IMG/VR virus record: IMGVR_UViG_3300017605_000570
Span: 1 to 57,338 of that record
Direction: 5' to 3' (one strand)
Length of the DNA stretch: 57,338 nucleotides
Origin: a virus
This document shows positions 1 through 57,338 of this stretch, one piece after another (positions within the stretch are counted from its first letter, which is position 1; each line of letters opens with the position of its first letter). The notes beneath the pieces are model-generated. The model was not told the DNA's origin. It saw only the letters and a list, made by a program, of their open reading frames with translations, and ran no database searches. Made by a program: the position numbers and the translations under genes.

Positions 1-282
1 CACGGCGTTGGCGCATTTGATCGATGGCCCGGTGATCGTATCCATCTTGCCCGAGCGCTTGTTCTTGACCTGCCAGCTGTAACCCCACTCCTCGCTCTTG
101 CCGGCGGCCATGCCCTTGAGCCTGGCGCGGATCGCCGTCTCGTCGCGCGGGAATTGCTTCGCCACCGCCATGCGATTGAGCAGCAGCTTATTGTTCGCGT
201 CGGCCGTCGTCAGCGCCTGCATCTGCGACGCCGGCTGCATCACCTCAGTTTGCGGCTCGCGCCGCGCGACCTGCCTTGCCAT
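1..282 (-). CDS. Conserved phage protein, N-terminal part (cut by window edge)
   Basis: Open frame of 94 codons from an ATG at 282 that is still open at base 1, so only the N-terminus is visible. A GGGGGAG ribosome site lies just upstream. The residues KNKRSGKMDTITGPSIKCAN (about 70-92) resemble a widespread family of phage proteins encoded near recombination genes, which continue for some 200 more residues; the family has no firmly known function. It is the last visible gene of the leftward early block. Confidence 0.6.
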   Translation of the reverse strand, partial: MARQVARREPQTEVMQPASQMQALTTADANNKLLLNRMAVAKQFPRDETAIRARLKGMAAGKSEEWGYSWQVKNKRSGKMDTITGPSIKCANAV

Positions 283-298
283 CAAAGTCTCCCCCTTC

Positions 299-520
299 TC
301 AGCGCGAGATCTCGCGCGCCACGTCGCCGATGGAGATCGCGAGCACGTTCGCGTGCGCGTTCTGCATGTCGTCCCATGAGACCGTGCGCTCCAATTCGCG
401 GTTGCCCATGATGCCGAGGATCTGCGCGCCATAGGTCTCGATCGTCACGCGCATGAGCAAGCCGGGATGTTTTTTCTTGGCCGATAGGATCGCGTCGGCC
501 GCCTCGCGGAACGTCTGCAT
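299..520 (-). CDS. Hypothetical phage protein, 73 aa
   Basis: Unrecognised small soluble protein, starting at an ATG at 520 behind a strong AAGGAG site. Mixed charge, no membrane segment or signal peptide. It ends 16 bases before the next gene of the leftward block, so it is probably co-transcribed with it. The other frames across this stretch show biased Arg/Pro-rich composition typical of non-coding frames. Confidence 0.6.
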   Translation of the reverse strand: MQTFREAADAILSAKKKHPGLLMRVTIETYGAQILGIMGNRELERTVSWDDMQNAHANVLAISIGDVAREISR

Positions 521-681
521 TTGTGAAACTCCTTAATCTCGTGAAGCTCGTGAAACTTTTCGGTGGGGGGCGAGCACCAAATGGCCTCGGCACTCGCCCC
601 CTGCACCGCCCCGCAAAGCCGCATGCCCGCCCTATGAGGCACGCGGCCCAAGCCCACCCCGCACCGGAATGGGCTCGGTCT

Positions 682-1650
682 CTAACCCCTGGCGACCTGA
701 TCTTCCCTGATCCGGATCCCGGGGAATGTGCGCGATCGATCCTGCCCGTGCAGCTTCTTCACCGTCGCCTCGATCGCCTCGATGATGCCCTGCGGCCGGC
801 CCGTCGGGTGCATCGCGCACAAGGCCTCGAATGCCTTCATCGGGTCGATCACCTCGTAGGCGTAGACCGTGACAAGTGACGCGCTACGCTTTACGCCGTC
901 GACCCTAAATTCGGCGCCGACCTTGGCGCGCTGGCTCTGCACCGCGGCGGCTGCCTTCTCCGCTTTCTCGGCCGCGCGATCGGCGAGCTCGGCCTCGACG
1001 GCCAGCGCCATCGTGTTCCCGCTCTGCAGGTCCTGATCGGCTTGGCGCTGCGCCTCGGCCGCGATCTGCTCTGCCCGGCGGCGCTCGGCCTCGGCCGCCT
1101 CACGCTTCTCGCGCGCGATGCGATCGATCTCGGCCTGCTGGCGCTTCAGCCAATCGGTGAGCAGCGGCTCGATCTTGTCGAGGATCAACTCGCAGGCGAT
1201 ATCGAGCGGCGCATACTCCTCGCCCAGCGCCTTGACCTGATCCTGCAGCGGCTTCCTCGCCGCTTTGAGCTCGGCCTCGACTTCCTTCTGCAGTTCGCGC
1301 GCCTGCGACTTGAAGCCTTTCAGCTTCGCCGCGTTCTCGGCGGTGTCGATCACGCGGCCCTTGACCACGTCGAAGGTATTGAGCCACGCGCTGGCCGTGG
1401 CGACGAGCTCCTGCTTGCGCGCCTCGAGCCTGGCAATGCCGACGAGCTCAGGCGGATTGTTGTGCCCGACGGGCGGCCGGCTCGAGCACTGATCGCATTC
1501 CTCGGTGATCGCGACACCGTGCAGGCATTGTCCAGGCGGTGCCATGGCGATGACGGATGACGGCGCCGACGACGGGCGCAATATGGTGGGCGGCTTCGGC
1601 TTGATTTCCTTCAGGCCCTTCCCGAGCCGCGCTGCTTTAGCCTTTGGCAT
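682..1650 (-). CDS. Coiled-coil phage protein
   Basis: 322 residues. The first 65 are Pro-rich and contain a possible metal-binding cluster of Cys and His (CLHGVAITEECDQC, about 43-56). Residues about 70-235 are strongly charged and Ala/Glu/Lys-rich, predicting a long coiled coil; residues about 245-300 form a globular C-terminal domain. The family recurs in early regions of alphaproteobacterial phages, often beside recombination genes, but its role is not known to me. Its start overlaps the end of the upstream gene by 14 bases, implying translational coupling. Confidence 0.7.
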   Translation of the reverse strand: MPKAKAARLGKGLKEIKPKPPTILRPSSAPSSVIAMAPPGQCLHGVAITEECDQCSSRPPVGHNNPPELVGIARLEARKQELVATASAWLNTFDVVKGRVIDTAENAAKLKGFKSQARELQKEVEAELKAARKPLQDQVKALGEEYAPLDIACELILDKIEPLLTDWLKRQQAEIDRIAREKREAAEAERRRAEQIAAEAQRQADQDLQSGNTMALAVEAELADRAAEKAEKAAAAVQSQRAKVGAEFRVDGVKRSASLVTVYAYEVIDPMKAFEALCAMHPTGRPQGIIEAIEATVKKLHGQDRSRTFPGIRIREDQVARG

Positions 1651-1861
1651 TGGGAACCTCCGGCGCCACGTACACGCACAGGATCGGCTTGGTCTCGAAC
1701 GGCGGCGCCTTGTCGAACAGCGTCTCGACCGTGACGATCTGATCGCCGTCCTTGGTGTTGACGACCACCTCTTGCCCCCGTTGCAGAGGGATCGGCCCCG
1801 TCCAATGGTAGGTGTAGCTTTTGCGATCCCACGGCTCGAATTTGACAGACACGTACTGCAT
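1637..1861 (-). CDS. Conserved small phage protein, 74 aa
   Basis: Starts at an ATG that shares one base with the upstream stop codon (TGATG at 1859-1863), the usual coupled arrangement. The protein (MQYVSVKFEPWDR at the start, beta-rich, with a VVVNTKDGDQIVTVE stretch) looks like a small beta-barrel of the kind common in early phage operons. No catalytic motif was seen and function is unknown. Confidence 0.65.
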   Translation of the reverse strand: MQYVSVKFEPWDRKSYTYHWTGPIPLQRGQEVVVNTKDGDQIVTVETLFDKAPPFETKPILCVYVAPEVPNAKG

Positions 1862-2163
1862 CAGATTTCCCCCATCTGGCGAACGACCGGCCTCGCGGCC
1901 GTGACTGCGACGTCGACGATGTGCTGGCCCTGGATGCGCAGCTGCGCGCCCCAGCGGTGCACGGTGAGCCGCGCCTCGAGCAGCGGCGAGAACGGCGATG
2001 GCTTGAAGCGAAAGTCATTGACGATCCACAGCTTGCCGCCGGGATCCGACAGCATGCCGAGCGCCAGGTGATAGCCCTCGAACTTTCCGACCAGCGGCGG
2101 CAGCTGGAACTCGTGGCCGGGCGGCGTGGTCAACACGCGCGGCCACTCGATCGCGATGGTCAT
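1861..2163 (-). CDS. Hypothetical phage protein, 100 aa
   Basis: Coupled on both sides: its ATG at 2163 lies in the last codons of the upstream gene (4-base overlap) and its TGA overlaps the next ATG. The sequence is soluble and mixed alpha/beta with no motif I recognise. Its position in a tight early operon is the only clue to its role. Confidence 0.6.
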   Translation of the reverse strand: MTIAIEWPRVLTTPPGHEFQLPPLVGKFEGYHLALGMLSDPGGKLWIVNDFRFKPSPFSPLLEARLTVHRWGAQLRIQGQHIVDVAVTAARPVVRQMGEI

Positions 2164-2597
2164 TTTCCCCCCTTTTTGGCTGGCGGTGTCGGGCCGATCG
2201 GCTCGGCCTTGCGAATGTCGGCGACGACCACGCCGGCCCTGCCATCATTGGCGGCGGCTGAAGCGATCAGCGTGTCCCACCATCGCGCCGTCTCGACCGC
2301 GTGCCTGTACTGGTCTTCGCGCACGGGGCTCGCCCAGATGAAATGGTCGGCCCACATAATGACGGCGTCGGCCGTCACCTCATCGAAGCGCTGGACGTCG
2401 GCCGGCGACGGCCTGGCCGAGCCGATGACGCATTCGACCGCGCCGTTTCGACGGTCCCAAGTCGCGCAGGGAATCCAGAGGCCTTTGCGATTCCAGCGGA
2501 AGCGCCAGAAACCGGGGAACGGTGCGCCAGGCCCATCCCATCCGGTGAAATTGTTGGCGCCTAATGCGCGCCAGTAAAAGCTCCAACGATCAGCCAC
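2160..2597 (-). CDS. Hypothetical Trp-rich phage protein, 145 aa
   Basis: Starts at GTG 2597; no ATG fits. It is unusually rich in Trp and Arg in the first 80 residues (FYWRALG, WRFRWNRKGLWIPCATWD) and ends in a Lys-rich tail. Function unknown. It is the first gene downstream of the palindrome at 2632-2648 and may head the transcription unit running to base 1. Confidence 0.6.
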   Translation of the reverse strand: MADRWSFYWRALGANNFTGWDGPGAPFPGFWRFRWNRKGLWIPCATWDRRNGAVECVIGSARPSPADVQRFDEVTADAVIMWADHFIWASPVREDQYRHAVETARWWDTLIASAAANDGRAGVVVADIRKAEPIGPTPPAKKGGK

Positions 2598-2631
2598 CCC
2601 GACGCCCCCACAAGAACTCAGGACGTCATGA

Positions 2632-2648
2632 GTTGCATATCATGCAAC
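2632..2648. promoter_or_regulatory. Palindromic operator candidate 1
   Basis: GTTGCATATCATGCAAC, perfect 7-bp half sites separated by 3 bp. It lies 35 bp upstream of the GTG start at 2597 in a short intergenic gap. The same palindrome occurs at 6756-6772 and 57282-57298, each time close upstream of, or over, a minus-strand start. It is a plausible binding site for the XRE-type protein encoded at 6431-6745. Confidence 0.6.
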
Positions 2649-2685
2649 ACGGCGCAAGTAGGGAATCGCCGTGTGCAAAACCTGT

Positions 2686-3825
2686 TCACTGGAACTTTGA
2701 GGCCAGGCCCTTGGGGGCTGGTGCCGCCGGCGCCGCGGGCTTCGCCGTCTTGCTAGGGGCCTTGCGCGGCTTGGCTTTTTCCCGCTCGCGCGCGGCGATT
2801 GCGGCCAGTGCGGCCTGCGCCATCGGCCCGCCCATGGGGTTGATGACCGGCGGTGCGATCGCCTTCGGCGGATTCGGCGGATCGCCTTCGGCCATGAGCT
2901 CGAGCGATTTCTCGGCCTTCTTCTCCGTCACCGGCACGAGCTCGACGGTCGCTTCCTCGACCGGCGGCGCCAGGCTTGCGGCTGCCGCGCGCGAGGCGAT
3001 GAGCTCGGACTTGCCGGCGATCGACGGCAGCAGGATCTGGCCCATCTGGATGACGCCCACGCCCAGCAGGATCAGCGCATAGGTGAACTTGTCGCCGACG
3101 GCGAGGCCCACCATCGACAGCACGGTGCCGAGCATCTTGGCCTTGGGATCCGCGGGCGGCTTGCCGATCTCTTGCGTGCGCTTCTCGTGCAGCTGGGCGA
3201 GCTCGCGGTCGATCTTGATCTTGTGCCGCACGGCGCTGAGCTCCGATCGCTTCTGCGGCAGCGCGACGTTGGCCTGGGCCCGCGCGGCGACCGCGGCGGC
3301 TTCCCGGCTCTTGCTGGCAAGGGTCGCCTCGAGTCCCTTGATCTCGAGCTCGAGGGCATCGGGATCCGCGAATACCGCGACCTGCCAGGACTTCTCTTTC
3401 TCGAGCTCGGCGATGCGCCGCTCGACACTCGAGAGCGCGGACTCGTTTGCCATGTCCTTGGCCTGGGCGCCCATGAACACGCTGCCGAAGAACGTCAACT
3501 GCATCACGGCGGTGTAGGTGCAGGCGGCGATCAGCATCAGCATGCCGGCGAACGCGGCCTTGTTGTCATTGCGCAGCCGCCTCGAGCGGATCGCCGACAG
3601 TGCGCTGCGCTCGTATGAGACCAGGCCGATCGACAGCGCGATCAGCACGCCGGCGGCGATCATTTGCGTGGTGTAGTCGAGGCCCATGCTCTGCACCGCC
3701 ACCCATGCACCAAGCGATGAGGTGGCAGCGGCGAGGATGGCAAAGCCCCATCCGAGGCGAACGATCGGCCTCGACAGGCTGTCCGAGTTGCGGCGGAAAC
3801 GCTTGAGCCAGACGATCGGCGACAT
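2686..3825 (-). CDS. Multi-pass membrane protein with coiled coil
   Basis: 379 residues starting behind a GGAG site. Hydrophobic segments lie at about residues 22-45, 55-72 and 90-110, then a charged coiled-coil block at about 120-215, a further membrane segment at about 235-262, and a Pro/Ala/Lys-rich cytoplasmic-style tail. The plan (three or four N-terminal membrane spans, coiled coil, late span, soluble tail) is shared with the protein at 10017-11021 although the sequences differ. Function unknown; an envelope-associated host-takeover role is only a guess. Confidence 0.7.
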   Translation of the reverse strand: MSPIVWLKRFRRNSDSLSRPIVRLGWGFAILAAATSSLGAWVAVQSMGLDYTTQMIAAGVLIALSIGLVSYERSALSAIRSRRLRNDNKAAFAGMLMLIAACTYTAVMQLTFFGSVFMGAQAKDMANESALSSVERRIAELEKEKSWQVAVFADPDALELEIKGLEATLASKSREAAAVAARAQANVALPQKRSELSAVRHKIKIDRELAQLHEKRTQEIGKPPADPKAKMLGTVLSMVGLAVGDKFTYALILLGVGVIQMGQILLPSIAGKSELIASRAAAASLAPPVEEATVELVPVTEKKAEKSLELMAEGDPPNPPKAIAPPVINPMGGPMAQAALAAIAAREREKAKPRKAPSKTAKPAAPAAPAPKGLASKFQ

Positions 3826-3873
3826 GGTGGCAAGCTCCGGTTGCGGGCCTGCCGGCAGATATGCCGCGATTCT

Positions 3874-4422
3874 CTATGGCGCGTAGGACACCACGGGATC
3901 GCCTTGGTGGCGCCAATCCCAGAGATACCAGGCGTGATTTTCGCTCGGGCTCGCCTTCGGCTTGCCGGTCTCGGGCTCGACGAACCATACGATCCTGCGC
4001 GTCAGCACGATCTTGCGCGACCAGGCCGGGCAGTCGCGGAACAGGTCGACGCGGCCGTTGGCGCTGTCGAAGTCGACGCGCAGCAGCATGGCCACCCACC
4101 CCTTGAACGGCTTGGTGAGCTCGAGCGCCTTGCGGCAGAACTCCGGGGCGATGTTGTAGGGCGGGTTCGTGACGATGCCGCGGATCGACGAGCTCGGCAG
4201 CACGTCTTGCTTCAGGAAGTCGTAGCCGCCCTTGAGATCTGTCGCGAGCGTGCGGAACCGCTTCTCGAGCACCTTGACCATGGCGTTCTCGCCGCACGCC
4301 GGCTCCCACACGGATCCTGGCCGGGTCTCGACATGGGCGAGCAGGCACTCGGTCACCCACTCGGGACCGGTGCCGTAGAAGTCGAGCGTTTTGCGCTTGT
4401 AGCCGGATTTACGTTGCGACAT
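3874..4422 (-). CDS. DNA N6-adenine methyltransferase-like protein
   Basis: 182 residues with the class I methyltransferase signature EPACGENAM (about 40-48, AdoMet-binding motif I) and NPPY (about 86-89, catalytic motif IV), which together identify a DNA adenine methyltransferase fold. It probably methylates phage DNA to evade host restriction. No separate target-recognition domain is evident, so it is a short orphan enzyme. The start overlaps the upstream 49-residue ORF. Confidence 0.85.
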   Translation of the reverse strand: MSQRKSGYKRKTLDFYGTGPEWVTECLLAHVETRPGSVWEPACGENAMVKVLEKRFRTLATDLKGGYDFLKQDVLPSSSIRGIVTNPPYNIAPEFCRKALELTKPFKGWVAMLLRVDFDSANGRVDLFRDCPAWSRKIVLTRRIVWFVEPETGKPKASPSENHAWYLWDWRHQGDPVVSYAP

Positions 4423-4558
4423 GGCGCACCCTCACCTTGAGATCGAGACGAAATTTGCCGGTGCGCGGCACCACCAGCACCAGGCCCTCGCGCTCGAGCA
4501 GCGCGATGATCCGGCCCCACACGGCATCGGTGAGCTCGTCAGCGGCGTTTCTTGGCAT
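4409..4558 (-). CDS. Small overlapping phage protein, 49 aa
   Basis: ATG at 4558, stop TAA at 4409-4411. The reading LTDAVWGRIIALLEREG then LVLVVPRTGKFRLDLKV has normal protein composition, whereas the longer competing frame is Arg/Ser/Cys-rich and unlikely. It overlaps the end of the resolvase gene by 20 bases and the start of the methyltransferase gene by 14, as tightly coupled phage genes do. Function unknown; possibly a small winged-helix-like protein. Confidence 0.55.
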   Translation of the reverse strand: MPRNAADELTDAVWGRIIALLEREGLVLVVPRTGKFRLDLKVRVRHVAT

Positions 4559-5108
4559 GGGCTCGCATCACCAGGGGATCGAACCGCAGCGCCGCCTCGG
4601 GCGCGCGGAAGGACACGGTGAACAGCCAGATGCCGACGGCATCGGCGGCGTTGTGATTGGTGCAATTCCAGCCGCGCAGCGCCATGGCTTCAAACGGCGG
4701 ATATGGCTTCACGTCTTTGCCGAACCGGGACTTGCCGAGCGGGCCGCACAGCGCGGTTTTCCATTTCTGCGCCGTGACCTGCCGGCAGTCGACGCCGATG
4801 CGCTCGCACACTTCCTCGGTCTTCATGCACAGACCGTTGAGCTTCATCAGCGTGGCGGCATTGGTCTTCTGCCCGCCCCACCTGATCGATGGCGCCGCCT
4901 CGTGCACGACGATGGCCGGCTTGACCTGCTGGATGAGCTCGCGCAGCCAGGCGTCGTGCATGATCAGCGAATTGGGGAGAGCGCCGCCGCGGTTGCGGAA
5001 CGTGCCCCACACCGGGGCCTTGTCCGTCGGTGCGCCGTGGCAGAACCCGGTCTCGGTCGCAATGTCGAGCGCCAGGATCCGGCCGAGATTGTCCTCGCGT
5101 AGCCTCAC
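4539..5108 (-). CDS. RuvC-like Holliday junction resolvase/endonuclease
   Basis: 189 residues with an RNase H-fold pattern: ILALDIATETGF (about 11-22, first catalytic Asp), IVVHEAAPS (about 66-74, catalytic Glu) and a C-terminal HNAADAVGIW (about 151-160, catalytic Asp). This is the layout of phage RuvC-family crossover-junction endonucleases, which resolve branched DNA before packaging. It overlaps the ParB-like gene by 4 bases (ATGA-type coupling). Confidence 0.82.
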   Translation of the reverse strand: MRLREDNLGRILALDIATETGFCHGAPTDKAPVWGTFRNRGGALPNSLIMHDAWLRELIQQVKPAIVVHEAAPSIRWGGQKTNAATLMKLNGLCMKTEEVCERIGVDCRQVTAQKWKTALCGPLGKSRFGKDVKPYPPFEAMALRGWNCTNHNAADAVGIWLFTVSFRAPEAALRFDPLVMRAHAKKRR

Positions 5109-5875
5109 GCGACTTGCGCCTCATCGCGCCGCGCGCTGGCGACGGCTTCGGCGACGGTGAGCAGCTGCTGCACGGCGGTGTCGATCTCGACCCGATAGCC
5201 GATGAGATCGGCGGGATCGCGCACCTGCAGATCGCTCATGAGCTCGGCGAGGTCCCTGATGCATTTCGACGTGCTGCGCTGGTTGAAGCTCTTGATACCC
5301 TGGCGCTTCAGTTCCTCTTTCACTTGCTCGGCCGACTTCAGGCTCTTGAGCTTTGAGACGTCGCCGCGCTTGAGCGCTTCCTCGATCTGCCCCATGCCGA
5401 TCTCGCCGCGCGTGATCATGCGCTGGATATTCCGGGGCGCTTCGTCGCGGATCTTTTGCGCGCGGATCAGCGTGCCCTTCGACACGCCGGTCATCTCGAC
5501 CACCTGTTCGATCGAGAGACCGCGCATCTTGCGAAACGCCGCGGCGGCCATGGCGCGCTGTGCCACGCTCAAGTGCCGGCGGTTGATGTTGAGGCTCTCG
5601 ACGAGCTCGCCGGCCTCTTGCTCGGACCCGGCGAAGAACTTGAAGTGCGAGCGATCATAGGGGATGCCGGCGACGGCCAGCGCGGCATAGCGGTTGCGGC
5701 CGTCGAGGATGGTGTCGCCGTAGATGATGATCTTTTCGAGCAGCCCATCGCGTTTGATGCTGTCGGCGAGCTCGGCGAGCTCCTCGGCCGGCAGCATCGG
5801 GAACAGATCGGCGAACGGATGCGCGACCAACGACCCGATCCGGGGCTCGATGGCGGCGTAGGCTGCGTCGGACAT
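5105..5875 (-). CDS. ParB/Spo0J-domain DNA-binding protein
   Basis: 256 residues. Residues about 18-75 hold a ParB N-terminal domain (HPFADLFPMLPAEELAELAD, then DGRNRYAAL, corresponding to the GxxRxxA nucleotide-binding box), and about 105-150 a KorB/ParB-like helix-turn-helix region (LSIEQVVEMTGVSKGTL). Such phage ParB-like proteins may regulate transcription or act as nucleases; there is no ParA partner, so partitioning is not implied. Confidence 0.8.
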   Translation of the reverse strand: MSDAAYAAIEPRIGSLVAHPFADLFPMLPAEELAELADSIKRDGLLEKIIIYGDTILDGRNRYAALAVAGIPYDRSHFKFFAGSEQEAGELVESLNINRRHLSVAQRAMAAAAFRKMRGLSIEQVVEMTGVSKGTLIRAQKIRDEAPRNIQRMITRGEIGMGQIEEALKRGDVSKLKSLKSAEQVKEELKRQGIKSFNQRSTSKCIRDLAELMSDLQVRDPADLIGYRVEIDTAVQQLLTVAEAVASARRDEAQVA

Positions 5876-5975
5876 TGGTTTCCCTCGATGGTGAAAAGCC
5901 GGGGGCCAAATCAGGCTTGCGTGCGCTGCTCTGGTTGACGCCGCCCCGGCTCGACGTATCCCCGGGTTAGGGATC

Positions 5976-6407
5976 TCAGTGAACCGGATCGGCTTCTTTC
6001 TTGCGCTTGCGCTTCTTCTCGACCTCGTGCGCCTCGATCACCTTCGCCGCGCGCTTGGCCGCGTCGCCGGCGCGAATGTCGTCGTCGGTTTCTTGCTGCT
6101 GCGCGAACAGATCGGGCTGTTCCTCGGTGCCGAGCTTCAAGGCCTCGACGCCGGCGTTGAGCGTGCGCAGGAAGTCGGCGACCCCGTCGGCCGATTGCTT
6201 CGCCAGCTGGCACAGCAGGTTGAAGGCCTTGCGGTTGTAGCCTCGCTGTTCCTCGAGCGTCTTGACCTGCTGGCCGACGTCGCCGTTGGCTTTGCCGGCC
6301 TTCTCCCGGCTGCGCACGACGTTGGCCACGTCCTTGACCATTTGCTCGCTGTCGCAAGCCAGGTTGCGCCCGTCGACGGCGCCGTCATCCATCAGATCCT
6401 TTGCCAT
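5976..6407 (-). CDS. Hypothetical early phage protein, 143 aa
   Basis: Starts behind GAGGGGG. Mostly helical, with a central conserved-looking segment (QVKTLEEQRGYNRKAFNLL, about 46-64) and a Lys/Arg-rich tail. It loosely recalls small nucleoid-associated proteins but I cannot assign it. The 100-base gap to the next gene (5876-5975) shows no clear motif. Confidence 0.6.
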   Translation of the reverse strand: MAKDLMDDGAVDGRNLACDSEQMVKDVANVVRSREKAGKANGDVGQQVKTLEEQRGYNRKAFNLLCQLAKQSADGVADFLRTLNAGVEALKLGTEEQPDLFAQQQETDDDIRAGDAAKRAAKVIEAHEVEKKRKRKKEADPVH

Positions 6408-6430
6408 TGGAAAACCCCCTCACACGTGGG

Positions 6431-6745
6431 TTAACGCGCACGCTTCTGCTGCTGACGCGGAGCACACAGTTGGAGGTACGTGACTTTGCCTCTGGTCACC
6501 TTGCCGACCGCTTCAGCGAACAGCGGATCGGGCCGGCGGATGGCACCAGATTCGTAGCGGGAGAACGTAGTCTTATCGATCAGCCTGGCGCCGCGGGGCA
6601 GGTGCGCTTTCACGCGCTCGAGGAAGGCAACGGCCGTTAAACCGTGGGCCTTGCGCCACATCACCAGGGGATGATCAGGGTCGACGTTCTTGGCGGCGAT
6701 AGCCGTGGGCATTTTACGCGGTCCTCTCTGTCCTCGCTTGGACAT
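6431..6745 (-). CDS. XRE-family transcriptional regulator
   Basis: 104 residues. After a basic N-terminal arm, HPLVMWRKAHGLTAVAFLERV (about 29-49) and IDKTTFSRYESGAIRRPDP (about 59-77) form a cI/Cro-like helix-turn-helix. ATG 6745 was chosen because it lies 10 bases from the palindrome at 6756-6772, so the gene is probably autoregulated. It is the best candidate for a switch controlling the leftward early genes. An ATG eleven codons in is also possible. Confidence 0.75.
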   Translation of the reverse strand: MSKRGQRGPRKMPTAIAAKNVDPDHPLVMWRKAHGLTAVAFLERVKAHLPRGARLIDKTTFSRYESGAIRRPDPLFAEAVGKVTRGKVTYLQLCAPRQQQKRAR

Positions 6746-6755
6746 GGATTCGCGT

Positions 6756-6772
6756 GTTGCATGACCTGCAAC
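6756..6772. promoter_or_regulatory. Palindromic operator candidate 2
   Basis: GTTGCATGACCTGCAAC, same 7-3-7 plan with one mismatch, 10 bases upstream of the XRE regulator start, consistent with negative autoregulation. Confidence 0.6.
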
Positions 6773-6802
6773 TGGAGTCCAGAGGGTGCCGGTGGATAAC
6801 GG

Positions 6803-6837
6803 AAAACGGCCCCGGCCGTGTGGGCGACCGGGGCCGT
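6803..6837 (-). terminator. Intrinsic terminator (minus strand)
   Basis: Perfect 10-bp stem ACGGCCCCGG/CCGGGGCCGT (6806-6837) followed on the minus strand by TTTT. It would insulate the regulator gene from transcription arriving from the right. Confidence 0.6.
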
Positions 6838-7126
6838 CAGTGATCGAGCGGCGTGTGGGGGCCGCTCGTTGGAGCCGTGGTCGTCCGCATTGGGGCCTTA
6901 CCGTGTGAGGGGGCGGCAGCCAGCAGACACCTACTGCGCTCGGGCACCGAATGCGTAACACCAGCGCAACGGATTCGACAAGCGGTTGCGATCGGTGAAG
7001 ACGTCGTTAATCGAATCGCACAGAAAAGGGGGCAGCGCGGTGGGTGCCGCGCTGCCCCCGATGGGCAGATCAGGACGCCCTGGCCCTGGAAGGCCCGCGT
7101 CCTCGGATGGCAAGAGGAGCCTCGCC
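6838..7126. other. Non-coding divergent control region
   Basis: No convincing gene. It separates the leftward regulator from the rightward replication gene and holds a GAGCGG/CCGCTC hairpin (about 6845-6868), a weak plus-strand promoter candidate (TTGCGA at 6986-6991, TAATCG at 7008-7013, 16-bp spacer) and the terminator at 7024-7059. Confidence 0.4.
7024..7059 (-). terminator. Intrinsic terminator (minus strand)
   Basis: Perfect 13-bp stem GGGGGCAGCGCGG/CCGCGCTGCCCCC with a 6-base loop, followed on the minus strand by TTTTCTG. It would stop antisense read-through from the replication region; on the plus strand it would be a strong 5' leader hairpin. Confidence 0.6.
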
Positions 7127-8194
7127 ATGGCGAAAAGCTATGATTCAAACCGCCCTCGCACGCAAGCCAAATCCAGCTGGATAGCGGTCTCTCGCGATCT
7201 CGCCTCGCATCCGATCGTCGGCGAGGAGGTTCAACCACCGAGGCCCGCCGACCCTAAGCGCGCCGCGTGGTTTCCCATCATGGTGTGGGAGTGGATGCTT
7301 CGCGAGGCGGCGTTCGACAACCGCACGTGCCGCTTCCTCGGCAAAGACTTCGCCCTCGATCGCGGCCAGCTGGCCGCCGCGCAGAACTTCCTCGCCACCA
7401 AGGCGAACTGGACGCGGTCGGCGGTGCGCATCTTCCTCGCCAAATTGGAGCGCGAGGGGATGATACAAATCAGCGTCCCGATCGAGGTGCAGAAGGGGCA
7501 ATTAGGCCTGAATCTGCACAGCCAGGGTCACAGCCAGGGTCACAGCCAACCCACCACCATCTTAACCATTTGTAACTACGACAAATTCCAGGCTCGCCCA
7601 AAGATGAACAGCCAGGGTCACAGCCAGGGTCGCGCCAGAGTCAATACAAGTGACAACAGACAAGAGGACTCTCTAGTCGGTCCGTTGGAACAACAGAGTC
7701 CTGTAGCAGAGCAGAATCGATCGATTGCTTCGCGGACCGACGGTGCCCATGGCGATCGCCTGCCCTTCACCGAGCAATCCCTCGCGGCGTGCGAACAGAT
7801 GGGCTTTACGAGAGAGACGATCGTTGCCCGGTACTACGAACGCACGGCCAGGCGGCGCTCGCCGGTTCGGGATCCCAGCGCCTACCTGATCGCGATCGCG
7901 GTCGACCTGGCCAGCAAGGCCCGCGGCGTGCCGGCTGACGCGGTCCGGCAGTCGATCAGCAAGAGCACCGAGGAGCGCCAGGCCGGCCAGGCGCAGGTCA
8001 CCGGCGCGGCGCGCGAGCCAAGCCATGACTGCCTCGAGCGCGTGCGCCGGCGATGCGAGACGCGCGGGCTGATGGTCACGGCGCTGGTCGCCGCCTGGCA
8101 GCAGCGCACCAAAGGCGCCACGGTCCTGAAGCCCGACGCCAACCTCGAGGCCTTCGCGCAATGGTGGTTCGACAAGCAGCGAGGCGCCGCGTGA
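7127..8194 (+). CDS. Replication initiator/replisome organiser-like protein
   Basis: 355 residues behind AGAGGAG. The N-terminal third is winged-helix-like (FPIMVWEWMLREAAF, then RGQLAAAQNFLATKANWTRS and VRIFLAKLEREGMIQI, about 45-120), as in phage replisome organisers. The middle (about 130-195) is low-complexity with SQGHSQGHSQ repeats, encoded by iteron-like DNA; the C-terminal part has a helical domain ending in a Trp-rich AQWWFDKQRG. By analogy to lambda O the gene may contain the replication origin. Confidence 0.65.
   Translation: MAKSYDSNRPRTQAKSSWIAVSRDLASHPIVGEEVQPPRPADPKRAAWFPIMVWEWMLREAAFDNRTCRFLGKDFALDRGQLAAAQNFLATKANWTRSAVRIFLAKLEREGMIQISVPIEVQKGQLGLNLHSQGHSQGHSQPTTILTICNYDKFQARPKMNSQGHSQGRARVNTSDNRQEDSLVGPLEQQSPVAEQNRSIASRTDGAHGDRLPFTEQSLAACEQMGFTRETIVARYYERTARRRSPVRDPSAYLIAIAVDLASKARGVPADAVRQSISKSTEERQAGQAQVTGAAREPSHDCLERVRRRCETRGLMVTALVAAWQQRTKGATVLKPDANLEAFAQWWFDKQRGAA
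7517..7630. repeat. Iteron-like repeats, candidate replication origin
   Basis: Four 12-bp repeats CACAGCCAGGGT (7517-7528, 7529-7540, 7607-7618 with one change, 7619-7630) plus a partial at 7541-7548 flank a relatively AT-rich segment (about 7555-7592). Repeats inside an initiator-like gene next to an AT-rich block are the plan of lambda-type origins. Confidence 0.5.
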
Positions 8195-8430
8195 TGGCGC
8201 TCCCCAGCAACAAGGCCATGCGGGAATCGGCTTACAAGGCGATCGAAGCCTTTGGGGCAAGGCCGATACCATGCACGGTGTTCTCAGAAAAAATGATGCG
8301 AGCACCAGGTTCAGGCGAGTGCGTCGCATTTCCCGTGCGGCCCGCATCGCCCTCGGGCTCCCGCTCCACGTCGGTGTCGACGATCGCGATCTGGAACGTG
8401 CCCGTTACTATCGCGCCCTCGAGCAGCTGA
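8194..8430 (+). CDS. Possible small ORF overlapping next gene
   Basis: ATG 8194 overlaps the TGA of the initiator gene (GTGATGG). The first 40 codons (MALPSNKAMRESAYKAIEAF at the start) look protein-like, but the last half overlaps the 8271 gene by 160 bases and has Ser/Pro-rich composition. It may be a real short protein or a decayed N-terminus of the next gene displaced by a frameshift. Confidence 0.3.
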   Translation: MALPSNKAMRESAYKAIEAFGARPIPCTVFSEKMMRAPGSGECVAFPVRPASPSGSRSTSVSTIAIWNVPVTIAPSSS

Positions 8431-9083
8431 TCGCCCGCGAGGCACGCGAAGCCGATCTGAAGCCGCTCGCCCAGATCGGCTTTGATGGTCGGCCGGCGCC
8501 GAAGCTGATCGCCACACTCGAGCACCCCGACAACGAGGGGCTCACCGATCAGCAGCGGCGCGATCTCGACGGCGGCTATATCGCGATGCGCAACACCACG
8601 AGCTCGCCGCTCGACTATTTCTACTTCCAGAGCAAGACCGGCATCGCCTTCTGGGAATGGATCGCCGGCAAGCGCTTTGAGTACGATTGGCATATCGCCT
8701 CGAGCGGGCATGCGCTCACGCAAAGCCTGCAGTCGCTGATGCTGGCGAAGGTTTCCAAGCTCACTCGATCCGAATTGAGGGACCGGCGATTGCGCCCGCG
8801 CACGTTCAAGCCGCGCGGCGCCAAGCGCATCAAGGCCTCGCCCACATCGATCAGCGACAACAAGCTCGACGCCATGGCCAGGCTCGGGCGCCTCTGCGAT
8901 TCCGTGAGCAACGTCTCATGGTTTCTGCTGCAGGAGATCGTGGGGAAAGAGCGGACAGCGCGCGACGTGGCGTTGCAGCTGCGCGAGACTCCCGACTACA
9001 TCGGCCGGCGCTTCCGCGAGTCTCTGACCGAGGCAGCGGCGCACTATCGACTAGGACCAAGCAGCCGGCCGAGGGACACATGA
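8271..9083 (+). CDS. Hypothetical phage protein, 270 aa
   Basis: Basic N-terminus, a central segment (RDLDGGYIAMRNTTSSPLDY, about 103-122, then FYFQSKTGIAFWEW) and a C-terminal helix-turn-helix-like stretch (ARDVALQLRETPDYIGRRF, about 233-251). It could be a DNA-binding partner of the initiator, but I do not recognise the family. The start is supported only by a weak AAGG; it overlaps the following gene by ATGA. Confidence 0.6.
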   Translation: MHGVLRKNDASTRFRRVRRISRAARIALGLPLHVGVDDRDLERARYYRALEQLIAREAREADLKPLAQIGFDGRPAPKLIATLEHPDNEGLTDQQRRDLDGGYIAMRNTTSSPLDYFYFQSKTGIAFWEWIAGKRFEYDWHIASSGHALTQSLQSLMLAKVSKLTRSELRDRRLRPRTFKPRGAKRIKASPTSISDNKLDAMARLGRLCDSVSNVSWFLLQEIVGKERTARDVALQLRETPDYIGRRFRESLTEAAAHYRLGPSSRPRDT

Positions 9084-9220
9084 ACGGAACGCGCGACGGA
9101 CTCGAGATGGCGATCGCCGCCATCACCGGACTCGAGAAGCACCAGGTCGGCCTGATCCTGATGGCGATCGCCGCGGTGCTGATCGCTTCGCTTCCCGGCG
9201 ATTGGATCAAACGGCGATGA
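9080..9220 (+). CDS. Small single-pass membrane protein, 46 aa
   Basis: Starts in an ATGA overlap with the previous stop. Residues about 24-40 (GLILMAIAAVLIASLPG) form one membrane span followed by a basic end. Function unknown. Confidence 0.5.
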   Translation: MNGTRDGLEMAIAAITGLEKHQVGLILMAIAAVLIASLPGDWIKRR

Positions 9221-9453
9221 TCTACGATGACGCGCGCTTCAGCGGTGAACTGATCGAGTTGCAGCGGCGGCACCAGCCGCGCATACCACCTCGCCGCGAG
9301 GTGAGGATGGTCCCGATTGACGCCGCTTTCGAGCGCCAGGCGCTCGATGCCGCACGCACTTGCTGGCATTGCCACACGACTTTCGCCAGCGTGCAGGAAC
9401 GCGACAGTCACTTGCAGGCCTGCCGCTACCAGGTTGCACGCTCCGAGTCGTAA
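9217..9453 (+). CDS. Small zinc-finger-like protein, 78 aa
   Basis: ATG 9217 overlaps the preceding TGA. A CWHCHTTFASVQERDSHLQAC segment gives a C-x2-C...H-x3-C zinc-finger spacing near the C-terminus. It is the last gene of the plus-strand replication unit; bases 9454-9609 beyond it show no convincing gene. Confidence 0.55.
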   Translation: MIYDDARFSGELIELQRRHQPRIPPRREVRMVPIDAAFERQALDAARTCWHCHTTFASVQERDSHLQACRYQVARSES

Positions 9454-9609
9454 TCGCGCGGCGTGCCAGTGGGTTGATGATGGTCGATTGCACGACCGTT
9501 GCAAGAAACCCCGATAAACGGCCCATAAAATTGGAGAAATTGCGGGGCCGCAATCCGGCGAAACTCCCGGGCAAGCGCCCGCGATCGGCCGCGACCAGGC
9601 GCAAAACGC

Positions 9610-9639
9610 AAAAAACCCGACGCACTTGCGTGCGCCGGG
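9610..9639 (-). terminator. Terminator of the ribozyme-gene array
   Basis: Stem CCCGGCGCAC/GTGCGTCGGG with a GCAA loop (9616-9639, 10 bp including one G-U) followed on the minus strand by TTTTTT. It lies 28 bases past the last gene of the array and defines its 3' end. Confidence 0.8.
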
Positions 9640-9666
9640 CTCCAATGGTGATCCGAAGGGAAGCGA

Positions 9667-9921
9667 TCAGTTGTCGATGTAGTGCACCGGCGCTGTAATC
9701 GGCACCAGGCAAGCCCGGTGCGGGCCGCCGGTCCAACGTCCATCGGGCAGCAGGTCCCAAGTGTAGACCATTGCGTGGGTGCCTTCGTGCAGGTCCTCTG
9801 CCCAATGTGCCACCTTGCGATGGTGGCGGCATACGCCCTCGCCGACGACCACCCAAATATCGTCGACGCCGCGCGGGATTGCGCCCGCGCGCAGGCCTTC
9901 CACTGTTGTGCGTTTCAGCAT
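9667..9921 (-). CDS. Array gene 24 (last), 84 aa, unknown
   Basis: MLKRTTVEGLRAG start behind a GAGGT site and hammerhead E1. Contains a His/Cys-rich middle (GVCRHHRKVAHWAEDLHEG, about 29-47) that might bind a metal. Unknown function. It is the promoter-distal end of the array, directly before the terminator. Confidence 0.6.
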   Translation of the reverse strand: MLKRTTVEGLRAGAIPRGVDDIWVVVGEGVCRHHRKVAHWAEDLHEGTHAMVYTWDLLPDGRWTGGPHRACLVPITAPVHYIDN

Positions 9922-9935
9922 TTGTTAACCTCGCT

Positions 9936-10015
9936 GGCTGCTCATCAGGCCATGGCCACCACGCCATGACGACCAGGGGCGAGCGCAGGAGCACCCACGC
10001 CGCCCGAGGTTTCGC
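9936..10015 (-). ncRNA. Hammerhead ribozyme E1 (type II)
   Basis: Core GAAA, GUC and CUGAUGA intact; cleavage expected between 9971 and 9970. Stem I GUCAUGGC/GCCAUGGC, loop GUGGUG, flank GCAGCC. Stem III is atypical: two CC/GG pairs, a 2x2 internal loop, GGGCG/CGCCC and a large loop, so it may fold less well than the other copies. Separates the genes at 10017-11021 and 9667-9921. Confidence 0.8.
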
Positions 10016-10016
10016 G

Positions 10017-11021
10017 TCACCGGCCCCGCGCCACCTTGAGGTGGATCACGTTGCCATCCTTCCACTCGGAGATCAGACCAGCGTCGCGCCACCGCGACCG
10101 CCAACGTGTGACGGTCGCCGGGTCAACACCGAAGCGGGCAGCCAAGGCCGCGTTCTGCACGCGCAGCTTCCCACCGTTCCGGCTGATCTCACCAAGCGCC
10201 CATTGCAGCGCTCGCTGCTCAGGGCTGAGTCCAACGTCGTCAGCTTCGACGTCTTGCTCATCGGTGCGACCGCTCCGCAGAAGCGCCATGCCGAAGCACG
10301 ACACGAGCTCCATCGCACCGCCTGCCAGCCATGTCAGGGCCAGCAGCAACGTCGCCTCATTCCACCCGGTTGCCCGCGAAAGAACCTCGATCTGAGGATC
10401 TGCGGCGGCTGGCCTGGCGGAACCGTCGAGCACCTTGCGTGCGTCGCCGATCCGGGACTCCAGATCAGCGGCGCGTCTCGACTTGGCGATCTGCTCACGT
10501 ATGCGCTGGGCGGGCTCGCATGCTTCCCGTGACGCGGCCTTCGACACGTCGGTGCACTTTGCAGTGCGCCTCCATACGTCGACCGGCACGGTGGTTTCGA
10601 GTCTCGCCTCGAGGCTGGCCACGGGCTCGACTTGCCCGAGAGATGCCAACTCGGCCCGCGCCTTGCTGTAGGCGTCGGCCGCGCGGTCATGAGCACCCAT
10701 CACGTGCTCGCGTCCGCTTCCCGTGTCCTTGCGCAGTTTGAGCAACATGCCGTCGACCGCGATCATCGAGACCACGGCCAGCAGGCATGCAGTGACGCCC
10801 GACCCGAGCATCGCCCCGTAGCGACGTTCCCGCACGGCGTCGGCCGCCGTCGAGAACATCAGGGTTTTGACCAGGTCGAGCGCTGCCGCGAAGCCGGCGA
10901 GGCCGATAGAAGTCGCAAGGCTCGGCGCCCACTCGGCATAGTAGAACGCGGACAGCGCAGCGCTGCCCACGCAGACGACGCCCACCGCAACGCGCGATGG
11001 GCTTGGCAATGAAAGCTGCAT
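10017..11021 (-). CDS. Array gene 23: membrane protein with C-terminal HTH, 334 aa
   Basis: By far the largest protein of the array. Hydrophobic segments at about residues 9-28, 34-50 and 69-90, a charged coiled-coil region at about 100-215, a further span at about 228-252, then a soluble tail with a winged-helix/HTH reading (ALAARFGVDPATVTRWRSRW, about 297-316). It may sit in the inner membrane and present a DNA-binding domain in the cytoplasm. ATG 11021 follows AGAGGTGA; an upstream ATG lies inside the ribozyme and was rejected. Confidence 0.7.
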   Translation of the reverse strand: MQLSLPSPSRVAVGVVCVGSAALSAFYYAEWAPSLATSIGLAGFAAALDLVKTLMFSTAADAVRERRYGAMLGSGVTACLLAVVSMIAVDGMLLKLRKDTGSGREHVMGAHDRAADAYSKARAELASLGQVEPVASLEARLETTVPVDVWRRTAKCTDVSKAASREACEPAQRIREQIAKSRRAADLESRIGDARKVLDGSARPAAADPQIEVLSRATGWNEATLLLALTWLAGGAMELVSCFGMALLRSGRTDEQDVEADDVGLSPEQRALQWALGEISRNGGKLRVQNAALAARFGVDPATVTRWRSRWRDAGLISEWKDGNVIHLKVARGR

Positions 11022-11035
11022 GTAATCACCTCTTT

Positions 11036-11098
11036 CGCTGCTCATCAGGCACCAGGCGCGACCCTGGTGCGACGCGCGGGTTGCCCCGCGCGTTTCGC
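11036..11098 (-). ncRNA. Hammerhead ribozyme E2 (type II)
   Basis: Stem III CGCGCGGG with GCAA cap; GUC, cleavage between 11071 and 11070; stem I GCACCAGG/CCUGGUGC, loop GUCGCG; CUGAUGA; flank GCAGCG (covarying pair with the loop). The G of the upstream gene's TAG stop is the first base of the ribozyme. Confidence 0.93.
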
Positions 11099-11304
11099 TA
11101 GATCAGGCGGATATCGAGGACGGTCGACCCGTCCGTGAGCATTTGCTCGACCAGCTTCGCCCTGTCGAAGTCGACGCATTCGGCGTTCAGCACGTAGACG
11201 TTTTCAAGGTCCACATTCTGCTCCTGCAGGGACAGCAGGAATTTCAGCAAGTCGGCTGCGCACGTCAGATCGTTCTCGACCACCACCTTGTACTGCTCTG
11301 GCAT
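11098..11304 (-). CDS. Array gene 22, 68 aa, unknown
   Basis: Acidic small soluble protein (starts MPEQYKVVVENDL; ends STVLDIRLI) that looks alpha/beta. Reads from an ATG behind GAGGTGA just after hammerhead E3, ends with TAG overlapping E2. Unknown function. Confidence 0.65.
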   Translation of the reverse strand: MPEQYKVVVENDLTCAADLLKFLLSLQEQNVDLENVYVLNAECVDFDRAKLVEQMLTDGSTVLDIRLI

Positions 11305-11314
11305 GTGTCACCTC

Positions 11315-11375
11315 GGCTGCTCATCAGGCCTCGCCAACCACGACGAGGCGACGCGCGGTTGCCCGCGCGTTTCGC
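11315..11375 (-). ncRNA. Hammerhead ribozyme E3 (type II)
   Basis: Stem III CGCGCGG, GCAA cap; GUC, cleavage between 11350 and 11349; stem I GCCUCGUC/GGCGAGGC, loop GUGGUU; flank GCAGCC. Overlaps the upstream TAG by one base. Confidence 0.93.
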
Positions 11376-11611
11376 TACAGTTCGGCGACGATCAGCCCGG
11401 AATAGCCGAGCAAAAGATCGTAGCGCTTGCCGTCCCACGGCACCCCGCGCCACACCCACCACCCGTCGTGATCCTTGCGCGGCTTGATGCCGGCTTCGAG
11501 CGCGACGTGCATCAACACGCGCCAGCGCGTATCGCTGCGATCTTGCGAGTCACCGCAAGGGATGGCGGCATAGTCCGGATTGTTCAGGGCCGGATCGAGC
11601 GAAATACTCAT
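11375..11611 (-). CDS. Array gene 21, 78 aa, unknown
   Basis: Soluble, Trp-rich middle (DGWWVWRGVPWDGKRYDLLL, about 49-68). ATG 11611 behind GAAAGGA. Resembles small proteins often found in accessory regions of alphaproteobacterial phages; unknown function. Confidence 0.65.
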   Translation of the reverse strand: MSISLDPALNNPDYAAIPCGDSQDRSDTRWRVLMHVALEAGIKPRKDHDGWWVWRGVPWDGKRYDLLLGYSGLIVAEL

Positions 11612-11626
11612 GTGCTTGTCCTTTCG

Positions 11627-11686
11627 GGCTGCTCATCAGGACCGGCGAACCACCGCCGGCCGACGGGGCAAGGCGCCCCGTTTCGC
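11627..11686 (-). ncRNA. Hammerhead ribozyme E4 (type II)
   Basis: Stem III CGGGGC/GCCCCG with a GCCUU loop; GUC, cleavage between 11662 and 11661; stem I GGCCGGCG/CGCCGGUC (one G-U), loop GUGGUU; flank GCAGCC. Confidence 0.92.
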
Positions 11687-12003
11687 TATGTGAACCACGC
11701 GATGAGGATTGCGACCGCCATCGCGATCAGCACCCCGAGGTGCGTTCCGCGCTTGCGTGCCTTGTCGCTCAACTCAGGGACCGGCAGGCCGGTCTCTGCA
11801 TCCTCACCACGCGCGCGTCTGCGGTCCTGAATCGCAAACGTGGCGCCCTCGGTCGCCCGAGGCTCGCGGTATTTGGTTTCGAGGTACGCATTCCACGCTC
11901 CCCAATCTTCAGCGGCAAAGGTTACCGCCTTCTTACGATTGGCAACCGCGTATGCGTTCCAGGCCTCGATTGACGGCCATTGCTGGCGTCGATCCAACTG
12001 CAT
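11686..12003 (-). CDS. Array gene 20: tail-anchored protein, 105 aa
   Basis: Hydrophilic, charged first 85 residues (EAWNAYAVANRKKAV near the start) and one C-terminal membrane span (LGVLIAMAVAILIAWFT), predicting a tail-anchored inner-membrane protein. ATG behind GAGGTGA; TAG overlaps E4. Confidence 0.65.
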   Translation of the reverse strand: MQLDRRQQWPSIEAWNAYAVANRKKAVTFAAEDWGAWNAYLETKYREPRATEGATFAIQDRRRARGEDAETGLPVPELSDKARKRGTHLGVLIAMAVAILIAWFT

Positions 12004-12016
12004 GACTCACCTCATT

Positions 12017-12075
12017 GGCTGCTCATCAGGGATGCGCCACCACGCGCACCCGACGCGGGTTGCCCCGCGTTTCGC
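12017..12075 (-). ncRNA. Hammerhead ribozyme E5 (type II)
   Basis: Stem III CGCGGG/CCCGCG, GCAA cap; GUC, cleavage between 12052 and 12051; stem I GGGUGCGC/GCGCAUCC, loop GUGGUG; flank GCAGCC. Abuts the upstream TGA directly. Confidence 0.93.
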
Positions 12076-12393
12076 TCACAACAGCGACTCTTCCAGCGCC
12101 GCAATGCGATCGACAAAGTCGACGGGCAGGGAAATTTCCTCGCCGTCGTCATAGAGCCAATACGCTTGCGCCGTATCGGCGAGGAACTCAGTCAACACGA
12201 CGTTGAGCGCGACCGCGTGATAGAACGAGCCATTGCTGGCCTGCTCTTTCACGTAGGCGACCGCGTCAGCATCGGTTGCGAAAAGCACCTCGCTTTGATC
12301 GTCGCGCTGAATCTCGGCGCCACGATTGTCGCTGTTCATGATGCACCAGCCCTCGGAAAGCGCCCGGGCCTGGTTGAACTTGGCAAGTCTCAT
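12076..12393 (-). CDS. Array gene 19, 105 aa, unknown
   Basis: Soluble acidic protein (MRLAKFNQARALSEGW at the start; ends AALEESLL). ATG 12393 was chosen over a longer reading because it follows GGGTGA and the longer reading runs through the ribozyme. Unknown function. Confidence 0.65.
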   Translation of the reverse strand: MRLAKFNQARALSEGWCIMNSDNRGAEIQRDDQSEVLFATDADAVAYVKEQASNGSFYHAVALNVVLTEFLADTAQAYWLYDDGEEISLPVDFVDRIAALEESLL

Positions 12394-12407
12394 CTGTTCA
12401 CCCTTTC

Positions 12408-12464
12408 GGCTGCTCATCAGGCGATGGCCACCACGCCACCGCGACCGGCCGAAGCCGGTTTCGC
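12408..12464 (-). ncRNA. Hammerhead ribozyme E6 (type II)
   Basis: Stem III CCGGC/GCCGG with a UUCG cap; GUC, cleavage between 12443 and 12442; stem I GCGGUGGC/GCCAUCGC, loop GUGGUG; flank GCAGCC. Confidence 0.93.
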
Positions 12465-12661
12465 TACGCTTTCGCGTTTCCATAGTGCGCGGCGCGCGCA
12501 TGCTTCAGCCCGTAGGCCTCGCGTGCACGCTTGGCGCCTTCCGATGCGCCGGAGAACTCGGCGAACAGCAAAGGCTGATCGCCATGGCTCACCCACTCCC
12601 ACGCGCCCGGCTCGCGCCGATCGGCAGGATCATCACACCGGATTCCATAGAGCTTCTGCAT
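12464..12661 (-). CDS. Array gene 18, 65 aa, unknown
   Basis: MQKLYGIRCDDPADR start after GAGGTG. Small soluble protein with a central WEWVSHGDQPLLFAEFSGA and a helical basic end. Similar short proteins with a one-sheet, one-helix look are frequent in phages. Unknown function. Confidence 0.65.
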   Translation of the reverse strand: MQKLYGIRCDDPADRREPGAWEWVSHGDQPLLFAEFSGASEGAKRAREAYGLKHARAAHYGNAKA

Positions 12662-12673
12662 GTTGCACCTCAT

Positions 12674-12734
12674 CGCTGCTCATCAGGCGATGGGCGCGAC
12701 CCCATCGCGACGCGCAGTTGCCCGCGCGTTTCGC
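12674..12734 (-). ncRNA. Hammerhead ribozyme E7 (type II)
   Basis: Stem III CGCGCGG/CUGCGCG (one G-U) with GCAA cap; GUC, cleavage between 12709 and 12708; stem I GCGAUGGG/CCCAUCGC, loop GUCGCG; flank GCAGCG, again the matching variant. Confidence 0.93.
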
Positions 12735-12908
12735 TCAGTGATTGACGAAATACGTCACAAGCGCCGGATCGGCGTCGACCAGCACGAACACATCAGCGAG
12801 CGTCGCTAGTGCTATTGCTGGCGTCTCAGCAGACTCGAGAGCCGAAGCGACGAAAAGCCTATCGCCGCGCGCCCATGCGTCTGCCAATTCTTGCGTCGAG
12901 TAGTTCAT
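12735..12908 (-). CDS. Array gene 17, 57 aa, unknown
   Basis: MNYSTQELADAWARGD start; acidic and Ala-rich, soluble. ATG 12908 lies after the GAGGT site; an ATG at 12920 is part of the leader and was not used. TGA abuts E7. Unknown function. Confidence 0.6.
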   Translation of the reverse strand: MNYSTQELADAWARGDRLFVASALESAETPAIALATLADVFVLVDADPALVTYFVNH

Positions 12909-12920
12909 TGCTAACCTCAT

Positions 12921-12977
12921 CGCTGCTCATCAGGCCACCCGCGCGACCAGGTGGCGACCGGCCGAAGCCGGTTTCGC
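12921..12977 (-). ncRNA. Hammerhead ribozyme E8 (type II)
   Basis: Stem III CCGGC/GCCGG with UUCG cap; GUC, cleavage between 12956 and 12955; stem I GCCACCUG/CGGGUGGC (one U-G), loop GUCGCG; flank GCAGCG. Confidence 0.93.
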
Positions 12978-12981
12978 TGGT

Positions 12982-13179
12982 TCACCCCACGAAGACCTTG
13001 CCGCACGTGTTGCCGTTGATGTCCCGCAGGCGGTGCTTGCCGCCATGCCAGCACATTTCTTGCAACCCGTCGTCGCGGTCGAGCTTGGTGGCGAGCTCGC
13101 GAAGCATGCGCGCCACCTCTGCCGCCCGCGATTCCTCGAAAGCGGCGTTGCCCATGTCGATCGTGATCGTGATCTTCAT
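12982..13179 (-). CDS. Array gene 16: conserved small phage protein, 65 aa
   Basis: MKITITIDMGNAAFEESRAA start and a LRDINGNTCG box near the end. This small protein, with a helix (AAEVARMLRELATKL) between two strands, is recurrent in many unrelated phages, usually among accessory early genes; function unknown. Ends 5 bases before E8. Confidence 0.7.
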   Translation of the reverse strand: MKITITIDMGNAAFEESRAAEVARMLRELATKLDRDDGLQEMCWHGGKHRLRDINGNTCGKVFVG

Positions 13180-13193
13180 CTGTTCACCTCATC

Positions 13194-13256
13194 GGCTGCT
13201 CATCAGTGCCGGCGAACCACCGCCGACAGACGCGCGAGTTGCCCCGCGCGTTTCGC
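13194..13256 (-). ncRNA. Hammerhead ribozyme E9 (type II)
   Basis: Stem III CGCGCGGG/CUCGCGCG with GCAA cap; GUC, cleavage between 13229 and 13228; stem I UGUCGGCG/CGCCGGCA, loop GUGGUU; flank GCAGCC. Confidence 0.93.
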
Positions 13257-13435
13257 TATTCCTCGCTGTCGTCTTCGTCCTCATCCTCATGAGTGAAGAA
13301 CTCATTGGCGTGGGCCATGTCGGCCACGTCATCCTCGCTCATGTATTTGAGGCAGGCCATAATGACCGTGTCGCGGTCCAATAGCCCTTCCTCGACGGCT
13401 TCAAGGATTTTGTTGGTCACCTTGCGGCTCTGCAT
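13256..13435 (-). CDS. Array gene 15: acidic small phage protein, 59 aa
   Basis: MQSRKVTNKILEAVEEGLLD start, VIMACLKYMSEDDVADMA middle, then a run of Asp/Glu to the end. All-helical. Related short proteins occur in many phages; function unknown, and an acidic tail of this type can mimic nucleic acid. ATG behind AAAGGTGA; TAG overlaps E9 by one base. Confidence 0.65.
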   Translation of the reverse strand: MQSRKVTNKILEAVEEGLLDRDTVIMACLKYMSEDDVADMAHANEFFTHEDEDEDDSEE

Positions 13436-13448
13436 GTTTCACCTTTGT

Positions 13449-13509
13449 GGCTGCTCATCAGGCGTGCGGAACCACCCGCACGCGACGCGCGATTGCTCGC
13501 GCGTTTCGC
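13449..13509 (-). ncRNA. Hammerhead ribozyme E10 (type II)
   Basis: Stem III CGCGCGA/UCGCGCG with GCAA cap; GUC, cleavage between 13484 and 13483; stem I GCGUGCGG/CCGCACGC, loop GUGGUU; flank GCAGCC. Confidence 0.94.
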
Positions 13510-13785
13510 TCACTTCATGGTGCGCGGAAGGCTGAAACCATCCATCGCGTCGTCAGTCACTTGGACGAAAACGTAGTCTCCGTTCCGCGTGACGCCACCA
13601 TGCCAGACGCCGCCCCATCCCAATTTGCTCACCAATGCCATCGCCGCGAGGCGAGCATTGACGCGCGGGTTAGCGCTGTCGTCTTGGTCAACAGTCTTGG
13701 CCCCCGCGGCGCACGACGCACGCCAACGGTTTTCCATGTTGCGCTCTGTCGGCCCGACAAAACGCACGGTTATCGCTTGTCTCAT
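13510..13785 (-). CDS. Array gene 14, 91 aa, unknown
   Basis: MRQAITVRFVGPTERN start, RWRASCAAG middle, and a WGGVWHGGVTRNGDYVFVQV strand-rich end. This pattern (small protein reading VRFVGPT...RW.A.) is found in other phages and may bind nucleic acid, but function is unknown. TGA abuts E10. Confidence 0.68.
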   Translation of the reverse strand: MRQAITVRFVGPTERNMENRWRASCAAGAKTVDQDDSANPRVNARLAAMALVSKLGWGGVWHGGVTRNGDYVFVQVTDDAMDGFSLPRTMK

Positions 13786-13799
13786 GTGTTCACCTCATC

Positions 13800-13862
13800 G
13801 GCTGCTCATCAGTGCCGCGGCACCACCCGCGGCAGACGCGAGCCTCGCGGCCCGCGTTTCGC
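13800..13862 (-). ncRNA. Hammerhead ribozyme E11 (type II)
   Basis: Stem III CGCGGGCC/GGCUCGCG (one G-U) with GCGA cap; GUC, cleavage between 13835 and 13834; stem I UGCCGCGG/CCGCGGCA, loop GUGGUG; flank GCAGCC. Confidence 0.93.
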
Positions 13863-14051
13863 TTAATCGTTGTATTTCTCGATCCGGCCGAGCTTGCCGA
13901 GCCGCGCGAGCGGCCCATCCGTTTGGGCCGCCTGAGCTTCCGCGAGCGTTGCAAATCGCTTTGCTTCGCTGCGCTTGAAGCTCCATTCGCCGCGCGCCGT
14001 CAGAAAGCACGTGACGCCCCACGCATTGGCGCTTTCGATCGTGTAGTGCAT
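13863..14051 (-). CDS. Array gene 13, 62 aa, unknown
   Basis: MHYTIESANAWGVTCFLTAR start, then a basic FKRSEAKRFATLAEAQAAQ helix. Small alpha/beta protein of unknown function. ATG behind GAGGTGA; TAA abuts E11. Confidence 0.62.
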   Translation of the reverse strand: MHYTIESANAWGVTCFLTARGEWSFKRSEAKRFATLAEAQAAQTDGPLARLGKLGRIEKYND

Positions 14052-14064
14052 TGGTCACCTCATT

Positions 14065-14125
14065 GGCTGCTCATCAGGCCTCGGGCACCACCCCGAGACG
14101 ACCGGGCCTTTCGGCCCGGTTTCGC
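14065..14125 (-). ncRNA. Hammerhead ribozyme E12 (type II)
   Basis: Stem III CCGGGCC/GGCCCGG with GAAA cap; GUC, cleavage between 14100 and 14099; stem I GUCUCGGG/CCCGAGGC, loop GUGGUG; flank GCAGCC. Preceded by TT rather than A before GCGAAA. Confidence 0.93.
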
Positions 14126-14127
14126 AA

Positions 14128-14487
14128 TCACGCTGCAGTCAGAAGGCGTGGCATATCCGCAGGGTTGACGTAGAACGACAACCCCATGTCCTTGCCGCAA
14201 AACATCGAGTGACGAACGCACACGGCGCCTTGCGGCACCGGCACCGTCTGCCCCTCGGCCGTCTGATTCCACGGCGCGACCTGGTTGTGCTTGTCGGCCG
14301 AGCCGATCGGCTCGCCCGCGAGCGTGCATGTGCGATACTGCGAACGCGAGCCGCCCGACCAGTTCAGGTCGTGCAGCGTGACATGCGCCGCGGCATACAC
14401 ACGAAACTTGCGACCCCGGTAAGCCGGGAAAGTAGCGCGCACCAGGCGCTCGACCTGGGCGCGCGTCGCTTTGATGGGCTCTTGCAT
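14128..14487 (-). CDS. Array gene 12, 119 aa, conserved phage protein
   Basis: ATRAQVERLVRATFPAYRGR (about 8-27) followed by KFRVYAAAHVTLHDLNWSGG, then a glycine/threonine-rich domain. The arrangement resembles a family of small proteins found in many phages and plasmids; function unknown. ATG behind GAGGTGA. Confidence 0.68.
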   Translation of the reverse strand: MQEPIKATRAQVERLVRATFPAYRGRKFRVYAAAHVTLHDLNWSGGSRSQYRTCTLAGEPIGSADKHNQVAPWNQTAEGQTVPVPQGAVCVRHSMFCGKDMGLSFYVNPADMPRLLTAA

Positions 14488-14500
14488 GTGTCACCTCATT

Positions 14501-14561
14501 GGCTGCTCATCAGGCGCCGGGAACCACCCCGACGCGACGCGCGGTTGCCCGCGCGTTTCGC
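14501..14561 (-). ncRNA. Hammerhead ribozyme E13 (type II)
   Basis: Stem III CGCGCGG/CCGCGCG with GCAA cap; GUC, cleavage between 14536 and 14535; stem I GCGUCGGG/CCCGGCGC (one U-G), loop GUGGUU; flank GCAGCC. Confidence 0.94.
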
Positions 14562-14846
14562 TTAGTTCGCCTTCACCGGGCGCATGCTCTCACGGAACAC
14601 CGCTTCCGATAGGTCCGTGCCCCATCGCGCCAGCGCGACATCGCCGGCCACATTGGCGTGCGCGGAACGAACCGCGACGCCAGCTGCAGCAAGTCCGCGG
14701 CAATAGGCTTCGCAGGTCCGGAAGTCCGACTGCAAAAGCCGCTTGCGGCCACCCGTGGGTGACACGACGTCCCAATCGAAGTTTGAGACCGCGAACACGT
14801 TGGCAATGCCGCACTGGTAGACAAGCACGGCGCGTTCAATCTGCAT
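14562..14846 (-). CDS. Array gene 11, 94 aa, unknown
   Basis: MQIERAVLVYQCGIANVFAV start; alpha/beta, with a helix containing DFRTCEAYCRGLAAAGVAV (about 41-59). No motif recognised. TAA abuts E13. Confidence 0.65.
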   Translation of the reverse strand: MQIERAVLVYQCGIANVFAVSNFDWDVVSPTGGRKRLLQSDFRTCEAYCRGLAAAGVAVRSAHANVAGDVALARWGTDLSEAVFRESMRPVKAN

Positions 14847-14859
14847 GGTTCACCTCATT

Positions 14860-14918
14860 GGCTGCTCATCAGTGACCAGGCACCACCCTGGCCAGACGGG
14901 CCTTGCGGCCCGTTTCGC
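14860..14918 (-). ncRNA. Hammerhead ribozyme E14 (type II)
   Basis: Stem III CGGGCC/GGCCCG with GCAA cap; GUC, cleavage between 14895 and 14894; stem I UGGCCAGG/CCUGGUCA, loop GUGGUG; flank GCAGCC. Confidence 0.94.
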
Positions 14919-15094
14919 TAGTGCATCGAGACGCCTACCGCGTCGCGCGCGATGCGCTCCGCCTCGCCGTTCCCGAAACCGACTTCGACCAAATGAAACG
15001 CGACCGCCTCAACGGTGTCGACCGGATCGCAACCAAATTGCTCGGCATCGCCGATCAGGGTCGAGATCAGTTCAACGGTTGAATCGCTCAGCAT
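14918..15094 (-). CDS. Array gene 10, 58 aa, unknown
   Basis: MLSDSTVELISTLIGDAEQF start, acidic and all-helical. ATG behind GAGGTGA, TAG overlapping E14. Too short for a confident family call; reading frame supported by position between two ribozymes. Confidence 0.6.
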   Translation of the reverse strand: MLSDSTVELISTLIGDAEQFGCDPVDTVEAVAFHLVEVGFGNGEAERIARDAVGVSMH

Positions 15095-15108
15095 GTTGTC
15101 ACCTCATT

Positions 15109-15170
15109 GGCTGCTCATCAGATCGCGGGAACCACCCCGCGATGACCGGGCCAACGCGGCCCGGTTTCGC
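15109..15170 (-). ncRNA. Hammerhead ribozyme E15 (type II)
   Basis: Stem III CCGGGCC/GGCCCGG with a GCGUU loop; GUC, cleavage between 15144 and 15143; stem I AUCGCGGG/CCCGCGAU (perfect), loop GUGGUU; flank GCAGCC. Confidence 0.95.
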
Positions 15171-15251
15171 TCATTTGATCGTCAGCACCAGCGCCATAGG
15201 CGTTAGCGCCACGATCAGCGGGCAGATTGAGAGAAGCAGATCGAGAAACAT
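15171..15251 (-). CDS. Array gene 9: membrane micropeptide, 26 aa
   Basis: Very short ORF (MFLDLLLSICPLIVALTPMA at the start) that is almost entirely one hydrophobic span. It has its own GAGGTG site and is flanked by its own pair of ribozymes, which argues that it is a real gene rather than chance. TGA abuts E15. Could be a toxin-like or regulatory membrane peptide. Confidence 0.5.
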   Translation of the reverse strand: MFLDLLLSICPLIVALTPMALVLTIK

Positions 15252-15265
15252 AGCTGCACCTCACT

Positions 15266-15326
15266 GGCTGCTCATCAGGCCGCGGGAACCACCCCGCGAC
15301 GACCAGGCCGCAAGGCCTGGTTTCGC
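15266..15326 (-). ncRNA. Hammerhead ribozyme E16 (type II)
   Basis: Stem III CCAGGCC/GGCCUGG with UUGC loop; GUC, cleavage between 15301 and 15300; stem I GUCGCGGG/CCCGCGGC, loop GUGGUU; flank GCAGCC. Confidence 0.94.
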
Positions 15327-15327
15327 T

Positions 15328-15645
15328 TCAGTCGACGACGTTGAACTCGGCAATGCAAAAGTCGCGCTTGTACGTGCCCGCGCGCTCCTCTTTCTGGCCG
15401 CCGCGATCGGAACCGAAGAACATCCGATATCCAGCGTCCATTTTCGCCACCTCATCGCGCGACATGCGGGCATGACTCGCGAAACTCGGGGGGCGATACG
15501 CCGACAGCCATTTGCGCTTGGCAGGCTTTGCCTTTTTGAGCTTGCGCGTGCGCGGTGCAGGCTTGGCAATCTTGTCAGGCTTGCACCATGCGAAGCGAGC
15601 CGCGAAGTCGGACTCGCAGTGATTCAACGGCACGAATTGTCCCAT
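15328..15645 (-). CDS. Array gene 8: basic protein, 105 aa
   Basis: Lys/Arg-rich centre (TRKLKKAKPAKRKWLSAYRP, about 33-52) between two less charged parts; probably nucleic-acid-binding. Unknown family. ATG behind GAGGTGA. Confidence 0.62.
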   Translation of the reverse strand: MGQFVPLNHCESDFAARFAWCKPDKIAKPAPRTRKLKKAKPAKRKWLSAYRPPSFASHARMSRDEVAKMDAGYRMFFGSDRGGQKEERAGTYKRDFCIAEFNVVD

Positions 15646-15659
15646 AGTCTCACCTCATT

Positions 15660-15718
15660 GGCTGCTCATCAGTAGCCGGGCACCACCCCGGCTAGACGGG
15701 CCTCGCGGCCCGTTTCGC
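15660..15718 (-). ncRNA. Hammerhead ribozyme E17 (type II)
   Basis: Stem III CGGGCC/GGCCCG with GCGA cap; GUC, cleavage between 15695 and 15694; stem I UAGCCGGG/CCCGGCUA (perfect), loop GUGGUG; flank GCAGCC. Confidence 0.95.
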
Positions 15719-15930
15719 TATGCGCTGAACACGACGGTTTCGCCGTCGATAGTGTGCGCCGCGCGCTTGCTCAGCAATTCGTGCGCGGCTTGCTCCGGAA
15801 TCTTCCACCCATCGCACAGCACGCGCACCATGTTGGCGCGGTCCCGCTTGAAGGCGTAGCCGTTGATTGCCCATGCGACGATGCCGGGCGCGTAGATCAT
15901 CGGCGACGAACCGAGGCGATATGTCTGCAT
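15718..15930 (-). CDS. Array gene 7, 70 aa, unknown
   Basis: MQTYRLGSSPMIYAPGIVAW start, then a helical part (EQAAHELLSKRA) and a short strand end. ATG behind GGGTGA. Unknown function; TAG overlaps E17 by one base. Confidence 0.62.
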   Translation of the reverse strand: MQTYRLGSSPMIYAPGIVAWAINGYAFKRDRANMVRVLCDGWKIPEQAAHELLSKRAAHTIDGETVVFSA

Positions 15931-15947
15931 GTGTTCACCCTTTTTTC

Positions 15948-16017
15948 GGCTGCTCATCAGGCACCAGGCACCACCCTGGCACGACCGCGCGCGACCTTTC
16001 GGCCGCGCGGGTTTCGC
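15948..16017 (-). ncRNA. Hammerhead ribozyme E18 (type II)
   Basis: Longer stem III (CCCGCGCGGCC paired with GGUCGCGCGCGG, bulged, GAAA cap); GUC, cleavage between 15983 and 15982; stem I GUGCCAGG/CCUGGUGC, loop GUGGUG; flank GCAGCC. Confidence 0.9.
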
Positions 16018-16173
16018 TCATCTGTAGGCCACAAACTGATAGGCCAGCACCGCGGACACACCGCCGGAGAACAGCGCCATAGCGACGTTCCCATCTACCA
16101 GGTTACTTGCGCAGACTAGCGCGTTCACCAGGAGCACAGCGACGTGAACCACGGTTTCGGTTGTCGACCACAT
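16018..16173 (-). CDS. Array gene 6: small membrane protein, 51 aa
   Basis: MWSTTETVVHVAVLLVNALV start; two hydrophobic segments (about 8-24 and 28-47). ATG behind GAGGTGA, TGA abutting E18. Function unknown. Confidence 0.58.
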   Translation of the reverse strand: MWSTTETVVHVAVLLVNALVCASNLVDGNVAMALFSGGVSAVLAYQFVAYR

Positions 16174-16188
16174 TGACTCACCTCATTT

Positions 16189-16245
16189 GGCTGCTCATCA
16201 GGCGCCAGCAACCACGCTGACGCGACCGGCCGAAGCCGGTTTCGC
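16189..16245 (-). ncRNA. Hammerhead ribozyme E19 (type II)
   Basis: Stem III CCGGC/GCCGG with UUCG cap; GUC, cleavage between 16224 and 16223; stem I GCGUCAGC/GCUGGCGC, loop GUGGUU; flank GCAGCC. Confidence 0.94.
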
Positions 16246-16455
16246 TTAGGTGATCTTGATGGTCGCATCCGTGTCCGCTTGCGCGGGCACGTCTACGCTC
16301 ACCTCCTGAACCGTCGGCTCGGGCACCTCGACCGTGAACACGACCTTGCGGATCGGCTGCTCATTGTCGAGATCGTCGTGGCTTTCGTTGCCGTCCACCA
16401 CGGCGCGGGTGTTGCCATCGCCGTCAACCCAGATTTCAATCGTCAGAGATGCCAT
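16246..16455 (-). CDS. Array gene 5: acidic protein, 69 aa
   Basis: MASLTIEIWVDGDGNTRAVV start; Asp/Glu-rich and beta-strand-like throughout (VVFTVEVPEPTVQEVSVDV). ATG 16455 was chosen over a longer reading that crosses the ribozyme. Unknown; strongly acidic beta proteins of this size include DNA mimics, but that is speculation. Confidence 0.62.
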   Translation of the reverse strand: MASLTIEIWVDGDGNTRAVVDGNESHDDLDNEQPIRKVVFTVEVPEPTVQEVSVDVPAQADTDATIKIT

Positions 16456-16471
16456 TGCATAACCCCTTTTC

Positions 16472-16528
16472 GGCTGCTCATCAGGACCGGGCCACCACGC
16501 CCGGCCGACCGGCCGAAGCCGGTTTCGC
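16472..16528 (-). ncRNA. Hammerhead ribozyme E20 (type II)
   Basis: Stem III CCGGC/GCCGG with UUCG cap; GUC, cleavage between 16507 and 16506; stem I GGCCGGGC/GCCCGGUC, loop GUGGUG; flank GCAGCC. Confidence 0.94.
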
Positions 16529-16532
16529 TGGT

Positions 16533-16676
16533 TTATAGCTTGCTCGCGAACCACCGCCCGACCGCTTCAAGGCCGTGCAGGAAGGTTGCGACGCCCACGC
16601 CCACCAATGCGGCGGCAAACGCCGTGATGGATGCGAGCCCCACGCAATAGAAAAAAGCGCTTGCAAACTCTGCCAT
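16533..16676 (-). CDS. Array gene 4: small membrane protein, 47 aa
   Basis: MAEFASAFFYCVGLASITAF start; one long hydrophobic stretch (about 5-34) followed by an amphipathic end. ATG behind AAAAGGG. Unknown function. Confidence 0.55.
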   Translation of the reverse strand: MAEFASAFFYCVGLASITAFAAALVGVGVATFLHGLEAVGRWFASKL

Positions 16677-16692
16677 GTGTTCAACCCTTTTC

Positions 16693-16753
16693 GGCTGCTC
16701 ATCAGGCCGGCGGAACCACCCGCCGACGACCGGGCCTTGCGGCCCGGTTTCGC
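16693..16753 (-). ncRNA. Hammerhead ribozyme E21 (type II)
   Basis: Stem III CCGGGCC/GGCCCGG with GCAA cap; GUC, cleavage between 16728 and 16727; stem I GUCGGCGG/CCGCCGGC, loop GUGGUU; flank GCAGCC. Confidence 0.94.
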
Positions 16754-16945
16754 TTAGCGTCGTCGCCGCGCCAGCCGCACAGGCCAGCACAGCGACCAGG
16801 CAAGGCCAAGCACGAAGCGCTCGACCAGCCAAACGACCACGAGCAACGTGCCCGTGACCGTCCAACCGAATGCGAGCGCCGCTAGGAACACGTAGACCGT
16901 TCCTAGTGCCGGGCCACTGTCGACAACAAAACGAACGATTGACAT
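16754..16945 (-). CDS. Array gene 3: small membrane protein, 63 aa
   Basis: MSIVRFVVDSGPALGTVYVF start; two membrane spans (about 16-45 and 45-57) and a C-terminal RLARRRR that should lie in the cytoplasm. ATG behind GAGGTG; TAA abuts E21. Confidence 0.58.
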   Translation of the reverse strand: MSIVRFVVDSGPALGTVYVFLAALAFGWTVTGTLLVVVWLVERFVLGLAWSLCWPVRLARRRR

Positions 16946-16959
16946 TGAACACCTCGTTT

Positions 16960-17031
16960 AGCTGCTCATCAGGCCATGGGCACCACCCCATGGCGACGCG
17001 CGCGAGCGTTCATGCTCGCGGCGCGTTTCGC
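16960..17031 (-). ncRNA. Hammerhead ribozyme E22 (type II)
   Basis: Long stem III (GCGCCGCGAGC with GCUCGCGCGCGC, AUGAAC loop, one asymmetry); GUC, cleavage between 16995 and 16994; stem I GCCAUGGG/CCCAUGGC, loop GUGGUG; flank GCAGCU, which still pairs G-U with the loop. Confidence 0.9.
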
Positions 17032-17139
17032 ACTCAGCTGTTTCAAGGTGCCGAGTAGATTCCGGAGGCCTACAGCGCAGGAAGCCAGCTAGGCTATGCA
17101 GCTGCGGATATCTCGCGGACGCTCGGCCAATCACCTATC
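17032..17139 (-). pseudogene. Empty slot of the array (decayed gene or spacer)
   Basis: The 108 bases between ribozymes E23 and E22 have an AGGTGA site but no ATG-led frame: the only reads are a 13-codon TTG frame and a GTG frame that runs into E22. All other slots hold a gene. It is either the remnant of a deleted gene or a non-coding processed RNA. Confidence 0.45.
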
Positions 17140-17200
17140 GGCTGCTCATCAGTGCCCGGGCACCACCCCGGACAGACCGGGCGTTGCCGCCCGGTTTCGC
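17140..17200 (-). ncRNA. Hammerhead ribozyme E23 (type II)
   Basis: Stem III CCGGGCG/CGCCCGG with GCAA cap; GUC, cleavage between 17175 and 17174; stem I UGUCCGGG/CCCGGGCA, loop GUGGUG; flank GCAGCC. Confidence 0.94.
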
Positions 17201-17205
17201 TTGGT

Positions 17206-17397
17206 CTAGCGTTCCATCGTTTCGCGGCTTTCGCCGTCGCTCAGGTGCCCACCGTCGCGGATCATACCGCCCGCTAGGTGAAGCCCGAACGCCAGCGCGC
17301 CGCCTACCAGCGCCCAGCCCGGCGAGAAAATCCCGCCGATTGCCGTGCCACCGGAGACGATCAGAACGCTCTGGAGAGTCGCTTTCACGAACTGCAT
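17206..17397 (-). CDS. Array gene 1: small membrane protein, 63 aa
   Basis: First gene of the array. MQFVKATLQSVLIVSGGTAI start; glycine-rich hydrophobic segment(s) at about 9-46, then a charged end (DGESRETMER). ATG 17397 behind GAGGTG. Could be holin-like by shape, but function is unknown. Confidence 0.6.
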   Translation of the reverse strand: MQFVKATLQSVLIVSGGTAIGGIFSPGWALVGGALAFGLHLAGGMIRDGGHLSDGESRETMER

Positions 17398-17413
17398 TGA
17401 ACACCTCGTTTTT

Positions 17414-17518
17414 GGCTGCTCATCAGGCAAGCGGAACCACCCGCTTGCGACGCGATCGACCATTGTGCGTGCAGTTTAAGGCCTCGCGGCCGGCACGCCT
17501 CAGTTAATCGCGTTTCGC
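17414..17518 (-). ncRNA. Hammerhead ribozyme E24 (type II, leader copy)
   Basis: Core intact; GUC, cleavage between 17449 and 17448; stem I GCAAGCGG/CCGCUUGC, loop GUGGUU; flank GCAGCC. Stem III CGCGAU/AUCGCG carries a branched insert of about 55 bases (GCGUGC/GCACGC arm with GGCC-GCGA-GGCC inside). It sits upstream of the first gene, so the leader itself is cut off. Confidence 0.88.
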
Positions 17519-17735
17519 TTCCCGATATCACGGCACATGAGTTGCTTTTGTTCTTCATGCCGTGTCGGATCACCTTCGCCTGCGGCCTCTTGGCTTGCAC
17601 TCTGTCACCACATCCACGTGCTTGGCCGCTGCAGGGACTTACCTGCAGGCAGATGAGTATCTGCCCTTCTTACCGTAGGCCGATCGTGTGTGATTAGGAG
17701 ATTCGCAGGACTGGGTTTTGGATCACCCCGTCAGT
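17519..17735 (-). promoter_or_regulatory. Structured 5' leader of the array
   Basis: About 215 bases between the predicted start site and E24. Holds a CACGGCA/TGCCGTG hairpin (17529-17564) and two abutting perfect hairpins, CTGCAGG/CCTGCAG (17629-17648) and GGCAGAT/ATCTGCC (17648-17665). A short ATG frame starting near 17561 runs into E24 and is not convincing as a gene. Confidence 0.45.
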
Positions 17736-17741
17736 CTCAAT

Positions 17742-17770
17742 AATGTATGCCCAAAATCGGAGAAAGTCAA
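17742..17770 (-). promoter_or_regulatory. Sigma70-like promoter of the array
   Basis: Minus strand TTGACT (17765-17770), 17-bp spacer, TACATT (17742-17747); nearly consensus and the only such match found in this otherwise GC-rich intergenic region. Transcription would start near 17735 and run left through the array. Confidence 0.7.
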
Positions 17771-18061
17771 CCCCCCCAAAAAACAGCGCATTTTCAGGGG
17801 TTTTGAGGCATACGCAAACGGACAAACGCACATCGACTCGACCTCGAGACGCGACCAGGCAACATGAACAAGGGGGGCATAGGGTCCCCCCACCCCCACG
17901 CGGGGGGGGGCTTTAAGGTACTACCAGGCCGGACGAACCTGCGCGGGCCGGGCGCGGCCCCAAAATTTTCCTAGGCGCGCGGTTTTTTTTCAGCCTTGTC
18001 GATCTTGCAAGAGCAACTGCCGGTAATCATATTGATGCGCTTCCAACCGGAGAAACCATCC
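17771..18061. other. Intergenic region with G/C-tract hairpins
   Basis: No gene seen. Contains runs that can pair in competing ways (G6 at about 17873, C6 at about 17889, C5 and a G9-10 run near 17902-17912), a GGGCC/GGCCC hairpin and a T8 run (about 17984-17992). A weak plus promoter may lie near TTGCAA/ATATTG (about 18006-18035). Confidence 0.35.
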
Positions 18062-18265
18062 ATGACAAGGAAGGAGTTTCAGGATCTGTCGGTCGGCGAC
18101 GTGATCCGTCACAAGAGCCAGCCGGCTTTCGCCGGGCAGGGCTACGTGGTGACCGCCACCTTCGGCGACCGCGTCACGGCCGTGCGCACTGCAGACGTAA
18201 CCAACCCCGACGAGTGGGAGCTCGCGGTCAAGATATCGGAGAGGACAATCCCAGGAGTGCAGTAA
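18062..18265 (+). CDS. Small hypothetical protein, 67 aa
   Basis: MTRKEFQDLSVGDVIRHKSQ start behind GGAGA; beta-barrel-like small protein (GDVIRH...GYVVTATFGDRVTAV) reminiscent of SH3-type folds found in phage accessory proteins. First gene of the rightward cluster. Stop overlaps next ATG (TAATG). Confidence 0.62.
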   Translation: MTRKEFQDLSVGDVIRHKSQPAFAGQGYVVTATFGDRVTAVRTADVTNPDEWELAVKISERTIPGVQ

Positions 18266-18486
18266 TGCCGACCGATCCATGGCCTTGCTGGGAATGCCGG
18301 CACAGGCGCGGCCCTGACGCAACGCAGACGTACTCGTGCGGGCGGCCCGTGACCGAGCCGCTCGCGTATTGGGAGCGTCGGCAGCTGGCGACGATCAACC
18401 CGATGTGGCGCAATCTCGGCACCGCCAAACAACTCACGGGCGACTCCGAGAACGATCGCCCCGAGTGCGCATTCGCAACGAAGTGA
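18265..18486 (+). CDS. Small Cys-rich (zinc-ribbon-like) protein, 73 aa
   Basis: CWECRHRRG near residue 8, YSCGRP near 24, and ECAF at the end give four cysteines arranged as in small zinc-binding phage proteins. ATG overlaps the preceding TAA. Function unknown. Confidence 0.6.
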   Translation: MPTDPWPCWECRHRRGPDATQTYSCGRPVTEPLAYWERRQLATINPMWRNLGTAKQLTGDSENDRPECAFATK

Positions 18487-18497
18487 AAGGAGGCCCC

Positions 18498-18689
18498 ATG
18501 CGCATCAACCAACCGTGGATCCGCACCTTCGATGATCTCGGTGAGATTTTTCCCGCAGAGTACCGGGCAGTGCGTCAGCGCGGGCAGATCATCCAGAGCC
18601 TCGACAAGCTGCTGGCAGAGCAGCGCAAGACGAACGCAATCCTCACGAAACCGAGAAAGGTAAACACCCATGGCACCCAAAAGCGCTAA
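18498..18689 (+). CDS. Small hypothetical protein, 63 aa
   Basis: Perfect AAAGGAGG site 7 bases before ATG 18498. Helical middle (QRGQIIQSLDKLLAEQRKTN). Overlaps the next gene by 20 bases. Unknown. Confidence 0.55.
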   Translation: MRINQPWIRTFDDLGEIFPAEYRAVRQRGQIIQSLDKLLAEQRKTNAILTKPRKVNTHGTQKR

Positions 18690-18936
18690 GAAGCCCACCG
18701 CGAAGACCGGCCGCCCGGCCACCTCGACCAACCCGGAGTCGATCGCCCGGCGAGCTCGCTACCAGGCCAAGAAGGATGGCACCGCCCGCCGGCCAGGTCG
18801 GCCTCGGTTGACCGAGGACACGATGGTTCGCCTGGCGCTGCACTTCCCCGAGGCCATGCTGAAGCGCATCGACAAGAAGCGCGGCCAGATCCCGCGAGCC
18901 GCTTTCATCCGCGATGCCGTGGAGAAAAGCCTTTGA
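18670..18936 (+). CDS. Ribbon-helix-helix DNA-binding protein, 88 aa
   Basis: Basic N-terminal arm (KSAKKPTAKTGRP), then LTEDTMVRLALHFPEAMLKR (about 47-66) and an AFIRDAVEKSL end, matching the strand-helix-helix pattern of Arc/CopG repressors. Likely a transcriptional regulator. Confidence 0.65.
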   Translation: MAPKSAKKPTAKTGRPATSTNPESIARRARYQAKKDGTARRPGRPRLTEDTMVRLALHFPEAMLKRIDKKRGQIPRAAFIRDAVEKSL

Positions 18937-19439
18937 GCACTCTGATCCTGATGGCCTGCAGCGGCACGAAGCGACCGGATGGGCGCAAGTCCCAGCCGGC
19001 GCATACGCTTTACGATGGTCCGCTGTGGCAGACGTTGAAGACGCACAAGCCGAAGTCCCTGCCGTGGTCGAACGTGCTGGTGCTGTCGGCGCTGTACGGC
19101 GTGATCCGATCGACCGACGGCATCGGCCCGTACAATGTGAAGATGACGCCTGCGAAGGCGGACCTGCTGTGCGAGCGGGGCGCCTACGGCAAGAACGACC
19201 ACATCGGCACGCTGAAATGGTTGCCGCCGGGGCCTTCGCCGTTCGATCTGGCGTGCGAGGGGACGAAACCATACGACGAGGTGATCGTCGCGGCATCGGG
19301 CGACTATTGGCGCGTGTTCTCGCGCTTCCTGCCGGTGTTCACGCACATGGGCGTCGTGCGCGAGGATGCCGTGGTGCGCGCGACCAAGGGCGGCATAGGT
19401 GAGCAGAGGCAGCAATTAGGGGAGTGGCTACGAGCATGA
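18933..19439 (+). CDS. YaaA/DUF6884-like protein, 168 aa
   Basis: TTG start overlapping the preceding TGA with GGAGAA upstream. LILMACSGTKRPD (about 4-16), LYDGPLWQ and VLVLSALYGVI (about 48-58) match the DUF6884/YaaA-like family, found in phages and near modified-base genes; biochemical role unsettled. The fold has a conserved Cys (ACSGTK). Confidence 0.7.
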   Translation: MSTLILMACSGTKRPDGRKSQPAHTLYDGPLWQTLKTHKPKSLPWSNVLVLSALYGVIRSTDGIGPYNVKMTPAKADLLCERGAYGKNDHIGTLKWLPPGPSPFDLACEGTKPYDEVIVAASGDYWRVFSRFLPVFTHMGVVREDAVVRATKGGIGEQRQQLGEWLRA

Positions 19440-19774
19440 TCATTTATGAGGGCATGCGGTACAAAAGCGGCGCGCAAGTTGTCTGGCACGACGCTGATAG
19501 CCTTCAAGACGCCGGCACATGGTTCGAGCTTCCTCGACGTCTCGATCTGGCCGATCACTCGCCGACAGGATTCGAGTGGGGCTTTTGCGGCAGCGGGCCG
19601 GCGCAGCTGTCACTCGCCTTGCTGGCGCACGCGCTGGGCGATGATGAGCGCGCACTGCGGCTGCACCAGGCGTTCAAATTCAGGCTGATCGGCGGCCTGC
19701 AGGGCGACAATTGGGCGATCTCTCAGAACTTCATCCGACTGATCGCCGACCAGGTAGAAAGGGAGACCAAATGA
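19436..19774 (+). CDS. DUF6166-like protein, 112 aa
   Basis: MIIYEGMRYKSGAQVVWHDA start; LDLADHSPTGFEWGFCGSGP (about 40-59), then AQLSLALLAHALGDDERALR, the hallmark of DUF6166 proteins, which are widespread small proteins of unknown function in phages and mobile DNA. ATGA overlap with the previous gene. Confidence 0.75.
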   Translation: MIIYEGMRYKSGAQVVWHDADSLQDAGTWFELPRRLDLADHSPTGFEWGFCGSGPAQLSLALLAHALGDDERALRLHQAFKFRLIGGLQGDNWAISQNFIRLIADQVERETK

Positions 19775-20082
19775 TCTGGGAAGTTCTGGACAAGCAGGGC
19801 CGGCTGATCGGCCTGGGGCAAGATCTCGTGCCGGCGCACATGATGGAGCACGGCATGGTCGTGCCGCTCGACATCGATGAGCCCGAGCCGGTTTCAATGT
19901 CGCCGACGCGGACCATCACGCGGGTGCTGTTCACCGTTTGGGAGGTCAAGATCAGGCATCCAAGGTGGGGCAACCAGGCTACGCGCTGGTATCTGATCGC
20001 GCCCGACGATATGCCGGAAAAGGCATGGAAGGCGCCGATGCTGACGGACCTGCGGCCGGCCTTCCGCGAGCTCAGGACTTGA
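19771..20082 (+). CDS. Hypothetical protein, 103 aa
   Basis: ATG overlaps the preceding TGA. Beta-rich (TRVLFTVWEVKIRHPRWGN and WYLIAPDDMPEKAW). No family recognised. Last gene of the small rightward cluster; followed by a terminator. Confidence 0.58.
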   Translation: MIWEVLDKQGRLIGLGQDLVPAHMMEHGMVVPLDIDEPEPVSMSPTRTITRVLFTVWEVKIRHPRWGNQATRWYLIAPDDMPEKAWKAPMLTDLRPAFRELRT

Positions 20083-20175
20083 CTCGAATCTTTATTTGAA
20101 CGCATTCAGATCGTCATCACCGCGAGTTGGGCGACCGGAAGAATCACCCATACCCGCGACGGACGGAATGCCGGG

Positions 20176-20214
20176 AGGGCTCTCAGGGAAACCTGGGGGC
20201 CCTTTCGGTTTTCA
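20176..20214 (+). terminator. Intrinsic terminator
   Basis: Hairpin GGGCTCTCAGG/CCTGGGGGCCC with a GAAA loop (11 bp including two U-G) followed by TTTCGGTTTT. Separates the 18-20 kb cluster from the late genes. Confidence 0.6.
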
Positions 20215-20230
20215 GCAACGGAGGATTCCA

Positions 20231-20410
20231 ATGGGCTGCCGATGTGCTGAGCGCGCGAAGCTGCTGAGCCAGGCCGGTCGGGCAATCGCACGCGGCCAGA
20301 TTGGTCGCGCTACCGACCGCCTGAAGCTCACAATGCAGTCGGGCGCCGGCGACGCTGCCAATCTGCGCAAGCAGATGGAAGCCCGCCTGAAGGCGCGAGC
20401 TCGGCGCTAG
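20231..20410 (+). CDS. Small basic protein, 59 aa
   Basis: MGCRCAERAKLLSQAGRAIA start behind GGAGG; Arg-rich, helical, with a CRC motif. Unknown. Immediately precedes the next gene (adjacent codons). Confidence 0.55.
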   Translation: MGCRCAERAKLLSQAGRAIARGQIGRATDRLKLTMQSGAGDAANLRKQMEARLKARARR

Positions 20411-21223
20411 ATGGCAGATCGGCGGACCATCGGCCGCGCGATCGGTTTTGCCCGTGCCTACGTCGGTCCGACCTACCGCGTGACCAATCCCGCGGTGCTG
20501 CAAGGTCTCGGCTACGAAAACGGCCTCGGGGCAACCGATCGCGCGGCGGTGCAGGCCTTGCTGGCCAACAAGCCAACGGGCCTAACGGGCATCGAGCTTC
20601 AGAACGCGATGCGCATCGCCGACGCGCTGCGCAAGGGCGGCAACCAGCCGTTCCAGATCCACGTGCAGGTCGACCTGGTCGCGCTGCAGAAGGCGCTCAA
20701 AGACATCGACATCCAGGGCACCGCCGGCGGCGTCGGGCTCTACCGCGCTCTCAACCGCACCGCCGACCGGGTGCGGACCTACCTCAAGCGCAAGCTGCAG
20801 ATCTGGGTAGGAACGAACAACCAGAAGGGGCCGTCGGACGCGCTGATGGTGCGCCACGCGGGGCCTGGCCACCTCGAGAGCCAGGTGATCGTCAAGGACA
20901 AGTACCCGTCAATCACGGCGGCGAACTTCGGCGCCACCTGGAACCGATCGATGCCTGGCGTGCAGCACCGAGCCTGGGGGCGGGTGCAGATCGCAACGGG
21001 CGCCTTCATGATCCCGGGCCGCAAGCCGGCGTTTCACCGCGTCGGCAAAGACCGATACCCGATCAAGCCGGTGTACGGCCCGAACTACGCGCGCGAGGTC
21101 GAGCGGCACGAGAAGGAGGTGCGCGCCACCGTTGAGGACATGGTGAAAACCGATTTCGTCGCTCGCGCGCGGCACGAGATCGAGCGAGAGGTTGCGCGTG
21201 TGAAAGCGAAGCATCGACTTTAG
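20411..21223 (+). CDS. Tail-completion-like (minor tail protein Z-like) protein
   Basis: 270 residues. After a variable N-terminus, ALNRTADRVRTYLKRKL (about 116-132) and a C-terminal GAFMIPGRKPAFHRVGKDRY with GPNYAREVER recall the minor tail protein Z/HK97 gp10 family that completes the tail end. Placed before terminase, which is unusual; the call is therefore tentative. Confidence 0.5.
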   Translation: MADRRTIGRAIGFARAYVGPTYRVTNPAVLQGLGYENGLGATDRAAVQALLANKPTGLTGIELQNAMRIADALRKGGNQPFQIHVQVDLVALQKALKDIDIQGTAGGVGLYRALNRTADRVRTYLKRKLQIWVGTNNQKGPSDALMVRHAGPGHLESQVIVKDKYPSITAANFGATWNRSMPGVQHRAWGRVQIATGAFMIPGRKPAFHRVGKDRYPIKPVYGPNYAREVERHEKEVRATVEDMVKTDFVARARHEIEREVARVKAKHRL

Positions 21224-21231
21224 GGGGCAAA

Positions 21232-22338
21232 ATGACAGCTTGGACCCCGCCGAAAGGCGGCATGGACGCAAAGCAGCTGGCCACGCGCATGGGGACGCTG
21301 AAGCTCCCGACGATGCGCATGGATCAGATCACGCCTTACGAGAACAACCCGCGCAAGCGGACGGCCGAGGCGATCAAAAAGCTGGCCGATACGATCTCGA
21401 TGGTCGGCTTTAACGTGCCGATCGGCGTCGACGAGAAGGGTGTGATCCTCTACGGGCACGGCCGGCGCATGGCCGCCGAGCTCATCGGCCTCAAGATCGT
21501 GCCGACGCTGGTGATCCCGGGGCTCACCGAAGCGCAGAAGACCGCGTTCCGGATCTCGGACAACCGCGCCAGCGAAGAATCCGAGTGGGACAACACCAAA
21601 CTGCGCGAGGAGCTCGCCGAGCTCGCCAAGGGGCTCGAGGGCAGCGAGGCACTGCTGGCGGCGACGGCCTTCGACCTCGAGGACCTGTCGAAATGGGGCG
21701 ATGAGCTCGGCTTGACGCTGCCGGGCGAGGTCGAAACCCCGAATTTGGAGGCCAAAAAGCCCCAAAAACCGGAGAAAACGGGCTCTGAGGAGCCTAAAAA
21801 GACCCCAAAAAGGGCCTTCCTGACGAGCATTTTCGACACCGGCGGCGACGTCGAGGCGCTCTGCAAACAGCTGCTCGAGATGGGCTCGCCGCCCGATGGA
21901 GCGGTGTTTTCGCCGTTCGCGATGCTTGCGGAGGCCCAAAACGCTGCAGCGGCCTTGAAACGGCGGCTCTATGCCGGCCCGATCGACCCGGCGCAGGCCG
22001 ATCTGGTCTTCGACATGGCGCTGGCGTTCCCGACGGCGCCGTCGATCGACACGTTCCAGGCCTGGTCGGCCGACTACGAGGGCCGGATCACCCAGACGAT
22101 CGCGCGGCTGAAGCCCGGCGGCATGGTCGCGCTGCTGATCGGCGACGTCAGACGCGCCGACGGCGCCTATCTCGGGTTGCCGTGGCTCACGGTCGAGTTT
22201 TTCCTGCGCGCCGGCGCGACTCTCTCGGAGTCAGCGGTCTACGTGATGCCGACGGGCGACGTTTCTGAGGTCCCGCCGGCGGGCCAGCTACTGCTGGCGC
22301 ACGCGAATCTGCTGATATTCCGTAAACCGGGATCCTGA
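21232..22338 (+). CDS. ParB-like protein fused to methyltransferase-like domain
   Basis: 368 residues. Residues about 28-105 form a ParB N-terminal domain (ITPYENNPRKRT, then GHGRRMAAELIGL). A charged linker follows (about 165-195). The C-terminal half (about 255-365: IARLKPGGMVALLIGDVRRA, GLPWLTVEFFLRAG, HANLLIFRKP) has the layout of the C-terminal half of a DNA adenine/cytosine methyltransferase, but no DPPY/NPPY motif IV is visible, so this part may be inactive. Confidence 0.65.
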   Translation: MTAWTPPKGGMDAKQLATRMGTLKLPTMRMDQITPYENNPRKRTAEAIKKLADTISMVGFNVPIGVDEKGVILYGHGRRMAAELIGLKIVPTLVIPGLTEAQKTAFRISDNRASEESEWDNTKLREELAELAKGLEGSEALLAATAFDLEDLSKWGDELGLTLPGEVETPNLEAKKPQKPEKTGSEEPKKTPKRAFLTSIFDTGGDVEALCKQLLEMGSPPDGAVFSPFAMLAEAQNAAAALKRRLYAGPIDPAQADLVFDMALAFPTAPSIDTFQAWSADYEGRITQTIARLKPGGMVALLIGDVRRADGAYLGLPWLTVEFFLRAGATLSESAVYVMPTGDVSEVPPAGQLLLAHANLLIFRKPGS

Positions 22339-22345
22339 AAGCAGA

Positions 22346-22433
22346 ACGGGCACCCGCGAGGGTGCCCGTCCTGGTCGCTGATGGATCCTTGAGCTCGGAT
22401 CCACCACTGATGCGCCGGAGGTGAGCCGGCGCA
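22346..22433 (+). other. Hairpin-rich intergenic region before terminase
   Basis: Perfect hairpin ACGGGCACCC-GCGA-GGGTGCCCGT (22346-22369) and TGCGCCGG/CCGGCGCA (about 22411-22433) lie in the 150 bp between the ParB-like gene and the small terminase gene. No U-tract follows. In phages with GpA-type terminases, cos sites lie near here, so this is a weak candidate. Confidence 0.4.
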
Positions 22434-22488
22434 GGAAACTCGGCTAGTTACCTAGTTGCATGCGGCGCACTTTGCAAGGGGGCGAAGC

Positions 22489-23001
22489 GTGAGCGAACGG
22501 TTAACGCGCAAGGATCTGGCCGCACACTTCGACGTGTCGCCGCAGCGCATCGGCCAGCTGGTCAGCGACGGCCGGCTGAAAGAGGATCGCGGCACCATCG
22601 ACCTGGCCGAAGCGACGGCCGTCTTCGATGAGATGGATCCCGAATACAAGGCGCGCATCGCCGCCCAGAAGCAGGCGAAGACGCAGCAGGACAACGTCAC
22701 CAAGATCTTCAACACCGCTAGGGCGAGAAAGGAAGCTGCGAAGGCGCAGCAGGCCGAGCTCGACCTCAAGGTCAAGCAGAAGCGCTTCGTCGACCGCGCG
22801 CTGGTCGAGCAGCAGCATTATGCGGCTTACAAGCTCGCGCACACCAAGCTGACGATGATCCCGCGCCAGATGGCGCCGCAGCTGGCGATCGAAACAGACC
22901 CCGCAGCGATTGAGCAGGCGCTTTCGTCGGTGATCGACGCCGCAATCGCAGAGATCCGCAATGGCCTCGCCGAGCTCGGAACACCAGACACCGCCGCCTG
23001 A
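22489..23001 (+). CDS. terS: Terminase small subunit
   Basis: GTG start behind AAGGGGG. LTRKDLAAHFDVSPQRIGQL (about 5-24) is a winged HTH of the Nu1/MerR type, followed by a long coiled coil and a helical C-terminus (ALSSVIDAAIAEIRNGLAEL). It should bind the packaging site and recruit the large subunit. Overlaps the large subunit gene by 41 bases. Confidence 0.8.
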   Translation: MSERLTRKDLAAHFDVSPQRIGQLVSDGRLKEDRGTIDLAEATAVFDEMDPEYKARIAAQKQAKTQQDNVTKIFNTARARKEAAKAQQAELDLKVKQKRFVDRALVEQQHYAAYKLAHTKLTMIPRQMAPQLAIETDPAAIEQALSSVIDAAIAEIRNGLAELGTPDTAA

Positions 23002-24910
23002 CGACTTCGGGCCCGACACCGGCGTCATCAAAGGCGCCCTGCTCGGTCTCGAGGTGCCGCCGGCGATGACGCCCACGCAATGGGCCGCCGCGCATTGGGT
23101 GTTCTCTGGCGACGTCTCGGCGGAACCCGGATCCTACAATCCGCGCCGCGCGCCGTATCAGCCGGGCATGCTCGACAGCGTGATCGAGCCCGGCGTGAAC
23201 ATGGTCACCATGAAAACGAGCGCGCAGGTCGGCAAGACGACGACGCTCAACATCGTGATCGGCTACTGCGCCGATCGGCTGGCCGGCCCGATGATGCTGG
23301 TGCAGCCTACCAAGGACGTCGCCGAGGGCTTCAGCAAAGAGACGCTCGCCGCGGCCATCCGCGACGTGCCGATCATGGCCAGGATCTTTCCGGATCCGAA
23401 AAGCCGGGACGGCGACAACACGATCTTTCACAAGAAATTCCCCGGCGGATTCCTGGCGCTCGCCGGCGCCAACTCACCGATTCAGCTGCGGCGCCGCGCC
23501 ATCCGGTTCGGATTCGCCGACGAGCTCGATGCCTGGGACGGCAACGCTACGTCGGAAGGCGACCCGCTCAATTTGATGCGCAAACGTCTCACCACGTTTT
23601 GGGACGCGCGCCTGCTGGTCGCTTCGACGCCGCTCAAGAAGCATTCGTCGCGGATCTCGAGGCTTTACGAGGAGAGCGATCAGCGCAAATTCATGGTGCC
23701 GTGTCCCGAGTGCGGACATGCGCAGGTCCTCGAGTGGAAAACCAAGAAGGGCAAGGGCACCGAGGAAGGCTGGAAGCCGGAAAACATACTCTGGACGCCC
23801 GGGCAGCCGCACACCGCGCACTATGCGTGCGAGCAATGCGGCAGCCTCTGGAACGATGGCGAGCTCAAGCGCGCGGTGCGCGATGGTTTCTGGAAAGCAC
23901 ACGCGCCGTTCACCGGCCATGCCGGTTTCTGGCTCTGGGAGCTCTACAGCCCATGGAGCTCGCTCGAGAAGGTCGTCACGCTCTACGAGGAAGCAAAGCG
24001 CTTCCCCGATCGCCTCGAGGTTTTCGTCAACACGACGTTGGGACTCGAGTGGGAAGGCGAAGCGGTCGGCGCCGTCGAGGTCTCGACGCTGCTGGCCAGG
24101 CGCGAGGACGTCGATTTCAAGCGGGCGCGCGAGCTCAAGATCGAGCCCTACCTGCTGGTGCCTGAGCAGGCCGGGTTTCTGACGGCGGCCGTCGACTGCC
24201 AGCACAACCGCCTCGAGCTCCAAGTCATGGCCTGGGGCCTTTACGATGAGCGCTGGCTGCTGTCGCACGAGCCGATCCTCGGCGATCCGAACGGCGCGCA
24301 AGTATGGGCCAACCTCGAGGAGCTCCTCTGCCGCACCTACAAGCACGCGACGCTCGGACACGATTTGTGGATCGAGAGCGTGGCGCTCGATAGCGGCGGC
24401 TGGCACACGCAAAAGGTCTACGACTTTTGCGCTCGCAACCTGCTGATGGGCCGGCGCTGGTATCCGATCAAGGGCATCTCGGGCTTCGGCAAGCCGATCT
24501 GGAAGCGCAGCGAGTACACGGTGCGCAAGGGAGTCTCGCTGATCATGGTCGGCGTCGATGCCGCCAAGGTGCAGGTCTACAAATCGATCAACGTCGACCG
24601 TCCCGGTCCGAACTACCTGCATCTGCCGATGGAATGGAGCGAGGCCGGCGGGCGCAAGCACGGCATCGACCAGGCCGGGCTCGAGCGGCTCACCGCTGAA
24701 ACGCTGGTGCGCACCTCGACCAAGCAGGGTTTCGACAAGCAGGAATGGCACAAGCCGTCGGGCGCTCGTAACGAGGAGCTCGACTGCGCGGTCTACAACG
24801 CCGCCGCGCGCACGGCGATCAACATCGACATGAGCGCACGGCTCGACGTGCTGCAGAAGCCCCTGGTGCCGCAAATCGACGGCGCCGCGATCGCGAGGAT
24901 GTTCGCATGA
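22961..24910 (+). CDS. terL: Terminase large subunit (GpA family)
   Basis: 649 residues, typical for the lambda GpA family. Walker A SAQVGKTT at 87-94, Walker B-like IRFGFADELD at 181-190, zinc ribbon CPEC (248-251) and CEQC (290-293), and the nuclease domain starting near TAAVDCQHN (about 404-412). It translocates DNA into the procapsid and cuts it. Start overlaps the small subunit gene as is usual. Confidence 0.95.
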   Translation: MASPSSEHQTPPPDDFGPDTGVIKGALLGLEVPPAMTPTQWAAAHWVFSGDVSAEPGSYNPRRAPYQPGMLDSVIEPGVNMVTMKTSAQVGKTTTLNIVIGYCADRLAGPMMLVQPTKDVAEGFSKETLAAAIRDVPIMARIFPDPKSRDGDNTIFHKKFPGGFLALAGANSPIQLRRRAIRFGFADELDAWDGNATSEGDPLNLMRKRLTTFWDARLLVASTPLKKHSSRISRLYEESDQRKFMVPCPECGHAQVLEWKTKKGKGTEEGWKPENILWTPGQPHTAHYACEQCGSLWNDGELKRAVRDGFWKAHAPFTGHAGFWLWELYSPWSSLEKVVTLYEEAKRFPDRLEVFVNTTLGLEWEGEAVGAVEVSTLLARREDVDFKRARELKIEPYLLVPEQAGFLTAAVDCQHNRLELQVMAWGLYDERWLLSHEPILGDPNGAQVWANLEELLCRTYKHATLGHDLWIESVALDSGGWHTQKVYDFCARNLLMGRRWYPIKGISGFGKPIWKRSEYTVRKGVSLIMVGVDAAKVQVYKSINVDRPGPNYLHLPMEWSEAGGRKHGIDQAGLERLTAETLVRTSTKQGFDKQEWHKPSGARNEELDCAVYNAAARTAINIDMSARLDVLQKPLVPQIDGAAIARMFA

Positions 24911-25179
24911 GCCTCCAAGATTTCCAGGTCGACGTCGACGTGTGCGAGACGTGCCGCGAGCAGCTGGTCGCCCTGCTCAATGCGTATCAGAAGCTGATCG
25001 CCGGCCAGGCCAGGATCCGCGTGCGCTTCGATCGCCGCTGGACGGAGTATCACCCGGGATCCGCATCGCAGCTGAAGCAACTCTATTGCATGCTGTTCGA
25101 TGCTTGCCCCGATACGGCGGGGCTGCTCGATCTGCGACCGCGCCGCGGGCGAGGTCCCATGTACCTCAGAATCACGTAG
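24907..25179 (+). CDS. gpW-like head-tail joining protein, 90 aa
   Basis: ATGA overlap with terL. An N-terminal helical part (VCETCREQLVALLNAYQKLI) with two cysteines precedes a gpW-like core (RIRVRFDRRWTEYHPGS, then a helix and RRGRGPMYLRI). gpW sits at the neck between portal and tail. Length somewhat above lambda gpW because of the Cys-containing extension. Confidence 0.7.
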   Translation: MSLQDFQVDVDVCETCREQLVALLNAYQKLIAGQARIRVRFDRRWTEYHPGSASQLKQLYCMLFDACPDTAGLLDLRPRRGRGPMYLRIT

Positions 25180-25255
25180 CATCGCCTCTGCGATTGCCGG
25201 CCCGCAAAACCCGGAGGCGCCGCATGAAGTAGCCCGACCCTCTACCGTCAAGCAG

Positions 25256-25298
25256 AAAGCGCTCCCCATGCTTCCCCGGGGGGCGCTTTTCTCTTTTT
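25256..25298 (+). terminator. Intrinsic terminator
   Basis: AAAGCGCTCCCC paired with GGGGGGCGCTTTT, followed by CTCTTTTT, in the 140-bp gap between the gpW-like gene and the portal gene. Confidence 0.7.
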
Positions 25299-25320
25299 AG
25301 AAACCGATGGAGCTCAGAAG

Positions 25321-26949
25321 ATGGACGCTTACGCGAGGGATCCCTACGCATCGAGCTCACAGACGCGAGCCCTGTCGCTGTGGGCCCCGCGCCTGACCTC
25401 GGGAGAGTCCGAGTTCTCGAGGATCCGCGACCTGTCGACGGCGCGCGCGCGCGATCTGATCACTTCGTCGGCTTATGCGGCCAATGCGATCCGGATCCAC
25501 AAGGACAACGTCATTGGTCCGCGCTACACGCTGGCGCTACGGCCGCAAGCCGATCGTCTCGGCATCACCCCTGAGCAGGCGGTCGAGTGGACGCACCAGG
25601 TCGAGCAGGAATGGGAAGCCTACGCCAATTCGCCGACGTTCGATGCCGACGCGGCGAGAGTCCTGTCGTTCCCCTGGCTGCTGCATATGATTTACGAGTC
25701 ATTCCTGACCTCGGGCGACGGCCTGGCCGTGCTCAAGTACAAGGACGGCTACCCCGGCAGCTTCAAAACCTGCATGCAGGTCATCGAGCCTGAGCGGCTG
25801 AGCAATCCGGCCGACAAGGTGCAGTCGGTCAAGATCCGCAACGGCGTCGAGTTCGGTGAGGATGGCGAGCCCATCGCCTACCACATCCGCAAGATCCACC
25901 CGGCCGACGTCTACCTCGAGCTCCCTGGCCTCGACGCCATGACCTGGCTGCGCATCGAGCGCTCGACGGCCTGGGGCCGCCCGATCGTGCTGCACATGAT
26001 CGACCGCCGGCGGGCCGAGCTCCGGCGCGGCATCTCGAGCTTCGTTTCGGTGCTGCGCAACCTCAAGCTGCTCGACGAGTACGACGGCGCCGAGGTGGAG
26101 TCGGCAATCCTGCGCACCATGGTGGCGTCGGTGCTCAAGACCGAGCTCCCCGACACCGAAGCGGCCGACATCATGGGCGCCGCGCCGACGGCGGCGATCG
26201 CCGGCCAGGCCCACGTCCACCCCCGCGCCGCGGACGCGCAGAACTACCTCGCCGGCATCTCGAACTTCCGGCGCGAGCAGGGGATCACGATCAACGGGGC
26301 CCGGGTCATGCAGTTGCTGCCGGGCGAGGACCTCGAGCTCAAGCAGGCCCAAACCGACGGCGTGGCATTTGAGGCATTCCAGCACGCGATCGTCCGCAAG
26401 ATCGCGGCCGGCGCTGGAACCTCGGCCGAGAGCCTATCTCGAGACTTCGGGCAGATGAGCTATGCGTCGGCAATGGTCTCAATTGCCGACATATGGCGCT
26501 CGTTTTTGGTGCGGCGCGAGCAACTGAACCGCCAGGTTGCGATCCCCTTCGCAAGTGCGTGGTTGGAGGAGGCAGTCGACTCACACCGAGTCCCTTTACC
26601 CACAGGAAAATTCGGCTCAGCGGACGATTTGTTGCCGATGCGCAACGCTATTTGGGCCCGCTCGACCTTCATGTCCTGGGGCATGCCATCGCCGGACCCG
26701 TTGAAGAAGGTCCAGGCCCAGAAAGAGGCCATCATGGCGGGGCTGTCGACCCACCAGGAAGAAGCCTACGCCGACGGCCTCGACTACCGCGAGGTGCTCG
26801 GCCAGGCCTCAGCCGAGCGCAAACTGAAAGAGACGCTCGGGATCCCGCAGCTGGAAACCCTGCCGCCGGGACAGCCCGAGCGCCTCGTCGACGCCCAGAC
26901 CGAGCAAGCGCTGCGACCACCGCCGGCCAAGCCGGCGCCTTCTAAGTAG
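25321..26949 (+). CDS. Portal protein (lambda gpB family)
   Basis: 542 residues. N-terminal RDLITSSAYAANAIRIHKDN then NVIGPRYTLALRPQADRLGI, and later YKDGYPGSFKTCMQVIEPER, GQMSYASAMVSIADIWRSFL are typical of lambda-type portals (PF05136). The dodecameric ring is the DNA channel. C-terminal residues (LPPGQPERLVDAQTEQAL) lie after the fold. Start follows a purine-rich AGCTCAGAAG. Confidence 0.92.
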   Translation: MDAYARDPYASSSQTRALSLWAPRLTSGESEFSRIRDLSTARARDLITSSAYAANAIRIHKDNVIGPRYTLALRPQADRLGITPEQAVEWTHQVEQEWEAYANSPTFDADAARVLSFPWLLHMIYESFLTSGDGLAVLKYKDGYPGSFKTCMQVIEPERLSNPADKVQSVKIRNGVEFGEDGEPIAYHIRKIHPADVYLELPGLDAMTWLRIERSTAWGRPIVLHMIDRRRAELRRGISSFVSVLRNLKLLDEYDGAEVESAILRTMVASVLKTELPDTEAADIMGAAPTAAIAGQAHVHPRAADAQNYLAGISNFRREQGITINGARVMQLLPGEDLELKQAQTDGVAFEAFQHAIVRKIAAGAGTSAESLSRDFGQMSYASAMVSIADIWRSFLVRREQLNRQVAIPFASAWLEEAVDSHRVPLPTGKFGSADDLLPMRNAIWARSTFMSWGMPSPDPLKKVQAQKEAIMAGLSTHQEEAYADGLDYREVLGQASAERKLKETLGIPQLETLPPGQPERLVDAQTEQALRPPPAKPAPSK

Positions 26950-27102
26950 CGCCAGCGCTCACCCGAATGATGCCGCGTACGTGGCTGCCTTCCCCCGGGC
27001 GGCCTGGCATCCCGCGCGCCGGTGCTGGCCGTGCCCCCCTGGGCCCGCCGGCGCGCGGACCTTTCCAGATAGCGCCACGACTGCAACCTCCGAGGGATCC
27101 CA

Positions 27103-28347
27103 ATGGCTCGCCTTCAACTTCTGGCTGCGCGGCTGTTTCAGCAGCCGCTGCTGGTCACGCCGAACTACGCCAACGTCGTCACGTCAGTGCTGTCGGATCG
27201 GCTGGGCGTGCAGCCGGTGCTCGCATCGTCGGATCTGCCACCCGGCCGCGCCGCGCGCATGCCGCAGCTGACTCAGCACGGGATCATGGTCATCCCCGTG
27301 GTCGGCGGCCTGATGCACCGCGGCGATAGCCTCGACGCGGCGTCTGGCTCTGAGAGCTACACGAACCTGTCGAACCTGGTCGTCGCCGGCCTCGAGGATC
27401 CCGAATGCAAGGGGATCATGCTCGACGTCGACAGCCCCGGCGGCGAGGCCGGCGGCTGTTTCGAGTTCGCCGACATGATCCTCGAGGCCCGCGCGCATAA
27501 GCCGGTGTGGGGCCTGGCCAACGCGCAGGCCTGCTCGGCGGCCTACGCCATCCTCGCCAGCTGCACCAAGGCCTTCGCCACCCCCAGCGCGCACGTCGGC
27601 TCGATCGGCGTCGCCTGGCTGCACGTCGACATCGGCCAGGCTCTGAAAGAGCAGGGCATCGTGACGACCTGGCTCTACGCCGGCGCGCACAAAGTCGACG
27701 GCAATCAATTCGAGAAGCTCAGCAAGGAGGTCAAAGCCGAGTTCCAGGCGTCGATCGACGCGACCTATCAGCAGTTTGTCGAGGCCGTTGCCAAGCGGCG
27801 GCCCATGAGCGCGGAAGCAATTCGCGGCACAGAAGCGCGAGTCTATCGCGCCCAAGAGGCAGCCGATCTCAAGCTGATCGACGGCCTCAACACCTACCGG
27901 GGCGTCCTCGACGCCCTGGCGCAGTCGCTTGGCACCAAGAGCCAGGTCCTAGTCACCACCCCCAGAATGGAGACGACTGACATGACGACCATTACTGCCG
28001 AAGCACATGCCGCGGCCTTGGCCGAGGCGACCGAGGCGGGCCGCGTGCTCGGCCGGCAAGAGGCCTCACAGATCCTGTCGAGCGAGCATGCTGCCGGTCG
28101 CGAGAGCCTGGCCGCGGTGATGATCGCGGATCCCAGCATCAAGCCCGGCAGCGCGATCGCGATGTTGCAGAAGGCGCCGAAGGCAACCGCTGCAGCGCAG
28201 CCCGGTGTGATCGAGCGGGCCATGCTCAAGCACGAGAACAACCCGGCAGTCGGCGTCGGCTCCGACGGCCAGGACACAGAGCACGCGGCCCGCGAGGCTC
28301 GGCGCACCCAGCTGAAGACCATCGGCAAGAACGCCTCGCTGCGCTGA
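27103..28347 (+). CDS. Head maturation protease (S49/ClpP-like) with C-terminal scaffold
   Basis: 414 residues. Residues about 60-275 are an S49 (SppA-like) peptidase: DSPGGE (110-115), ACSAAY with the nucleophile Ser145, GSIGV (166-170) and the presumed general base Lys197. From about 294 the protein is low-complexity helical, a scaffold region; an internal ATG at 27982 behind GGAG could make it separately, as lambda C/Nu3 do. Confidence 0.9.
   Translation: MARLQLLAARLFQQPLLVTPNYANVVTSVLSDRLGVQPVLASSDLPPGRAARMPQLTQHGIMVIPVVGGLMHRGDSLDAASGSESYTNLSNLVVAGLEDPECKGIMLDVDSPGGEAGGCFEFADMILEARAHKPVWGLANAQACSAAYAILASCTKAFATPSAHVGSIGVAWLHVDIGQALKEQGIVTTWLYAGAHKVDGNQFEKLSKEVKAEFQASIDATYQQFVEAVAKRRPMSAEAIRGTEARVYRAQEAADLKLIDGLNTYRGVLDALAQSLGTKSQVLVTTPRMETTDMTTITAEAHAAALAEATEAGRVLGRQEASQILSSEHAAGRESLAAVMIADPSIKPGSAIAMLQKAPKATAAAQPGVIERAMLKHENNPAVGVGSDGQDTEHAAREARRTQLKTIGKNASLR
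27982..28347 (+). CDS. Nested scaffold protein (internal start, predicted)
   Basis: In-frame ATG inside the protease gene, 9 bases after GGAG. The 121-residue product (MTTITAEAHAAALAEATEAG at the start) is Ala/Glu-rich and helical like lambda Nu3 scaffold, which is encoded the same way. Not proven by sequence alone. Confidence 0.45.
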   Translation: MTTITAEAHAAALAEATEAGRVLGRQEASQILSSEHAAGRESLAAVMIADPSIKPGSAIAMLQKAPKATAAAQPGVIERAMLKHENNPAVGVGSDGQDTEHAAREARRTQLKTIGKNASLR

Positions 28348-28386
28348 AAACCCGGGCATCCACCCGGGTGTTTGCCCGGTTTTTTC
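28347..28386 (+). terminator. Intrinsic terminator
   Basis: CCCGGGCA...TGCCCGG hairpin with a long loop, followed by TTTTTT, directly after the protease/scaffold stop. Confidence 0.6.
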
Positions 28387-28412
28387 CCGCAAACTGAGAG
28401 GAACTCTCGACC

Positions 28413-29108
28413 ATGTCTCATCTTCCGCATCTGGCTGCCGGCGGCATCATCACCGGCTTTTCGCCTCAAGACGTCATCCTCGACGGCAAGGCGATCTCCT
28501 ACGAGCCGGCGGTCATCCTCACCGGCGCCGACGTCGTGCCCTGGTCGGTGCTCGGCCGGATCACCGTCGGCGCGGCCACCGCGGCGGTAAAGGGCGGCGG
28601 CAACACCGGCAACGGCACCTTCGTGATCGATGCCACCACGCCGACGCTCGATAAGGCCAAGGTCGGCGTCTACACGCTGCGCTGCATCCAGGTCATCGCT
28701 GCCAACAGCTATCTGTTCCGCCTGCTGGATCCGGATGGGATATCGCTGGGCGTCTACAATCTGACGGGCGCTGGCGCTTCGATCACCATCGCCGATGCCA
28801 TCAAGGGCGCGCTGACCGACGGCGGCACCGACTTCGTGGTCGGCGACGGCTTCGACATCACCGTCCCCGCCGGCTCGCTCAAGTACAAGCTGAGCGCAGC
28901 TGCGGCCCTCGACGGCAGCCAGGTGCCGTGCGCCATCAATCGCGAATACATCTTCTCGGCCTCGGCCGATAAGAATTGCCCGGTAATGGTCGAAGGCTAC
29001 TTCAACGAGGAGGCCTTGACCTACGGCGCCGGCCATACCGCCGACACCGTGCGCGTCGCCCTGCGCGCCGTGGGCATCCACCTGAAGAAAATGCGTTATT
29101 CCGGCTGA
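28413..29108 (+). CDS. Head decoration protein (lambda gpD family)
   Basis: 231 residues, twice lambda gpD: an N-terminal gpD-like core (SHLPHLAAGGIITGFSPQDV, then LTGADVVPWSVLGRITVG) and a C-terminal part with PVMVEGYFNEEALTYG that also looks beta-rich. gpD-type trimers stabilise the shell. Position just before the capsid gene fits. Confidence 0.85.
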   Translation: MSHLPHLAAGGIITGFSPQDVILDGKAISYEPAVILTGADVVPWSVLGRITVGAATAAVKGGGNTGNGTFVIDATTPTLDKAKVGVYTLRCIQVIAANSYLFRLLDPDGISLGVYNLTGAGASITIADAIKGALTDGGTDFVVGDGFDITVPAGSLKYKLSAAAALDGSQVPCAINREYIFSASADKNCPVMVEGYFNEEALTYGAGHTADTVRVALRAVGIHLKKMRYSG

Positions 29109-29168
29109 AGTATCGACGCCTGAATACTTCGCACTGCCCCAGCACTTCCATCAGAGGACGAAGCAAAC

Positions 29169-30230
29169 ATGCCCACCATCGGCGTCGATAACTTTCGCTA
29201 TGAGACCTGGGAACTGGATGAGATCGTTTCGGCGATCGAACCCACCAACCCGTTCATGCTCAGCATGTTCTTCTCGAGCGGCATCGTGCAGAGCACGGCG
29301 TCCACCATCGAGTGGGACATCGAGGAGCGTGGCCAGCGCATGGCCCCGTTCGTGAGCCCCTACGTTCCGGGCCGCGAGACCAAGGGCAACGGGCACTTCA
29401 GCTCAGTGCTCAAGCCCGCCTACGTGAAGCCCGCCAAGACGCTGTATCCGGAAATGGCCTACGTGCGCCAACCGGGCGAGCCCTACGGCGGAACCCTCAC
29501 GCCAAAGGAGCGCATGGACCGTCTGCTCGCCAAGCAGATCGCCCTGCACGACGAGATGCTCACGAACCGGATGAACTGGATGGCGGTCAAGGCAATGACC
29601 GACGGCCAGATCGTGATTTCCGGCGACGACTACCAGAGCGTCACCGTCGATTTCGGCCAGAACGCCAACCTGCGCGTCGCCACGCTCTCTGCCGGTGCGC
29701 GCTGGTCGCAGACCACGGGCCTGCCTCTCGACGACATCGAGAGCTTGGCGCTCAACATCCGCAAGATCAGCTACGGCGCCGTCGCCGACACGATCGTGAT
29801 GGATGGCCAGGCCTGGGGCTACTTCCGCACGCGCATGCAGAACAACGTGCTGTTCGATCAGACGTTGGCATTCCGCAATGGCAGCAGCCTCGACATCGGA
29901 CCGCGCAGCAACATCGGCGGACAGCTGGTCGGCCGCGTTGCCGGGCGCTTCGACATTTGGGTTTACGATGGCTACTACGAGGACGACGAGGGAACTCAGA
30001 CGGCGTTCATGACTGCCTACTCCTGCATCGTCGCTGCCAAGGGCGACCTGCAGGGCAAGCAGTATTACGGCGCCATCCAGGACCTCGACGCCGGCCTCGT
30101 GCCGCAGCGGATGTTCCACAAGACCAAGACAGAGTGGGATCCGTCCGGCCTCAAGCTGCTGTCGCAGTCGGCCCCAGCGATCGCGCCTCGCCGGCGTAAC
30201 GCCTACGGCCGCCTGATCGTGCATCAATAA
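29169..30230 (+). CDS. Major capsid protein (lambda gpE family)
   Basis: 353 residues. TWELDEIVSAIEPTNPFMLS (about 14-33), PFVSPYVPGRETKGNG and KIAAGAGT-independent later residues (TVDFGQNANLRVATLSAG; YGAIQDLDAGLVPQRMFHKT) match the gpE/HK97-fold capsid family (PF03864). The most abundant head protein; a terminator follows the gene. Confidence 0.93.
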   Translation: MPTIGVDNFRYETWELDEIVSAIEPTNPFMLSMFFSSGIVQSTASTIEWDIEERGQRMAPFVSPYVPGRETKGNGHFSSVLKPAYVKPAKTLYPEMAYVRQPGEPYGGTLTPKERMDRLLAKQIALHDEMLTNRMNWMAVKAMTDGQIVISGDDYQSVTVDFGQNANLRVATLSAGARWSQTTGLPLDDIESLALNIRKISYGAVADTIVMDGQAWGYFRTRMQNNVLFDQTLAFRNGSSLDIGPRSNIGGQLVGRVAGRFDIWVYDGYYEDDEGTQTAFMTAYSCIVAAKGDLQGKQYYGAIQDLDAGLVPQRMFHKTKTEWDPSGLKLLSQSAPAIAPRRRNAYGRLIVHQ

Positions 30231-30249
30231 GGCTGAGAGACTCGGCCTA

Positions 30250-30294
30250 CAACGCGCCCGTCGGGAGAGATCCCGGCGGGCGCTTTTAGTTTGT
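30250..30294 (+). terminator. Intrinsic terminator
   Basis: GCGCCCGTCGGG/CCCGGCGGGCGC with AGAGAT loop, followed by TTTTAGTTTG, directly behind the capsid gene. Confidence 0.7.
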
Positions 30295-30315
30295 AGACCG
30301 AAAAGGAGATCTACC

Positions 30316-30465
30316 ATGGCAACGATGACCACTGTGACCGTAGCGACGGGCAAGGAGCTCACCGTCGCGAAGGGCGGCCACCTCAAGAAGCTGACCGAGA
30401 CTCAGACCGCATCGATCCCCACCGCTGACGCGGTGAAGTTGATCGCGGCCGGAGTCGTCAGCTGA
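30316..30465 (+). CDS. Small hypothetical protein, 49 aa
   Basis: MATMTTVTVATGKELTVAKG start behind AAAGGAGA. Hydrophilic and beta-prone, ends in TADAVKLIAAGVVS. Short proteins in this place between capsid and head-tail genes are common but undefined. Stop and next ATG overlap (TGATG). Confidence 0.55.
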   Translation: MATMTTVTVATGKELTVAKGGHLKKLTETQTASIPTADAVKLIAAGVVS

Positions 30466-30725
30466 TGGGGGCCGTTCTCGTCGCTACTTGCCATTTTACC
30501 CATGGCTGGGGGAATGGCGCCGAGCACAAGCGGCTCACCAGGCTCATCGGCGAGGCCATCAACGTGCCCGAGGACCTACCCGTTGAGGAGGCCGCAGTCC
30601 TTCTCAAGCAGGCGTATGTCCGCGAGAGCACGCCGGCCACACCGGAGCGCATTGACCAGATCGCCTCGGAGGTTGTTTCGGCCAGGCCGCAACCGCCCGG
30701 CGGTCTCAGCAGCAAGCTCAGCTGA
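30465..30725 (+). CDS. Hypothetical protein, 86 aa
   Basis: MGAVLVATCHFTHGWGNGAE start, then a helical acidic region (VPEDLPVEEAAVLLKQAYVR). Unknown. A 28-bp GGGCCCGCGGG/CCCGCGGTGCCC hairpin follows in the gap to the next gene. Confidence 0.55.
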   Translation: MGAVLVATCHFTHGWGNGAEHKRLTRLIGEAINVPEDLPVEEAAVLLKQAYVRESTPATPERIDQIASEVVSARPQPPGGLSSKLS

Positions 30726-30789
30726 GCAGGCACGGGCCCGCGGGTTTCTCCCGCGGTGCCCGGCCCCTCCCCCGTCACGGAGAACGTAG

Positions 30790-31224
30790 ATGCTCGATCC
30801 CGGTTGCCGCCGCGCTGCGCTCGCCGCATGCGAGACCATGAGCAATTTCACGGCTGATGCGCGCCCGCCGCTCAACACCACGATGATCACCGTCAAGATC
30901 GGCGACATCATGGACGTGGGCATTCTGTGGGGCGCCTGGCTCACCGCCAATGCCGCGCGCATCAAGGAATCCGTGTGGGCCGCGGCCGGCTCGCCGGTGC
31001 CGAGCCCACAAGCCCCGTCGATCGTCGCCAATAGTTCGCTGTTCGATCGCAAGACCGGCGAAACCGTGTGCGTGCTTGACGCCAGCGCTGCGGCAATAGG
31101 TGACACCTACTACCTCGAGAACACGGTCACGCTCGAGACTGACGAGGACAGCGAGAATTTCTCGATCGTCCTGCCTGATCGCACGGCAATTCGCCGCATC
31201 CACGTCACGGTCGCCGCCGGATGA
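30790..31224 (+). CDS. Conserved structural-region protein, 144 aa
   Basis: Behind GGAGAA. After a basic start, TVKIGDIMDVGILWGAWLTA and NTVTLETDEDSENFSIVLPD form the conserved body. Placed between capsid and gpFII-like genes, so a neck or head-completion role is possible, not shown. Overlaps next gene by 4 bases. Confidence 0.6.
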   Translation: MLDPGCRRAALAACETMSNFTADARPPLNTTMITVKIGDIMDVGILWGAWLTANAARIKESVWAAAGSPVPSPQAPSIVANSSLFDRKTGETVCVLDASAAAIGDTYYLENTVTLETDEDSENFSIVLPDRTAIRRIHVTVAAG

Positions 31225-31658
31225 GCCGATGGGGCGACGCGGAAGACGCGATGAGCGATGACCTCACTGACGAGTTCGGTGAGGCCATCCGCCACCAGCC
31301 GATGCGCAAGCCCGACGTCAATGGGCGCGCTGAGATCGACCCAACCAGGCCACTGCAGATCTACAAGGCCGGCAGCACCACGCTGTCGCTCGAGGGGATC
31401 TTTGAGGCCATGGCCAAGGAGGTGCAGATCGACAAGGGGCATTCGCAGTCGCGCGCGGTGCCGGCGACGCGGATTTCCTCGAGGTCGCCGCGGGTGTCGG
31501 TCGACCGGCGTGACTTCGTGTCCGAGCCGATCGCCGGCGACCTGATCGCCATCGTCGAGCGCGGCACTGTTTTCGAGATCACTGACATCGAGCCCGACGG
31601 TCACGGCCGCGTCTGGCTCTGCCTGGTGCAACGGGGCCGGCAGGAGTCGGGGCAATGA
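31221..31658 (+). CDS. Head-tail attachment protein (gpFII-like)
   Basis: 145 residues with a C-terminal beta domain (VSVDRRDFVSEPIAGDLIAI, then FEITDIEPDGHGRVWLCLVQ) like lambda gpFII (PF05354), which docks the tail on the neck. Length above lambda FII because of the N-terminal arm. Overlaps next gene by 4 bases. Confidence 0.7.
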   Translation: MSRWGDAEDAMSDDLTDEFGEAIRHQPMRKPDVNGRAEIDPTRPLQIYKAGSTTLSLEGIFEAMAKEVQIDKGHSQSRAVPATRISSRSPRVSVDRRDFVSEPIAGDLIAIVERGTVFEITDIEPDGHGRVWLCLVQRGRQESGQ

Positions 31659-32443
31659 GCCTGCAAAGGCTGCTACTGCGCACCAGCGTCGTGCGCGCGC
31701 TGAAGAACAAGACGATCGCCGGCGCCATGGTGTTCGACAGCGGCATGAGCCCGCAGCAGACGCAGGCGGACAACAATCGGCTGCCGTCGATCAACGTCTA
31801 CACGCAGGCCGACAGCCGCACGCAGATCAACGACAGCGGCAGCCTGCCACCGATCTTCCGGGCCGAGATCGACCTGCAGATCGAGCTCACGATCGGCGGC
31901 TGGCAGGAGATCGAGGTGCCGGGGCCGCAAGGCAATCCGGAGCTCGTCAACGCCTATGTCACGGCGTCGACCGATGCCGAGCTCGAGGCCATGCTCGACA
32001 TGCTCGAGCTCCAAGTGCGCACCACGATCTTCGGTGCCGACGAGGAGGTCTCCCCGCTGCAGAGGATGGTGCAGCAGTGGAAGGCGTGGAACTCGATACC
32101 GGGGCGATCGGACAGCGGAAACGAGAAGTATGCGGCGCGCGAGATCCTGATCCCGGTGCAGCTGCGCGACGATTGCATGCTGCCGATCGACGGCACCACG
32201 TTTCCGAAGGGACCGCGCGGCGACACCATCTTCCCGCCGCTCGAGACCGCCGCGCCCTACCTCAAGCCGCTTCTGCGCGATCTCGCGAAGATGCCCGCGT
32301 ATCAGTCGCTGCGCGTGCTGCTGCAGCAGCTTTATGGCACCGAGCCGCTGCCCAAGGTCGATCTCCTCACCTCGGTCGGCATGCAAATGGACTTCAACGG
32401 CGACGGCACCCCAGAGGTTGTCGCCCCCTTCCAAGCGGAGTGA
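31655..32443 (+). CDS. Tail terminator/completion-like protein
   Basis: 262 residues. LQRLLLRTSVVRALKNKTIA N-terminus, then beta-rich segments (PSINVYTQADSRTQINDSG; RAEIDLQIELTIGGW). In Mu-like gene order the tail terminator lies here, just before the DUF2635 and sheath genes. Function is inferred from position. Confidence 0.5.
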   Translation: MSLQRLLLRTSVVRALKNKTIAGAMVFDSGMSPQQTQADNNRLPSINVYTQADSRTQINDSGSLPPIFRAEIDLQIELTIGGWQEIEVPGPQGNPELVNAYVTASTDAELEAMLDMLELQVRTTIFGADEEVSPLQRMVQQWKAWNSIPGRSDSGNEKYAAREILIPVQLRDDCMLPIDGTTFPKGPRGDTIFPPLETAAPYLKPLLRDLAKMPAYQSLRVLLQQLYGTEPLPKVDLLTSVGMQMDFNGDGTPEVVAPFQAE

Positions 32444-32446
32444 CAC

Positions 32447-32608
32447 ATGCACATGATCACGGTGAGACCGGCGCCTGACGCGCGCGTGCGCAATACCGAC
32501 GTGCCATCGATGCCGGTCATGGCCGACGAATGGATCACTGTGGTGTGGTCCGCGCACTGGCAGGCACTGATCGACGAGGGCTCCGTCCTCGTGCAGTCGG
32601 CCGAGTAA
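32447..32608 (+). CDS. DUF2635-like protein (Mu gp38-like), 53 aa
   Basis: MHMITVRPAPDARVRNTDVP start, ITVVWSAHWQALIDEGSVLV end; the pattern KPAPGxRVR...YWxRxLxDG is typical for DUF2635, the small protein coded right before the sheath in Mu-like phages. Function unknown. ATG near the previous stop. Confidence 0.65.
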   Translation: MHMITVRPAPDARVRNTDVPSMPVMADEWITVVWSAHWQALIDEGSVLVQSAE

Positions 32609-32644
32609 CCCCCAGCTTTCCCCCCGAACTGACAGGAGCTCCCC

Positions 32645-34159
32645 ATGCCCGTTTCTTTCAACCAGGTGCCCGGCAGCCTGCGCGTGCCGTTCTTCTATGC
32701 CGAGATCAACGCCGGCGCCGCGCCGTTCGACCAGGTCAGCAAGCTGCTGCTGATCGGGCAGAAGCTCGCGGCCGGCAGCGCCACGGCCAACGTGCCGATC
32801 CGATTCCGCGGCAATGCCGTCGGCCTGTTCGGCGCGGGATCGATGCTTGCGCAGATGTGCGACATCGCACAGTTGAACGCCGACCCGCTGCAGGAGATCT
32901 GGTGCTTGCCGGTCGCCGACAACGGCACCACCAAGGCCGCCGGCGACTTCACGGTGTCATCCGCCGCCACCTCGATCGGCACGCTCAGCGTCTACATTGC
33001 CGGGCAGAAGGTCTCGATCGCCGTCACGCCGACCATGACCACGGTACAGGTCGCCGCCGCTCTGGTCGCGGCCATCAACGCCGGCGACGTCAATGGCAAG
33101 GCTCTGCCGGTATTGGCTACGCAGGGCGTCAACCCCAACGACAACAAGTGCCTGCTTACCGCACTCAACGCCGGCACACTCGGCAATAAGATCCGGCTCG
33201 AGACCGACATCGTCGGCGACGAGGGCCCGCTGGCGGCCATCATGATCACCCCGACGGCAATGAGCGCCGGCGCCACCGATGTTTCGCTGTCGACGCCGCT
33301 GGCGGCGCTGGGCGAGACCGAGTTCGATTTCATCTGCACGCCCTACACGGACTCGACAAACGTCGGGCTGATGACGACGTTCCTCAACGGCCAGACCGGC
33401 CGCTGGTCGCCATCCCAGCAACTCTATGGCGTCGCCTTCTCGGCGAAGGATGACACCTCGAGCAACCTGGCGACGTCGGGCTCGACCCTCAACGATCCCA
33501 ACCTGACGATCATGGGATACAACAAGGGGAGCTCGCCGCCGTGGTCGTGGGCCGCGGCCTACGCGGCGGTCGCGACCAGGCTGCAGTTCGCCAGCGAGGT
33601 TAGCCGTCCGATGCAGACGCTGCCTCTGCTCGGGATCATCGGGCCGAAGCTGCTCGCCGATCGCTTCACGCAAACCCAGCGTGCGGCGCTCTACGTCGAC
33701 GGCATTGCCTCCTACAAGGTGCTGCCGGCTAACCAGGTCGTGATCGACCGCGCCATCACCACATATCAGTTCGACAATCTGGGCGCGGTCGATCTGTCGT
33801 GGCTCGATGTGGAGTCGCGCTTTCAGGCGATGTTCGTGGTGCGCTACATGCGCCAGAAGATCACCCAACAGCACGGCCGCAACGCTCTGCGCGAGGACAA
33901 TCCGCTGCGGCTGCCGAACGTGTCGACGCCCGACAACATCCGCGACACGATCGTGCACGGCTACCGCGAGCTCTCGAACGCCAACCTGGTCGAGAATTTC
34001 GAGGCCTTTGCCAACGGCCTGGTCGTCGAGCGCAACACCTCGGATCCGAGCCGCGTCGACGTGTTCCTGCCGGTCGACCTGGTCAACGGCCTGCGGATCT
34101 TCGCGGTCAACGCGACGTTCTTCCAGAACATCCAGGGCAACGATCTCGCGGCGGCGTAA
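32645..34159 (+). CDS. Tail sheath protein (Mu gpL family)
   Basis: 504 residues behind AGGAG. SFNQVPGSLRVPFFYAEINA at the start, GQKLAAGSATANVP, RFRGNAVGLFGAGSMLAQMC, and a C-terminal LAADRFTQ/YKVLPANQVVIDRAITTYQ are typical of contractile sheaths of Mu type. Polymerises around the tube and contracts to eject DNA. Confidence 0.93.
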   Translation: MPVSFNQVPGSLRVPFFYAEINAGAAPFDQVSKLLLIGQKLAAGSATANVPIRFRGNAVGLFGAGSMLAQMCDIAQLNADPLQEIWCLPVADNGTTKAAGDFTVSSAATSIGTLSVYIAGQKVSIAVTPTMTTVQVAAALVAAINAGDVNGKALPVLATQGVNPNDNKCLLTALNAGTLGNKIRLETDIVGDEGPLAAIMITPTAMSAGATDVSLSTPLAALGETEFDFICTPYTDSTNVGLMTTFLNGQTGRWSPSQQLYGVAFSAKDDTSSNLATSGSTLNDPNLTIMGYNKGSSPPWSWAAAYAAVATRLQFASEVSRPMQTLPLLGIIGPKLLADRFTQTQRAALYVDGIASYKVLPANQVVIDRAITTYQFDNLGAVDLSWLDVESRFQAMFVVRYMRQKITQQHGRNALREDNPLRLPNVSTPDNIRDTIVHGYRELSNANLVENFEAFANGLVVERNTSDPSRVDVFLPVDLVNGLRIFAVNATFFQNIQGNDLAAA

Positions 34160-34219
34160 AGCGACGCCGACGGGGCGTAAAGCGACGCCGACGGGGGCCA
34201 CCTTGGCCCCCGTTTCCAT
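34149..34219 (+). repeat. Tandem 22-bp repeat followed by terminator-like hairpin
   Basis: GGCGTAAAGCGACGCCGACGG occurs twice in a row after the sheath stop (34153-34195); the second copy duplicates the stop region. GGGGGCCA-CCTT-GGCCCCC and TTTCC follow (34193-34219), a weak terminator. Confidence 0.55.
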
Positions 34220-34243
34220 TTCCTCGCCACACAGGAGTGAGCA

Positions 34244-34636
34244 ATGACCACGTTCCAAGACGCCTGCTGCGATGCTTCAGGCGGTCGCGTGACCATCACC
34301 ATAGACGGCAAGCACTACTCGAGCCGCGGCGGCGTGCGCATCATGCCGTCGGTCGTGTCGAAGTCGGTCGGCATGAACGACGACGGCACCATGTACACGA
34401 CCAGCAAGGCCGTGCCGGCGCGCGCCGAGTTCACGCTCTCCGACAAGTGCGGGCTCGACCCCACGCAGCTGATCCGAGGCTGCAAGGTCGACGTCACGGT
34501 CGACCAGATCGATATGCGCCGCAAATGGCTCTACACGCAGGCCACTGTGCTGGGCGATCCCACGATCGACAGCGACAGCGGCGCCATCAGCGGGCTATCG
34601 GTCGCCTCACCGTTCCCGCAGATGATTCCTTACTGA
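34244..34636 (+). CDS. Tail tube protein (Mu gpM family)
   Basis: 130 residues behind AGGAGTGA. GGRVTITIDGKHYSSRGGVR, KSVGMNDDGTMYTTSKAVPA and AEFTLSDKCGLDPTQLIRGC match the Mu-type tube fold (PF10618). Forms the inner tube inside the sheath. Confidence 0.9.
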   Translation: MTTFQDACCDASGGRVTITIDGKHYSSRGGVRIMPSVVSKSVGMNDDGTMYTTSKAVPARAEFTLSDKCGLDPTQLIRGCKVDVTVDQIDMRRKWLYTQATVLGDPTIDSDSGAISGLSVASPFPQMIPY

Positions 34637-34660
34637 AGCTAACCAACGGAAGGGCACACG

Positions 34661-35053
34661 ATGGTTTCTGCACTAAGCGCGGCGGGGGCCGCGAAACAGC
34701 CGGCAGCAGCAGCACCGCAAGATCCGGTGAAGGTGCTGCCGGACGGTGGGCGCCAGGTCACCCTGAGCCGCCCGCTCACCACCCACGGCGGTCCGACCAG
34801 GACGCTCACGTTTCGGCCGCTCAACGCCGGCGTGCTGATGCGCATGCAAAAGCTGCCGTTCAACATCGTCGGCCGGCTCGCCGACGGTAAAGAGGAGCGT
34901 TACACCGAGATCGATTGGGCGCTCCTCGGCCGCTACGTCGCCGAGCTCACCGGCGTCCAGCCGACACTCCTCGAGCATCTCTCGCCGACCGACTTCGCCG
35001 TATGCCTCGGCGTCGTGAAGGATCTGATCGAGGATGCCGGCGGGGGAAACTAA
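34661..35053 (+). CDS. Tail assembly chaperone (Mu gp41/gpE-like)
   Basis: 130 residues. LTFRPLNAGVLMRMQKLPFN (about 46-65), then TEIDWALLGRYVAELTGVQP. This small protein before the tape measure is the tail chaperone; its end overlaps a frameshift site (GGGAAAC, 35044-35050), so a longer form is made with the next ORF. Confidence 0.8.
   Translation: MVSALSAAGAAKQPAAAAPQDPVKVLPDGGRQVTLSRPLTTHGGPTRTLTFRPLNAGVLMRMQKLPFNIVGRLADGKEERYTEIDWALLGRYVAELTGVQPTLLEHLSPTDFAVCLGVVKDLIEDAGGGN
35044..35050 (+). promoter_or_regulatory. Programmed -1 frameshift site
   Basis: Heptamer GGGAAAC in phase G GGA AAC directly before TAA 35051-35053. A -1 shift opens the frame that holds the 35059 ORF through to 35199. 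Matches the GGGAAAG site of lambda G/T. Confidence 0.7.
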
Positions 35054-35058
35054 CCCAC

Positions 35059-35199
35059 ATGGCGAACGAACTGGTGCTCGGGCAAGGGATGGATCCCGCC
35101 ACCGTCGCCGCCATGGATGCAGCGACCGTGCGCTACTGGTACAGCGCCGCGGTCGAGCGTCAGAAGAAGATCGCCGAGCAACTTAACAGGGGGCAGTAA
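35059..35199 (+). CDS. Chaperone frameshift extension (T-like), 46 aa
   Basis: MANELVLGQGMDPATVAAMD start; helical. It is most likely made as the C-terminal part of the -1 frameshift product of the chaperone gene, but has its own ATG. The extension bridges to the tape measure during tail assembly in known systems. Confidence 0.65.
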   Translation: MANELVLGQGMDPATVAAMDAATVRYWYSAAVERQKKIAEQLNRGQ

Positions 35200-37193
35200 T
35201 GGCCACTTTGGAAGTACCTGTCCGGATCTCGGCGATCGACAATCTGACGGCTGGCCTGTCGAACATTGCTGGCCACATCGGCAACATCAACCAGCAATTC
35301 AGGACGTTCGGCGGGATCCAGCAAAACATAATGCGGGCGGCGACCGCCCTCCCTTCTATGGGCGCCGCCACTTTCATTCTGCAGCAGCAGGCCGAGCTCG
35401 ATAAGCAGGCCAGGCTGTTCCAGGCCTTCGGCAACACCACCGAGGAACAGCGTCGCAACCTGACGTCGCTGATCAACGAGGTCGCGCCCAAGATCGGCGT
35501 CAAGCACTTGGATTTGATGAAGGGCGCCACCGAGCTCGTGCAGGCGGGCCTCGAGGCGACGGACATCCTGTCGAAGAACGATCGCGGCGTATCGTTCCTC
35601 GAGCGCATCGCGCGCGCGGCCGATGCTGCTGACGAAAAGGTCGAGGCGCTCGCCACCGACCTGGCGCAGCTGGCATTCGTCGGCAAGTTCCCGTTCAAGA
35701 CGTCGGCCGAGAAAATGTCGACGTTTGAGATGCTCTCGGGCATCGCCATGGCGGCGCCGTCATTCTCGCCGGACAAGCCGCGCATGCACGCGCAGGCCCT
35801 GGCGCAGTTCGGCCCGATCCTTATGCCGATGATGCTCGGCGACAATCCGACGGCCGAAGACTCCTACAAGGCGATGCTGCAGGCCTCGGCGCTGCAGAAC
35901 ACGCTGGCCTTCGCCTTCCGCGGCTCGCTCGGCGGCCAGGGTCTCAAGTCGATCTTTCAGCGCGTCATGTCGCCGACGGCAGCGTCGATCGACCAGATGG
36001 TGCTCAACGGCTTCGACTACGGTCGGATCTTCAACTTCAAGGACGGCAGCAAGGCGCCGCCCGATGCGCTGATCAAGATGCTGCTCGCCGGCGGCATCGA
36101 CGTTGCCCCGCACCGCGACATGATCGCGAAGCACCTCGACACGTTCTACGGCTCCAATGAGGATCCGCTGGTCGCCCGGGGCAAGCTCACCAAGGACCTG
36201 GGCGACGAGCTCGGGCTGAAGTCGAACGAACGCGGCCGGCTCTCGCGCGGCGTGAATAACTTCTTCGCGCTGATGCAGGGCAAATTCAACCTCGAGGCCT
36301 TCCTCGAGGAGCTCATGAAGCTGCCGCCGGCGGCCTTCAAAGACGTGTTCGGCTTATACCATGCGCCGAAGGGATCGGTGCTGCGCGGCGCGGAAGCGCT
36401 GAGCATGTACCACCGGATCCTCGAGGGGCTCACCGAACGCGCGCCGACGGCGCTCGACACCATGTCGGCAACTCGCACCGAAGGCTGGGCATTCCAGACC
36501 AGGCGCTTCGAGGCGAGCCTGCAGACACTGCGTAATGCCATGTGGGACTCGGGCTCGGGCGCGATGCTCGAGGGCATGCTCGCCAGGCTCAACAACAAGC
36601 TGCTCGAGCTCGCCAACATGGATCCGAGCAAGCTCAACGCGATCTCCAACTCGTTGCTGCTCCTCGCCGGCTCGACGGCCGGGGTAACGGCGCTGGGCTT
36701 CGCGATCGGCGCGCTCAACATGGCTCTCACCCCGCTGATCGCCTTCCTGACGACGCCGCTCGGCGCCGGCACCGTGGGCGCTTTCCTCGAGCGCCGGCGG
36801 GCCTCGGCCGCCGCAGATGATGCCCGCGCCTGGTCGGAAGCGGCGGAAGCCGCGAAGGCCCGCGGCGAGCGCGTTCCCGACCTGCCCCCGAGCCTGCAAA
36901 CGTGGGGGCAGCGGCTATGGGGATGGATGAGCTCGGGCTGGGGCCAGCGCAAAGAGGATCCCGCGGACTTCCCGGGCATCACGCTCGGCAACAAGCCCGA
37001 GGGCATCGACCTGTCGCAGCGGCTGGGCATGATCCCGGCACTGATGGCGGCGGCCAAGGTGGCGGAAGGCGGCGGCACCGTCGACGTCACCGTGCGGGTT
37101 GACGCGGATGGCAACGCCCGCATTGTCCGCGGCCAGACCACCGGCAACGTGCGGCTCAACACCGGCGAAGGCATGCCGGATTTGCCGAATTAA
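35199..37193 (+). CDS. Tail tape measure protein
   Basis: 664 residues. Helical N-terminal region (NIAGHIGNINQQFRTFGGIQ), long helical body, a hydrophobic segment (LLLLAGSTAGVTALGFAIGA, about 487-506; then LNMALTPLIAFLTTPLGAG), charged coil after that, and a beta-like end. Length sets tail length (about 0.15 nm per residue gives roughly 100 nm). ATG follows the previous stop directly (TAATG). Confidence 0.88.
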   Translation: MATLEVPVRISAIDNLTAGLSNIAGHIGNINQQFRTFGGIQQNIMRAATALPSMGAATFILQQQAELDKQARLFQAFGNTTEEQRRNLTSLINEVAPKIGVKHLDLMKGATELVQAGLEATDILSKNDRGVSFLERIARAADAADEKVEALATDLAQLAFVGKFPFKTSAEKMSTFEMLSGIAMAAPSFSPDKPRMHAQALAQFGPILMPMMLGDNPTAEDSYKAMLQASALQNTLAFAFRGSLGGQGLKSIFQRVMSPTAASIDQMVLNGFDYGRIFNFKDGSKAPPDALIKMLLAGGIDVAPHRDMIAKHLDTFYGSNEDPLVARGKLTKDLGDELGLKSNERGRLSRGVNNFFALMQGKFNLEAFLEELMKLPPAAFKDVFGLYHAPKGSVLRGAEALSMYHRILEGLTERAPTALDTMSATRTEGWAFQTRRFEASLQTLRNAMWDSGSGAMLEGMLARLNNKLLELANMDPSKLNAISNSLLLLAGSTAGVTALGFAIGALNMALTPLIAFLTTPLGAGTVGAFLERRRASAAADDARAWSEAAEAAKARGERVPDLPPSLQTWGQRLWGWMSSGWGQRKEDPADFPGITLGNKPEGIDLSQRLGMIPALMAAAKVAEGGGTVDVTVRVDADGNARIVRGQTTGNVRLNTGEGMPDLPN

Positions 37194-37230
37194 AATGCCA
37201 TTTTAATCGGGTCGAAATTCCCTACAACTC

Positions 37231-37275
37231 GACACCTCTAGCGCCGGTCCCCACAAAAGGGGCCGGCGCTTTTTT
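37231..37275 (+). terminator. Intrinsic terminator
   Basis: GCGCCGGTCCCC/GGGGCCGGCGC with ACAAAA loop followed by TTTTTT, in the gap between tape measure and gp43 homologue. Confidence 0.75.
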
Positions 37276-37301
37276 CGATTCTAGGCCTCGCGAGGTGACC
37301 C

Positions 37302-38600
37302 ATGGCCCTGTTCCCCCTTCGCCCGTTCTCCCTGTTTGCTCCGCTCGTGTGCCGCGATTGGACGACCACGCTGCGGCGCGCGTCATTCCGCGGCGTCGGC
37401 TTCTTCGTCGAGAACGACAGCAGATCGGGCGGCAGGCGCCTGGTCGTGCATGAGTTCCCCGGCGGCGACGATCCCGTGGTCGAGGACCTCGGCCGCAAGG
37501 CGCAGCACGTGAATGTAACGGCCTACGTTACGGGCGAAGCGCTGGGCGAGATCGAGGTCAAAGAGCAGGGCCTTATCGAAGCGCTCGAGCAGGATGGGCC
37601 GGGCCAGCTTTCGATCCCGATGGGCACTTTCAAGGTGCATTGCGAGAGCTACGAGCGCGCCTATTCCAAGGATCGCCTCGGCTACATCGCATTCAACCTC
37701 AAGTTCGTGCGCGCCGGCGAGAACAAGCCGGTGCTGCCGCTGATCGGCCTGGCGCGGGCGATCGAGTTCGCCTCGGGGGCGATCTCAGTGGCGACGGCGC
37801 TGGCCCGCACGTATCGCACGCTCGGCCAGGCCAGCTATGTGTCGGCCGCTTCAGCGCTGGGGCTGCGCGAGTTCCTGAGCGTATTCCAGGGCACCGCGAG
37901 GACCTCGCCGATCGCGCCGGCGAACATGGCCCCGCTGCTGGCGACGTCGAACGATGCGATCGACAATTCCAATACCATCACGGCAGTGGGCTCGCCGGGC
38001 GACAGCTACGGCACCACGGCCTACGTCGGCAATGCGCCGGTCGCCTCGGCCGAGCCGCTGGCGAACCTGATTACCGGGCTATTCCAAGAGGCCTGCAACG
38101 GCCTCGAGCCCGCTGACGCGGCGACGTTCTGCGCGAACTTTGTTGGCTACGGCGAGACGCCAACGCGCGTGACCACGCCAACCATGCAGCTGATCTCGAC
38201 CAATACCACGGCCATGAACAACGCCATCCGCGCGGCGGCGATCGCGTCCTACGCCGCGGCCGTCACGCAAATCGAGTTCAGCGATGTGCGCGATGCGCGC
38301 CAGGCCAGGGCCGATGCCGATGAGTATTTCGACGCGGCGCTCGAGGACATGGCCGGATGGGAGAACTTCGATCTGTGGAATGAGCTCAACGCACTGCGCG
38401 GCCAGGTCGCGCAGCATCTCACCACGCTGATCGCCACCCTTGCCCCCGTGCGCGTAGTGACCGCGCCGGCACGCATGCCGGCACTTTATTGGGCCTGCAG
38501 GCTGTACGGCGACTATAGCCGGGGCGACGAGCTTGTCGGCCGCAACGGAATCAAGCACGGGCTTTTCATGCCGACCGAGTTTGAGGCCCTCTCGCGATGA
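37302..38600 (+). CDS. DNA circularisation/baseplate protein (Mu gpN family)
   Basis: 432 residues. FRGVGFFVENDSRSGGRRLV (about 29-48), HEFPGGDDPVVEDLGRK, and QHVNVTAYVTGEALGEIEV form the DNA_circ_N domain (PF07157); the rest is helical. In Mu gpN (gp43) is a baseplate/tail component. Overlaps next gene by 4 bases. Confidence 0.9.
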   Translation: MALFPLRPFSLFAPLVCRDWTTTLRRASFRGVGFFVENDSRSGGRRLVVHEFPGGDDPVVEDLGRKAQHVNVTAYVTGEALGEIEVKEQGLIEALEQDGPGQLSIPMGTFKVHCESYERAYSKDRLGYIAFNLKFVRAGENKPVLPLIGLARAIEFASGAISVATALARTYRTLGQASYVSAASALGLREFLSVFQGTARTSPIAPANMAPLLATSNDAIDNSNTITAVGSPGDSYGTTAYVGNAPVASAEPLANLITGLFQEACNGLEPADAATFCANFVGYGETPTRVTTPTMQLISTNTTAMNNAIRAAAIASYAAAVTQIEFSDVRDARQARADADEYFDAALEDMAGWENFDLWNELNALRGQVAQHLTTLIATLAPVRVVTAPARMPALYWACRLYGDYSRGDELVGRNGIKHGLFMPTEFEALSR

Positions 38601-39715
38601 GCTCATTCCTCAACTTCGCCTCGAGCGCCGCGGCCAGGCGCAACTCGGAAGTCGTCACCGTGCTGGCCGACGGCAAGGAAACCCGCTCTTGGAAGCACGT
38701 GCATGTGCGCGCCGGCATCGCGGCTGCCGCGCGCAACTTCGGCCTGTCGACGGCAGAGCCGCGCATCGGGCCGGCCGACGCCAGCGACTTCCTGCAGGCC
38801 TACGCCTACCCGCCCGGCACCACGATCGAGATCTACGGCGGCAGCGATCTGCTCTGTAAGGGCTACGTCAACGTCTACGCGCCGACCTTCGACCCCGGGA
38901 ACCACGACGTCGAGATCGAAGGGCGCAGCAAGTCGCAGGATTGGATCGACGGCGCCGCCATCCACGACCGCGGCGAGTTCCTCAACAAGACGCCGCTCGA
39001 GATCGCCCTCGAGCTCGACAGCAACTACGGCGTCGGCATCACCAGCGAGGTCGAGCTCGAGGCGATCGAGCGCTTCAACATTTACCAGGGCGAGACCGTG
39101 CACGAGGCGCTCGAGCGCGCCACGCGCGATCAGGGCGTCACGCTGATGGGGCAGCCCGACGGATCCGTGCTGATGACCAACGGCAGCAAGGCCAGGCGTC
39201 ACGCCGGCGGCCTGGTCGAAGGCACCAACATCATGAAGGCCGCGGCCAGGCTCACCGACATGCACCGGCACGACCAGGTGATTGTCAAAGGCCAGCGCGG
39301 GCAGGGCACGGCCGACACCGACCTGCGCGTGAAGCAATCGTTCAAGGATCGCGGCATGCGCCGCTTTCGCCCCAAGGTGATCATCCACGAGGGCAACACC
39401 ACGCCGGACAAGGCGGCCAGGCGCGCGCAGTGGGAAGCCGAGCGGCGCATGGGATTCTCGGTCCGCTGCACTGTGATCGTGCCGGGCTGGCGCGACATCA
39501 ACGGCAAGCTCTGGCAGCCGAACCATCTCGTGTTTGTGGAGTCGCCCTACCTGAAGATCAGCGGCGACATGCTGATCCAGCACGTCGACCTGCACCAGCT
39601 ATCGACCGGCAACAGCAAGGGCACGATCGCCGAGATCCAGCTTTGCCATCCGCTGGCGTTCAAGGGCACCGCCGGCAAGGCCACCAAGACCGATCAGGAA
39701 TGGGGCTACCTATGA
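38597..39715 (+). CDS. Baseplate hub protein (Mu gpP/gp44 family)
   Basis: 372 residues. TVLADGKETRSWKHVHVRAG, PGTTIEIYGGSDLLCKGYVN, VEIEGRSKSQDWIDGAAIHD and LVEGTNIMKAAARLTDMHRH are typical gp44 features (a gp27-like hub). ATG overlaps the previous TGA. Confidence 0.9.
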   Translation: MSSFLNFASSAAARRNSEVVTVLADGKETRSWKHVHVRAGIAAAARNFGLSTAEPRIGPADASDFLQAYAYPPGTTIEIYGGSDLLCKGYVNVYAPTFDPGNHDVEIEGRSKSQDWIDGAAIHDRGEFLNKTPLEIALELDSNYGVGITSEVELEAIERFNIYQGETVHEALERATRDQGVTLMGQPDGSVLMTNGSKARRHAGGLVEGTNIMKAAARLTDMHRHDQVIVKGQRGQGTADTDLRVKQSFKDRGMRRFRPKVIIHEGNTTPDKAARRAQWEAERRMGFSVRCTVIVPGWRDINGKLWQPNHLVFVESPYLKISGDMLIQHVDLHQLSTGNSKGTIAEIQLCHPLAFKGTAGKATKTDQEWGYL

Positions 39716-40101
39716 ACTTTCGCGCCGACAAACACATCCCGCGCAATATGTGCCGGCGCGTCGAGGTGGTTGAGGTCGACGACAGCGGGCCGATCCAAAC
39801 GATCACCGTGCTCGGCCTGGCCGACGAGTATTTCACGCTGCCGCTCAGAGCTCAGCCGTTCGGGCTGTCGGGCGTGCCGCCGGTCGGATCCGTCGGCTAC
39901 CTGTTCGCCGCCAACGGCCGGCTCGACCAGGGCTTCCTGCTCAACATGGAGCACCCGAGTTATCGGCCTCGAGATCTCGCCAGCGGCGCCTGCCGCATGT
40001 ACGGCCAGGCCGGGCAGTCAATCACGCAAGACGAGCACGGCAATACGATCATCAAGCCCGCGCCTGGCGGGATCGTCGACATCAACCCGCCGACAAGCTG
40101 A
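39712..40101 (+). CDS. Baseplate spike protein (Mu gp45 family)
   Basis: 129 residues. NFRADKHIPRNMCRRVEVVE start with OB-fold and central beta elements (GPIQTITVLGLADEYFTLPL; GLSGVPPVGSVGYLFAANGR), ending in a repetitive beta strand part (MYGQAGQSITQDEHGNTIIK). Tip protein of the baseplate. The same domain recurs at the end of the next protein. Confidence 0.85.
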   Translation: MNFRADKHIPRNMCRRVEVVEVDDSGPIQTITVLGLADEYFTLPLRAQPFGLSGVPPVGSVGYLFAANGRLDQGFLLNMEHPSYRPRDLASGACRMYGQAGQSITQDEHGNTIIKPAPGGIVDINPPTS

Positions 40102-42203
40102 TGGCAGACGAGCTCAAACAGAAACTCGCCGCTGAATCGCCGTGGGCCTGGCTGCGCACCAAGGTCACATCGGCACAGCAATGGTGGGCCGCCCGCAACC
40201 CGCCGATCGCCGTGCAGCACACGCGCCAGGGCCGGCATATTCCGATCTACGGCCCCAGCATGATCGAGATGGGGCTCGGGGCGGCCGAGAGCACGCTCAA
40301 CTGGCTCGACTTCGCGCGCACGGGTTACGGCGGCTTCATAGGCGGGCGCGAGATGCTGGCGCCGGCGGGCCTCGGCACTGCACAGCTGGCGCGCTCACTG
40401 GCGGGCCGCGCCGCTGGCGAGCTCGGCGTATTCGGCGGCGACGTTGCCGCGCGCAACCTGGCTAAAGCCGGCCGACCAGGTGCGCAGGAGGCGCTCGAGC
40501 TCGCCAAGCAAATGGAGCGCGAGGGCTTCCCCGTCAAAGAGATCCAGAAGGTGACCACCGACATGCTGGCCATCAAGGATCCCAAGCTCGGCGGCGTGCA
40601 TAGGGGCGCGGAAGGCAAATGGAAGTTTGAGATCAGCGACGAGGGTGCCGATCTCATGCCCGGCACGCACAACACCGTTGGCGGTGCGCTCTCGCATCCC
40701 GAGTTGTTCGCGGCCTATCCCGAGTTCCGCGATGTGCGCTTGTTCGGGCAGCCTGGCGTCGGCGGCGTCATGCAGCGCGAACAAGCTGGCGTGTTTGGCC
40801 GCGAGCGGCCGGCAATGGGCATCGGCGTCGACGCCGAGAACAAGCTCAGCATCATACTTCATGAGGGGCAGCACTACAGCCAGCACGTCGAGGGCTTCGC
40901 GCAGGGTGGCAGCCCGCACTCGTTTCCGCTCGACGCGGAACGGATGAAAGGCCTGTTCGCCGGAACCGTTCTGCCGGATGCGGCCTATGAACGCGCAATC
41001 GTCAATGCTGCGACGCTCGATCTGCCCGGCTTCGCCGGCAAGACGATGGCGGACGTGCGCACGCACATCTTGGCCGGACAGCTAAGCGGCAGGATCCCGA
41101 CCAATCTCACCCCGATCGCCGAGAAGATGGCCGAGACCACAAGGTTTCAGCTCTATCTCGGTCTCGCCGGCGAGGTGGAAGCGCGCAACGTGCAGCACCG
41201 GCAGGGCTTCACCGCAGCGGCTCGACGCATGTGGGGCGCCGAAGAAACACAGCAAATCCCGCACGACCGGCAGATCGTGGTCGTCGGCGGCAAGCTGCAG
41301 AAACAGCTGCAGGAGACGATGCCCGGCCGACCGCGCCAGGTCACCCTCAACAAGCTGCGCGAGATGACGGCGCCGAACAAATCGATCACCACGTTCGCCT
41401 ACGACATGATCGACGCCAATGGCCAATCGATCGGCAAGATCACCGGATCCTACTACCCGGGCGCGAAAGAGCTCCGGGTCAACATGATCCAGCTGCGCGA
41501 TCGCGAGGGGAAGTTCGCGCATCTGCTGGGGCCAGACGACGTGCCGGGCTGGGTGCCCGAGCAAGTGTCGGCGCGCATGCTCAACCCCGGCCAGATCCGC
41601 GACGTGTTTCGCGGGCTCAAAGCGGCATACCCGTTCGAGAGCGCATCCGGCATCCGGCAGACCGGCATCCGCGGCGCGCGCACCGAAGGCGTTGGCGACA
41701 AGCGCACTGGCGCCGACGACATCACCCGCGTGCCGCTGGGAAGCAAGTTCCGCGGCGAAACCGGGCTGCCCGTCGGCGACCATGACGATCGTCACGATCG
41801 GCGCTTTGAGCTCGATGGCGAGCAATGGGAATGGATGGATTTCGAGGCCGACAAGCACATCGGCCGCAACGCGATCAGGCGTGTGGAGGTCCTCGCCGTC
41901 GACGATAGCGGGCCGATCCAGCTGGTGACCGTGCGCGGGCTCGATGGCGAGGAATACACCGCGCCATCCGGCCAGGTGTTCGGGCTCTCGAGCTCGCCGC
42001 CGGTCGGCTCCGTCGGCTACGCCTTCGCCGGCAATGGGCGTCCTGACCAGGCCTTCATGATGAACCTCGAGCACCCAGACTTTCGCCCGGTCGGCCAGGA
42101 CTCAGGGGCCGTGAAGCTGTACGGCCAGGCCGGGCAATTCATCGGCATGGGCGCCGACGGCAACCTGGTGATCTCAGCGCCTGGCGAGGTGAGGCCGCAA
42201 TGA
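40101..42203 (+). CDS. Putative metallopeptidase-spike fusion (polyvalent cargo protein), 700 aa
   Basis: Residues about 1-540 are unlike a structural protein: helical start, then a region with LIILHEGQHYSQHVEGFA (about 252-269), an HExxH-like zinc-peptidase motif of the kind seen in large polyvalent phage proteins. From about 578, MDFEADKHIGRNAIRRVEVL onwards is a second copy of the gp45 spike domain, homologous to the preceding gene. The cargo could be delivered through the spike. ATG follows the previous stop. Confidence 0.75.
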   Translation: MADELKQKLAAESPWAWLRTKVTSAQQWWAARNPPIAVQHTRQGRHIPIYGPSMIEMGLGAAESTLNWLDFARTGYGGFIGGREMLAPAGLGTAQLARSLAGRAAGELGVFGGDVAARNLAKAGRPGAQEALELAKQMEREGFPVKEIQKVTTDMLAIKDPKLGGVHRGAEGKWKFEISDEGADLMPGTHNTVGGALSHPELFAAYPEFRDVRLFGQPGVGGVMQREQAGVFGRERPAMGIGVDAENKLSIILHEGQHYSQHVEGFAQGGSPHSFPLDAERMKGLFAGTVLPDAAYERAIVNAATLDLPGFAGKTMADVRTHILAGQLSGRIPTNLTPIAEKMAETTRFQLYLGLAGEVEARNVQHRQGFTAAARRMWGAEETQQIPHDRQIVVVGGKLQKQLQETMPGRPRQVTLNKLREMTAPNKSITTFAYDMIDANGQSIGKITGSYYPGAKELRVNMIQLRDREGKFAHLLGPDDVPGWVPEQVSARMLNPGQIRDVFRGLKAAYPFESASGIRQTGIRGARTEGVGDKRTGADDITRVPLGSKFRGETGLPVGDHDDRHDRRFELDGEQWEWMDFEADKHIGRNAIRRVEVLAVDDSGPIQLVTVRGLDGEEYTAPSGQVFGLSSSPPVGSVGYAFAGNGRPDQAFMMNLEHPDFRPVGQDSGAVKLYGQAGQFIGMGADGNLVISAPGEVRPQ

Positions 42204-42463
42204 AAGCGTGGGCTCGGCTCGGCGATACCGGCACGCATGGCGGCAACATCACCACGGCGGCAAGGGCTGTCCGCGCCGAGGGGCAGTTCGTCGCCCGCGC
42301 CGGCGACATTTACACGTGCCCGATTCATGGTCCCAACCCGATCCTGCCGGGCGTCGACTCGGTTACCTATCGGATCGAGGGCGCAATGCTCGCCAGGCAC
42401 GGGGATCTCACCCAATGCGGGGCCAGCATCATCGCCAGCGCGGTGAAAACCTTCGACGTGTGA
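42200..42463 (+). CDS. PAAR-domain spike tip protein
   Basis: 87 residues. ARLGDTGTHGGNITTAA, AEGQFVARAGDIYTCPIHGP and MLARHGDLTQCGASIIASAV form a PAAR domain (PF05488): His and Cys residues bind metal and cap the spike. ATG overlaps the previous stop. Confidence 0.85.
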   Translation: MKAWARLGDTGTHGGNITTAARAVRAEGQFVARAGDIYTCPIHGPNPILPGVDSVTYRIEGAMLARHGDLTQCGASIIASAVKTFDV

Positions 42464-42469
42464 GGCCCC

Positions 42470-43060
42470 ATGCGGATCCGATTCAGAGACGCCGAAGCGT
42501 GCGAGCCGGCGGCGACCACGTTTATTTGGGATACTGTGTGGATTAACGGCATCAATGCCGAGAGCGTAATCGGCGGCTACGGCGATTGGATCCTCGCCGG
42601 CCCCGGCGATCCCACCGGACAACTCGGCGGTTTCCGCGCCCGCATGCAGCTTGCAACTGCTGTGGTGCTGCAGCTTTTCAGCGATCGCAGGCTGCCCGAG
42701 GAGCTCGCCGCACCAGGCGACGCGCGCGACGATCCGCGAGGATGGTGGGGCAACTCATTGCGCCTCGACGGCGAGCCCGATGCCGAGATGGGATCGCTGC
42801 TCTGGACGCTCGAGCGCGAGCCGCTCACTCAGGCCACTGCCGACCTGGCGCGCGCGTATTGCGAGCAGGCCCTCGAGGTGATCACTAACCAAGGGGCTGT
42901 GGGACGATTCGAGGTCGAGACCTCAGTCGACATCGCCCGCGGTTTCCTGGGTATCGAGGTGCGCGCTTTCGACCATGTCGGTAACCCAGCGCTCGCCGAG
43001 GTCTTCGAGGTGCTCTGGCAGCAGATCGCGGCCCCGGCACAAATGACTTACGCGAGGTGA
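42470..43060 (+). CDS. Baseplate wedge-type protein (Mu gp46 family)
   Basis: 196 residues. IRFRDAEACEPAATTFIWDT, DPRGWWGNSLRLDGEPDAEM, and a LARAYCEQALEVITNQG helix are typical of GP46 (PF07409). Part of the baseplate between spike and wedge. Confidence 0.85.
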   Translation: MRIRFRDAEACEPAATTFIWDTVWINGINAESVIGGYGDWILAGPGDPTGQLGGFRARMQLATAVVLQLFSDRRLPEELAAPGDARDDPRGWWGNSLRLDGEPDAEMGSLLWTLEREPLTQATADLARAYCEQALEVITNQGAVGRFEVETSVDIARGFLGIEVRAFDHVGNPALAEVFEVLWQQIAAPAQMTYAR

Positions 43061-43063
43061 GCC

Positions 43064-44146
43064 GTGCCCTTCACGATCCCGACACTCGAGCAGATCGCCA
43101 AGCAGTGTTTCGGGGCATTCCGATCGAACCTGAAGGGCAGCGATGCTGCACTCTGGCCCAACAACGTGGCGGTCGCCGCCAAAGTGATCGCTGGGGCCAT
43201 GTATGGCCCCTATTCATTTCTGGGCTACATCAGCAAGCAGATCTCGCCGGCGACGGCCGAAGGCGTATTCCTGACGCGGCACGCCACTGATCGCGGGCTC
43301 TCGCGCCTGGCGCCGACCTATGCCGAAGGCAAGGTCATCCTCAACGCAGATCCGACCGTAGTGATCTCGCCTGGCCTGATCCTGCAGCGCGCCGATGGCC
43401 TGCAGTATGAGACGCTAACCGGCGGCACCGTCACCGCCGGCGGCACGCTCGAGGTCGATGCCCGCTGCACCACGACGGGCAAGGCGGGCAATACGCAACC
43501 AGGCGTCACGCTGTCCCTCACCTCACCGCTCGAGCGCGTGCAGACCGATCACCAGGTCGGCGATGGCGGCATCGGCGCGGGCGCGGATGAGGAGAACGAC
43601 GCCTCGCTGCGCGCGCGCATCCTGTTCCTGATGGCCAACCCGCCGCACGGTGGCGCGGCGCATGACTATGTGATCTGGGCGCGCGAGGTGAATGGCGTCA
43701 CTCGCGTGTTCGTCGATCCCGTCACTGCCACCAACGGCCGGCACTCGGTCGGCGTGTGGTTCATGATGGATGACAGCTACACCAACGGGATCCCGCAGCC
43801 CTCCGACGTCACTGCCGTTGACACCTACATCAACAATCTGCGGCCCGCCGGCGCCGTGGTCGATATCGCCGCGCCGACGCCGGTCGTGGTCGACATCGAG
43901 ATCTCCGATCTGTCGCCCGACACCACGGCCGTGCGCGCCGCGATCGAGGCCGAGCTCGTCGAGCTCTTTCGCCGCGAGCCGCAAGTGTCGACCGATACAG
44001 AGCCCTACACGCTGCACCGCTCGGTGATCAGCGAGGCCATCGCGGTCGCCACCGGCGAGCACAATCACACGCTCGTCGAGCCCGCGACCGACGTCCTCTA
44101 CCTCACCGGAACCATCCCGGTGCTCGGCACGGTGAGCTTCACATGA
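43064..44146 (+). CDS. Baseplate protein J (Mu gp47 family)
   Basis: 360 residues; GTG start behind GAGGTGA. FTIPTLEQIAKQCFGAFRSN start, RLAPTYAEGKVILNADPTVV, GDGGIGAGADEENDASLRAR and MVDDSYTNGIPQPSDVTAVD-like stretch are features of gpJ/gp47. Forms the wedges that link to fibres. Confidence 0.9.
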   Translation: MPFTIPTLEQIAKQCFGAFRSNLKGSDAALWPNNVAVAAKVIAGAMYGPYSFLGYISKQISPATAEGVFLTRHATDRGLSRLAPTYAEGKVILNADPTVVISPGLILQRADGLQYETLTGGTVTAGGTLEVDARCTTTGKAGNTQPGVTLSLTSPLERVQTDHQVGDGGIGAGADEENDASLRARILFLMANPPHGGAAHDYVIWAREVNGVTRVFVDPVTATNGRHSVGVWFMMDDSYTNGIPQPSDVTAVDTYINNLRPAGAVVDIAAPTPVVVDIEISDLSPDTTAVRAAIEAELVELFRREPQVSTDTEPYTLHRSVISEAIAVATGEHNHTLVEPATDVLYLTGTIPVLGTVSFT

Positions 44147-44823
44147 CGACCTGCATCACGTCGAAAGATCCCTATCAGTGCCCCGGCAAGCTCGAGATCT
44201 TCCGGGGCATCATCGCGCTTCTGCCGTCGGGCCGCGCCTGGCAACGGCATGAGGACCTGTTCATGCCGGGCAGCTTCATGGGCGCCGACGTCGGCGAGTT
44301 CCAGACCAACGTCGATCAGATCGGCCCGGGCGTCGACTTCGCCGACCAGCTGCCGACCGCGCAAAAGTTCTGGTACGCGGTTGCCGAGGTGATGACCGAG
44401 CTCCACGCGCGCGCCTGCGCTCTGCTCGAGGAAATGTTCTGCGCGACCGTCAGCGAGCTCGAGGCGCAATGGAAGTCTGACTACGGGATCCCCGATCCCT
44501 GCGGCACGGCGATGACGCTGTGCCAGCGCGTCGAGACCAGGGGCGGCGCCTCGACCGCCTACCTCGAGGAGCTCGCCCTATCGCTGGGCTGGATCATCAC
44601 CATCACCGAATGCGACCCGCTGGCGCTGCCGAGCGCTCATACCGGCTGCATGCGCGTCGGCTGCGCCAAGACGTGCCATTGCCCGAACGACACGATGTTC
44701 GTCGACATCGACACCACTAGCGATGCCTACGTCGACACGACGGATCCGATCGTCTGCATCATCGAAAAATACAAGCCGGCCAACATCAGGCCGGTGTTCT
44801 CGCTCGATGGAGTGATCTTCTAA
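44143..44823 (+). CDS. Baseplate wedge protein (Mu gp48 family)
   Basis: 226 residues. FRGIIALLPSGRAWQRHEDL, TVSELEAQWKSDYGIPDPCG and RVGCAKTCHCPNDTMF. The C-terminal region is Cys-rich. Pattern of DUF2313 (gp48). ATGA overlap upstream; ends at the fibre gene. Confidence 0.85.
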   Translation: MTTCITSKDPYQCPGKLEIFRGIIALLPSGRAWQRHEDLFMPGSFMGADVGEFQTNVDQIGPGVDFADQLPTAQKFWYAVAEVMTELHARACALLEEMFCATVSELEAQWKSDYGIPDPCGTAMTLCQRVETRGGASTAYLEELALSLGWIITITECDPLALPSAHTGCMRVGCAKTCHCPNDTMFVDIDTTSDAYVDTTDPIVCIIEKYKPANIRPVFSLDGVIF

Positions 44824-45965
44824 TGTCGATCAACATCTTCGGCCCCGGCCATTATCCCGATGAGCTCGAGGTCACCTCGCGGCCGTCGCAGATCCCAACG
44901 TCCAAGCCAAACGATACGTGGTTCGACAAGTGCGACGTGGACGGCAATGGCGGCACGGTCGTCGATGAGCAGTTCCTCAACTTCCTGGTCGCGAACCTCA
45001 GATCGTTCGTCCGGCACTCCAAGATCACCGAGAGCGAGACCGATGACGACCTGCTGACCAAGGCGCTCGCGGTCTACTCATCGGGCCGCGGCCGTTACGC
45101 GGTCGATGGCGGCACGCTCAACGCGCCGAGCCTGGCCGCGCCCACCGGCGGCACCGTGCCGTTGCTGTCGCCGATGCTCTACACCGGCCTGACCGTCGAG
45201 TTCTTCCCGGCCTTCACCAACCTCGGCAACGCGACGCTGGTCTACAATGCGCTGGCGTCGAAGAAGATCCTGCGCGCCGATGGCAGTGAGATCGAGCCGA
45301 CGGCCCTGCAGGTCAACAAGCGCGCGATCGCGCACTACGACGCGGCGGCGAACTCGGCGGTCGGCGCCTGGATCCTGTCGAGCCCGAACGTCACCGGCGA
45401 GATGGTGCCATCGATCCGGAGCTCGCCGCCGTTCGGTGCACTGCGCTGCAACGGCCAGAGCATCGGCAATGCCTCCTCGAGCGCCACCGCTCGCGCCAAT
45501 GATGATTGCTTCCCGCTGTTCTATTGGCTCTGGACGAACTTCTCTAACTCGATCCTGACTATCCAGACCAACGCCGGCGCCGCCACCACGCGCGGTGCCG
45601 ATGCGAAGGCAGATTTCGATGCCGCCAAGCGCATGCCGCTGCCCGACATGCGCGGCCGTGGGTTTTTCGGCATGGATGGCATGGGCACGTCGGTTGCCAA
45701 CCGACTGAGCTCGGTCGGCTCGCCCGACGTCATGGGTTTCGTCGGCGGCGAGGACACGCATCAGCTGACCGAGTCCGAGCTCGCGAGCCATGATCACAGC
45801 GTCCCCGGATCGTCGGGTCTTTCCGGCGCCGCGCCCGACAGCTTCAGCGGCACACTCAACCGCTACTCGAGCACCACGCCGACGCTGACGGGAAGCACCG
45901 GCGGCGACGTCGCGCACAACAATATGCCGCCCTACTGGCTGGGCCCCTGGCTGATCAAACTGTGA
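44823..45965 (+). CDS. Tail fibre/collar protein, 380 aa
   Basis: ATG overlaps the previous stop. N-terminal attachment region, beta-rich centre, and a C-terminal microcystin-dependent/collar domain (GQSIGNASSSATARANDDCF, then NNMPPYWLGPWLIKL, the last about 15 residues). Likely a receptor-binding fibre; attachment to the gp48 end of the baseplate. Confidence 0.8.
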   Translation: MSINIFGPGHYPDELEVTSRPSQIPTSKPNDTWFDKCDVDGNGGTVVDEQFLNFLVANLRSFVRHSKITESETDDDLLTKALAVYSSGRGRYAVDGGTLNAPSLAAPTGGTVPLLSPMLYTGLTVEFFPAFTNLGNATLVYNALASKKILRADGSEIEPTALQVNKRAIAHYDAAANSAVGAWILSSPNVTGEMVPSIRSSPPFGALRCNGQSIGNASSSATARANDDCFPLFYWLWTNFSNSILTIQTNAGAATTRGADAKADFDAAKRMPLPDMRGRGFFGMDGMGTSVANRLSSVGSPDVMGFVGGEDTHQLTESELASHDHSVPGSSGLSGAAPDSFSGTLNRYSSTTPTLTGSTGGDVAHNNMPPYWLGPWLIKL

Positions 45966-45971
45966 GGCTCC

Positions 45972-48046
<2,075 letters not shown>

Positions 48047-48047
<1 letters not shown>

Positions 48048-49243
48048 TGCCGCAGGATCCCAATGTGCGGCGCTTGAAAGGCCTGGTGAGCAAGCGCCGG
48101 CGCATCTTCCGCACGGGCTTCTTCGCGATCGCCGCCGGCGTCTCCATGTCGGCGGTCATCGTCTCGACGCCCGAGCTCGATCCGACGAACGGCAAGGCGG
48201 TCGGCTGGCGCGACGCGCACTATCACGTGCTGAAGGACATGGGCACGGGGCAGCGCGAGATCCTCGCCGTCAGCACAATCGTGTTCCTGACGACCACCGG
48301 CACCAACAACGTCACGATCCCCAGCGATTGGAACAGCGCCGACAACTCCGTCGAATGCATTGGTGCCGGCGGTGGCGGCGGCCGCAACTTGAACAATCTG
48401 ACGGGCGGCTCTGGCGGCGGTGGCGCCGGCGCCTACCGCAAAAATACAAATCAAAGCTACACGCCCGGAGCGACCAGGTCATACACCGTTGGCGCCGCCG
48501 GCACCGGCGGCACGACGTCGGGATCCAACGGCGGCACCGGCGGCGACACCAGCATCAAGCAGGACGACAATTCGACGACGGCCGTGCTCGCCAAGGGCGG
48601 AACCGGCGGCAACCAATCGGCCACCGGCGGCGTGGGCGGCGAGCAAACCGGCAATACCGGCGGCACCGGCACGACCAGCCAGAAGGGCGGGAACGGCGGC
48701 ACAGTCGGCGGCTCATCGCGCGGCGGCGCGGGCGGCGGCGGCGCTGGCGGTCCCAACGGCGATGGGGCGGCCGGGGCATCGGGGGCGGCCTCGAACCAAG
48801 GCGCGGGCGGCGGCGGCGGCGCGAACGGCGGCACGGCAGGCACGGCCGGATCCACCAGCAACGGCGGGGCCGGCGGCAATGGCCGGGGCGGCTCGGGCGG
48901 TGGCACTGGCGGCGTCGCGGCGAACGGCGGCAATGGCAGCAATGGCGGCGGTGGCGGCGGTGGCGCTTCGACGAAAAACGGCGGCCAGGGCGGGCAGGAT
49001 ACGATCTGGACGCAGACGAGCAACTCGGCGACCGCCGGGCCTGGCGGTGGTGGCGGTGGCGGTGGCGGGGGCGGCACGCCCGCGGGCATCGGTGGCGCGT
49101 CGACCAATGGCTACGGCGGCGGTGGCGGCGGTGGCGGCGGGACCGGTGTCACCTCCGGCAACGGCGGCGACGGGCGGCCGGGCATCATCATTCTGACCTA
49201 CACGCCGATCAACGGCGGAAACAAATGCTGGATCATGGCGTGA
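48047..49243 (+). CDS. Glycine-rich fibre protein, 398 aa
   Basis: First about 95 residues ordinary (RLKGLVSKRRRIFRTGFFAI with one hydrophobic helix, then VNVTIPSDWNSADNSVECIG-like), then about 280 residues extremely rich in GG, GGN, GGT triplets (as in glycine-rich phage fibre tips), ending in GIIILTYTPINGGNKCWIMA. Likely forms a receptor-binding polyglycine tip. Confidence 0.8.
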
Positions 49244-51201
<1,958 letters not shown>

Positions 51202-51210
51202 GGGGGCTCA

Positions 51211-52281
51211 ATGCGATTTCACGTTGTCAGCCTGCCGCACACGCAAGTGACGCGGCAATTCGAGGCCTGCGCCTACACCGCCAAAGTCCGCAAGTTCTGC
51301 ATGATGCTGAAGATGCTCGGGCATCACGTGACGCTATACGCCGGCGAGCAGAACGAAGCTCCCGTCGACGAGCTCGTGCCCTGCATCTCTGAAGCGCAGC
51401 GCCAGGCGGCCGTAGGCCGGTGGCACCACTTCACTGCGGCGTCGTTCGATTGGACGCTGCCGCACTGGCAGACCTTCAACGCCAACGCGATCGCCGGCAT
51501 CAAGGCCCGAGCTCAGCCGCGCGATTTCGTGTGCATCATCGCCGGCCTGGCGCATAAGCAGATCGCCGACGCGCTGCCCTCGCTCATGACGGTCGAGTTC
51601 GGCATTGGCTACGGCGGCAATTTCTCCCGTTACCGGGTCTTCGAATCCTATGCCTGGATGCACGCCTGCTATGGCGCGCAGGCCCGCAATCAGGATCCTC
51701 ACTCGATCGACCCGCCGTGGTTCGATACGGTTATCCCCAACGCGGTCGACCCCACCGAGCTCCCTTTCGAGCCCATCAAGCTCGACTACTTCCTTTTCAT
51801 GGGCCGGCTGATCGAGCGGAAGGGTTACACGATCGCCGTCGACGTTTGCCGCGAGATCGGCGCCAGGCTGATCATTGCCGGCCAGGGCACCCCGCCGCCT
51901 GGCGTCGAGTATGCCGGCGTCGTCGGCCCGGCCGAGCGGGCAACGCTGATGGGCGGCGCGATCGCGCTGTTCGCGCCCACGACCTACCTCGAGCCGTTCG
52001 GCGGTGTCGTGGTCGAGGCCATGATGTGCGGCACGCCCGTCATCACCACGGATTGGGGCGCGTTCGTCGAGACCAACGAGCACGGCGTCACGGGCTTTCG
52101 CTGCCGCAACAAGCGCGAGTTCATTGCCGCCGCCCGCATGATCGCCAAGGGCACGCTCAACGCCAACGACATCCGCGGCCGGGCCGTTGCCAAGTACAGC
52201 CTTGGAGCCGTTGCGGTGCAGTACCAGGACTATTTTGAGCGCCTCATGACGCTCTGGGGCGATGGATGGAACGCCGCCTGA
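51211..52281 (+). CDS. GT4-type glycosyltransferase
   Basis: 356 residues. C-terminal half has the GT4 pattern LDYFLFMGRLIERKGYTIAV, RLIIAGQGTPPPGVEYAGVV, then LEPFGGVVVEAMMCGTPVIT with the Glu pair. N-terminal half is a second Rossmann domain. Uses a nucleotide sugar. Position after fibre genes suggests that it modifies fibres or phage structures. Confidence 0.88.
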   Translation: MRFHVVSLPHTQVTRQFEACAYTAKVRKFCMMLKMLGHHVTLYAGEQNEAPVDELVPCISEAQRQAAVGRWHHFTAASFDWTLPHWQTFNANAIAGIKARAQPRDFVCIIAGLAHKQIADALPSLMTVEFGIGYGGNFSRYRVFESYAWMHACYGAQARNQDPHSIDPPWFDTVIPNAVDPTELPFEPIKLDYFLFMGRLIERKGYTIAVDVCREIGARLIIAGQGTPPPGVEYAGVVGPAERATLMGGAIALFAPTTYLEPFGGVVVEAMMCGTPVITTDWGAFVETNEHGVTGFRCRNKREFIAAARMIAKGTLNANDIRGRAVAKYSLGAVAVQYQDYFERLMTLWGDGWNAA

Positions 52282-52351
52282 GCTTTCCCCGGCATCGGCG
52301 AACCCCCGCGAATCTGACAAGGCTGTGGGCGCAATCCTTTCGGGGGCGCCC

Positions 52352-53542
52352 ATGCAAGTCGAGATCGTTGACGACAAGGTGCACATCAACGGCCTGCCCG
52401 TGCCGTTCGTGCCGTCCCCCAACACCTCGGGCGCCAGGATCGAGCCGCAGCTGCTGATCCTGCACGACACCGCGGGATCCACCGGATCCGGCGCCGTCGA
52501 ATGGTTCAAGAACCCCTCGAGCAAAGTCTCGGCCCACCTGGTCGTCGATCTCGACGGCAGCGTCACGCAATGCGTCGAGCTCGATCGCGTGGCTTGGCAC
52601 ACCGGCAAGAGCTCCTGGGGCGGTCGCGCCGGCTGCAATTCGTATGCGATCGGCATCGAGATCGTGAACCCCGGCGGGCTCAAAGGCGGCTGCGATCGCG
52701 CCGTCGCCGAGTTCGGCAAGATCTACACCGGCGCAGTCGAGGCCTCGGATTCATGCCACTGGTCGAAGCTCTGGATGCCCTACACCGAGGCGCAGCTGGC
52801 CGTGGTCGAGCTCCTCGTCGCGGCGATCGGCCGGGCCTATCCGAAGATCGCCGAGGTGCGCGGCCACTACGAGATCTCGCCAGGCCGCAAGGAAGACCCC
52901 ACGCCGCTGATGCCTTGGGACCGCATGCGCGCGGCGCTCGGGACTCGCACCATGGTCGAGTTCCATCCGGCGCATGCCGTGAAGGAAATGCAGGCCGCGC
53001 TGGCCGAGCTCGGCTATCCCGTCGGCAAGGTGGACGGCCTGATGGGCCAACGTACACGTGCCGCGATCTTCGCCTTCCAGCAGCAGAACAAGCTCGCGGC
53101 GACCGGGAGCTACGATGCGGCCACCGAGGCCAAGCTCTTTCATCCTGAGAACCCGCCGAAAGAGATGCCGATCGGCACGCGCGCCGAGACCACGGCCGCC
53201 GATCTGCGCGCCGGCGGATCCGTGACGACCTACAGCACGGCCGCGCTCAAAGGCGCCGCCGGCGTCGCCGCAGGCATCCAGGTCGGCTCGAGCCTGATGG
53301 ACATGACGTCGGCCGTGAACGACGTGAGCTCGACGGTCACCACGGTTGAGACCGCTCTCAAGACTGCCGATCGCGTCGACGCTCTGGTGCCGAAGCTGGG
53401 CGCGCTCGTCACCTGGTCGCAGACCACGCGCGGCCTGGTCGCGATCGCCATGCTCGTGCTGCTCACGGGCATGTGGATCCTCGGCAAAGTCATCGAGAGC
53501 CGCCGCGTCAACGATGCGAAGACGGGAGCCAACGCAAAATGA
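52352..53542 (+). CDS. Endolysin: N-acetylmuramoyl-L-alanine amidase with PG-binding and membrane anchor
   Basis: 396 residues. Amidase_2 domain: LLILHDTAG (about 35-43, His38), VAWHTGKSSWGG (His83), IGIEIVNPGG, then GHYEISPGRKEDP (zinc His and Asp). PG-binding repeat KEMQAALAELGYPVGKVDGL follows (about 212-270), and one membrane span near the C-terminus (LVAIAMLVLLTGMWILGKVI). The membrane tail is unusual for an endolysin. ATG 52352 chosen because MQVEIVDDKVHINGLPVPF matches the family start; an ATG at 52262 would add 30 unlike residues. Confidence 0.85.
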   Translation: MQVEIVDDKVHINGLPVPFVPSPNTSGARIEPQLLILHDTAGSTGSGAVEWFKNPSSKVSAHLVVDLDGSVTQCVELDRVAWHTGKSSWGGRAGCNSYAIGIEIVNPGGLKGGCDRAVAEFGKIYTGAVEASDSCHWSKLWMPYTEAQLAVVELLVAAIGRAYPKIAEVRGHYEISPGRKEDPTPLMPWDRMRAALGTRTMVEFHPAHAVKEMQAALAELGYPVGKVDGLMGQRTRAAIFAFQQQNKLAATGSYDAATEAKLFHPENPPKEMPIGTRAETTAADLRAGGSVTTYSTAALKGAAGVAAGIQVGSSLMDMTSAVNDVSSTVTTVETALKTADRVDALVPKLGALVTWSQTTRGLVAIAMLVLLTGMWILGKVIESRRVNDAKTGANAK

Positions 53543-53970
53543 TCACTCTGCTCTCGTGGGCGCTGCCCACTCTCAAGTTCGCCAAGTCTTGGATCCCGGG
53601 CTGGTCGCAGGTCCGGGCTTTTCTCTGGGCGCTCGCCATCAGTGCGCTGTTCGGTGCCGGCGCGGTCGCGGGATCCTGGGGAGCTCGTCGCGGCGAACCC
53701 GCCCGCATCGAGAAGGCGGCGCGTCCGCTGTGCGACGCCTGGAACGCCAAGGCCCGCGAGCTCCAACTCAGGAAGGCGCTGGTGCAGGCCGAAGCGCAGA
53801 ACACATTCCGCGGCGAGCGGATCAGCACTCTCGATAAATCGGTCAAGGAGCTCGAGGATGAACTTTCAAAGCGCAAAGACACTCGGCCGTCTGCTGATAG
53901 CGAGTGCGTGCCTGGCGACTCTCCCTGGCTGCAGCAGTCTGAGCGGCCTGTTCGACGCTCCAAGCGCTGA
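53539..53970 (+). CDS. Rz: i-spanin (Rz-like)
   Basis: 143 residues in an ATGA overlap with the endolysin gene. N-terminal membrane anchor (about 28-48, FLWALAISALFGAGAVAGSW), then a charged coiled coil (RIEKAARPLCDAWNAKAREL). Inner-membrane spanin that fuses membranes at lysis; works with the o-spanin encoded inside it. Confidence 0.7.
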   Translation: MITLLSWALPTLKFAKSWIPGWSQVRAFLWALAISALFGAGAVAGSWGARRGEPARIEKAARPLCDAWNAKARELQLRKALVQAEAQNTFRGERISTLDKSVKELEDELSKRKDTRPSADSECVPGDSPWLQQSERPVRRSKR

Positions 53971-54238
53971 GTTTACCTCGCCGGCCGAGGTGAACCTGGC
54001 GCAGATCGCCTGCCCGCCGCAGGACACCGCCACGCGCCTCGAGACGACGCGCGTCGTGCAGCGGCCGAAGCATTGGGGCAAGCCCGGCGCCGACGGCAAG
54101 CCGCAGGGCGCTACGGGCAAGGAAATGATGAGCCTGATCGACCAGCACGAGATCGGCCAGGCGCGGAAGAATGGAACGCTGTCTCGCGTAATCGCCGAAC
54201 ACGATGCCTGTCGCGGTGAGACGAAACCGAGCAGCTGA
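53858..54238 (+). CDS. Rz1: o-spanin lipoprotein (Rz1-like), overlapping frame
   Basis: 126 residues in another frame within the Rz-like gene and beyond it. MNFQSAKTLGRLLIASACLA then TLPGC: type II signal peptide with the lipobox Cys at about residue 25, Pro-containing mature part. Nested Rz/Rz1 is the standard spanin layout. Starts behind GGAG-like CTCGAGG. Confidence 0.7.
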   Translation: MNFQSAKTLGRLLIASACLATLPGCSSLSGLFDAPSAEFTSPAEVNLAQIACPPQDTATRLETTRVVQRPKHWGKPGADGKPQGATGKEMMSLIDQHEIGQARKNGTLSRVIAEHDACRGETKPSS

Positions 54239-54268
54239 TGAGGGCCACTCCAATGTCGGAGCAACAAA

Positions 54269-54682
54269 ATGCAATCGCCGCCGCCCTTCAATCCCTACGA
54301 GCAGAACTCGCCGCCGGCGGCGGCGTCGACGCTCGGCGAGCGGGTCGCAGTGCTCGAGACACAGCACCGGCACCTCCATGGGGCGGTGCACGAGGTCAAG
54401 CATCGGTCGGACGGCTTATGGCAACACGTGGCGGCCATGGAACGGGCGGGGGCGGAAGCCGTGAAGGCTTTGCCGGATCTGATACAGGCGGCAGTGACAC
54501 CTTTGGGCGAGCGCCTGCACAAGCTGGAGTCGAGATGGTGGGAACCACTGCGACCCTACCTCGGCCGAGTGTACCTGGCGGGGATCCTGCTGGCATTCGC
54601 GTTCGGCTGGAAACGCATCACCGGCGAAGCCCTGCCCGTGCGCGTGTGGATCGAAATGATAATCAAAAATTTCTTCAGCTGA
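54269..54682 (+). CDS. Coiled-coil single-span membrane protein (holin-like candidate), 137 aa
   Basis: Pro-rich start, then a heptad stretch (ERVAVLETQHRHLHGAVHEV), one membrane span near 103-121 and a short basic tail. Location in the lysis cassette suggests a holin or regulator. ATG follows GGAG. Confidence 0.6.
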   Translation: MQSPPPFNPYEQNSPPAAASTLGERVAVLETQHRHLHGAVHEVKHRSDGLWQHVAAMERAGAEAVKALPDLIQAAVTPLGERLHKLESRWWEPLRPYLGRVYLAGILLAFAFGWKRITGEALPVRVWIEMIIKNFFS

Positions 54683-54777
54683 TGGAAAGCCCGCCGGTCA
54701 AAGTCTGCGCGAAGTGCCTTTCATGGCTGGTGCTGATCGTGGCCGTCGTGATGATCTACACCGGGCACCATCCCTGA
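54682..54777 (+). CDS. Small membrane protein, 31 aa
   Basis: TGATG overlap with the gene before. SWLVLIVAVVMIYTG forms one span after a CAKC start. Candidate antiholin/holin partner. Confidence 0.5.
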   Translation: MESPPVKVCAKCLSWLVLIVAVVMIYTGHHP

Positions 54778-54881
54778 TGCTGTCGATATGGCTTTGGCTG
54801 GCAATCGCCGCCGGCATCTACAGCGCCACGATCTACGCAATTATCTACGCGGGTGACATCGACGACGACGACGCGATCTAG
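54777..54881 (+). CDS. Small membrane protein, 34 aa
   Basis: TGATG overlap with the gene before. MLSIWLWLAIAAGIYSATIY start is one span, followed by GDIDDDDAI acidic end. Candidate lysis accessory peptide. Confidence 0.5.
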   Translation: MLSIWLWLAIAAGIYSATIYAIIYAGDIDDDDAI

Positions 54882-54988
54882 TTAATCCAAGTTAGTGCGC
54901 GCCAGGTCGCGCTGAGCTATAAAAAATTGGGAGCGCGAACCCCTCCCCCCGAGGTTTCCTCCGCGCTCCTCTGATCTGGCCAGATCGT

Positions 54989-55093
54989 CTACATTTTGAT
55001 CGGCAGCACACCGAGCCACGTTAGTAGCTCGGTTGCTGCCCATGCCGTGACGGCCCCAAGGCAGAACAGCACGGCATAAGCCACCCATTTCAC
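54989..55093 (-). CDS. Small membrane protein, 34 aa
   Basis: GTG start 55093 behind GAGG at some distance. KWVAYAVLFCLGAVTAWAAT start is one membrane span. Faces the lysis cassette; minus strand, last gene of the right-end unit. Spurious reading is possible. Confidence 0.4.
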   Translation of the reverse strand: MKWVAYAVLFCLGAVTAWAATELLTWLGVLPIKM

Positions 55094-55099
55094 GATCAA

Positions 55100-55339
55100 T
55101 CAATCCTCGCAGTCTGCGGCGTCGTCATGCCAGGGCTTCAGCCACCAGAGCAGCCTGGCGACGACGCCGATGGCGATGCCCCAGAAGGCCACCCACCGCG
55201 TCGTGCTGCTGAGCGATAGCGACCACGCCGCAAGCTCCGACCAGAACCACGCCACCGCGCCGATCGCGACCGTCACCGCCAGCAGCGCGAAGGCCGCGAT
55301 CGGCTCGTCCCACTCAGATCCCCAATCCTGCATTGTCAT
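55100..55339 (-). CDS. Membrane protein, 79 aa
   Basis: MTMQDWGSEWDEPIAAFALL start, two membrane spans (about 13-33 and 47-66), acidic C-terminus. Unknown; might be a superinfection or holin-type protein. ATG overlaps the preceding stop. Confidence 0.55.
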   Translation of the reverse strand: MTMQDWGSEWDEPIAAFALLAVTVAIGAVAWFWSELAAWSLSLSSTTRWVAFWGIAIGVVARLLWWLKPWHDDAADCED

Positions 55340-55608
55340 TCTCCCCTGGTTGCTTTTGCGTATGCGTCGGACCCGGAGGTCTTGCCATAGAGCTCGCGCA
55401 CGGCGGCCTCATTGCCGGCGGCCCACTCGAGGAACGTCACCATGGATTGCATGACATGCGTCTGATAGACGGCCTCGTGGTCCTTCATCTTTCCGTTCGC
55501 CACGCGGCTCGGATAGACGGCCTTGCGCAAGGCGAGCTCGCGCTTGGCGGCGGTCGCCATCTCGGCCAGCGTGACGCGCTTTCCAGTGATCTCAGGGTTG
55601 GTCATCAT
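55336..55608 (-). CDS. Hypothetical protein, 90 aa
   Basis: Behind AGGAGGTGA. Helical (ATAAKRELALRKAVYPSRVA), ends in DAYAKATRGE. Small proteins like this recur in alphaproteobacterial phages with unknown role. Confidence 0.6.
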   Translation of the reverse strand: MMTNPEITGKRVTLAEMATAAKRELALRKAVYPSRVANGKMKDHEAVYQTHVMQSMVTFLEWAAGNEAAVRELYGKTSGSDAYAKATRGE

Positions 55609-55622
55609 TGCTCACCTCCTCA

Positions 55623-55856
55623 TCATGCTTCGATTAAACCGTGTCGCACCGCGTATCTGACGAACGCGACGGTGCCCCTGATTTGCAGCTTGTCGCGGAT
55701 GTGCTCGATGTGCCGATCGACGGTGTGGATGGTCACGTCCAACTCGTGGGCGATCTGCTTTCGGCGGCATCCCATAATCACCATGTCGAAGACCATGCGC
55801 TCGCGCGTGCTCAGGGCGCTATGCGGGGGGAACGGGAGCACCTTCGACGGGGGCAT
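55623..55856 (-). CDS. LuxR/GerE-type HTH protein, 77 aa
   Basis: LSTRERMVFDMVIMGCRRKQ (about 15-34), IAHELDVTIHTVDRHIEHIR and DKLQIRGTV match the GerE/LuxR HTH domain almost alone, with no sensor domain. ATG behind GGAGG. Likely a transcription regulator for the right-end genes or host genes. Confidence 0.85.
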   Translation of the reverse strand: MPPSKVLPFPPHSALSTRERMVFDMVIMGCRRKQIAHELDVTIHTVDRHIEHIRDKLQIRGTVAFVRYAVRHGLIEA

Positions 55857-55869
55857 CGTCGCCTCCAAT

Positions 55870-55897
55870 AAAAAACCCCGGCGCCGAAGCACCGGGG
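55870..55897 (-). terminator. Intrinsic terminator
   Basis: CCCCGGUGC-UUCG-GCGCCGGGG (9 bp with one U-G) followed on the minus strand by TTTTTT. It ends transcription of the OMP gene before the LuxR-type gene. Confidence 0.82.
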
Positions 55898-55930
55898 GCT
55901 CAGTCACACGGGAAGGAAAATTCGGGGGGC

Positions 55931-56614
55931 TTATGGTGCGCCAGGCTTGCGCGCAGGATGCGCCGGCGGATCCTCGTAGAACGACCAGTTGAGACCGAGC
56001 CGCAGCGAGTGCGCGGTGCGATCGACGTCGATGGGCGTGCCCAAGACCATGATCTGGTCGGCCGGGCTGAAGTCGACGCGGTAGCGGCCGTCGAGGCTCA
56101 TGTGCTTTGAGAACTTCCACTCGATGCCAAGAACGGCGAGCGGTGCATCGCCGCGCGGCATGCCGATCGAAAGGCCGGGGCCGGCGCTCAGATCCTTGAC
56201 CCACGTCCAGCCGTAGCCGACGCCGACGTAGGCCATTGCGTGCGGGGCGAAGACGTAGCCCATGCGGGCCAATACGCTCGCACCCTTGTCGAGCGTGGCG
56301 CCCGAGGTGCCGATCGCCGGCGCGGTGCCGTCGGTCATGCGGTACAGGTCGAAGCTGGCTTCGACGCCGAATACCGACCAGGGCGTCAGCTGACGATTCC
56401 AGCCGATCTGCGCGCCGGCCAGGCCGGTCGTTACCTGGCCGCCATCCTCGAAACCGCTCACTGCGAGCCTGGTGTCGACGATGGCGCCGCCGGCATGCAC
56501 GCCGACATAGGGGCCATTGAATTGTGCTTCTGCGGGGAAGGCGAGGATGAACAGCGCCACCATCAGGGCGGTGCTCTTGCCGATCGAGCGGCCTTTCAAG
56601 AACAAGGGAAGCAT
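55931..56614 (-). CDS. Outer-membrane beta-barrel protein (Omp25/OmpA-like)
   Basis: 227 residues. Signal peptide MLPLFLKGRSIGKSTALMVA to PAEA, then eight-strand barrel pattern (FNGPYVGVHAGGAIVDTRLA; GLAGAQIGWNRQLTPWSVFG; SVFGVEASFDLYRM; ARMGYVFAPHAMAYVGVGYG; SLRLGLNWSF at the end). Recalls rhizobial/Brucella Omp25-type porins. ATG 56614 behind GGAGA. Candidate superinfection-exclusion or lysogenic-conversion protein. Confidence 0.8.
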   Translation of the reverse strand: MLPLFLKGRSIGKSTALMVALFILAFPAEAQFNGPYVGVHAGGAIVDTRLAVSGFEDGGQVTTGLAGAQIGWNRQLTPWSVFGVEASFDLYRMTDGTAPAIGTSGATLDKGASVLARMGYVFAPHAMAYVGVGYGWTWVKDLSAGPGLSIGMPRGDAPLAVLGIEWKFSKHMSLDGRYRVDFSPADQIMVLGTPIDVDRTAHSLRLGLNWSFYEDPPAHPARKPGAP

Positions 56615-56699
56615 CGGAGATCTCCGTCTTGACAGCAGTGCTGGTGGCACTGGCATGGACGGATTCGCGATGTATGGCGATGGTGGGCATGCAACTCAT

Positions 56700-57128
56700 T
56701 CAGAACCAAATCCGGTCATCGAAGATCACCGCGACCCCGTAGATAGCGGGCAAGCTCTCGGGATCGAGGGCCGGGCGCAGCCGCAAAGTAGCGGCGCGGT
56801 AGATCGCGGTAGCGGCTTCATTGCGGGGCCGTCTGTTGTATTGCGGGCCGCCGATCTCATCGACGAACATATCGGCCTGCCGCCCGTTCCGCAGCACTCT
56901 GACGCGCTCGAGCTCGGCGCCCGCGCCCAGCGCCGGCATTACCACGGCCTTGATGGCCTCAAGGCCTGGCCCCGGGAACAGCGGCAGATCGAAATCGTCG
57001 GGCTGGAAGTCGATCGCATCGAGCCCCCCCTTGGGCTTTTCTGGGATCTGGAATGCAACGTGGACTTGCTCGGCCTTGTCGGATCCCGGGCGCAGAATGC
57101 TCATCACCGTGGTGCAAGTTCTGTCCAT
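56700..57128 (-). CDS. Hypothetical protein, 142 aa
   Basis: ATG 57128 behind GGAGG. DRTCTTVMSILRPGSDKAEQ start; acidic alpha/beta protein, ends VAVIFDDRIWF. Unknown. Lies directly downstream of a terminator-like hairpin, so it may be controlled by attenuation. Confidence 0.6.
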   Translation of the reverse strand: MDRTCTTVMSILRPGSDKAEQVHVAFQIPEKPKGGLDAIDFQPDDFDLPLFPGPGLEAIKAVVMPALGAGAELERVRVLRNGRQADMFVDEIGGPQYNRRPRNEAATAIYRAATLRLRPALDPESLPAIYGVAVIFDDRIWF

Positions 57129-57139
57129 TATGTGCCTCC

Positions 57140-57172
57140 AAAAAAAGAGGCCGCAGGGTTGCCCCCACGGCC
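57140..57172 (-). terminator. Terminator/attenuator upstream of the 57128 gene
   Basis: Imperfect GGCCG/CGGCC hairpin with GGG/CCC inside (57149-57172) followed on the minus strand by TTTTTTT (57140-57146), which directly precedes the ribosome site of the 57128 gene. Confidence 0.6.
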
Positions 57173-57177
57173 AATGC

Positions 57178-57300
57178 CTAACCCGTGCGCGCGACCGGGA
57201 TCGGATTGTCGGCAGTTTGACTGAGCGCCTCGGCGGGGATTCGGGGAAGGGGGCCGAGGCACTCAATTTGGTCGCGTCGCAGTTGCATGACATGCAACAT
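57178..57300 (-). CDS. Possible 40-aa leader ORF
   Basis: ATG 57300 behind GAGGCG; MLHVMQLRRDQIECLGPLPR start, TAG at 57178. The palindrome at 57282-57298 covers codons 1-6. It ends just before the terminator, as a leader peptide would. Confidence 0.4.
   Translation of the reverse strand: MLHVMQLRRDQIECLGPLPRIPAEALSQTADNPIPVARTG
57282..57298. promoter_or_regulatory. Palindromic operator candidate 3
   Basis: GTTGCATGACATGCAAC, perfect 7-3-7 palindrome over the start of the leader ORF. Third copy of the motif at 2632 and 6756. Confidence 0.6.
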
Positions 57301-57338
57301 GGTTCGCCTCAAGCTCTCTCGCCAGGATCGGTGCGATG

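Follow-up and report, generated by a model that had tools for sequence, protein, structure and literature searches.

Replication origins lying within the gene of their own initiator are a known kind among phages, represented by lambda O, gene 18 of phage L, gene 43 of Sf6 and probably ORF20 of 80alpha. The iterons in lambda O are described together with an adjacent AT-rich tract (PMC7466680). For phage L, direct 11-bp repeats TGTCCAACGGA in gene 18 have been proposed as the origin (PMC8022706). The Sf6 record carries a putative lambda-like rep_origin annotated in gene 43, just after the second wing strand of the encoded protein; the gene contains six 11-mers, arranged three plus three in 11-bp steps with a 44-bp jump. 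A deletion of 80alpha ORF20 is reported not to be complementable in trans, suggesting an embedded origin, and the SPP1 protein G38P is reported to bind oriL within gene 38 (PMC5499656 for both).

Here we analyze a viral DNA of 57,338 nucleotides (IMG/VR record IMGVR_UViG_3300017605_000570), referred to throughout as the window. Judging from the sequence, one of its genes very probably contains the phage replication origin and encodes the initiator as well, the product of this gene binding the putative iterons head to tail (Table 1).

Like gene 18 of phage L and gene 43 of Sf6, the initiator gene of the window has direct 11-bp repeats right after the wing strand; their sequence is different, however, and they are spaced 12/12/11 bp apart. 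As in lambda O, the iterons lie in the middle of a gene for a winged-helix initiator and are followed by an AT-rich tract. Lambda differs in having four 18-bp iterons, which start 20-24 bp apart and lie after the domain, whereas the 11-bp sites of the window are 11-12 bp apart and two of them fall within the wing codons; the locus therefore does not represent lambda O/ori-lambda in the strict sense. With 80alpha ORF20 and SPP1 gene 38 it shares the probable placement of the origin within the initiator gene. In PVL, the only staphylococcal phage whose repeats we compared, orf46 contains 11-bp repeats, one of them in the wing, and no helicase or loader gene is annotated beside it.

Inspection of 15 genes revealed clear wing-codon copies in the cultured Sulfitobacter phage pCB2047-A and in PVL, Palmer and Vibrio 1.182.O. 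No such copies were seen in lambda, Chronis, ENT47670 or, unlike in the window, in Sf6 and the P22-like ST64T, and in the other six genes they were absent or unclear. Among open-access PMC papers dealing with origins inside initiator genes, we found nothing on iterons in wing codons. An array whose sites double as wing codons and keep register across the strand would be a variant for which no description was found.

Genomic context and the initiator gene

The window comes from a tailed phage and encodes a terminase, portal protein, head protease, major head protein and tail sheath, along with an exonuclease, a methyltransferase and a RuvC-like resolvase. It contains no tRNAs, and a comparison of its first 25 kb with phage records gave no near relative. 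The terminase genes are immediately preceded by an ORF (21232-22338) whose product matches PHROG families of ParB-like proteins and DNA methyltransferases. A perfect 21-bp tandem repeat (2.1 copies, 34153-34196) begins where the tail-sheath gene ends and extends into the intergenic gap that follows. On the minus strand, positions 9932-17520 hold a very dense array of type II hammerhead ribozymes (Rfam RF02276), 24 in number and scoring 45-72 bits against a gathering score of 37. There is about one ribozyme for each small ORF on this strand, and one transcript might thereby be cut into many messages. The copy at 16478-16528 shares 90% identity with a segment of Streptomyces phage Marav.

The ORF at 7127-8194 is a genuine gene, judging from its ATG after AGAGGAG and from the match of the N-terminal part of its product to DnaD-like helicase loaders (phrog_2514, E 7.7e-11). 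Further PHROG matches of this class were obtained with phrog_186 (3e-5) and phrog_7498 (2e-4), and the match to O-like initiators was weak (phrog_391, 0.011). No Pfam DnaD/DnaB_2 C-terminal domain was listed for the protein at E up to 1, and it does not appear to be a cellular DnaD in the strict sense. The AlphaFold2 model, built on a 56-row alignment (mean pLDDT 72.8), shows a confident winged helix with the recognition helix at residues 97-109, a strand at 113-116, a low-confidence wing loop and a second strand at 144-148. A PDB sequence search and Foldseek returned only generic winged-helix regulators and unrelated chains, with weak E-values. By tblastn, the protein matches the SL25 replication protein, whose gene adjoins a helicase gene.

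An adjacent helicase or loader gene, which is frequent beside embedded origins and not strictly defining for them, seems to be missing from the window: none was recognized among the ORFs scanned, and for the next ORF (8271-9083) neither a significant family match nor any relative was obtained. Upstream of the initiator gene lie two strong 13-bp hairpins (7028-7059 and 6806-6837), each with a loop of 6 nt, which are possible terminators or attenuators between oppositely directed genes.

Table 1. Features of the initiator gene and its surroundings (positions in the window)
Feature	Position	Strand	Remarks
Likely ribosome-binding site	7114..7119	+	AGAGGAG region, from the sequence; before ATG at 7127
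Initiator gene	7127..8194	+	355 aa; N-terminal winged-helix domain, DnaD-like/O-like replication protein
Recognition-helix codons	7415..7453	+	residues 97-109 in the AF2 model; helix start holds the covarying positions
Wing-loop codons	7475..7555	+	residues 117-143; enlarged and low-confidence in the AF2 model; contain putative iterons 1 and 2
Putative iteron 1	7520..7530	+	AGCCAGGGTCA; 0 mismatches; wing-loop codons
Putative iteron 2	7532..7542	+	AGCCAGGGTCA; 0 mismatches; wing-loop codons
ICNYDKFQ codons	7568..7591	+	conserved second wing strand, invariant or near-invariant in alignments; interrupts the array
Putative iteron 3	7610..7620	+	AGCCAGGGTCA; 0 mismatches; 3' of the conserved strand
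Putative iteron 4	7622..7632	+	AGCCAGGGTCG; 1 mismatch; 3' of the conserved strand
Putative iteron 5	7633..7643	+	CGCCAGAGTCA; 2 mismatches; out of frame with the others; 3' of the conserved strand
Candidate unwinding element	7637..7726	+	AT-rich; same place AT-rich in relatives, third positions included

Direct repeats in the initiator gene

The first-pass annotation had described four nearly identical 12-bp repeats in this gene, and all four were found: the 12-mer CACAGCCAGGGT occurs at 7517-7528, 7529-7540, 7607-7618 (one mismatch) and 7619-7630. It had missed a fifth copy, which follows the fourth after 11 bp in another frame, and the better unit is 11 bp with a spacing of 11-12. In these terms, the gene contains five near-identical 11-mers (consensus AGCCAGGGTCA) whose starts lie 12, 78, 12 and 11 bp apart; the first two lie in the codons of wing-loop residues 132-139, and the remaining three follow the LTICNYDKFQ strand. 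The array is a modest one, of five copies with two mismatches in one of them, and an exact search of viral contigs for its 22-nt double repeat gave no match.

A single 12-mer is not rare at two or fewer mismatches (about 4.4 expected in shuffles), even if the whole 57 kb contains only one other, two-mismatch site for CACAGCCAGGGT. It is the clustering that is rare: an 18-mer spanning two units has four matches within three mismatches, three of them in the cluster, against 0.07 expected. Among 892 overlapping 255-nt segments, the iteron cluster scored highest outside 46.3-50.1 kb, and all 21 segments that outscored it consist of repetitive coding sequence in that region. The region (46300-50100) carries several large plus-strand ORFs of Gly-rich, collagen-like composition with 9/18/27-bp periods, which perhaps encode tail-fiber or decoration proteins.

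A repeat that is translated could also be a feature of the peptide, and relatives were therefore needed beyond significance within the window. According to this explanation, a low-complexity HSQG linker has grown by slippage and the DNA repeats are its by-product. It accommodates the shared reading frame of four of the five copies, whose translations are near-identical SQG(H) peptides, and the fact that the arrays sit in poorly ordered protein. The out-of-frame fifth copy already speaks against it.

Repeats in related genes

Protein and pattern searches, together with phage records, yielded 110 distinct genes with an ICNYDKYQ-type core. Of these, 96 were long enough, and 82 were left (the first set) after genes with 75% identity or more in the scored segment had been dropped. 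They were picked by core peptide or homology, not by repeats, and comprise the window, one species-genome locus (L015; a distant relative, the only one in that collection), two phage records (L016, L017) and otherwise viral contigs. A second set, based on other core variants (at least 217 loci and at least 199 candidate genes), contributed 93 genes non-redundant with each other and with the first set; all its results refer to the matches listed. A tblastn search with one family member (L129) found Sf6 gene 43, the O proteins of HK75 and other phages, and P22-like gp18.

Direct repeats spaced 11-12 bp occupy this segment in the 82 non-redundant genes too, each lineage having its own repeat sequence; they mostly begin in the wing-loop codons and resume beyond the conserved ITICNYDKYQ strand. 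When wing-loop codons (-25 to -3) were compared with downstream codons (+8 to +50), the best ungapped DNA match averaged 11.59 within genes and 6.61 between genes, and the highest of 5000 permutations reached 7.38. Control segments gave small excesses (helix/downstream 6.41 vs 6.13; wing/far downstream 6.62 vs 6.42; helix/far downstream 6.91 vs 6.54). By excess over other genes in the wing/downstream match, the window ranks third of the 82. Reverse-complement matches showed almost no excess (5.85 vs 5.73), and iterons in inverted orientation were rejected for this reason. In the second set, the wing/downstream match was 9.68 within genes against 6.88 between them.

The frame of the copies is where the peptide explanation encounters difficulties. 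Among the 40 first-set genes scoring at least 11, 21 have the match in frame and 19 out of frame, the latter reading the same DNA into unrelated peptides (e.g. L052, L150, L002 and L070); in the second set, 22 of 33 such genes are out of frame. Frame-breaking spacings of 11 bp outnumber those of 12 bp (98 vs 68 in the first set, where these two account for most spacings, and 165 vs 55 in the second), and the SQGH peptide, into which the first-pass annotation saw the repeats translated, is not conserved across the family.

The best 11-mer family (codons -30 to +55) was tested against 60 dinucleotide shuffles and 60 synonymous recodings of each gene. It scored above every shuffle in 68 of the 82 genes and above every recoding in 62, so that synonymous recoding loses the repeats in most genes; both nulls were beaten in 60, leaving 22 that failed to exceed every shuffle and recoding. 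At p<=0.05, 67 of the 82 pass both nulls, and in 60 of these a copy precedes the core by 9-75 nt. Two genes, L013 and L015, have no array at all. In the second set, 67 of 93 genes pass the synonymous and codon-shuffle nulls at p<=0.05, 45 of them with a wing copy, and 26 failed one or both. Autocorrelation within the zone peaks at lags 11, 12, 22 and 23, and again at 78, 90 and 102; control zones are without the 11-bp peak.

As the repeats occupy the same place in relatives, with different sequence and often out of frame, it is the DNA that is kept. On these sequence comparisons, what is conserved is DNA in direct orientation and not the peptide, and the comparison of frames is the strongest evidence for this. 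A tandem peptide-repeat domain was rejected on account of the out-of-frame copies and the synonymous recoding, and we regard slippage of an HSQG linker as a very improbable origin of the repeats.

Register of the copies across the wing strand

The copies are placed on a common grid, in a register of about 11.25 bp that continues across the conserved strand. In the 67 significant first-set genes, they pile up near -52, -40 and -28 nt from the core and then near +38, +50, +62, +73 and +84, and none starts from -12 to +16. Copies flank the strand on both sides in 61 genes, and the distances spanning it cluster near 44, 55, 66, 78 and 90 nt. The phase concentration peaks at a period of 11.25 with R 0.70, a statistic that ignores shared descent, and in 2000 trials with in-frame jitter of up to 6 nt R did not exceed 0.48. 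Phase agreement with the 66-nt class extends to the 32 genes that do not belong to it (p 0.0002, shared descent again being ignored).

Covariation of the recognition helix with the repeats

That the encoded protein may bind the repeats is indicated indirectly, by covariation between repeat sequence and recognition helix. Only downstream copies entered this test, and overall winged-helix identity was regressed out, shared ancestry being taken into account via that regression only. In the first set (65 genes), the best of 73 columns for repeat similarity were -29, -25, -54 and -28. Three of them (-29, -25 and -28) lie at the start of the recognition helix, and -54 lies outside it. Among pairs less than 30% identical, only -25 and -24 of the helix stay in the top ten, together with -31 at its edge.

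The helix positions had been fixed before the second set was assembled, and there the top columns, among the matches listed, were -28, -24 and -25 of 69, with -29 sixth. Across the sets they were -25, -24 and -28 of 73, with -29 again sixth. By this sequence test, the covariation is replicated and a simple residue-to-base code is not: an explicit code drawn from the first set, likewise fixed beforehand, was obeyed by only 3 of 9 genes of the second set (by 1 of 6 carrying K at -29 together with D/E at -25, by the single gene carrying L/V/P at -29 together with Q at -25, and by 1 of 2 carrying E at -29 together with R at both -25 and -24).

Covariation would look identical for an operator. The repeats could thus be binding sites of the protein for autoregulation (by roadblock or repression) or for partition, the origin being elsewhere, and an intragenic site could conceivably act as a roadblock. 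Several observations weigh against this. Relatives are annotated as replication proteins, some encoded next to helicase genes, and an origin is annotated in Sf6 and was inferred genetically in 80alpha. Moreover, a further element follows the array family-wide, as in lambda (see below). We consider autoregulation or partition quite unlikely and prefer an embedded origin.

Candidate unwinding element and GC skew

The first-pass annotation had pointed to the AT-rich segment between the two halves of the array. This segment is present, but its AT content is mainly that of the conserved codons for LTICNYDKFQ. We rejected it as an unwinding element, for which the A-rich stretch downstream is the better candidate. 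Positions 7637-7666 have an AT fraction of 0.60 and an A minus T of 0.40 (window mean AT 0.35), and the two 30-nt blocks that follow have AT 0.47 and 0.53. Across the family, codons +30 to +40 are 0.157 above the locus in AT and 0.208 above the gene mean in third-position AT, with a strong excess of A over T; the corresponding values in 34 GC-rich cases are 0.214 and 0.316. The richness extends over codons +30 to +50, third positions included, and since these are AT-biased too, the bias does not come only from the choice of amino acids. On this composition, the unwinding element is likelier to lie downstream of the arrays than between them.

Cumulative GC skew, which had been suggested as a check, gave no support for an origin, as the curve for the 57-kb window passes through a local maximum near 7 kb instead of the minimum. 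This lack of an origin signal would suit autoregulation or partition. However, gene strands switch near 7 kb too, so that the skew there is confounded, and we set it aside as uninformative.

Proposed mechanism and meaning

In its main proposal, of lambda-like origin iterons in a winged-helix initiator gene with overlapping protein and DNA functions, the first-pass annotation is supported by the comparison with relatives. Sites in one orientation, about one DNA turn apart, suggest head-to-tail binding of winged-helix monomers, as reported for BldC (PMC11963761). The winged-helix domain would bind each 11-bp iteron as a monomer, in one orientation, and form a head-to-tail nucleoprotein array over the wing codons and the linker codons that follow. 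Strain imposed by such an array might open the A-rich stretch that adjoins it downstream, and the replicative helicase would be brought in by the C-terminal part of the initiator or by a partner protein. We infer this by transfer of the lambda scheme, in which an iteron array is followed by opening of its AT-rich side and by the helicase (PMC7466680).

Two of the window's five putative iterons double as coding sequence for the wing loop with which the DNA-reading domain is equipped. A wider proposal, which we advance tentatively as a real possibility, is that a large and widespread family runs its array in one register of ~11 bp through the wing codons of its own initiator. Part of the surface with which the protein grips the origin would then be written in copies of the gripped site, with the invariant wing strand as the sole interruption, and site, wing and recognition helix would change together, so that origin specificity could turn over quickly as a self-contained unit. 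If this is true, the repeat sequence may become predictable from the helix residues.

To our knowledge, the replication origin is not known for most phages from the environment; copies at fixed distances from the ICNYDKYQ codons would let origins be located by sequence in many contigs. With site and reader varying together within one kilobase, the family might constitute a natural test bed for changes in the specificity of winged-helix initiators, and it offers a clear case of a coding sequence that doubles as the probable binding site of its own product.

Follow-up and report, generated by a model that had tools for sequence, protein, structure and literature searches.

A zincin-like metallopeptidase domain of polyvalent-protein type joined to a second gp45 spike copy in a contractile phage: a putative virion-borne effector

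Two gp45-type spike domains are encoded side by side in the baseplate region of the phage analyzed here, the second of them at the end of a 700-aa protein whose front part contains an HExxH motif, and the locus thus raises the question of what such an enzyme-like load would be doing on a tail spike. The source is a whole IMG/VR virus record (IMGVR_UViG_3300017605_000570), taken from position 1 to 57,338 and referred to below, in its full length of 57,338 bases, as the window. Its late region encodes gpA terminase, portal, S49 protease, decoration protein and capsid protein E, as well as a contractile sheath, tube, tape measure and a Mu-type baseplate, the genes of which follow each other (by start position) in the order circularisation protein (37302), hub (38597), spike (39712), fusion (40101), PAAR (42200), gp46 (42470), baseplate J (43064) and gp48 (44143). 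The hub protein (38597–39715, plus strand, as are all features of this cluster described below) is of the Mu gp44/gpP type, with Pfam GpP and Gp44-like domains and a match to PHROG 177 (baseplate hub, E 5.5e-80). The original prediction of a normal spike at 39712 agrees with a 129-aa protein (39712–40101) consisting of a gp45 OB-fold and a short tail, lacking an apex domain and matching PF06890 (Phage_Mu_Gp45) at 44.5 bits, above the cutoff of 24.1. The fusion gene (40101–42203) is directly followed, as also predicted, by a gene for an 87-aa PAAR tip protein (42200–42463; PF05488, 64.4 bits vs. a cutoff of 27) and then by the baseplate wedge gene gp46 (42470–43060; PF07409, E 9.1e-22). The first spike gene overlaps the fusion gene at TGATG, and a second overlap, ATGA, connects the fusion and PAAR genes (four bases shared with the fusion stop); translational coupling is suggested by this arrangement. 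No immunity gene adjoins the fusion, its neighbours being the first spike and PAAR genes with no room between. A megablast search of phages with 20 kb of the window gave no match, and the hub, used as a single-protein scan query, returned no relatives, the exact peptide patterns being too strict.

Several other features of the window were recorded along the way. Two putative tail-fibre genes (45972–48047 and 49253–50389) contain long collagen-like GPTGPTG repeats, the former with two near-identical modules of ~110 aa and repeats in between; a group 1 glycosyltransferase gene (51211–52281) directly precedes an amidase endolysin gene (52262–53542); a LuxR/GerE-type regulator is encoded on the opposite strand near the contig end (55623–56699, minus); and a weak ParB N-terminal match (E 0.0023) is located just upstream of the terminase gene (21232–22338).

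The frame at 40101–42203 is, exactly as had been proposed, a single 700-aa protein on the plus strand, with coding-type GC by codon position all along its length. From the N- to the C-terminus it comprises a region (residues 1–114, 40101–40442) predicted to form two helices followed by a low-confidence stretch; a predicted zincin-like metallopeptidase domain including LPD23 (residues 115–400, 40443–41300), delimited by an AlphaFold model and an alignment of 72 sequences; a segment (residues 401–578, 41301–41834) modeled as a small beta-rich part (430–476) and then a low-confidence linker; and the second spike domain (residues 579–700, 41835–42200), which begins at an in-frame ATG. Among the loci gathered, the N-terminal region has a sole match, in the fusion protein of a second phage contig designated L093 (E 5.8e-6, mainly residues 78–135), and no relative of residues ~401–578 was detected. 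The front part had been described as about 577 unrelated residues; the length needed only a correction to ~578, but residues ~115–400 are not unrelated, since they form an LPD23-type domain (see below).

The claim of a full second spike domain was upheld: residues 579–700 match PF06890 at 33.2 bits, again above the cutoff of 24.1, and are 60% identical to the first spike over 122 aligned codons. With dN of 0.36 and dS of 0.82 between them, both spike copies look constrained. Compared with Mu gp45 (9ki1), the gp45 profile of this clade covers only residues 22–127 of 197 (E 7.6e-11), and the C-terminal apex domain with its metal site is absent from both copies, whose last residues correspond to about position 127 of the 197 in Mu. 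As both copies stop before the apex domain, it is presumably the separate PAAR protein that makes the tip of the spike.

The identity of the load was approached by profile and translated searches, and from the Pfam, PHROGs and tblastn results taken together residues ~115–400 are assigned to an LPD23-type polyvalent-protein domain. The LPD23 match itself (PF18838; residues 129–185, 40485–40655; E 2e-4) scores 21.5 bits in the window fusion and 24.8 bits in the L093 fusion, both under the gathering cutoff of 27; across the alignment, PF18838 is matched by 71 of 72 sequences at E up to 0.01, with a best value of 2.1e-21. The PHROGs matching the cargo region are uncharacterised families whose profiles span 1664 to 3431 residues, and tblastn retrieved proteins of Pseudomonas phage AF, F116-like phages and plasmids (annotated as “LPD23 domain-containing protein”). 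A scan of viral contigs with an alignment of the domain yielded at least 471 relatives, and sequences were retrieved for the best 80; the final alignment of 72 sequences covers window positions 40413–41330 and the corresponding relatives. In this alignment H254, E255, H258, Q261, G269 and Y352, as well as G357, E358, E360, R362 and R367, are directly seen to be invariant (72/72), and Q257 is kept in 71. The HExxH-like motif of the original prediction is thereby substantiated as HEGQH (residues 254–258, 40860–40874), on a predicted helix (245–264), with predicted zinc-binding histidines and a general-base glutamate; a later motif, GEVEAR (residues 357–362, 41169–41186), lies on another predicted active-site helix (356–366), and E358 or E360 is a candidate third zinc ligand. 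Most of the aligned relatives were supplied by a scan whose patterns lay around the LPD23 strand and GExEAR rather than HExxH, so that the invariance of the latter counts, at the level of sequence, as an independent observation. A chance match to HExxH was considered and is ruled out by the retention of both histidines and the glutamate in all 72 relatives.

The individual relatives point in a similar direction, with 20 of the 72 matching DUF6782 (“putative metallopeptidase”) and others matching Peptidase_M78, SprT-like, M90 and eCIS_core; the eCIS_core/DUF4157 profile (PF13699) matches three of the 72 weakly and the window protein not at all. In nearly all relatives (71/72) LPD23 stands beside the HExQH…GExEAR region, and because the two parts travel together, LPD23 may make up the front half of one zincin-like peptidase domain.

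Structure prediction, the check originally suggested for the front part, gave a confident model for residues 105–410 (mean pLDDT 83, pTM 0.82), in which the domain has a zincin-like topology. Helices and strands are followed by the HEGQH helix, a variable insert and the later GEVEAR helix, the order of elements that the available text of PMC5512222 gives for the zincin MPTases found in polyvalent proteins; the zincin arrangement of HExxH on one helix and a glutamate on a following one is likewise present in the predicted helices 245–264 and 356–366. Foldseek of the full-length model against viral models retrieved LPD-named phage proteins (E 2.9e-14). Against the PDB, the predicted domain gave no significant match to a solved zincin; the weak, non-significant hits included M61, PepF, lethal factor and PprI, and a profile search against the PDB listed IrrE at E 0.18. 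The spike part of the full-length model is of low confidence, as the alignment held no other spike sequences except that of L093, and its PDB search was uninformative.

The same architecture is directly observed in a second phage. Contig L093 (IMGVR_UViG_3300038552_000032) shows the gene order of the window, from the hub through a 131-aa spike and a 748-aa fusion to PAAR and gp46, and its fusion (3699–5945) carries HEAQH, GEMEAR and a gp45 domain while being only about 33% identical to that of the window. An assembly artefact as the source of the fusion was considered and is ruled out by this recurrence in a separate contig. Among 13 records searched with both profiles, two gp45 copies and a zincin coincide in both of the records that have either (2/2), so that the link of the second spike copy with the enzyme is itself an observation; the remaining 11 have one gp45 and no zincin, and seven of these, in a close clade, show the same short spike followed by PAAR and no enzyme. 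A wider comparison, over ~60 loci with gp45, revealed no further protein combining the gp45 and zincin domains; the known fusions are two, one of them on an 11.7-kb fragment. In a tree of the enzyme domain the two fusions fall together (SH-aLRT 90%), on long branches. In gp45 trees, the two spike copies of each phage tend to be mutually closest; the two second spikes were not recovered as a clade, and the AU test does not reject such a clade (p-AU 0.067), but it does reject a clade uniting the two first spikes (p-AU 0.005). This within-phage grouping fits gene conversion, co-adaptation of co-assembling subunits or independent duplications. In another close relative (L092, 5656–6384), the only spike begins with a mostly polar extension of 116 aa that precedes the gp45 domain, and this suggests that the spike N-terminus tolerates additions.

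Relatives of the enzyme that lack a spike are directly seen in the neighbourhood of virion genes. The relative in Pseudomonas phage AF is a 2213-aa protein encoded directly after the genes for internal virion proteins A and B and a structural lysozyme; three solo relatives (L019, L037 and L026) are near portal and major head genes, one (L023) comes after a portal gene, and another (L016) is near an ejection-type/structural transglycosylase gene. Open frames of at least 1000 aa hold 42 of 96 relatives. As judged from gene content, these neighbourhoods match the pattern of proteins that are packed in virions and ejected, which the available text of PMC5512222 argues for polyvalent proteins in general; there, such proteins are predicted to be injected, and their MPTases to process themselves or to hit host proteins. 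A scan of bacterial genome contigs, made with poor patterns, returned only a distant LPD23 fragment. One solo relative is placed differently: a 600-aa LPD23/zincin protein (L014, 5542–7341) is encoded between endolysin and spanin-like genes, and some members of the family may accordingly belong to lysis cassettes or be cargo inserted there.

Taking these lines together, we lean, with modest confidence, toward a virion-borne zinc peptidase carried on a duplicated gp45 spike subunit, delivered upon contraction and directed at the host; judging from the sequences, the phage probably delivers the enzyme into the bacterium together with the spike. In the proposed scheme, the fusion subunit would become part of the spike trimer, probably alongside unfused gp45 made from the first gene, which would spare at least one of the three subunits the ~63-kDa load. 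Three such domains at the base seem bulky, which makes a mixed trimer attractive, and it would also account for the retention of the unfused spike gene. In Mu, the N-terminus of the spike touches the hub and the C-terminus of the tape measure (PMC11915804), and an N-terminal cargo would therefore be located on the hub side, at the base of the spike, and not at the PAAR tip; a point against this placement is that such a cargo would be crowded beside the tape measure. Contraction of the sheath would then drive fusion, spike and PAAR through the envelope, the enzyme would arrive early, and the zincin, perhaps first releasing itself by cleavage, would act on a periplasmic or cytoplasmic host protein. 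Of the original idea of an effector loaded on the tail tip, a metallopeptidase-type domain on a second, recurrent spike thus survives, but the load would sit at the base rather than at the tip. A broader generalization is decidedly more tentative: some contractile phages might keep two spike genes for the sake of mixed trimers, with a peptidase delivered at puncture, before the DNA, and, as part of the same tentative reading, such loaded trimers might be a phage counterpart of spike-borne T6SS effectors.

Four other explanations have to be weighed against host-directed delivery. The zincin could mainly be a processing enzyme, cutting itself in cis from the spike or cutting other virion proteins during assembly or entry, with the released spike or N-terminal fragment as the product that matters. 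The available text of PMC5512222 proposes that polyvalent proteins are autoprocessed by their MPTases and cites P1 DdrB as a processed case; DUF4157, a zincin marking eCIS cargo, has been guessed to act in loading or release (PMC8213781); and a low-confidence linker does lie between enzyme and spike. Nevertheless, the phage already owns an unfused gp45 gene and would need no processing to obtain one, no cut site is visible, and the 401–578 linker is not conserved between the two fusions, and we regard this explanation as rather improbable. Opening of the envelope, by attack on the cell wall or an outer-envelope protein at the puncture site, is unlikely for other reasons. The precedent is the spike of another contractile phage: T4 gp5 carries a lysozyme between its OB-fold and beta-helix, in the only spike protein of that phage. 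The position of one relative between endolysin and spanin genes (L014) and of another near a transglycosylase gene (L016) would also suit such a role. However, LPD23-type domains are found on plasmids and inside very large internal-virion proteins as well, HExxH zincins are not known as typical peptidases of peptidoglycan, an amidase endolysin is encoded elsewhere in the phage (at 52262), and seven close relatives manage with spike and PAAR without the enzyme.

The two remaining alternatives question the fusion or the activity of the enzyme itself. An in-frame ATG (nt 41835, MDFEADKH) lies exactly at the start of the second spike domain, matching the start of the first spike, and translation in the window phage could restart there to give a free second spike, with the long form being minor or degraded. 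That two separate proteins are made in this way is quite improbable, given that no clear ribosome-binding site precedes this ATG, that there is no stop between the enzyme and spike parts in either phage, and that the same fusion in L093 has no ATG at its junction (AEWEFAAD), the nearest alternative start being a GTG ~14 codons upstream, also without a clear ribosome-binding site. The ATG-less junction favours one polypeptide and makes separate translation of the second spike in L093 appear unlikely; split genes in both phages are disfavoured on the same ground. Least probable of all, and hardly to be expected, is that the domain is catalytically inactive and serves purely as a structural adapter, positioning or stabilising the spike. 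In its favour, the L093 copy has strongly diverged in the surroundings of the motif (a long branch); against it, both fusions, like every one of the 72 aligned sequences, retain H, E and H together with the two glutamates of GExEAR.

A putative host-directed peptidase riding on a spike has several partial parallels. One is T4 gp5, likewise an enzyme domain within the spike polypeptide of a contractile phage, although the T4 lysozyme is inserted in the spike, whereas the zincin of the window is N-terminal and on a second spike copy. The Mu gp45 spike (9ki1, PMC11915804) shares the OB-fold, the start of the beta-helix and the gene order; it has its own metal-binding apex domain, while the window spikes end before the apex and a separate PAAR follows. 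For the enzyme, the closest systems are the LPD23/polyvalent proteins with a zincin MPTase (Iyer et al., 2017; PMC5512222), with which the domain appears to be shared by sequence and predicted structure and whose LPD23 members also resemble the family of the window fusion in their virion-gene neighbourhoods. Polyvalent proteins are marked by several disparate domains on a polypeptide delivered with the virion; the fusion has two disparate domains, and its delivery is predicted. The LPD23 relatives seen are solo or parts of very large proteins, whereas the carrier here is a spike; in the available text of PMC5512222, MuF and portal domains are named among the carriers, “spike” is not mentioned, and the tail and baseplate passages describe no such fusion.

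With Pseudomonas aeruginosa VgrG2b (PMC6899460) the fusion shares a zinc-metallopeptidase (HExxH) covalently attached to the puncturing spike of a contractile machine. In VgrG2b the enzyme is C-terminal on a hub-plus-spike chain and has a cognate immunity gene, whereas the window has separate hub and spike proteins and an N-terminal enzyme; a profile search against the PDB found no sequence relation between the two domains. The VgrG-like plan of the original prediction therefore applies in part: a peptidase is joined to a spike, but the order is the reverse of that in evolved VgrGs, whose single chain unites a gp27-like hub, a gp5-like spike and a C-terminal effector, an arrangement that the window lacks, and no immunity gene adjoins. 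The DUF4157/eCIS_core cargo of eCIS (PMC8213781, PMC11297309) is similar in being an HExxH zincin in the cargo of a phage-tail-derived injector, and differs in that no joining to a spike is described in these two papers, while the window fusion is spike-joined. A peptidase on a spike (VgrG2b, PMC6899460) and zincin-marked eCIS cargo (PMC8213781) are thus already known, as is, or is predicted in the available text of PMC5512222, the travel of phage-injected polyvalent proteins inside the virion; none of the literature cited here was found to describe a polyvalent-family zincin combined with a duplicated phage spike. For LPD23, which is catalogued only as uncharacterised, the present data also suggest a role as the front part of the proteins of a zincin-like peptidase family. 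If the proposed role is true, the locus offers a simple test system, with two spike genes, one of them loaded, and unloaded relatives for comparison, and a polyvalent-type enzyme on a spike would link the early effectors of phages with the spike-borne weapons of bacteria.
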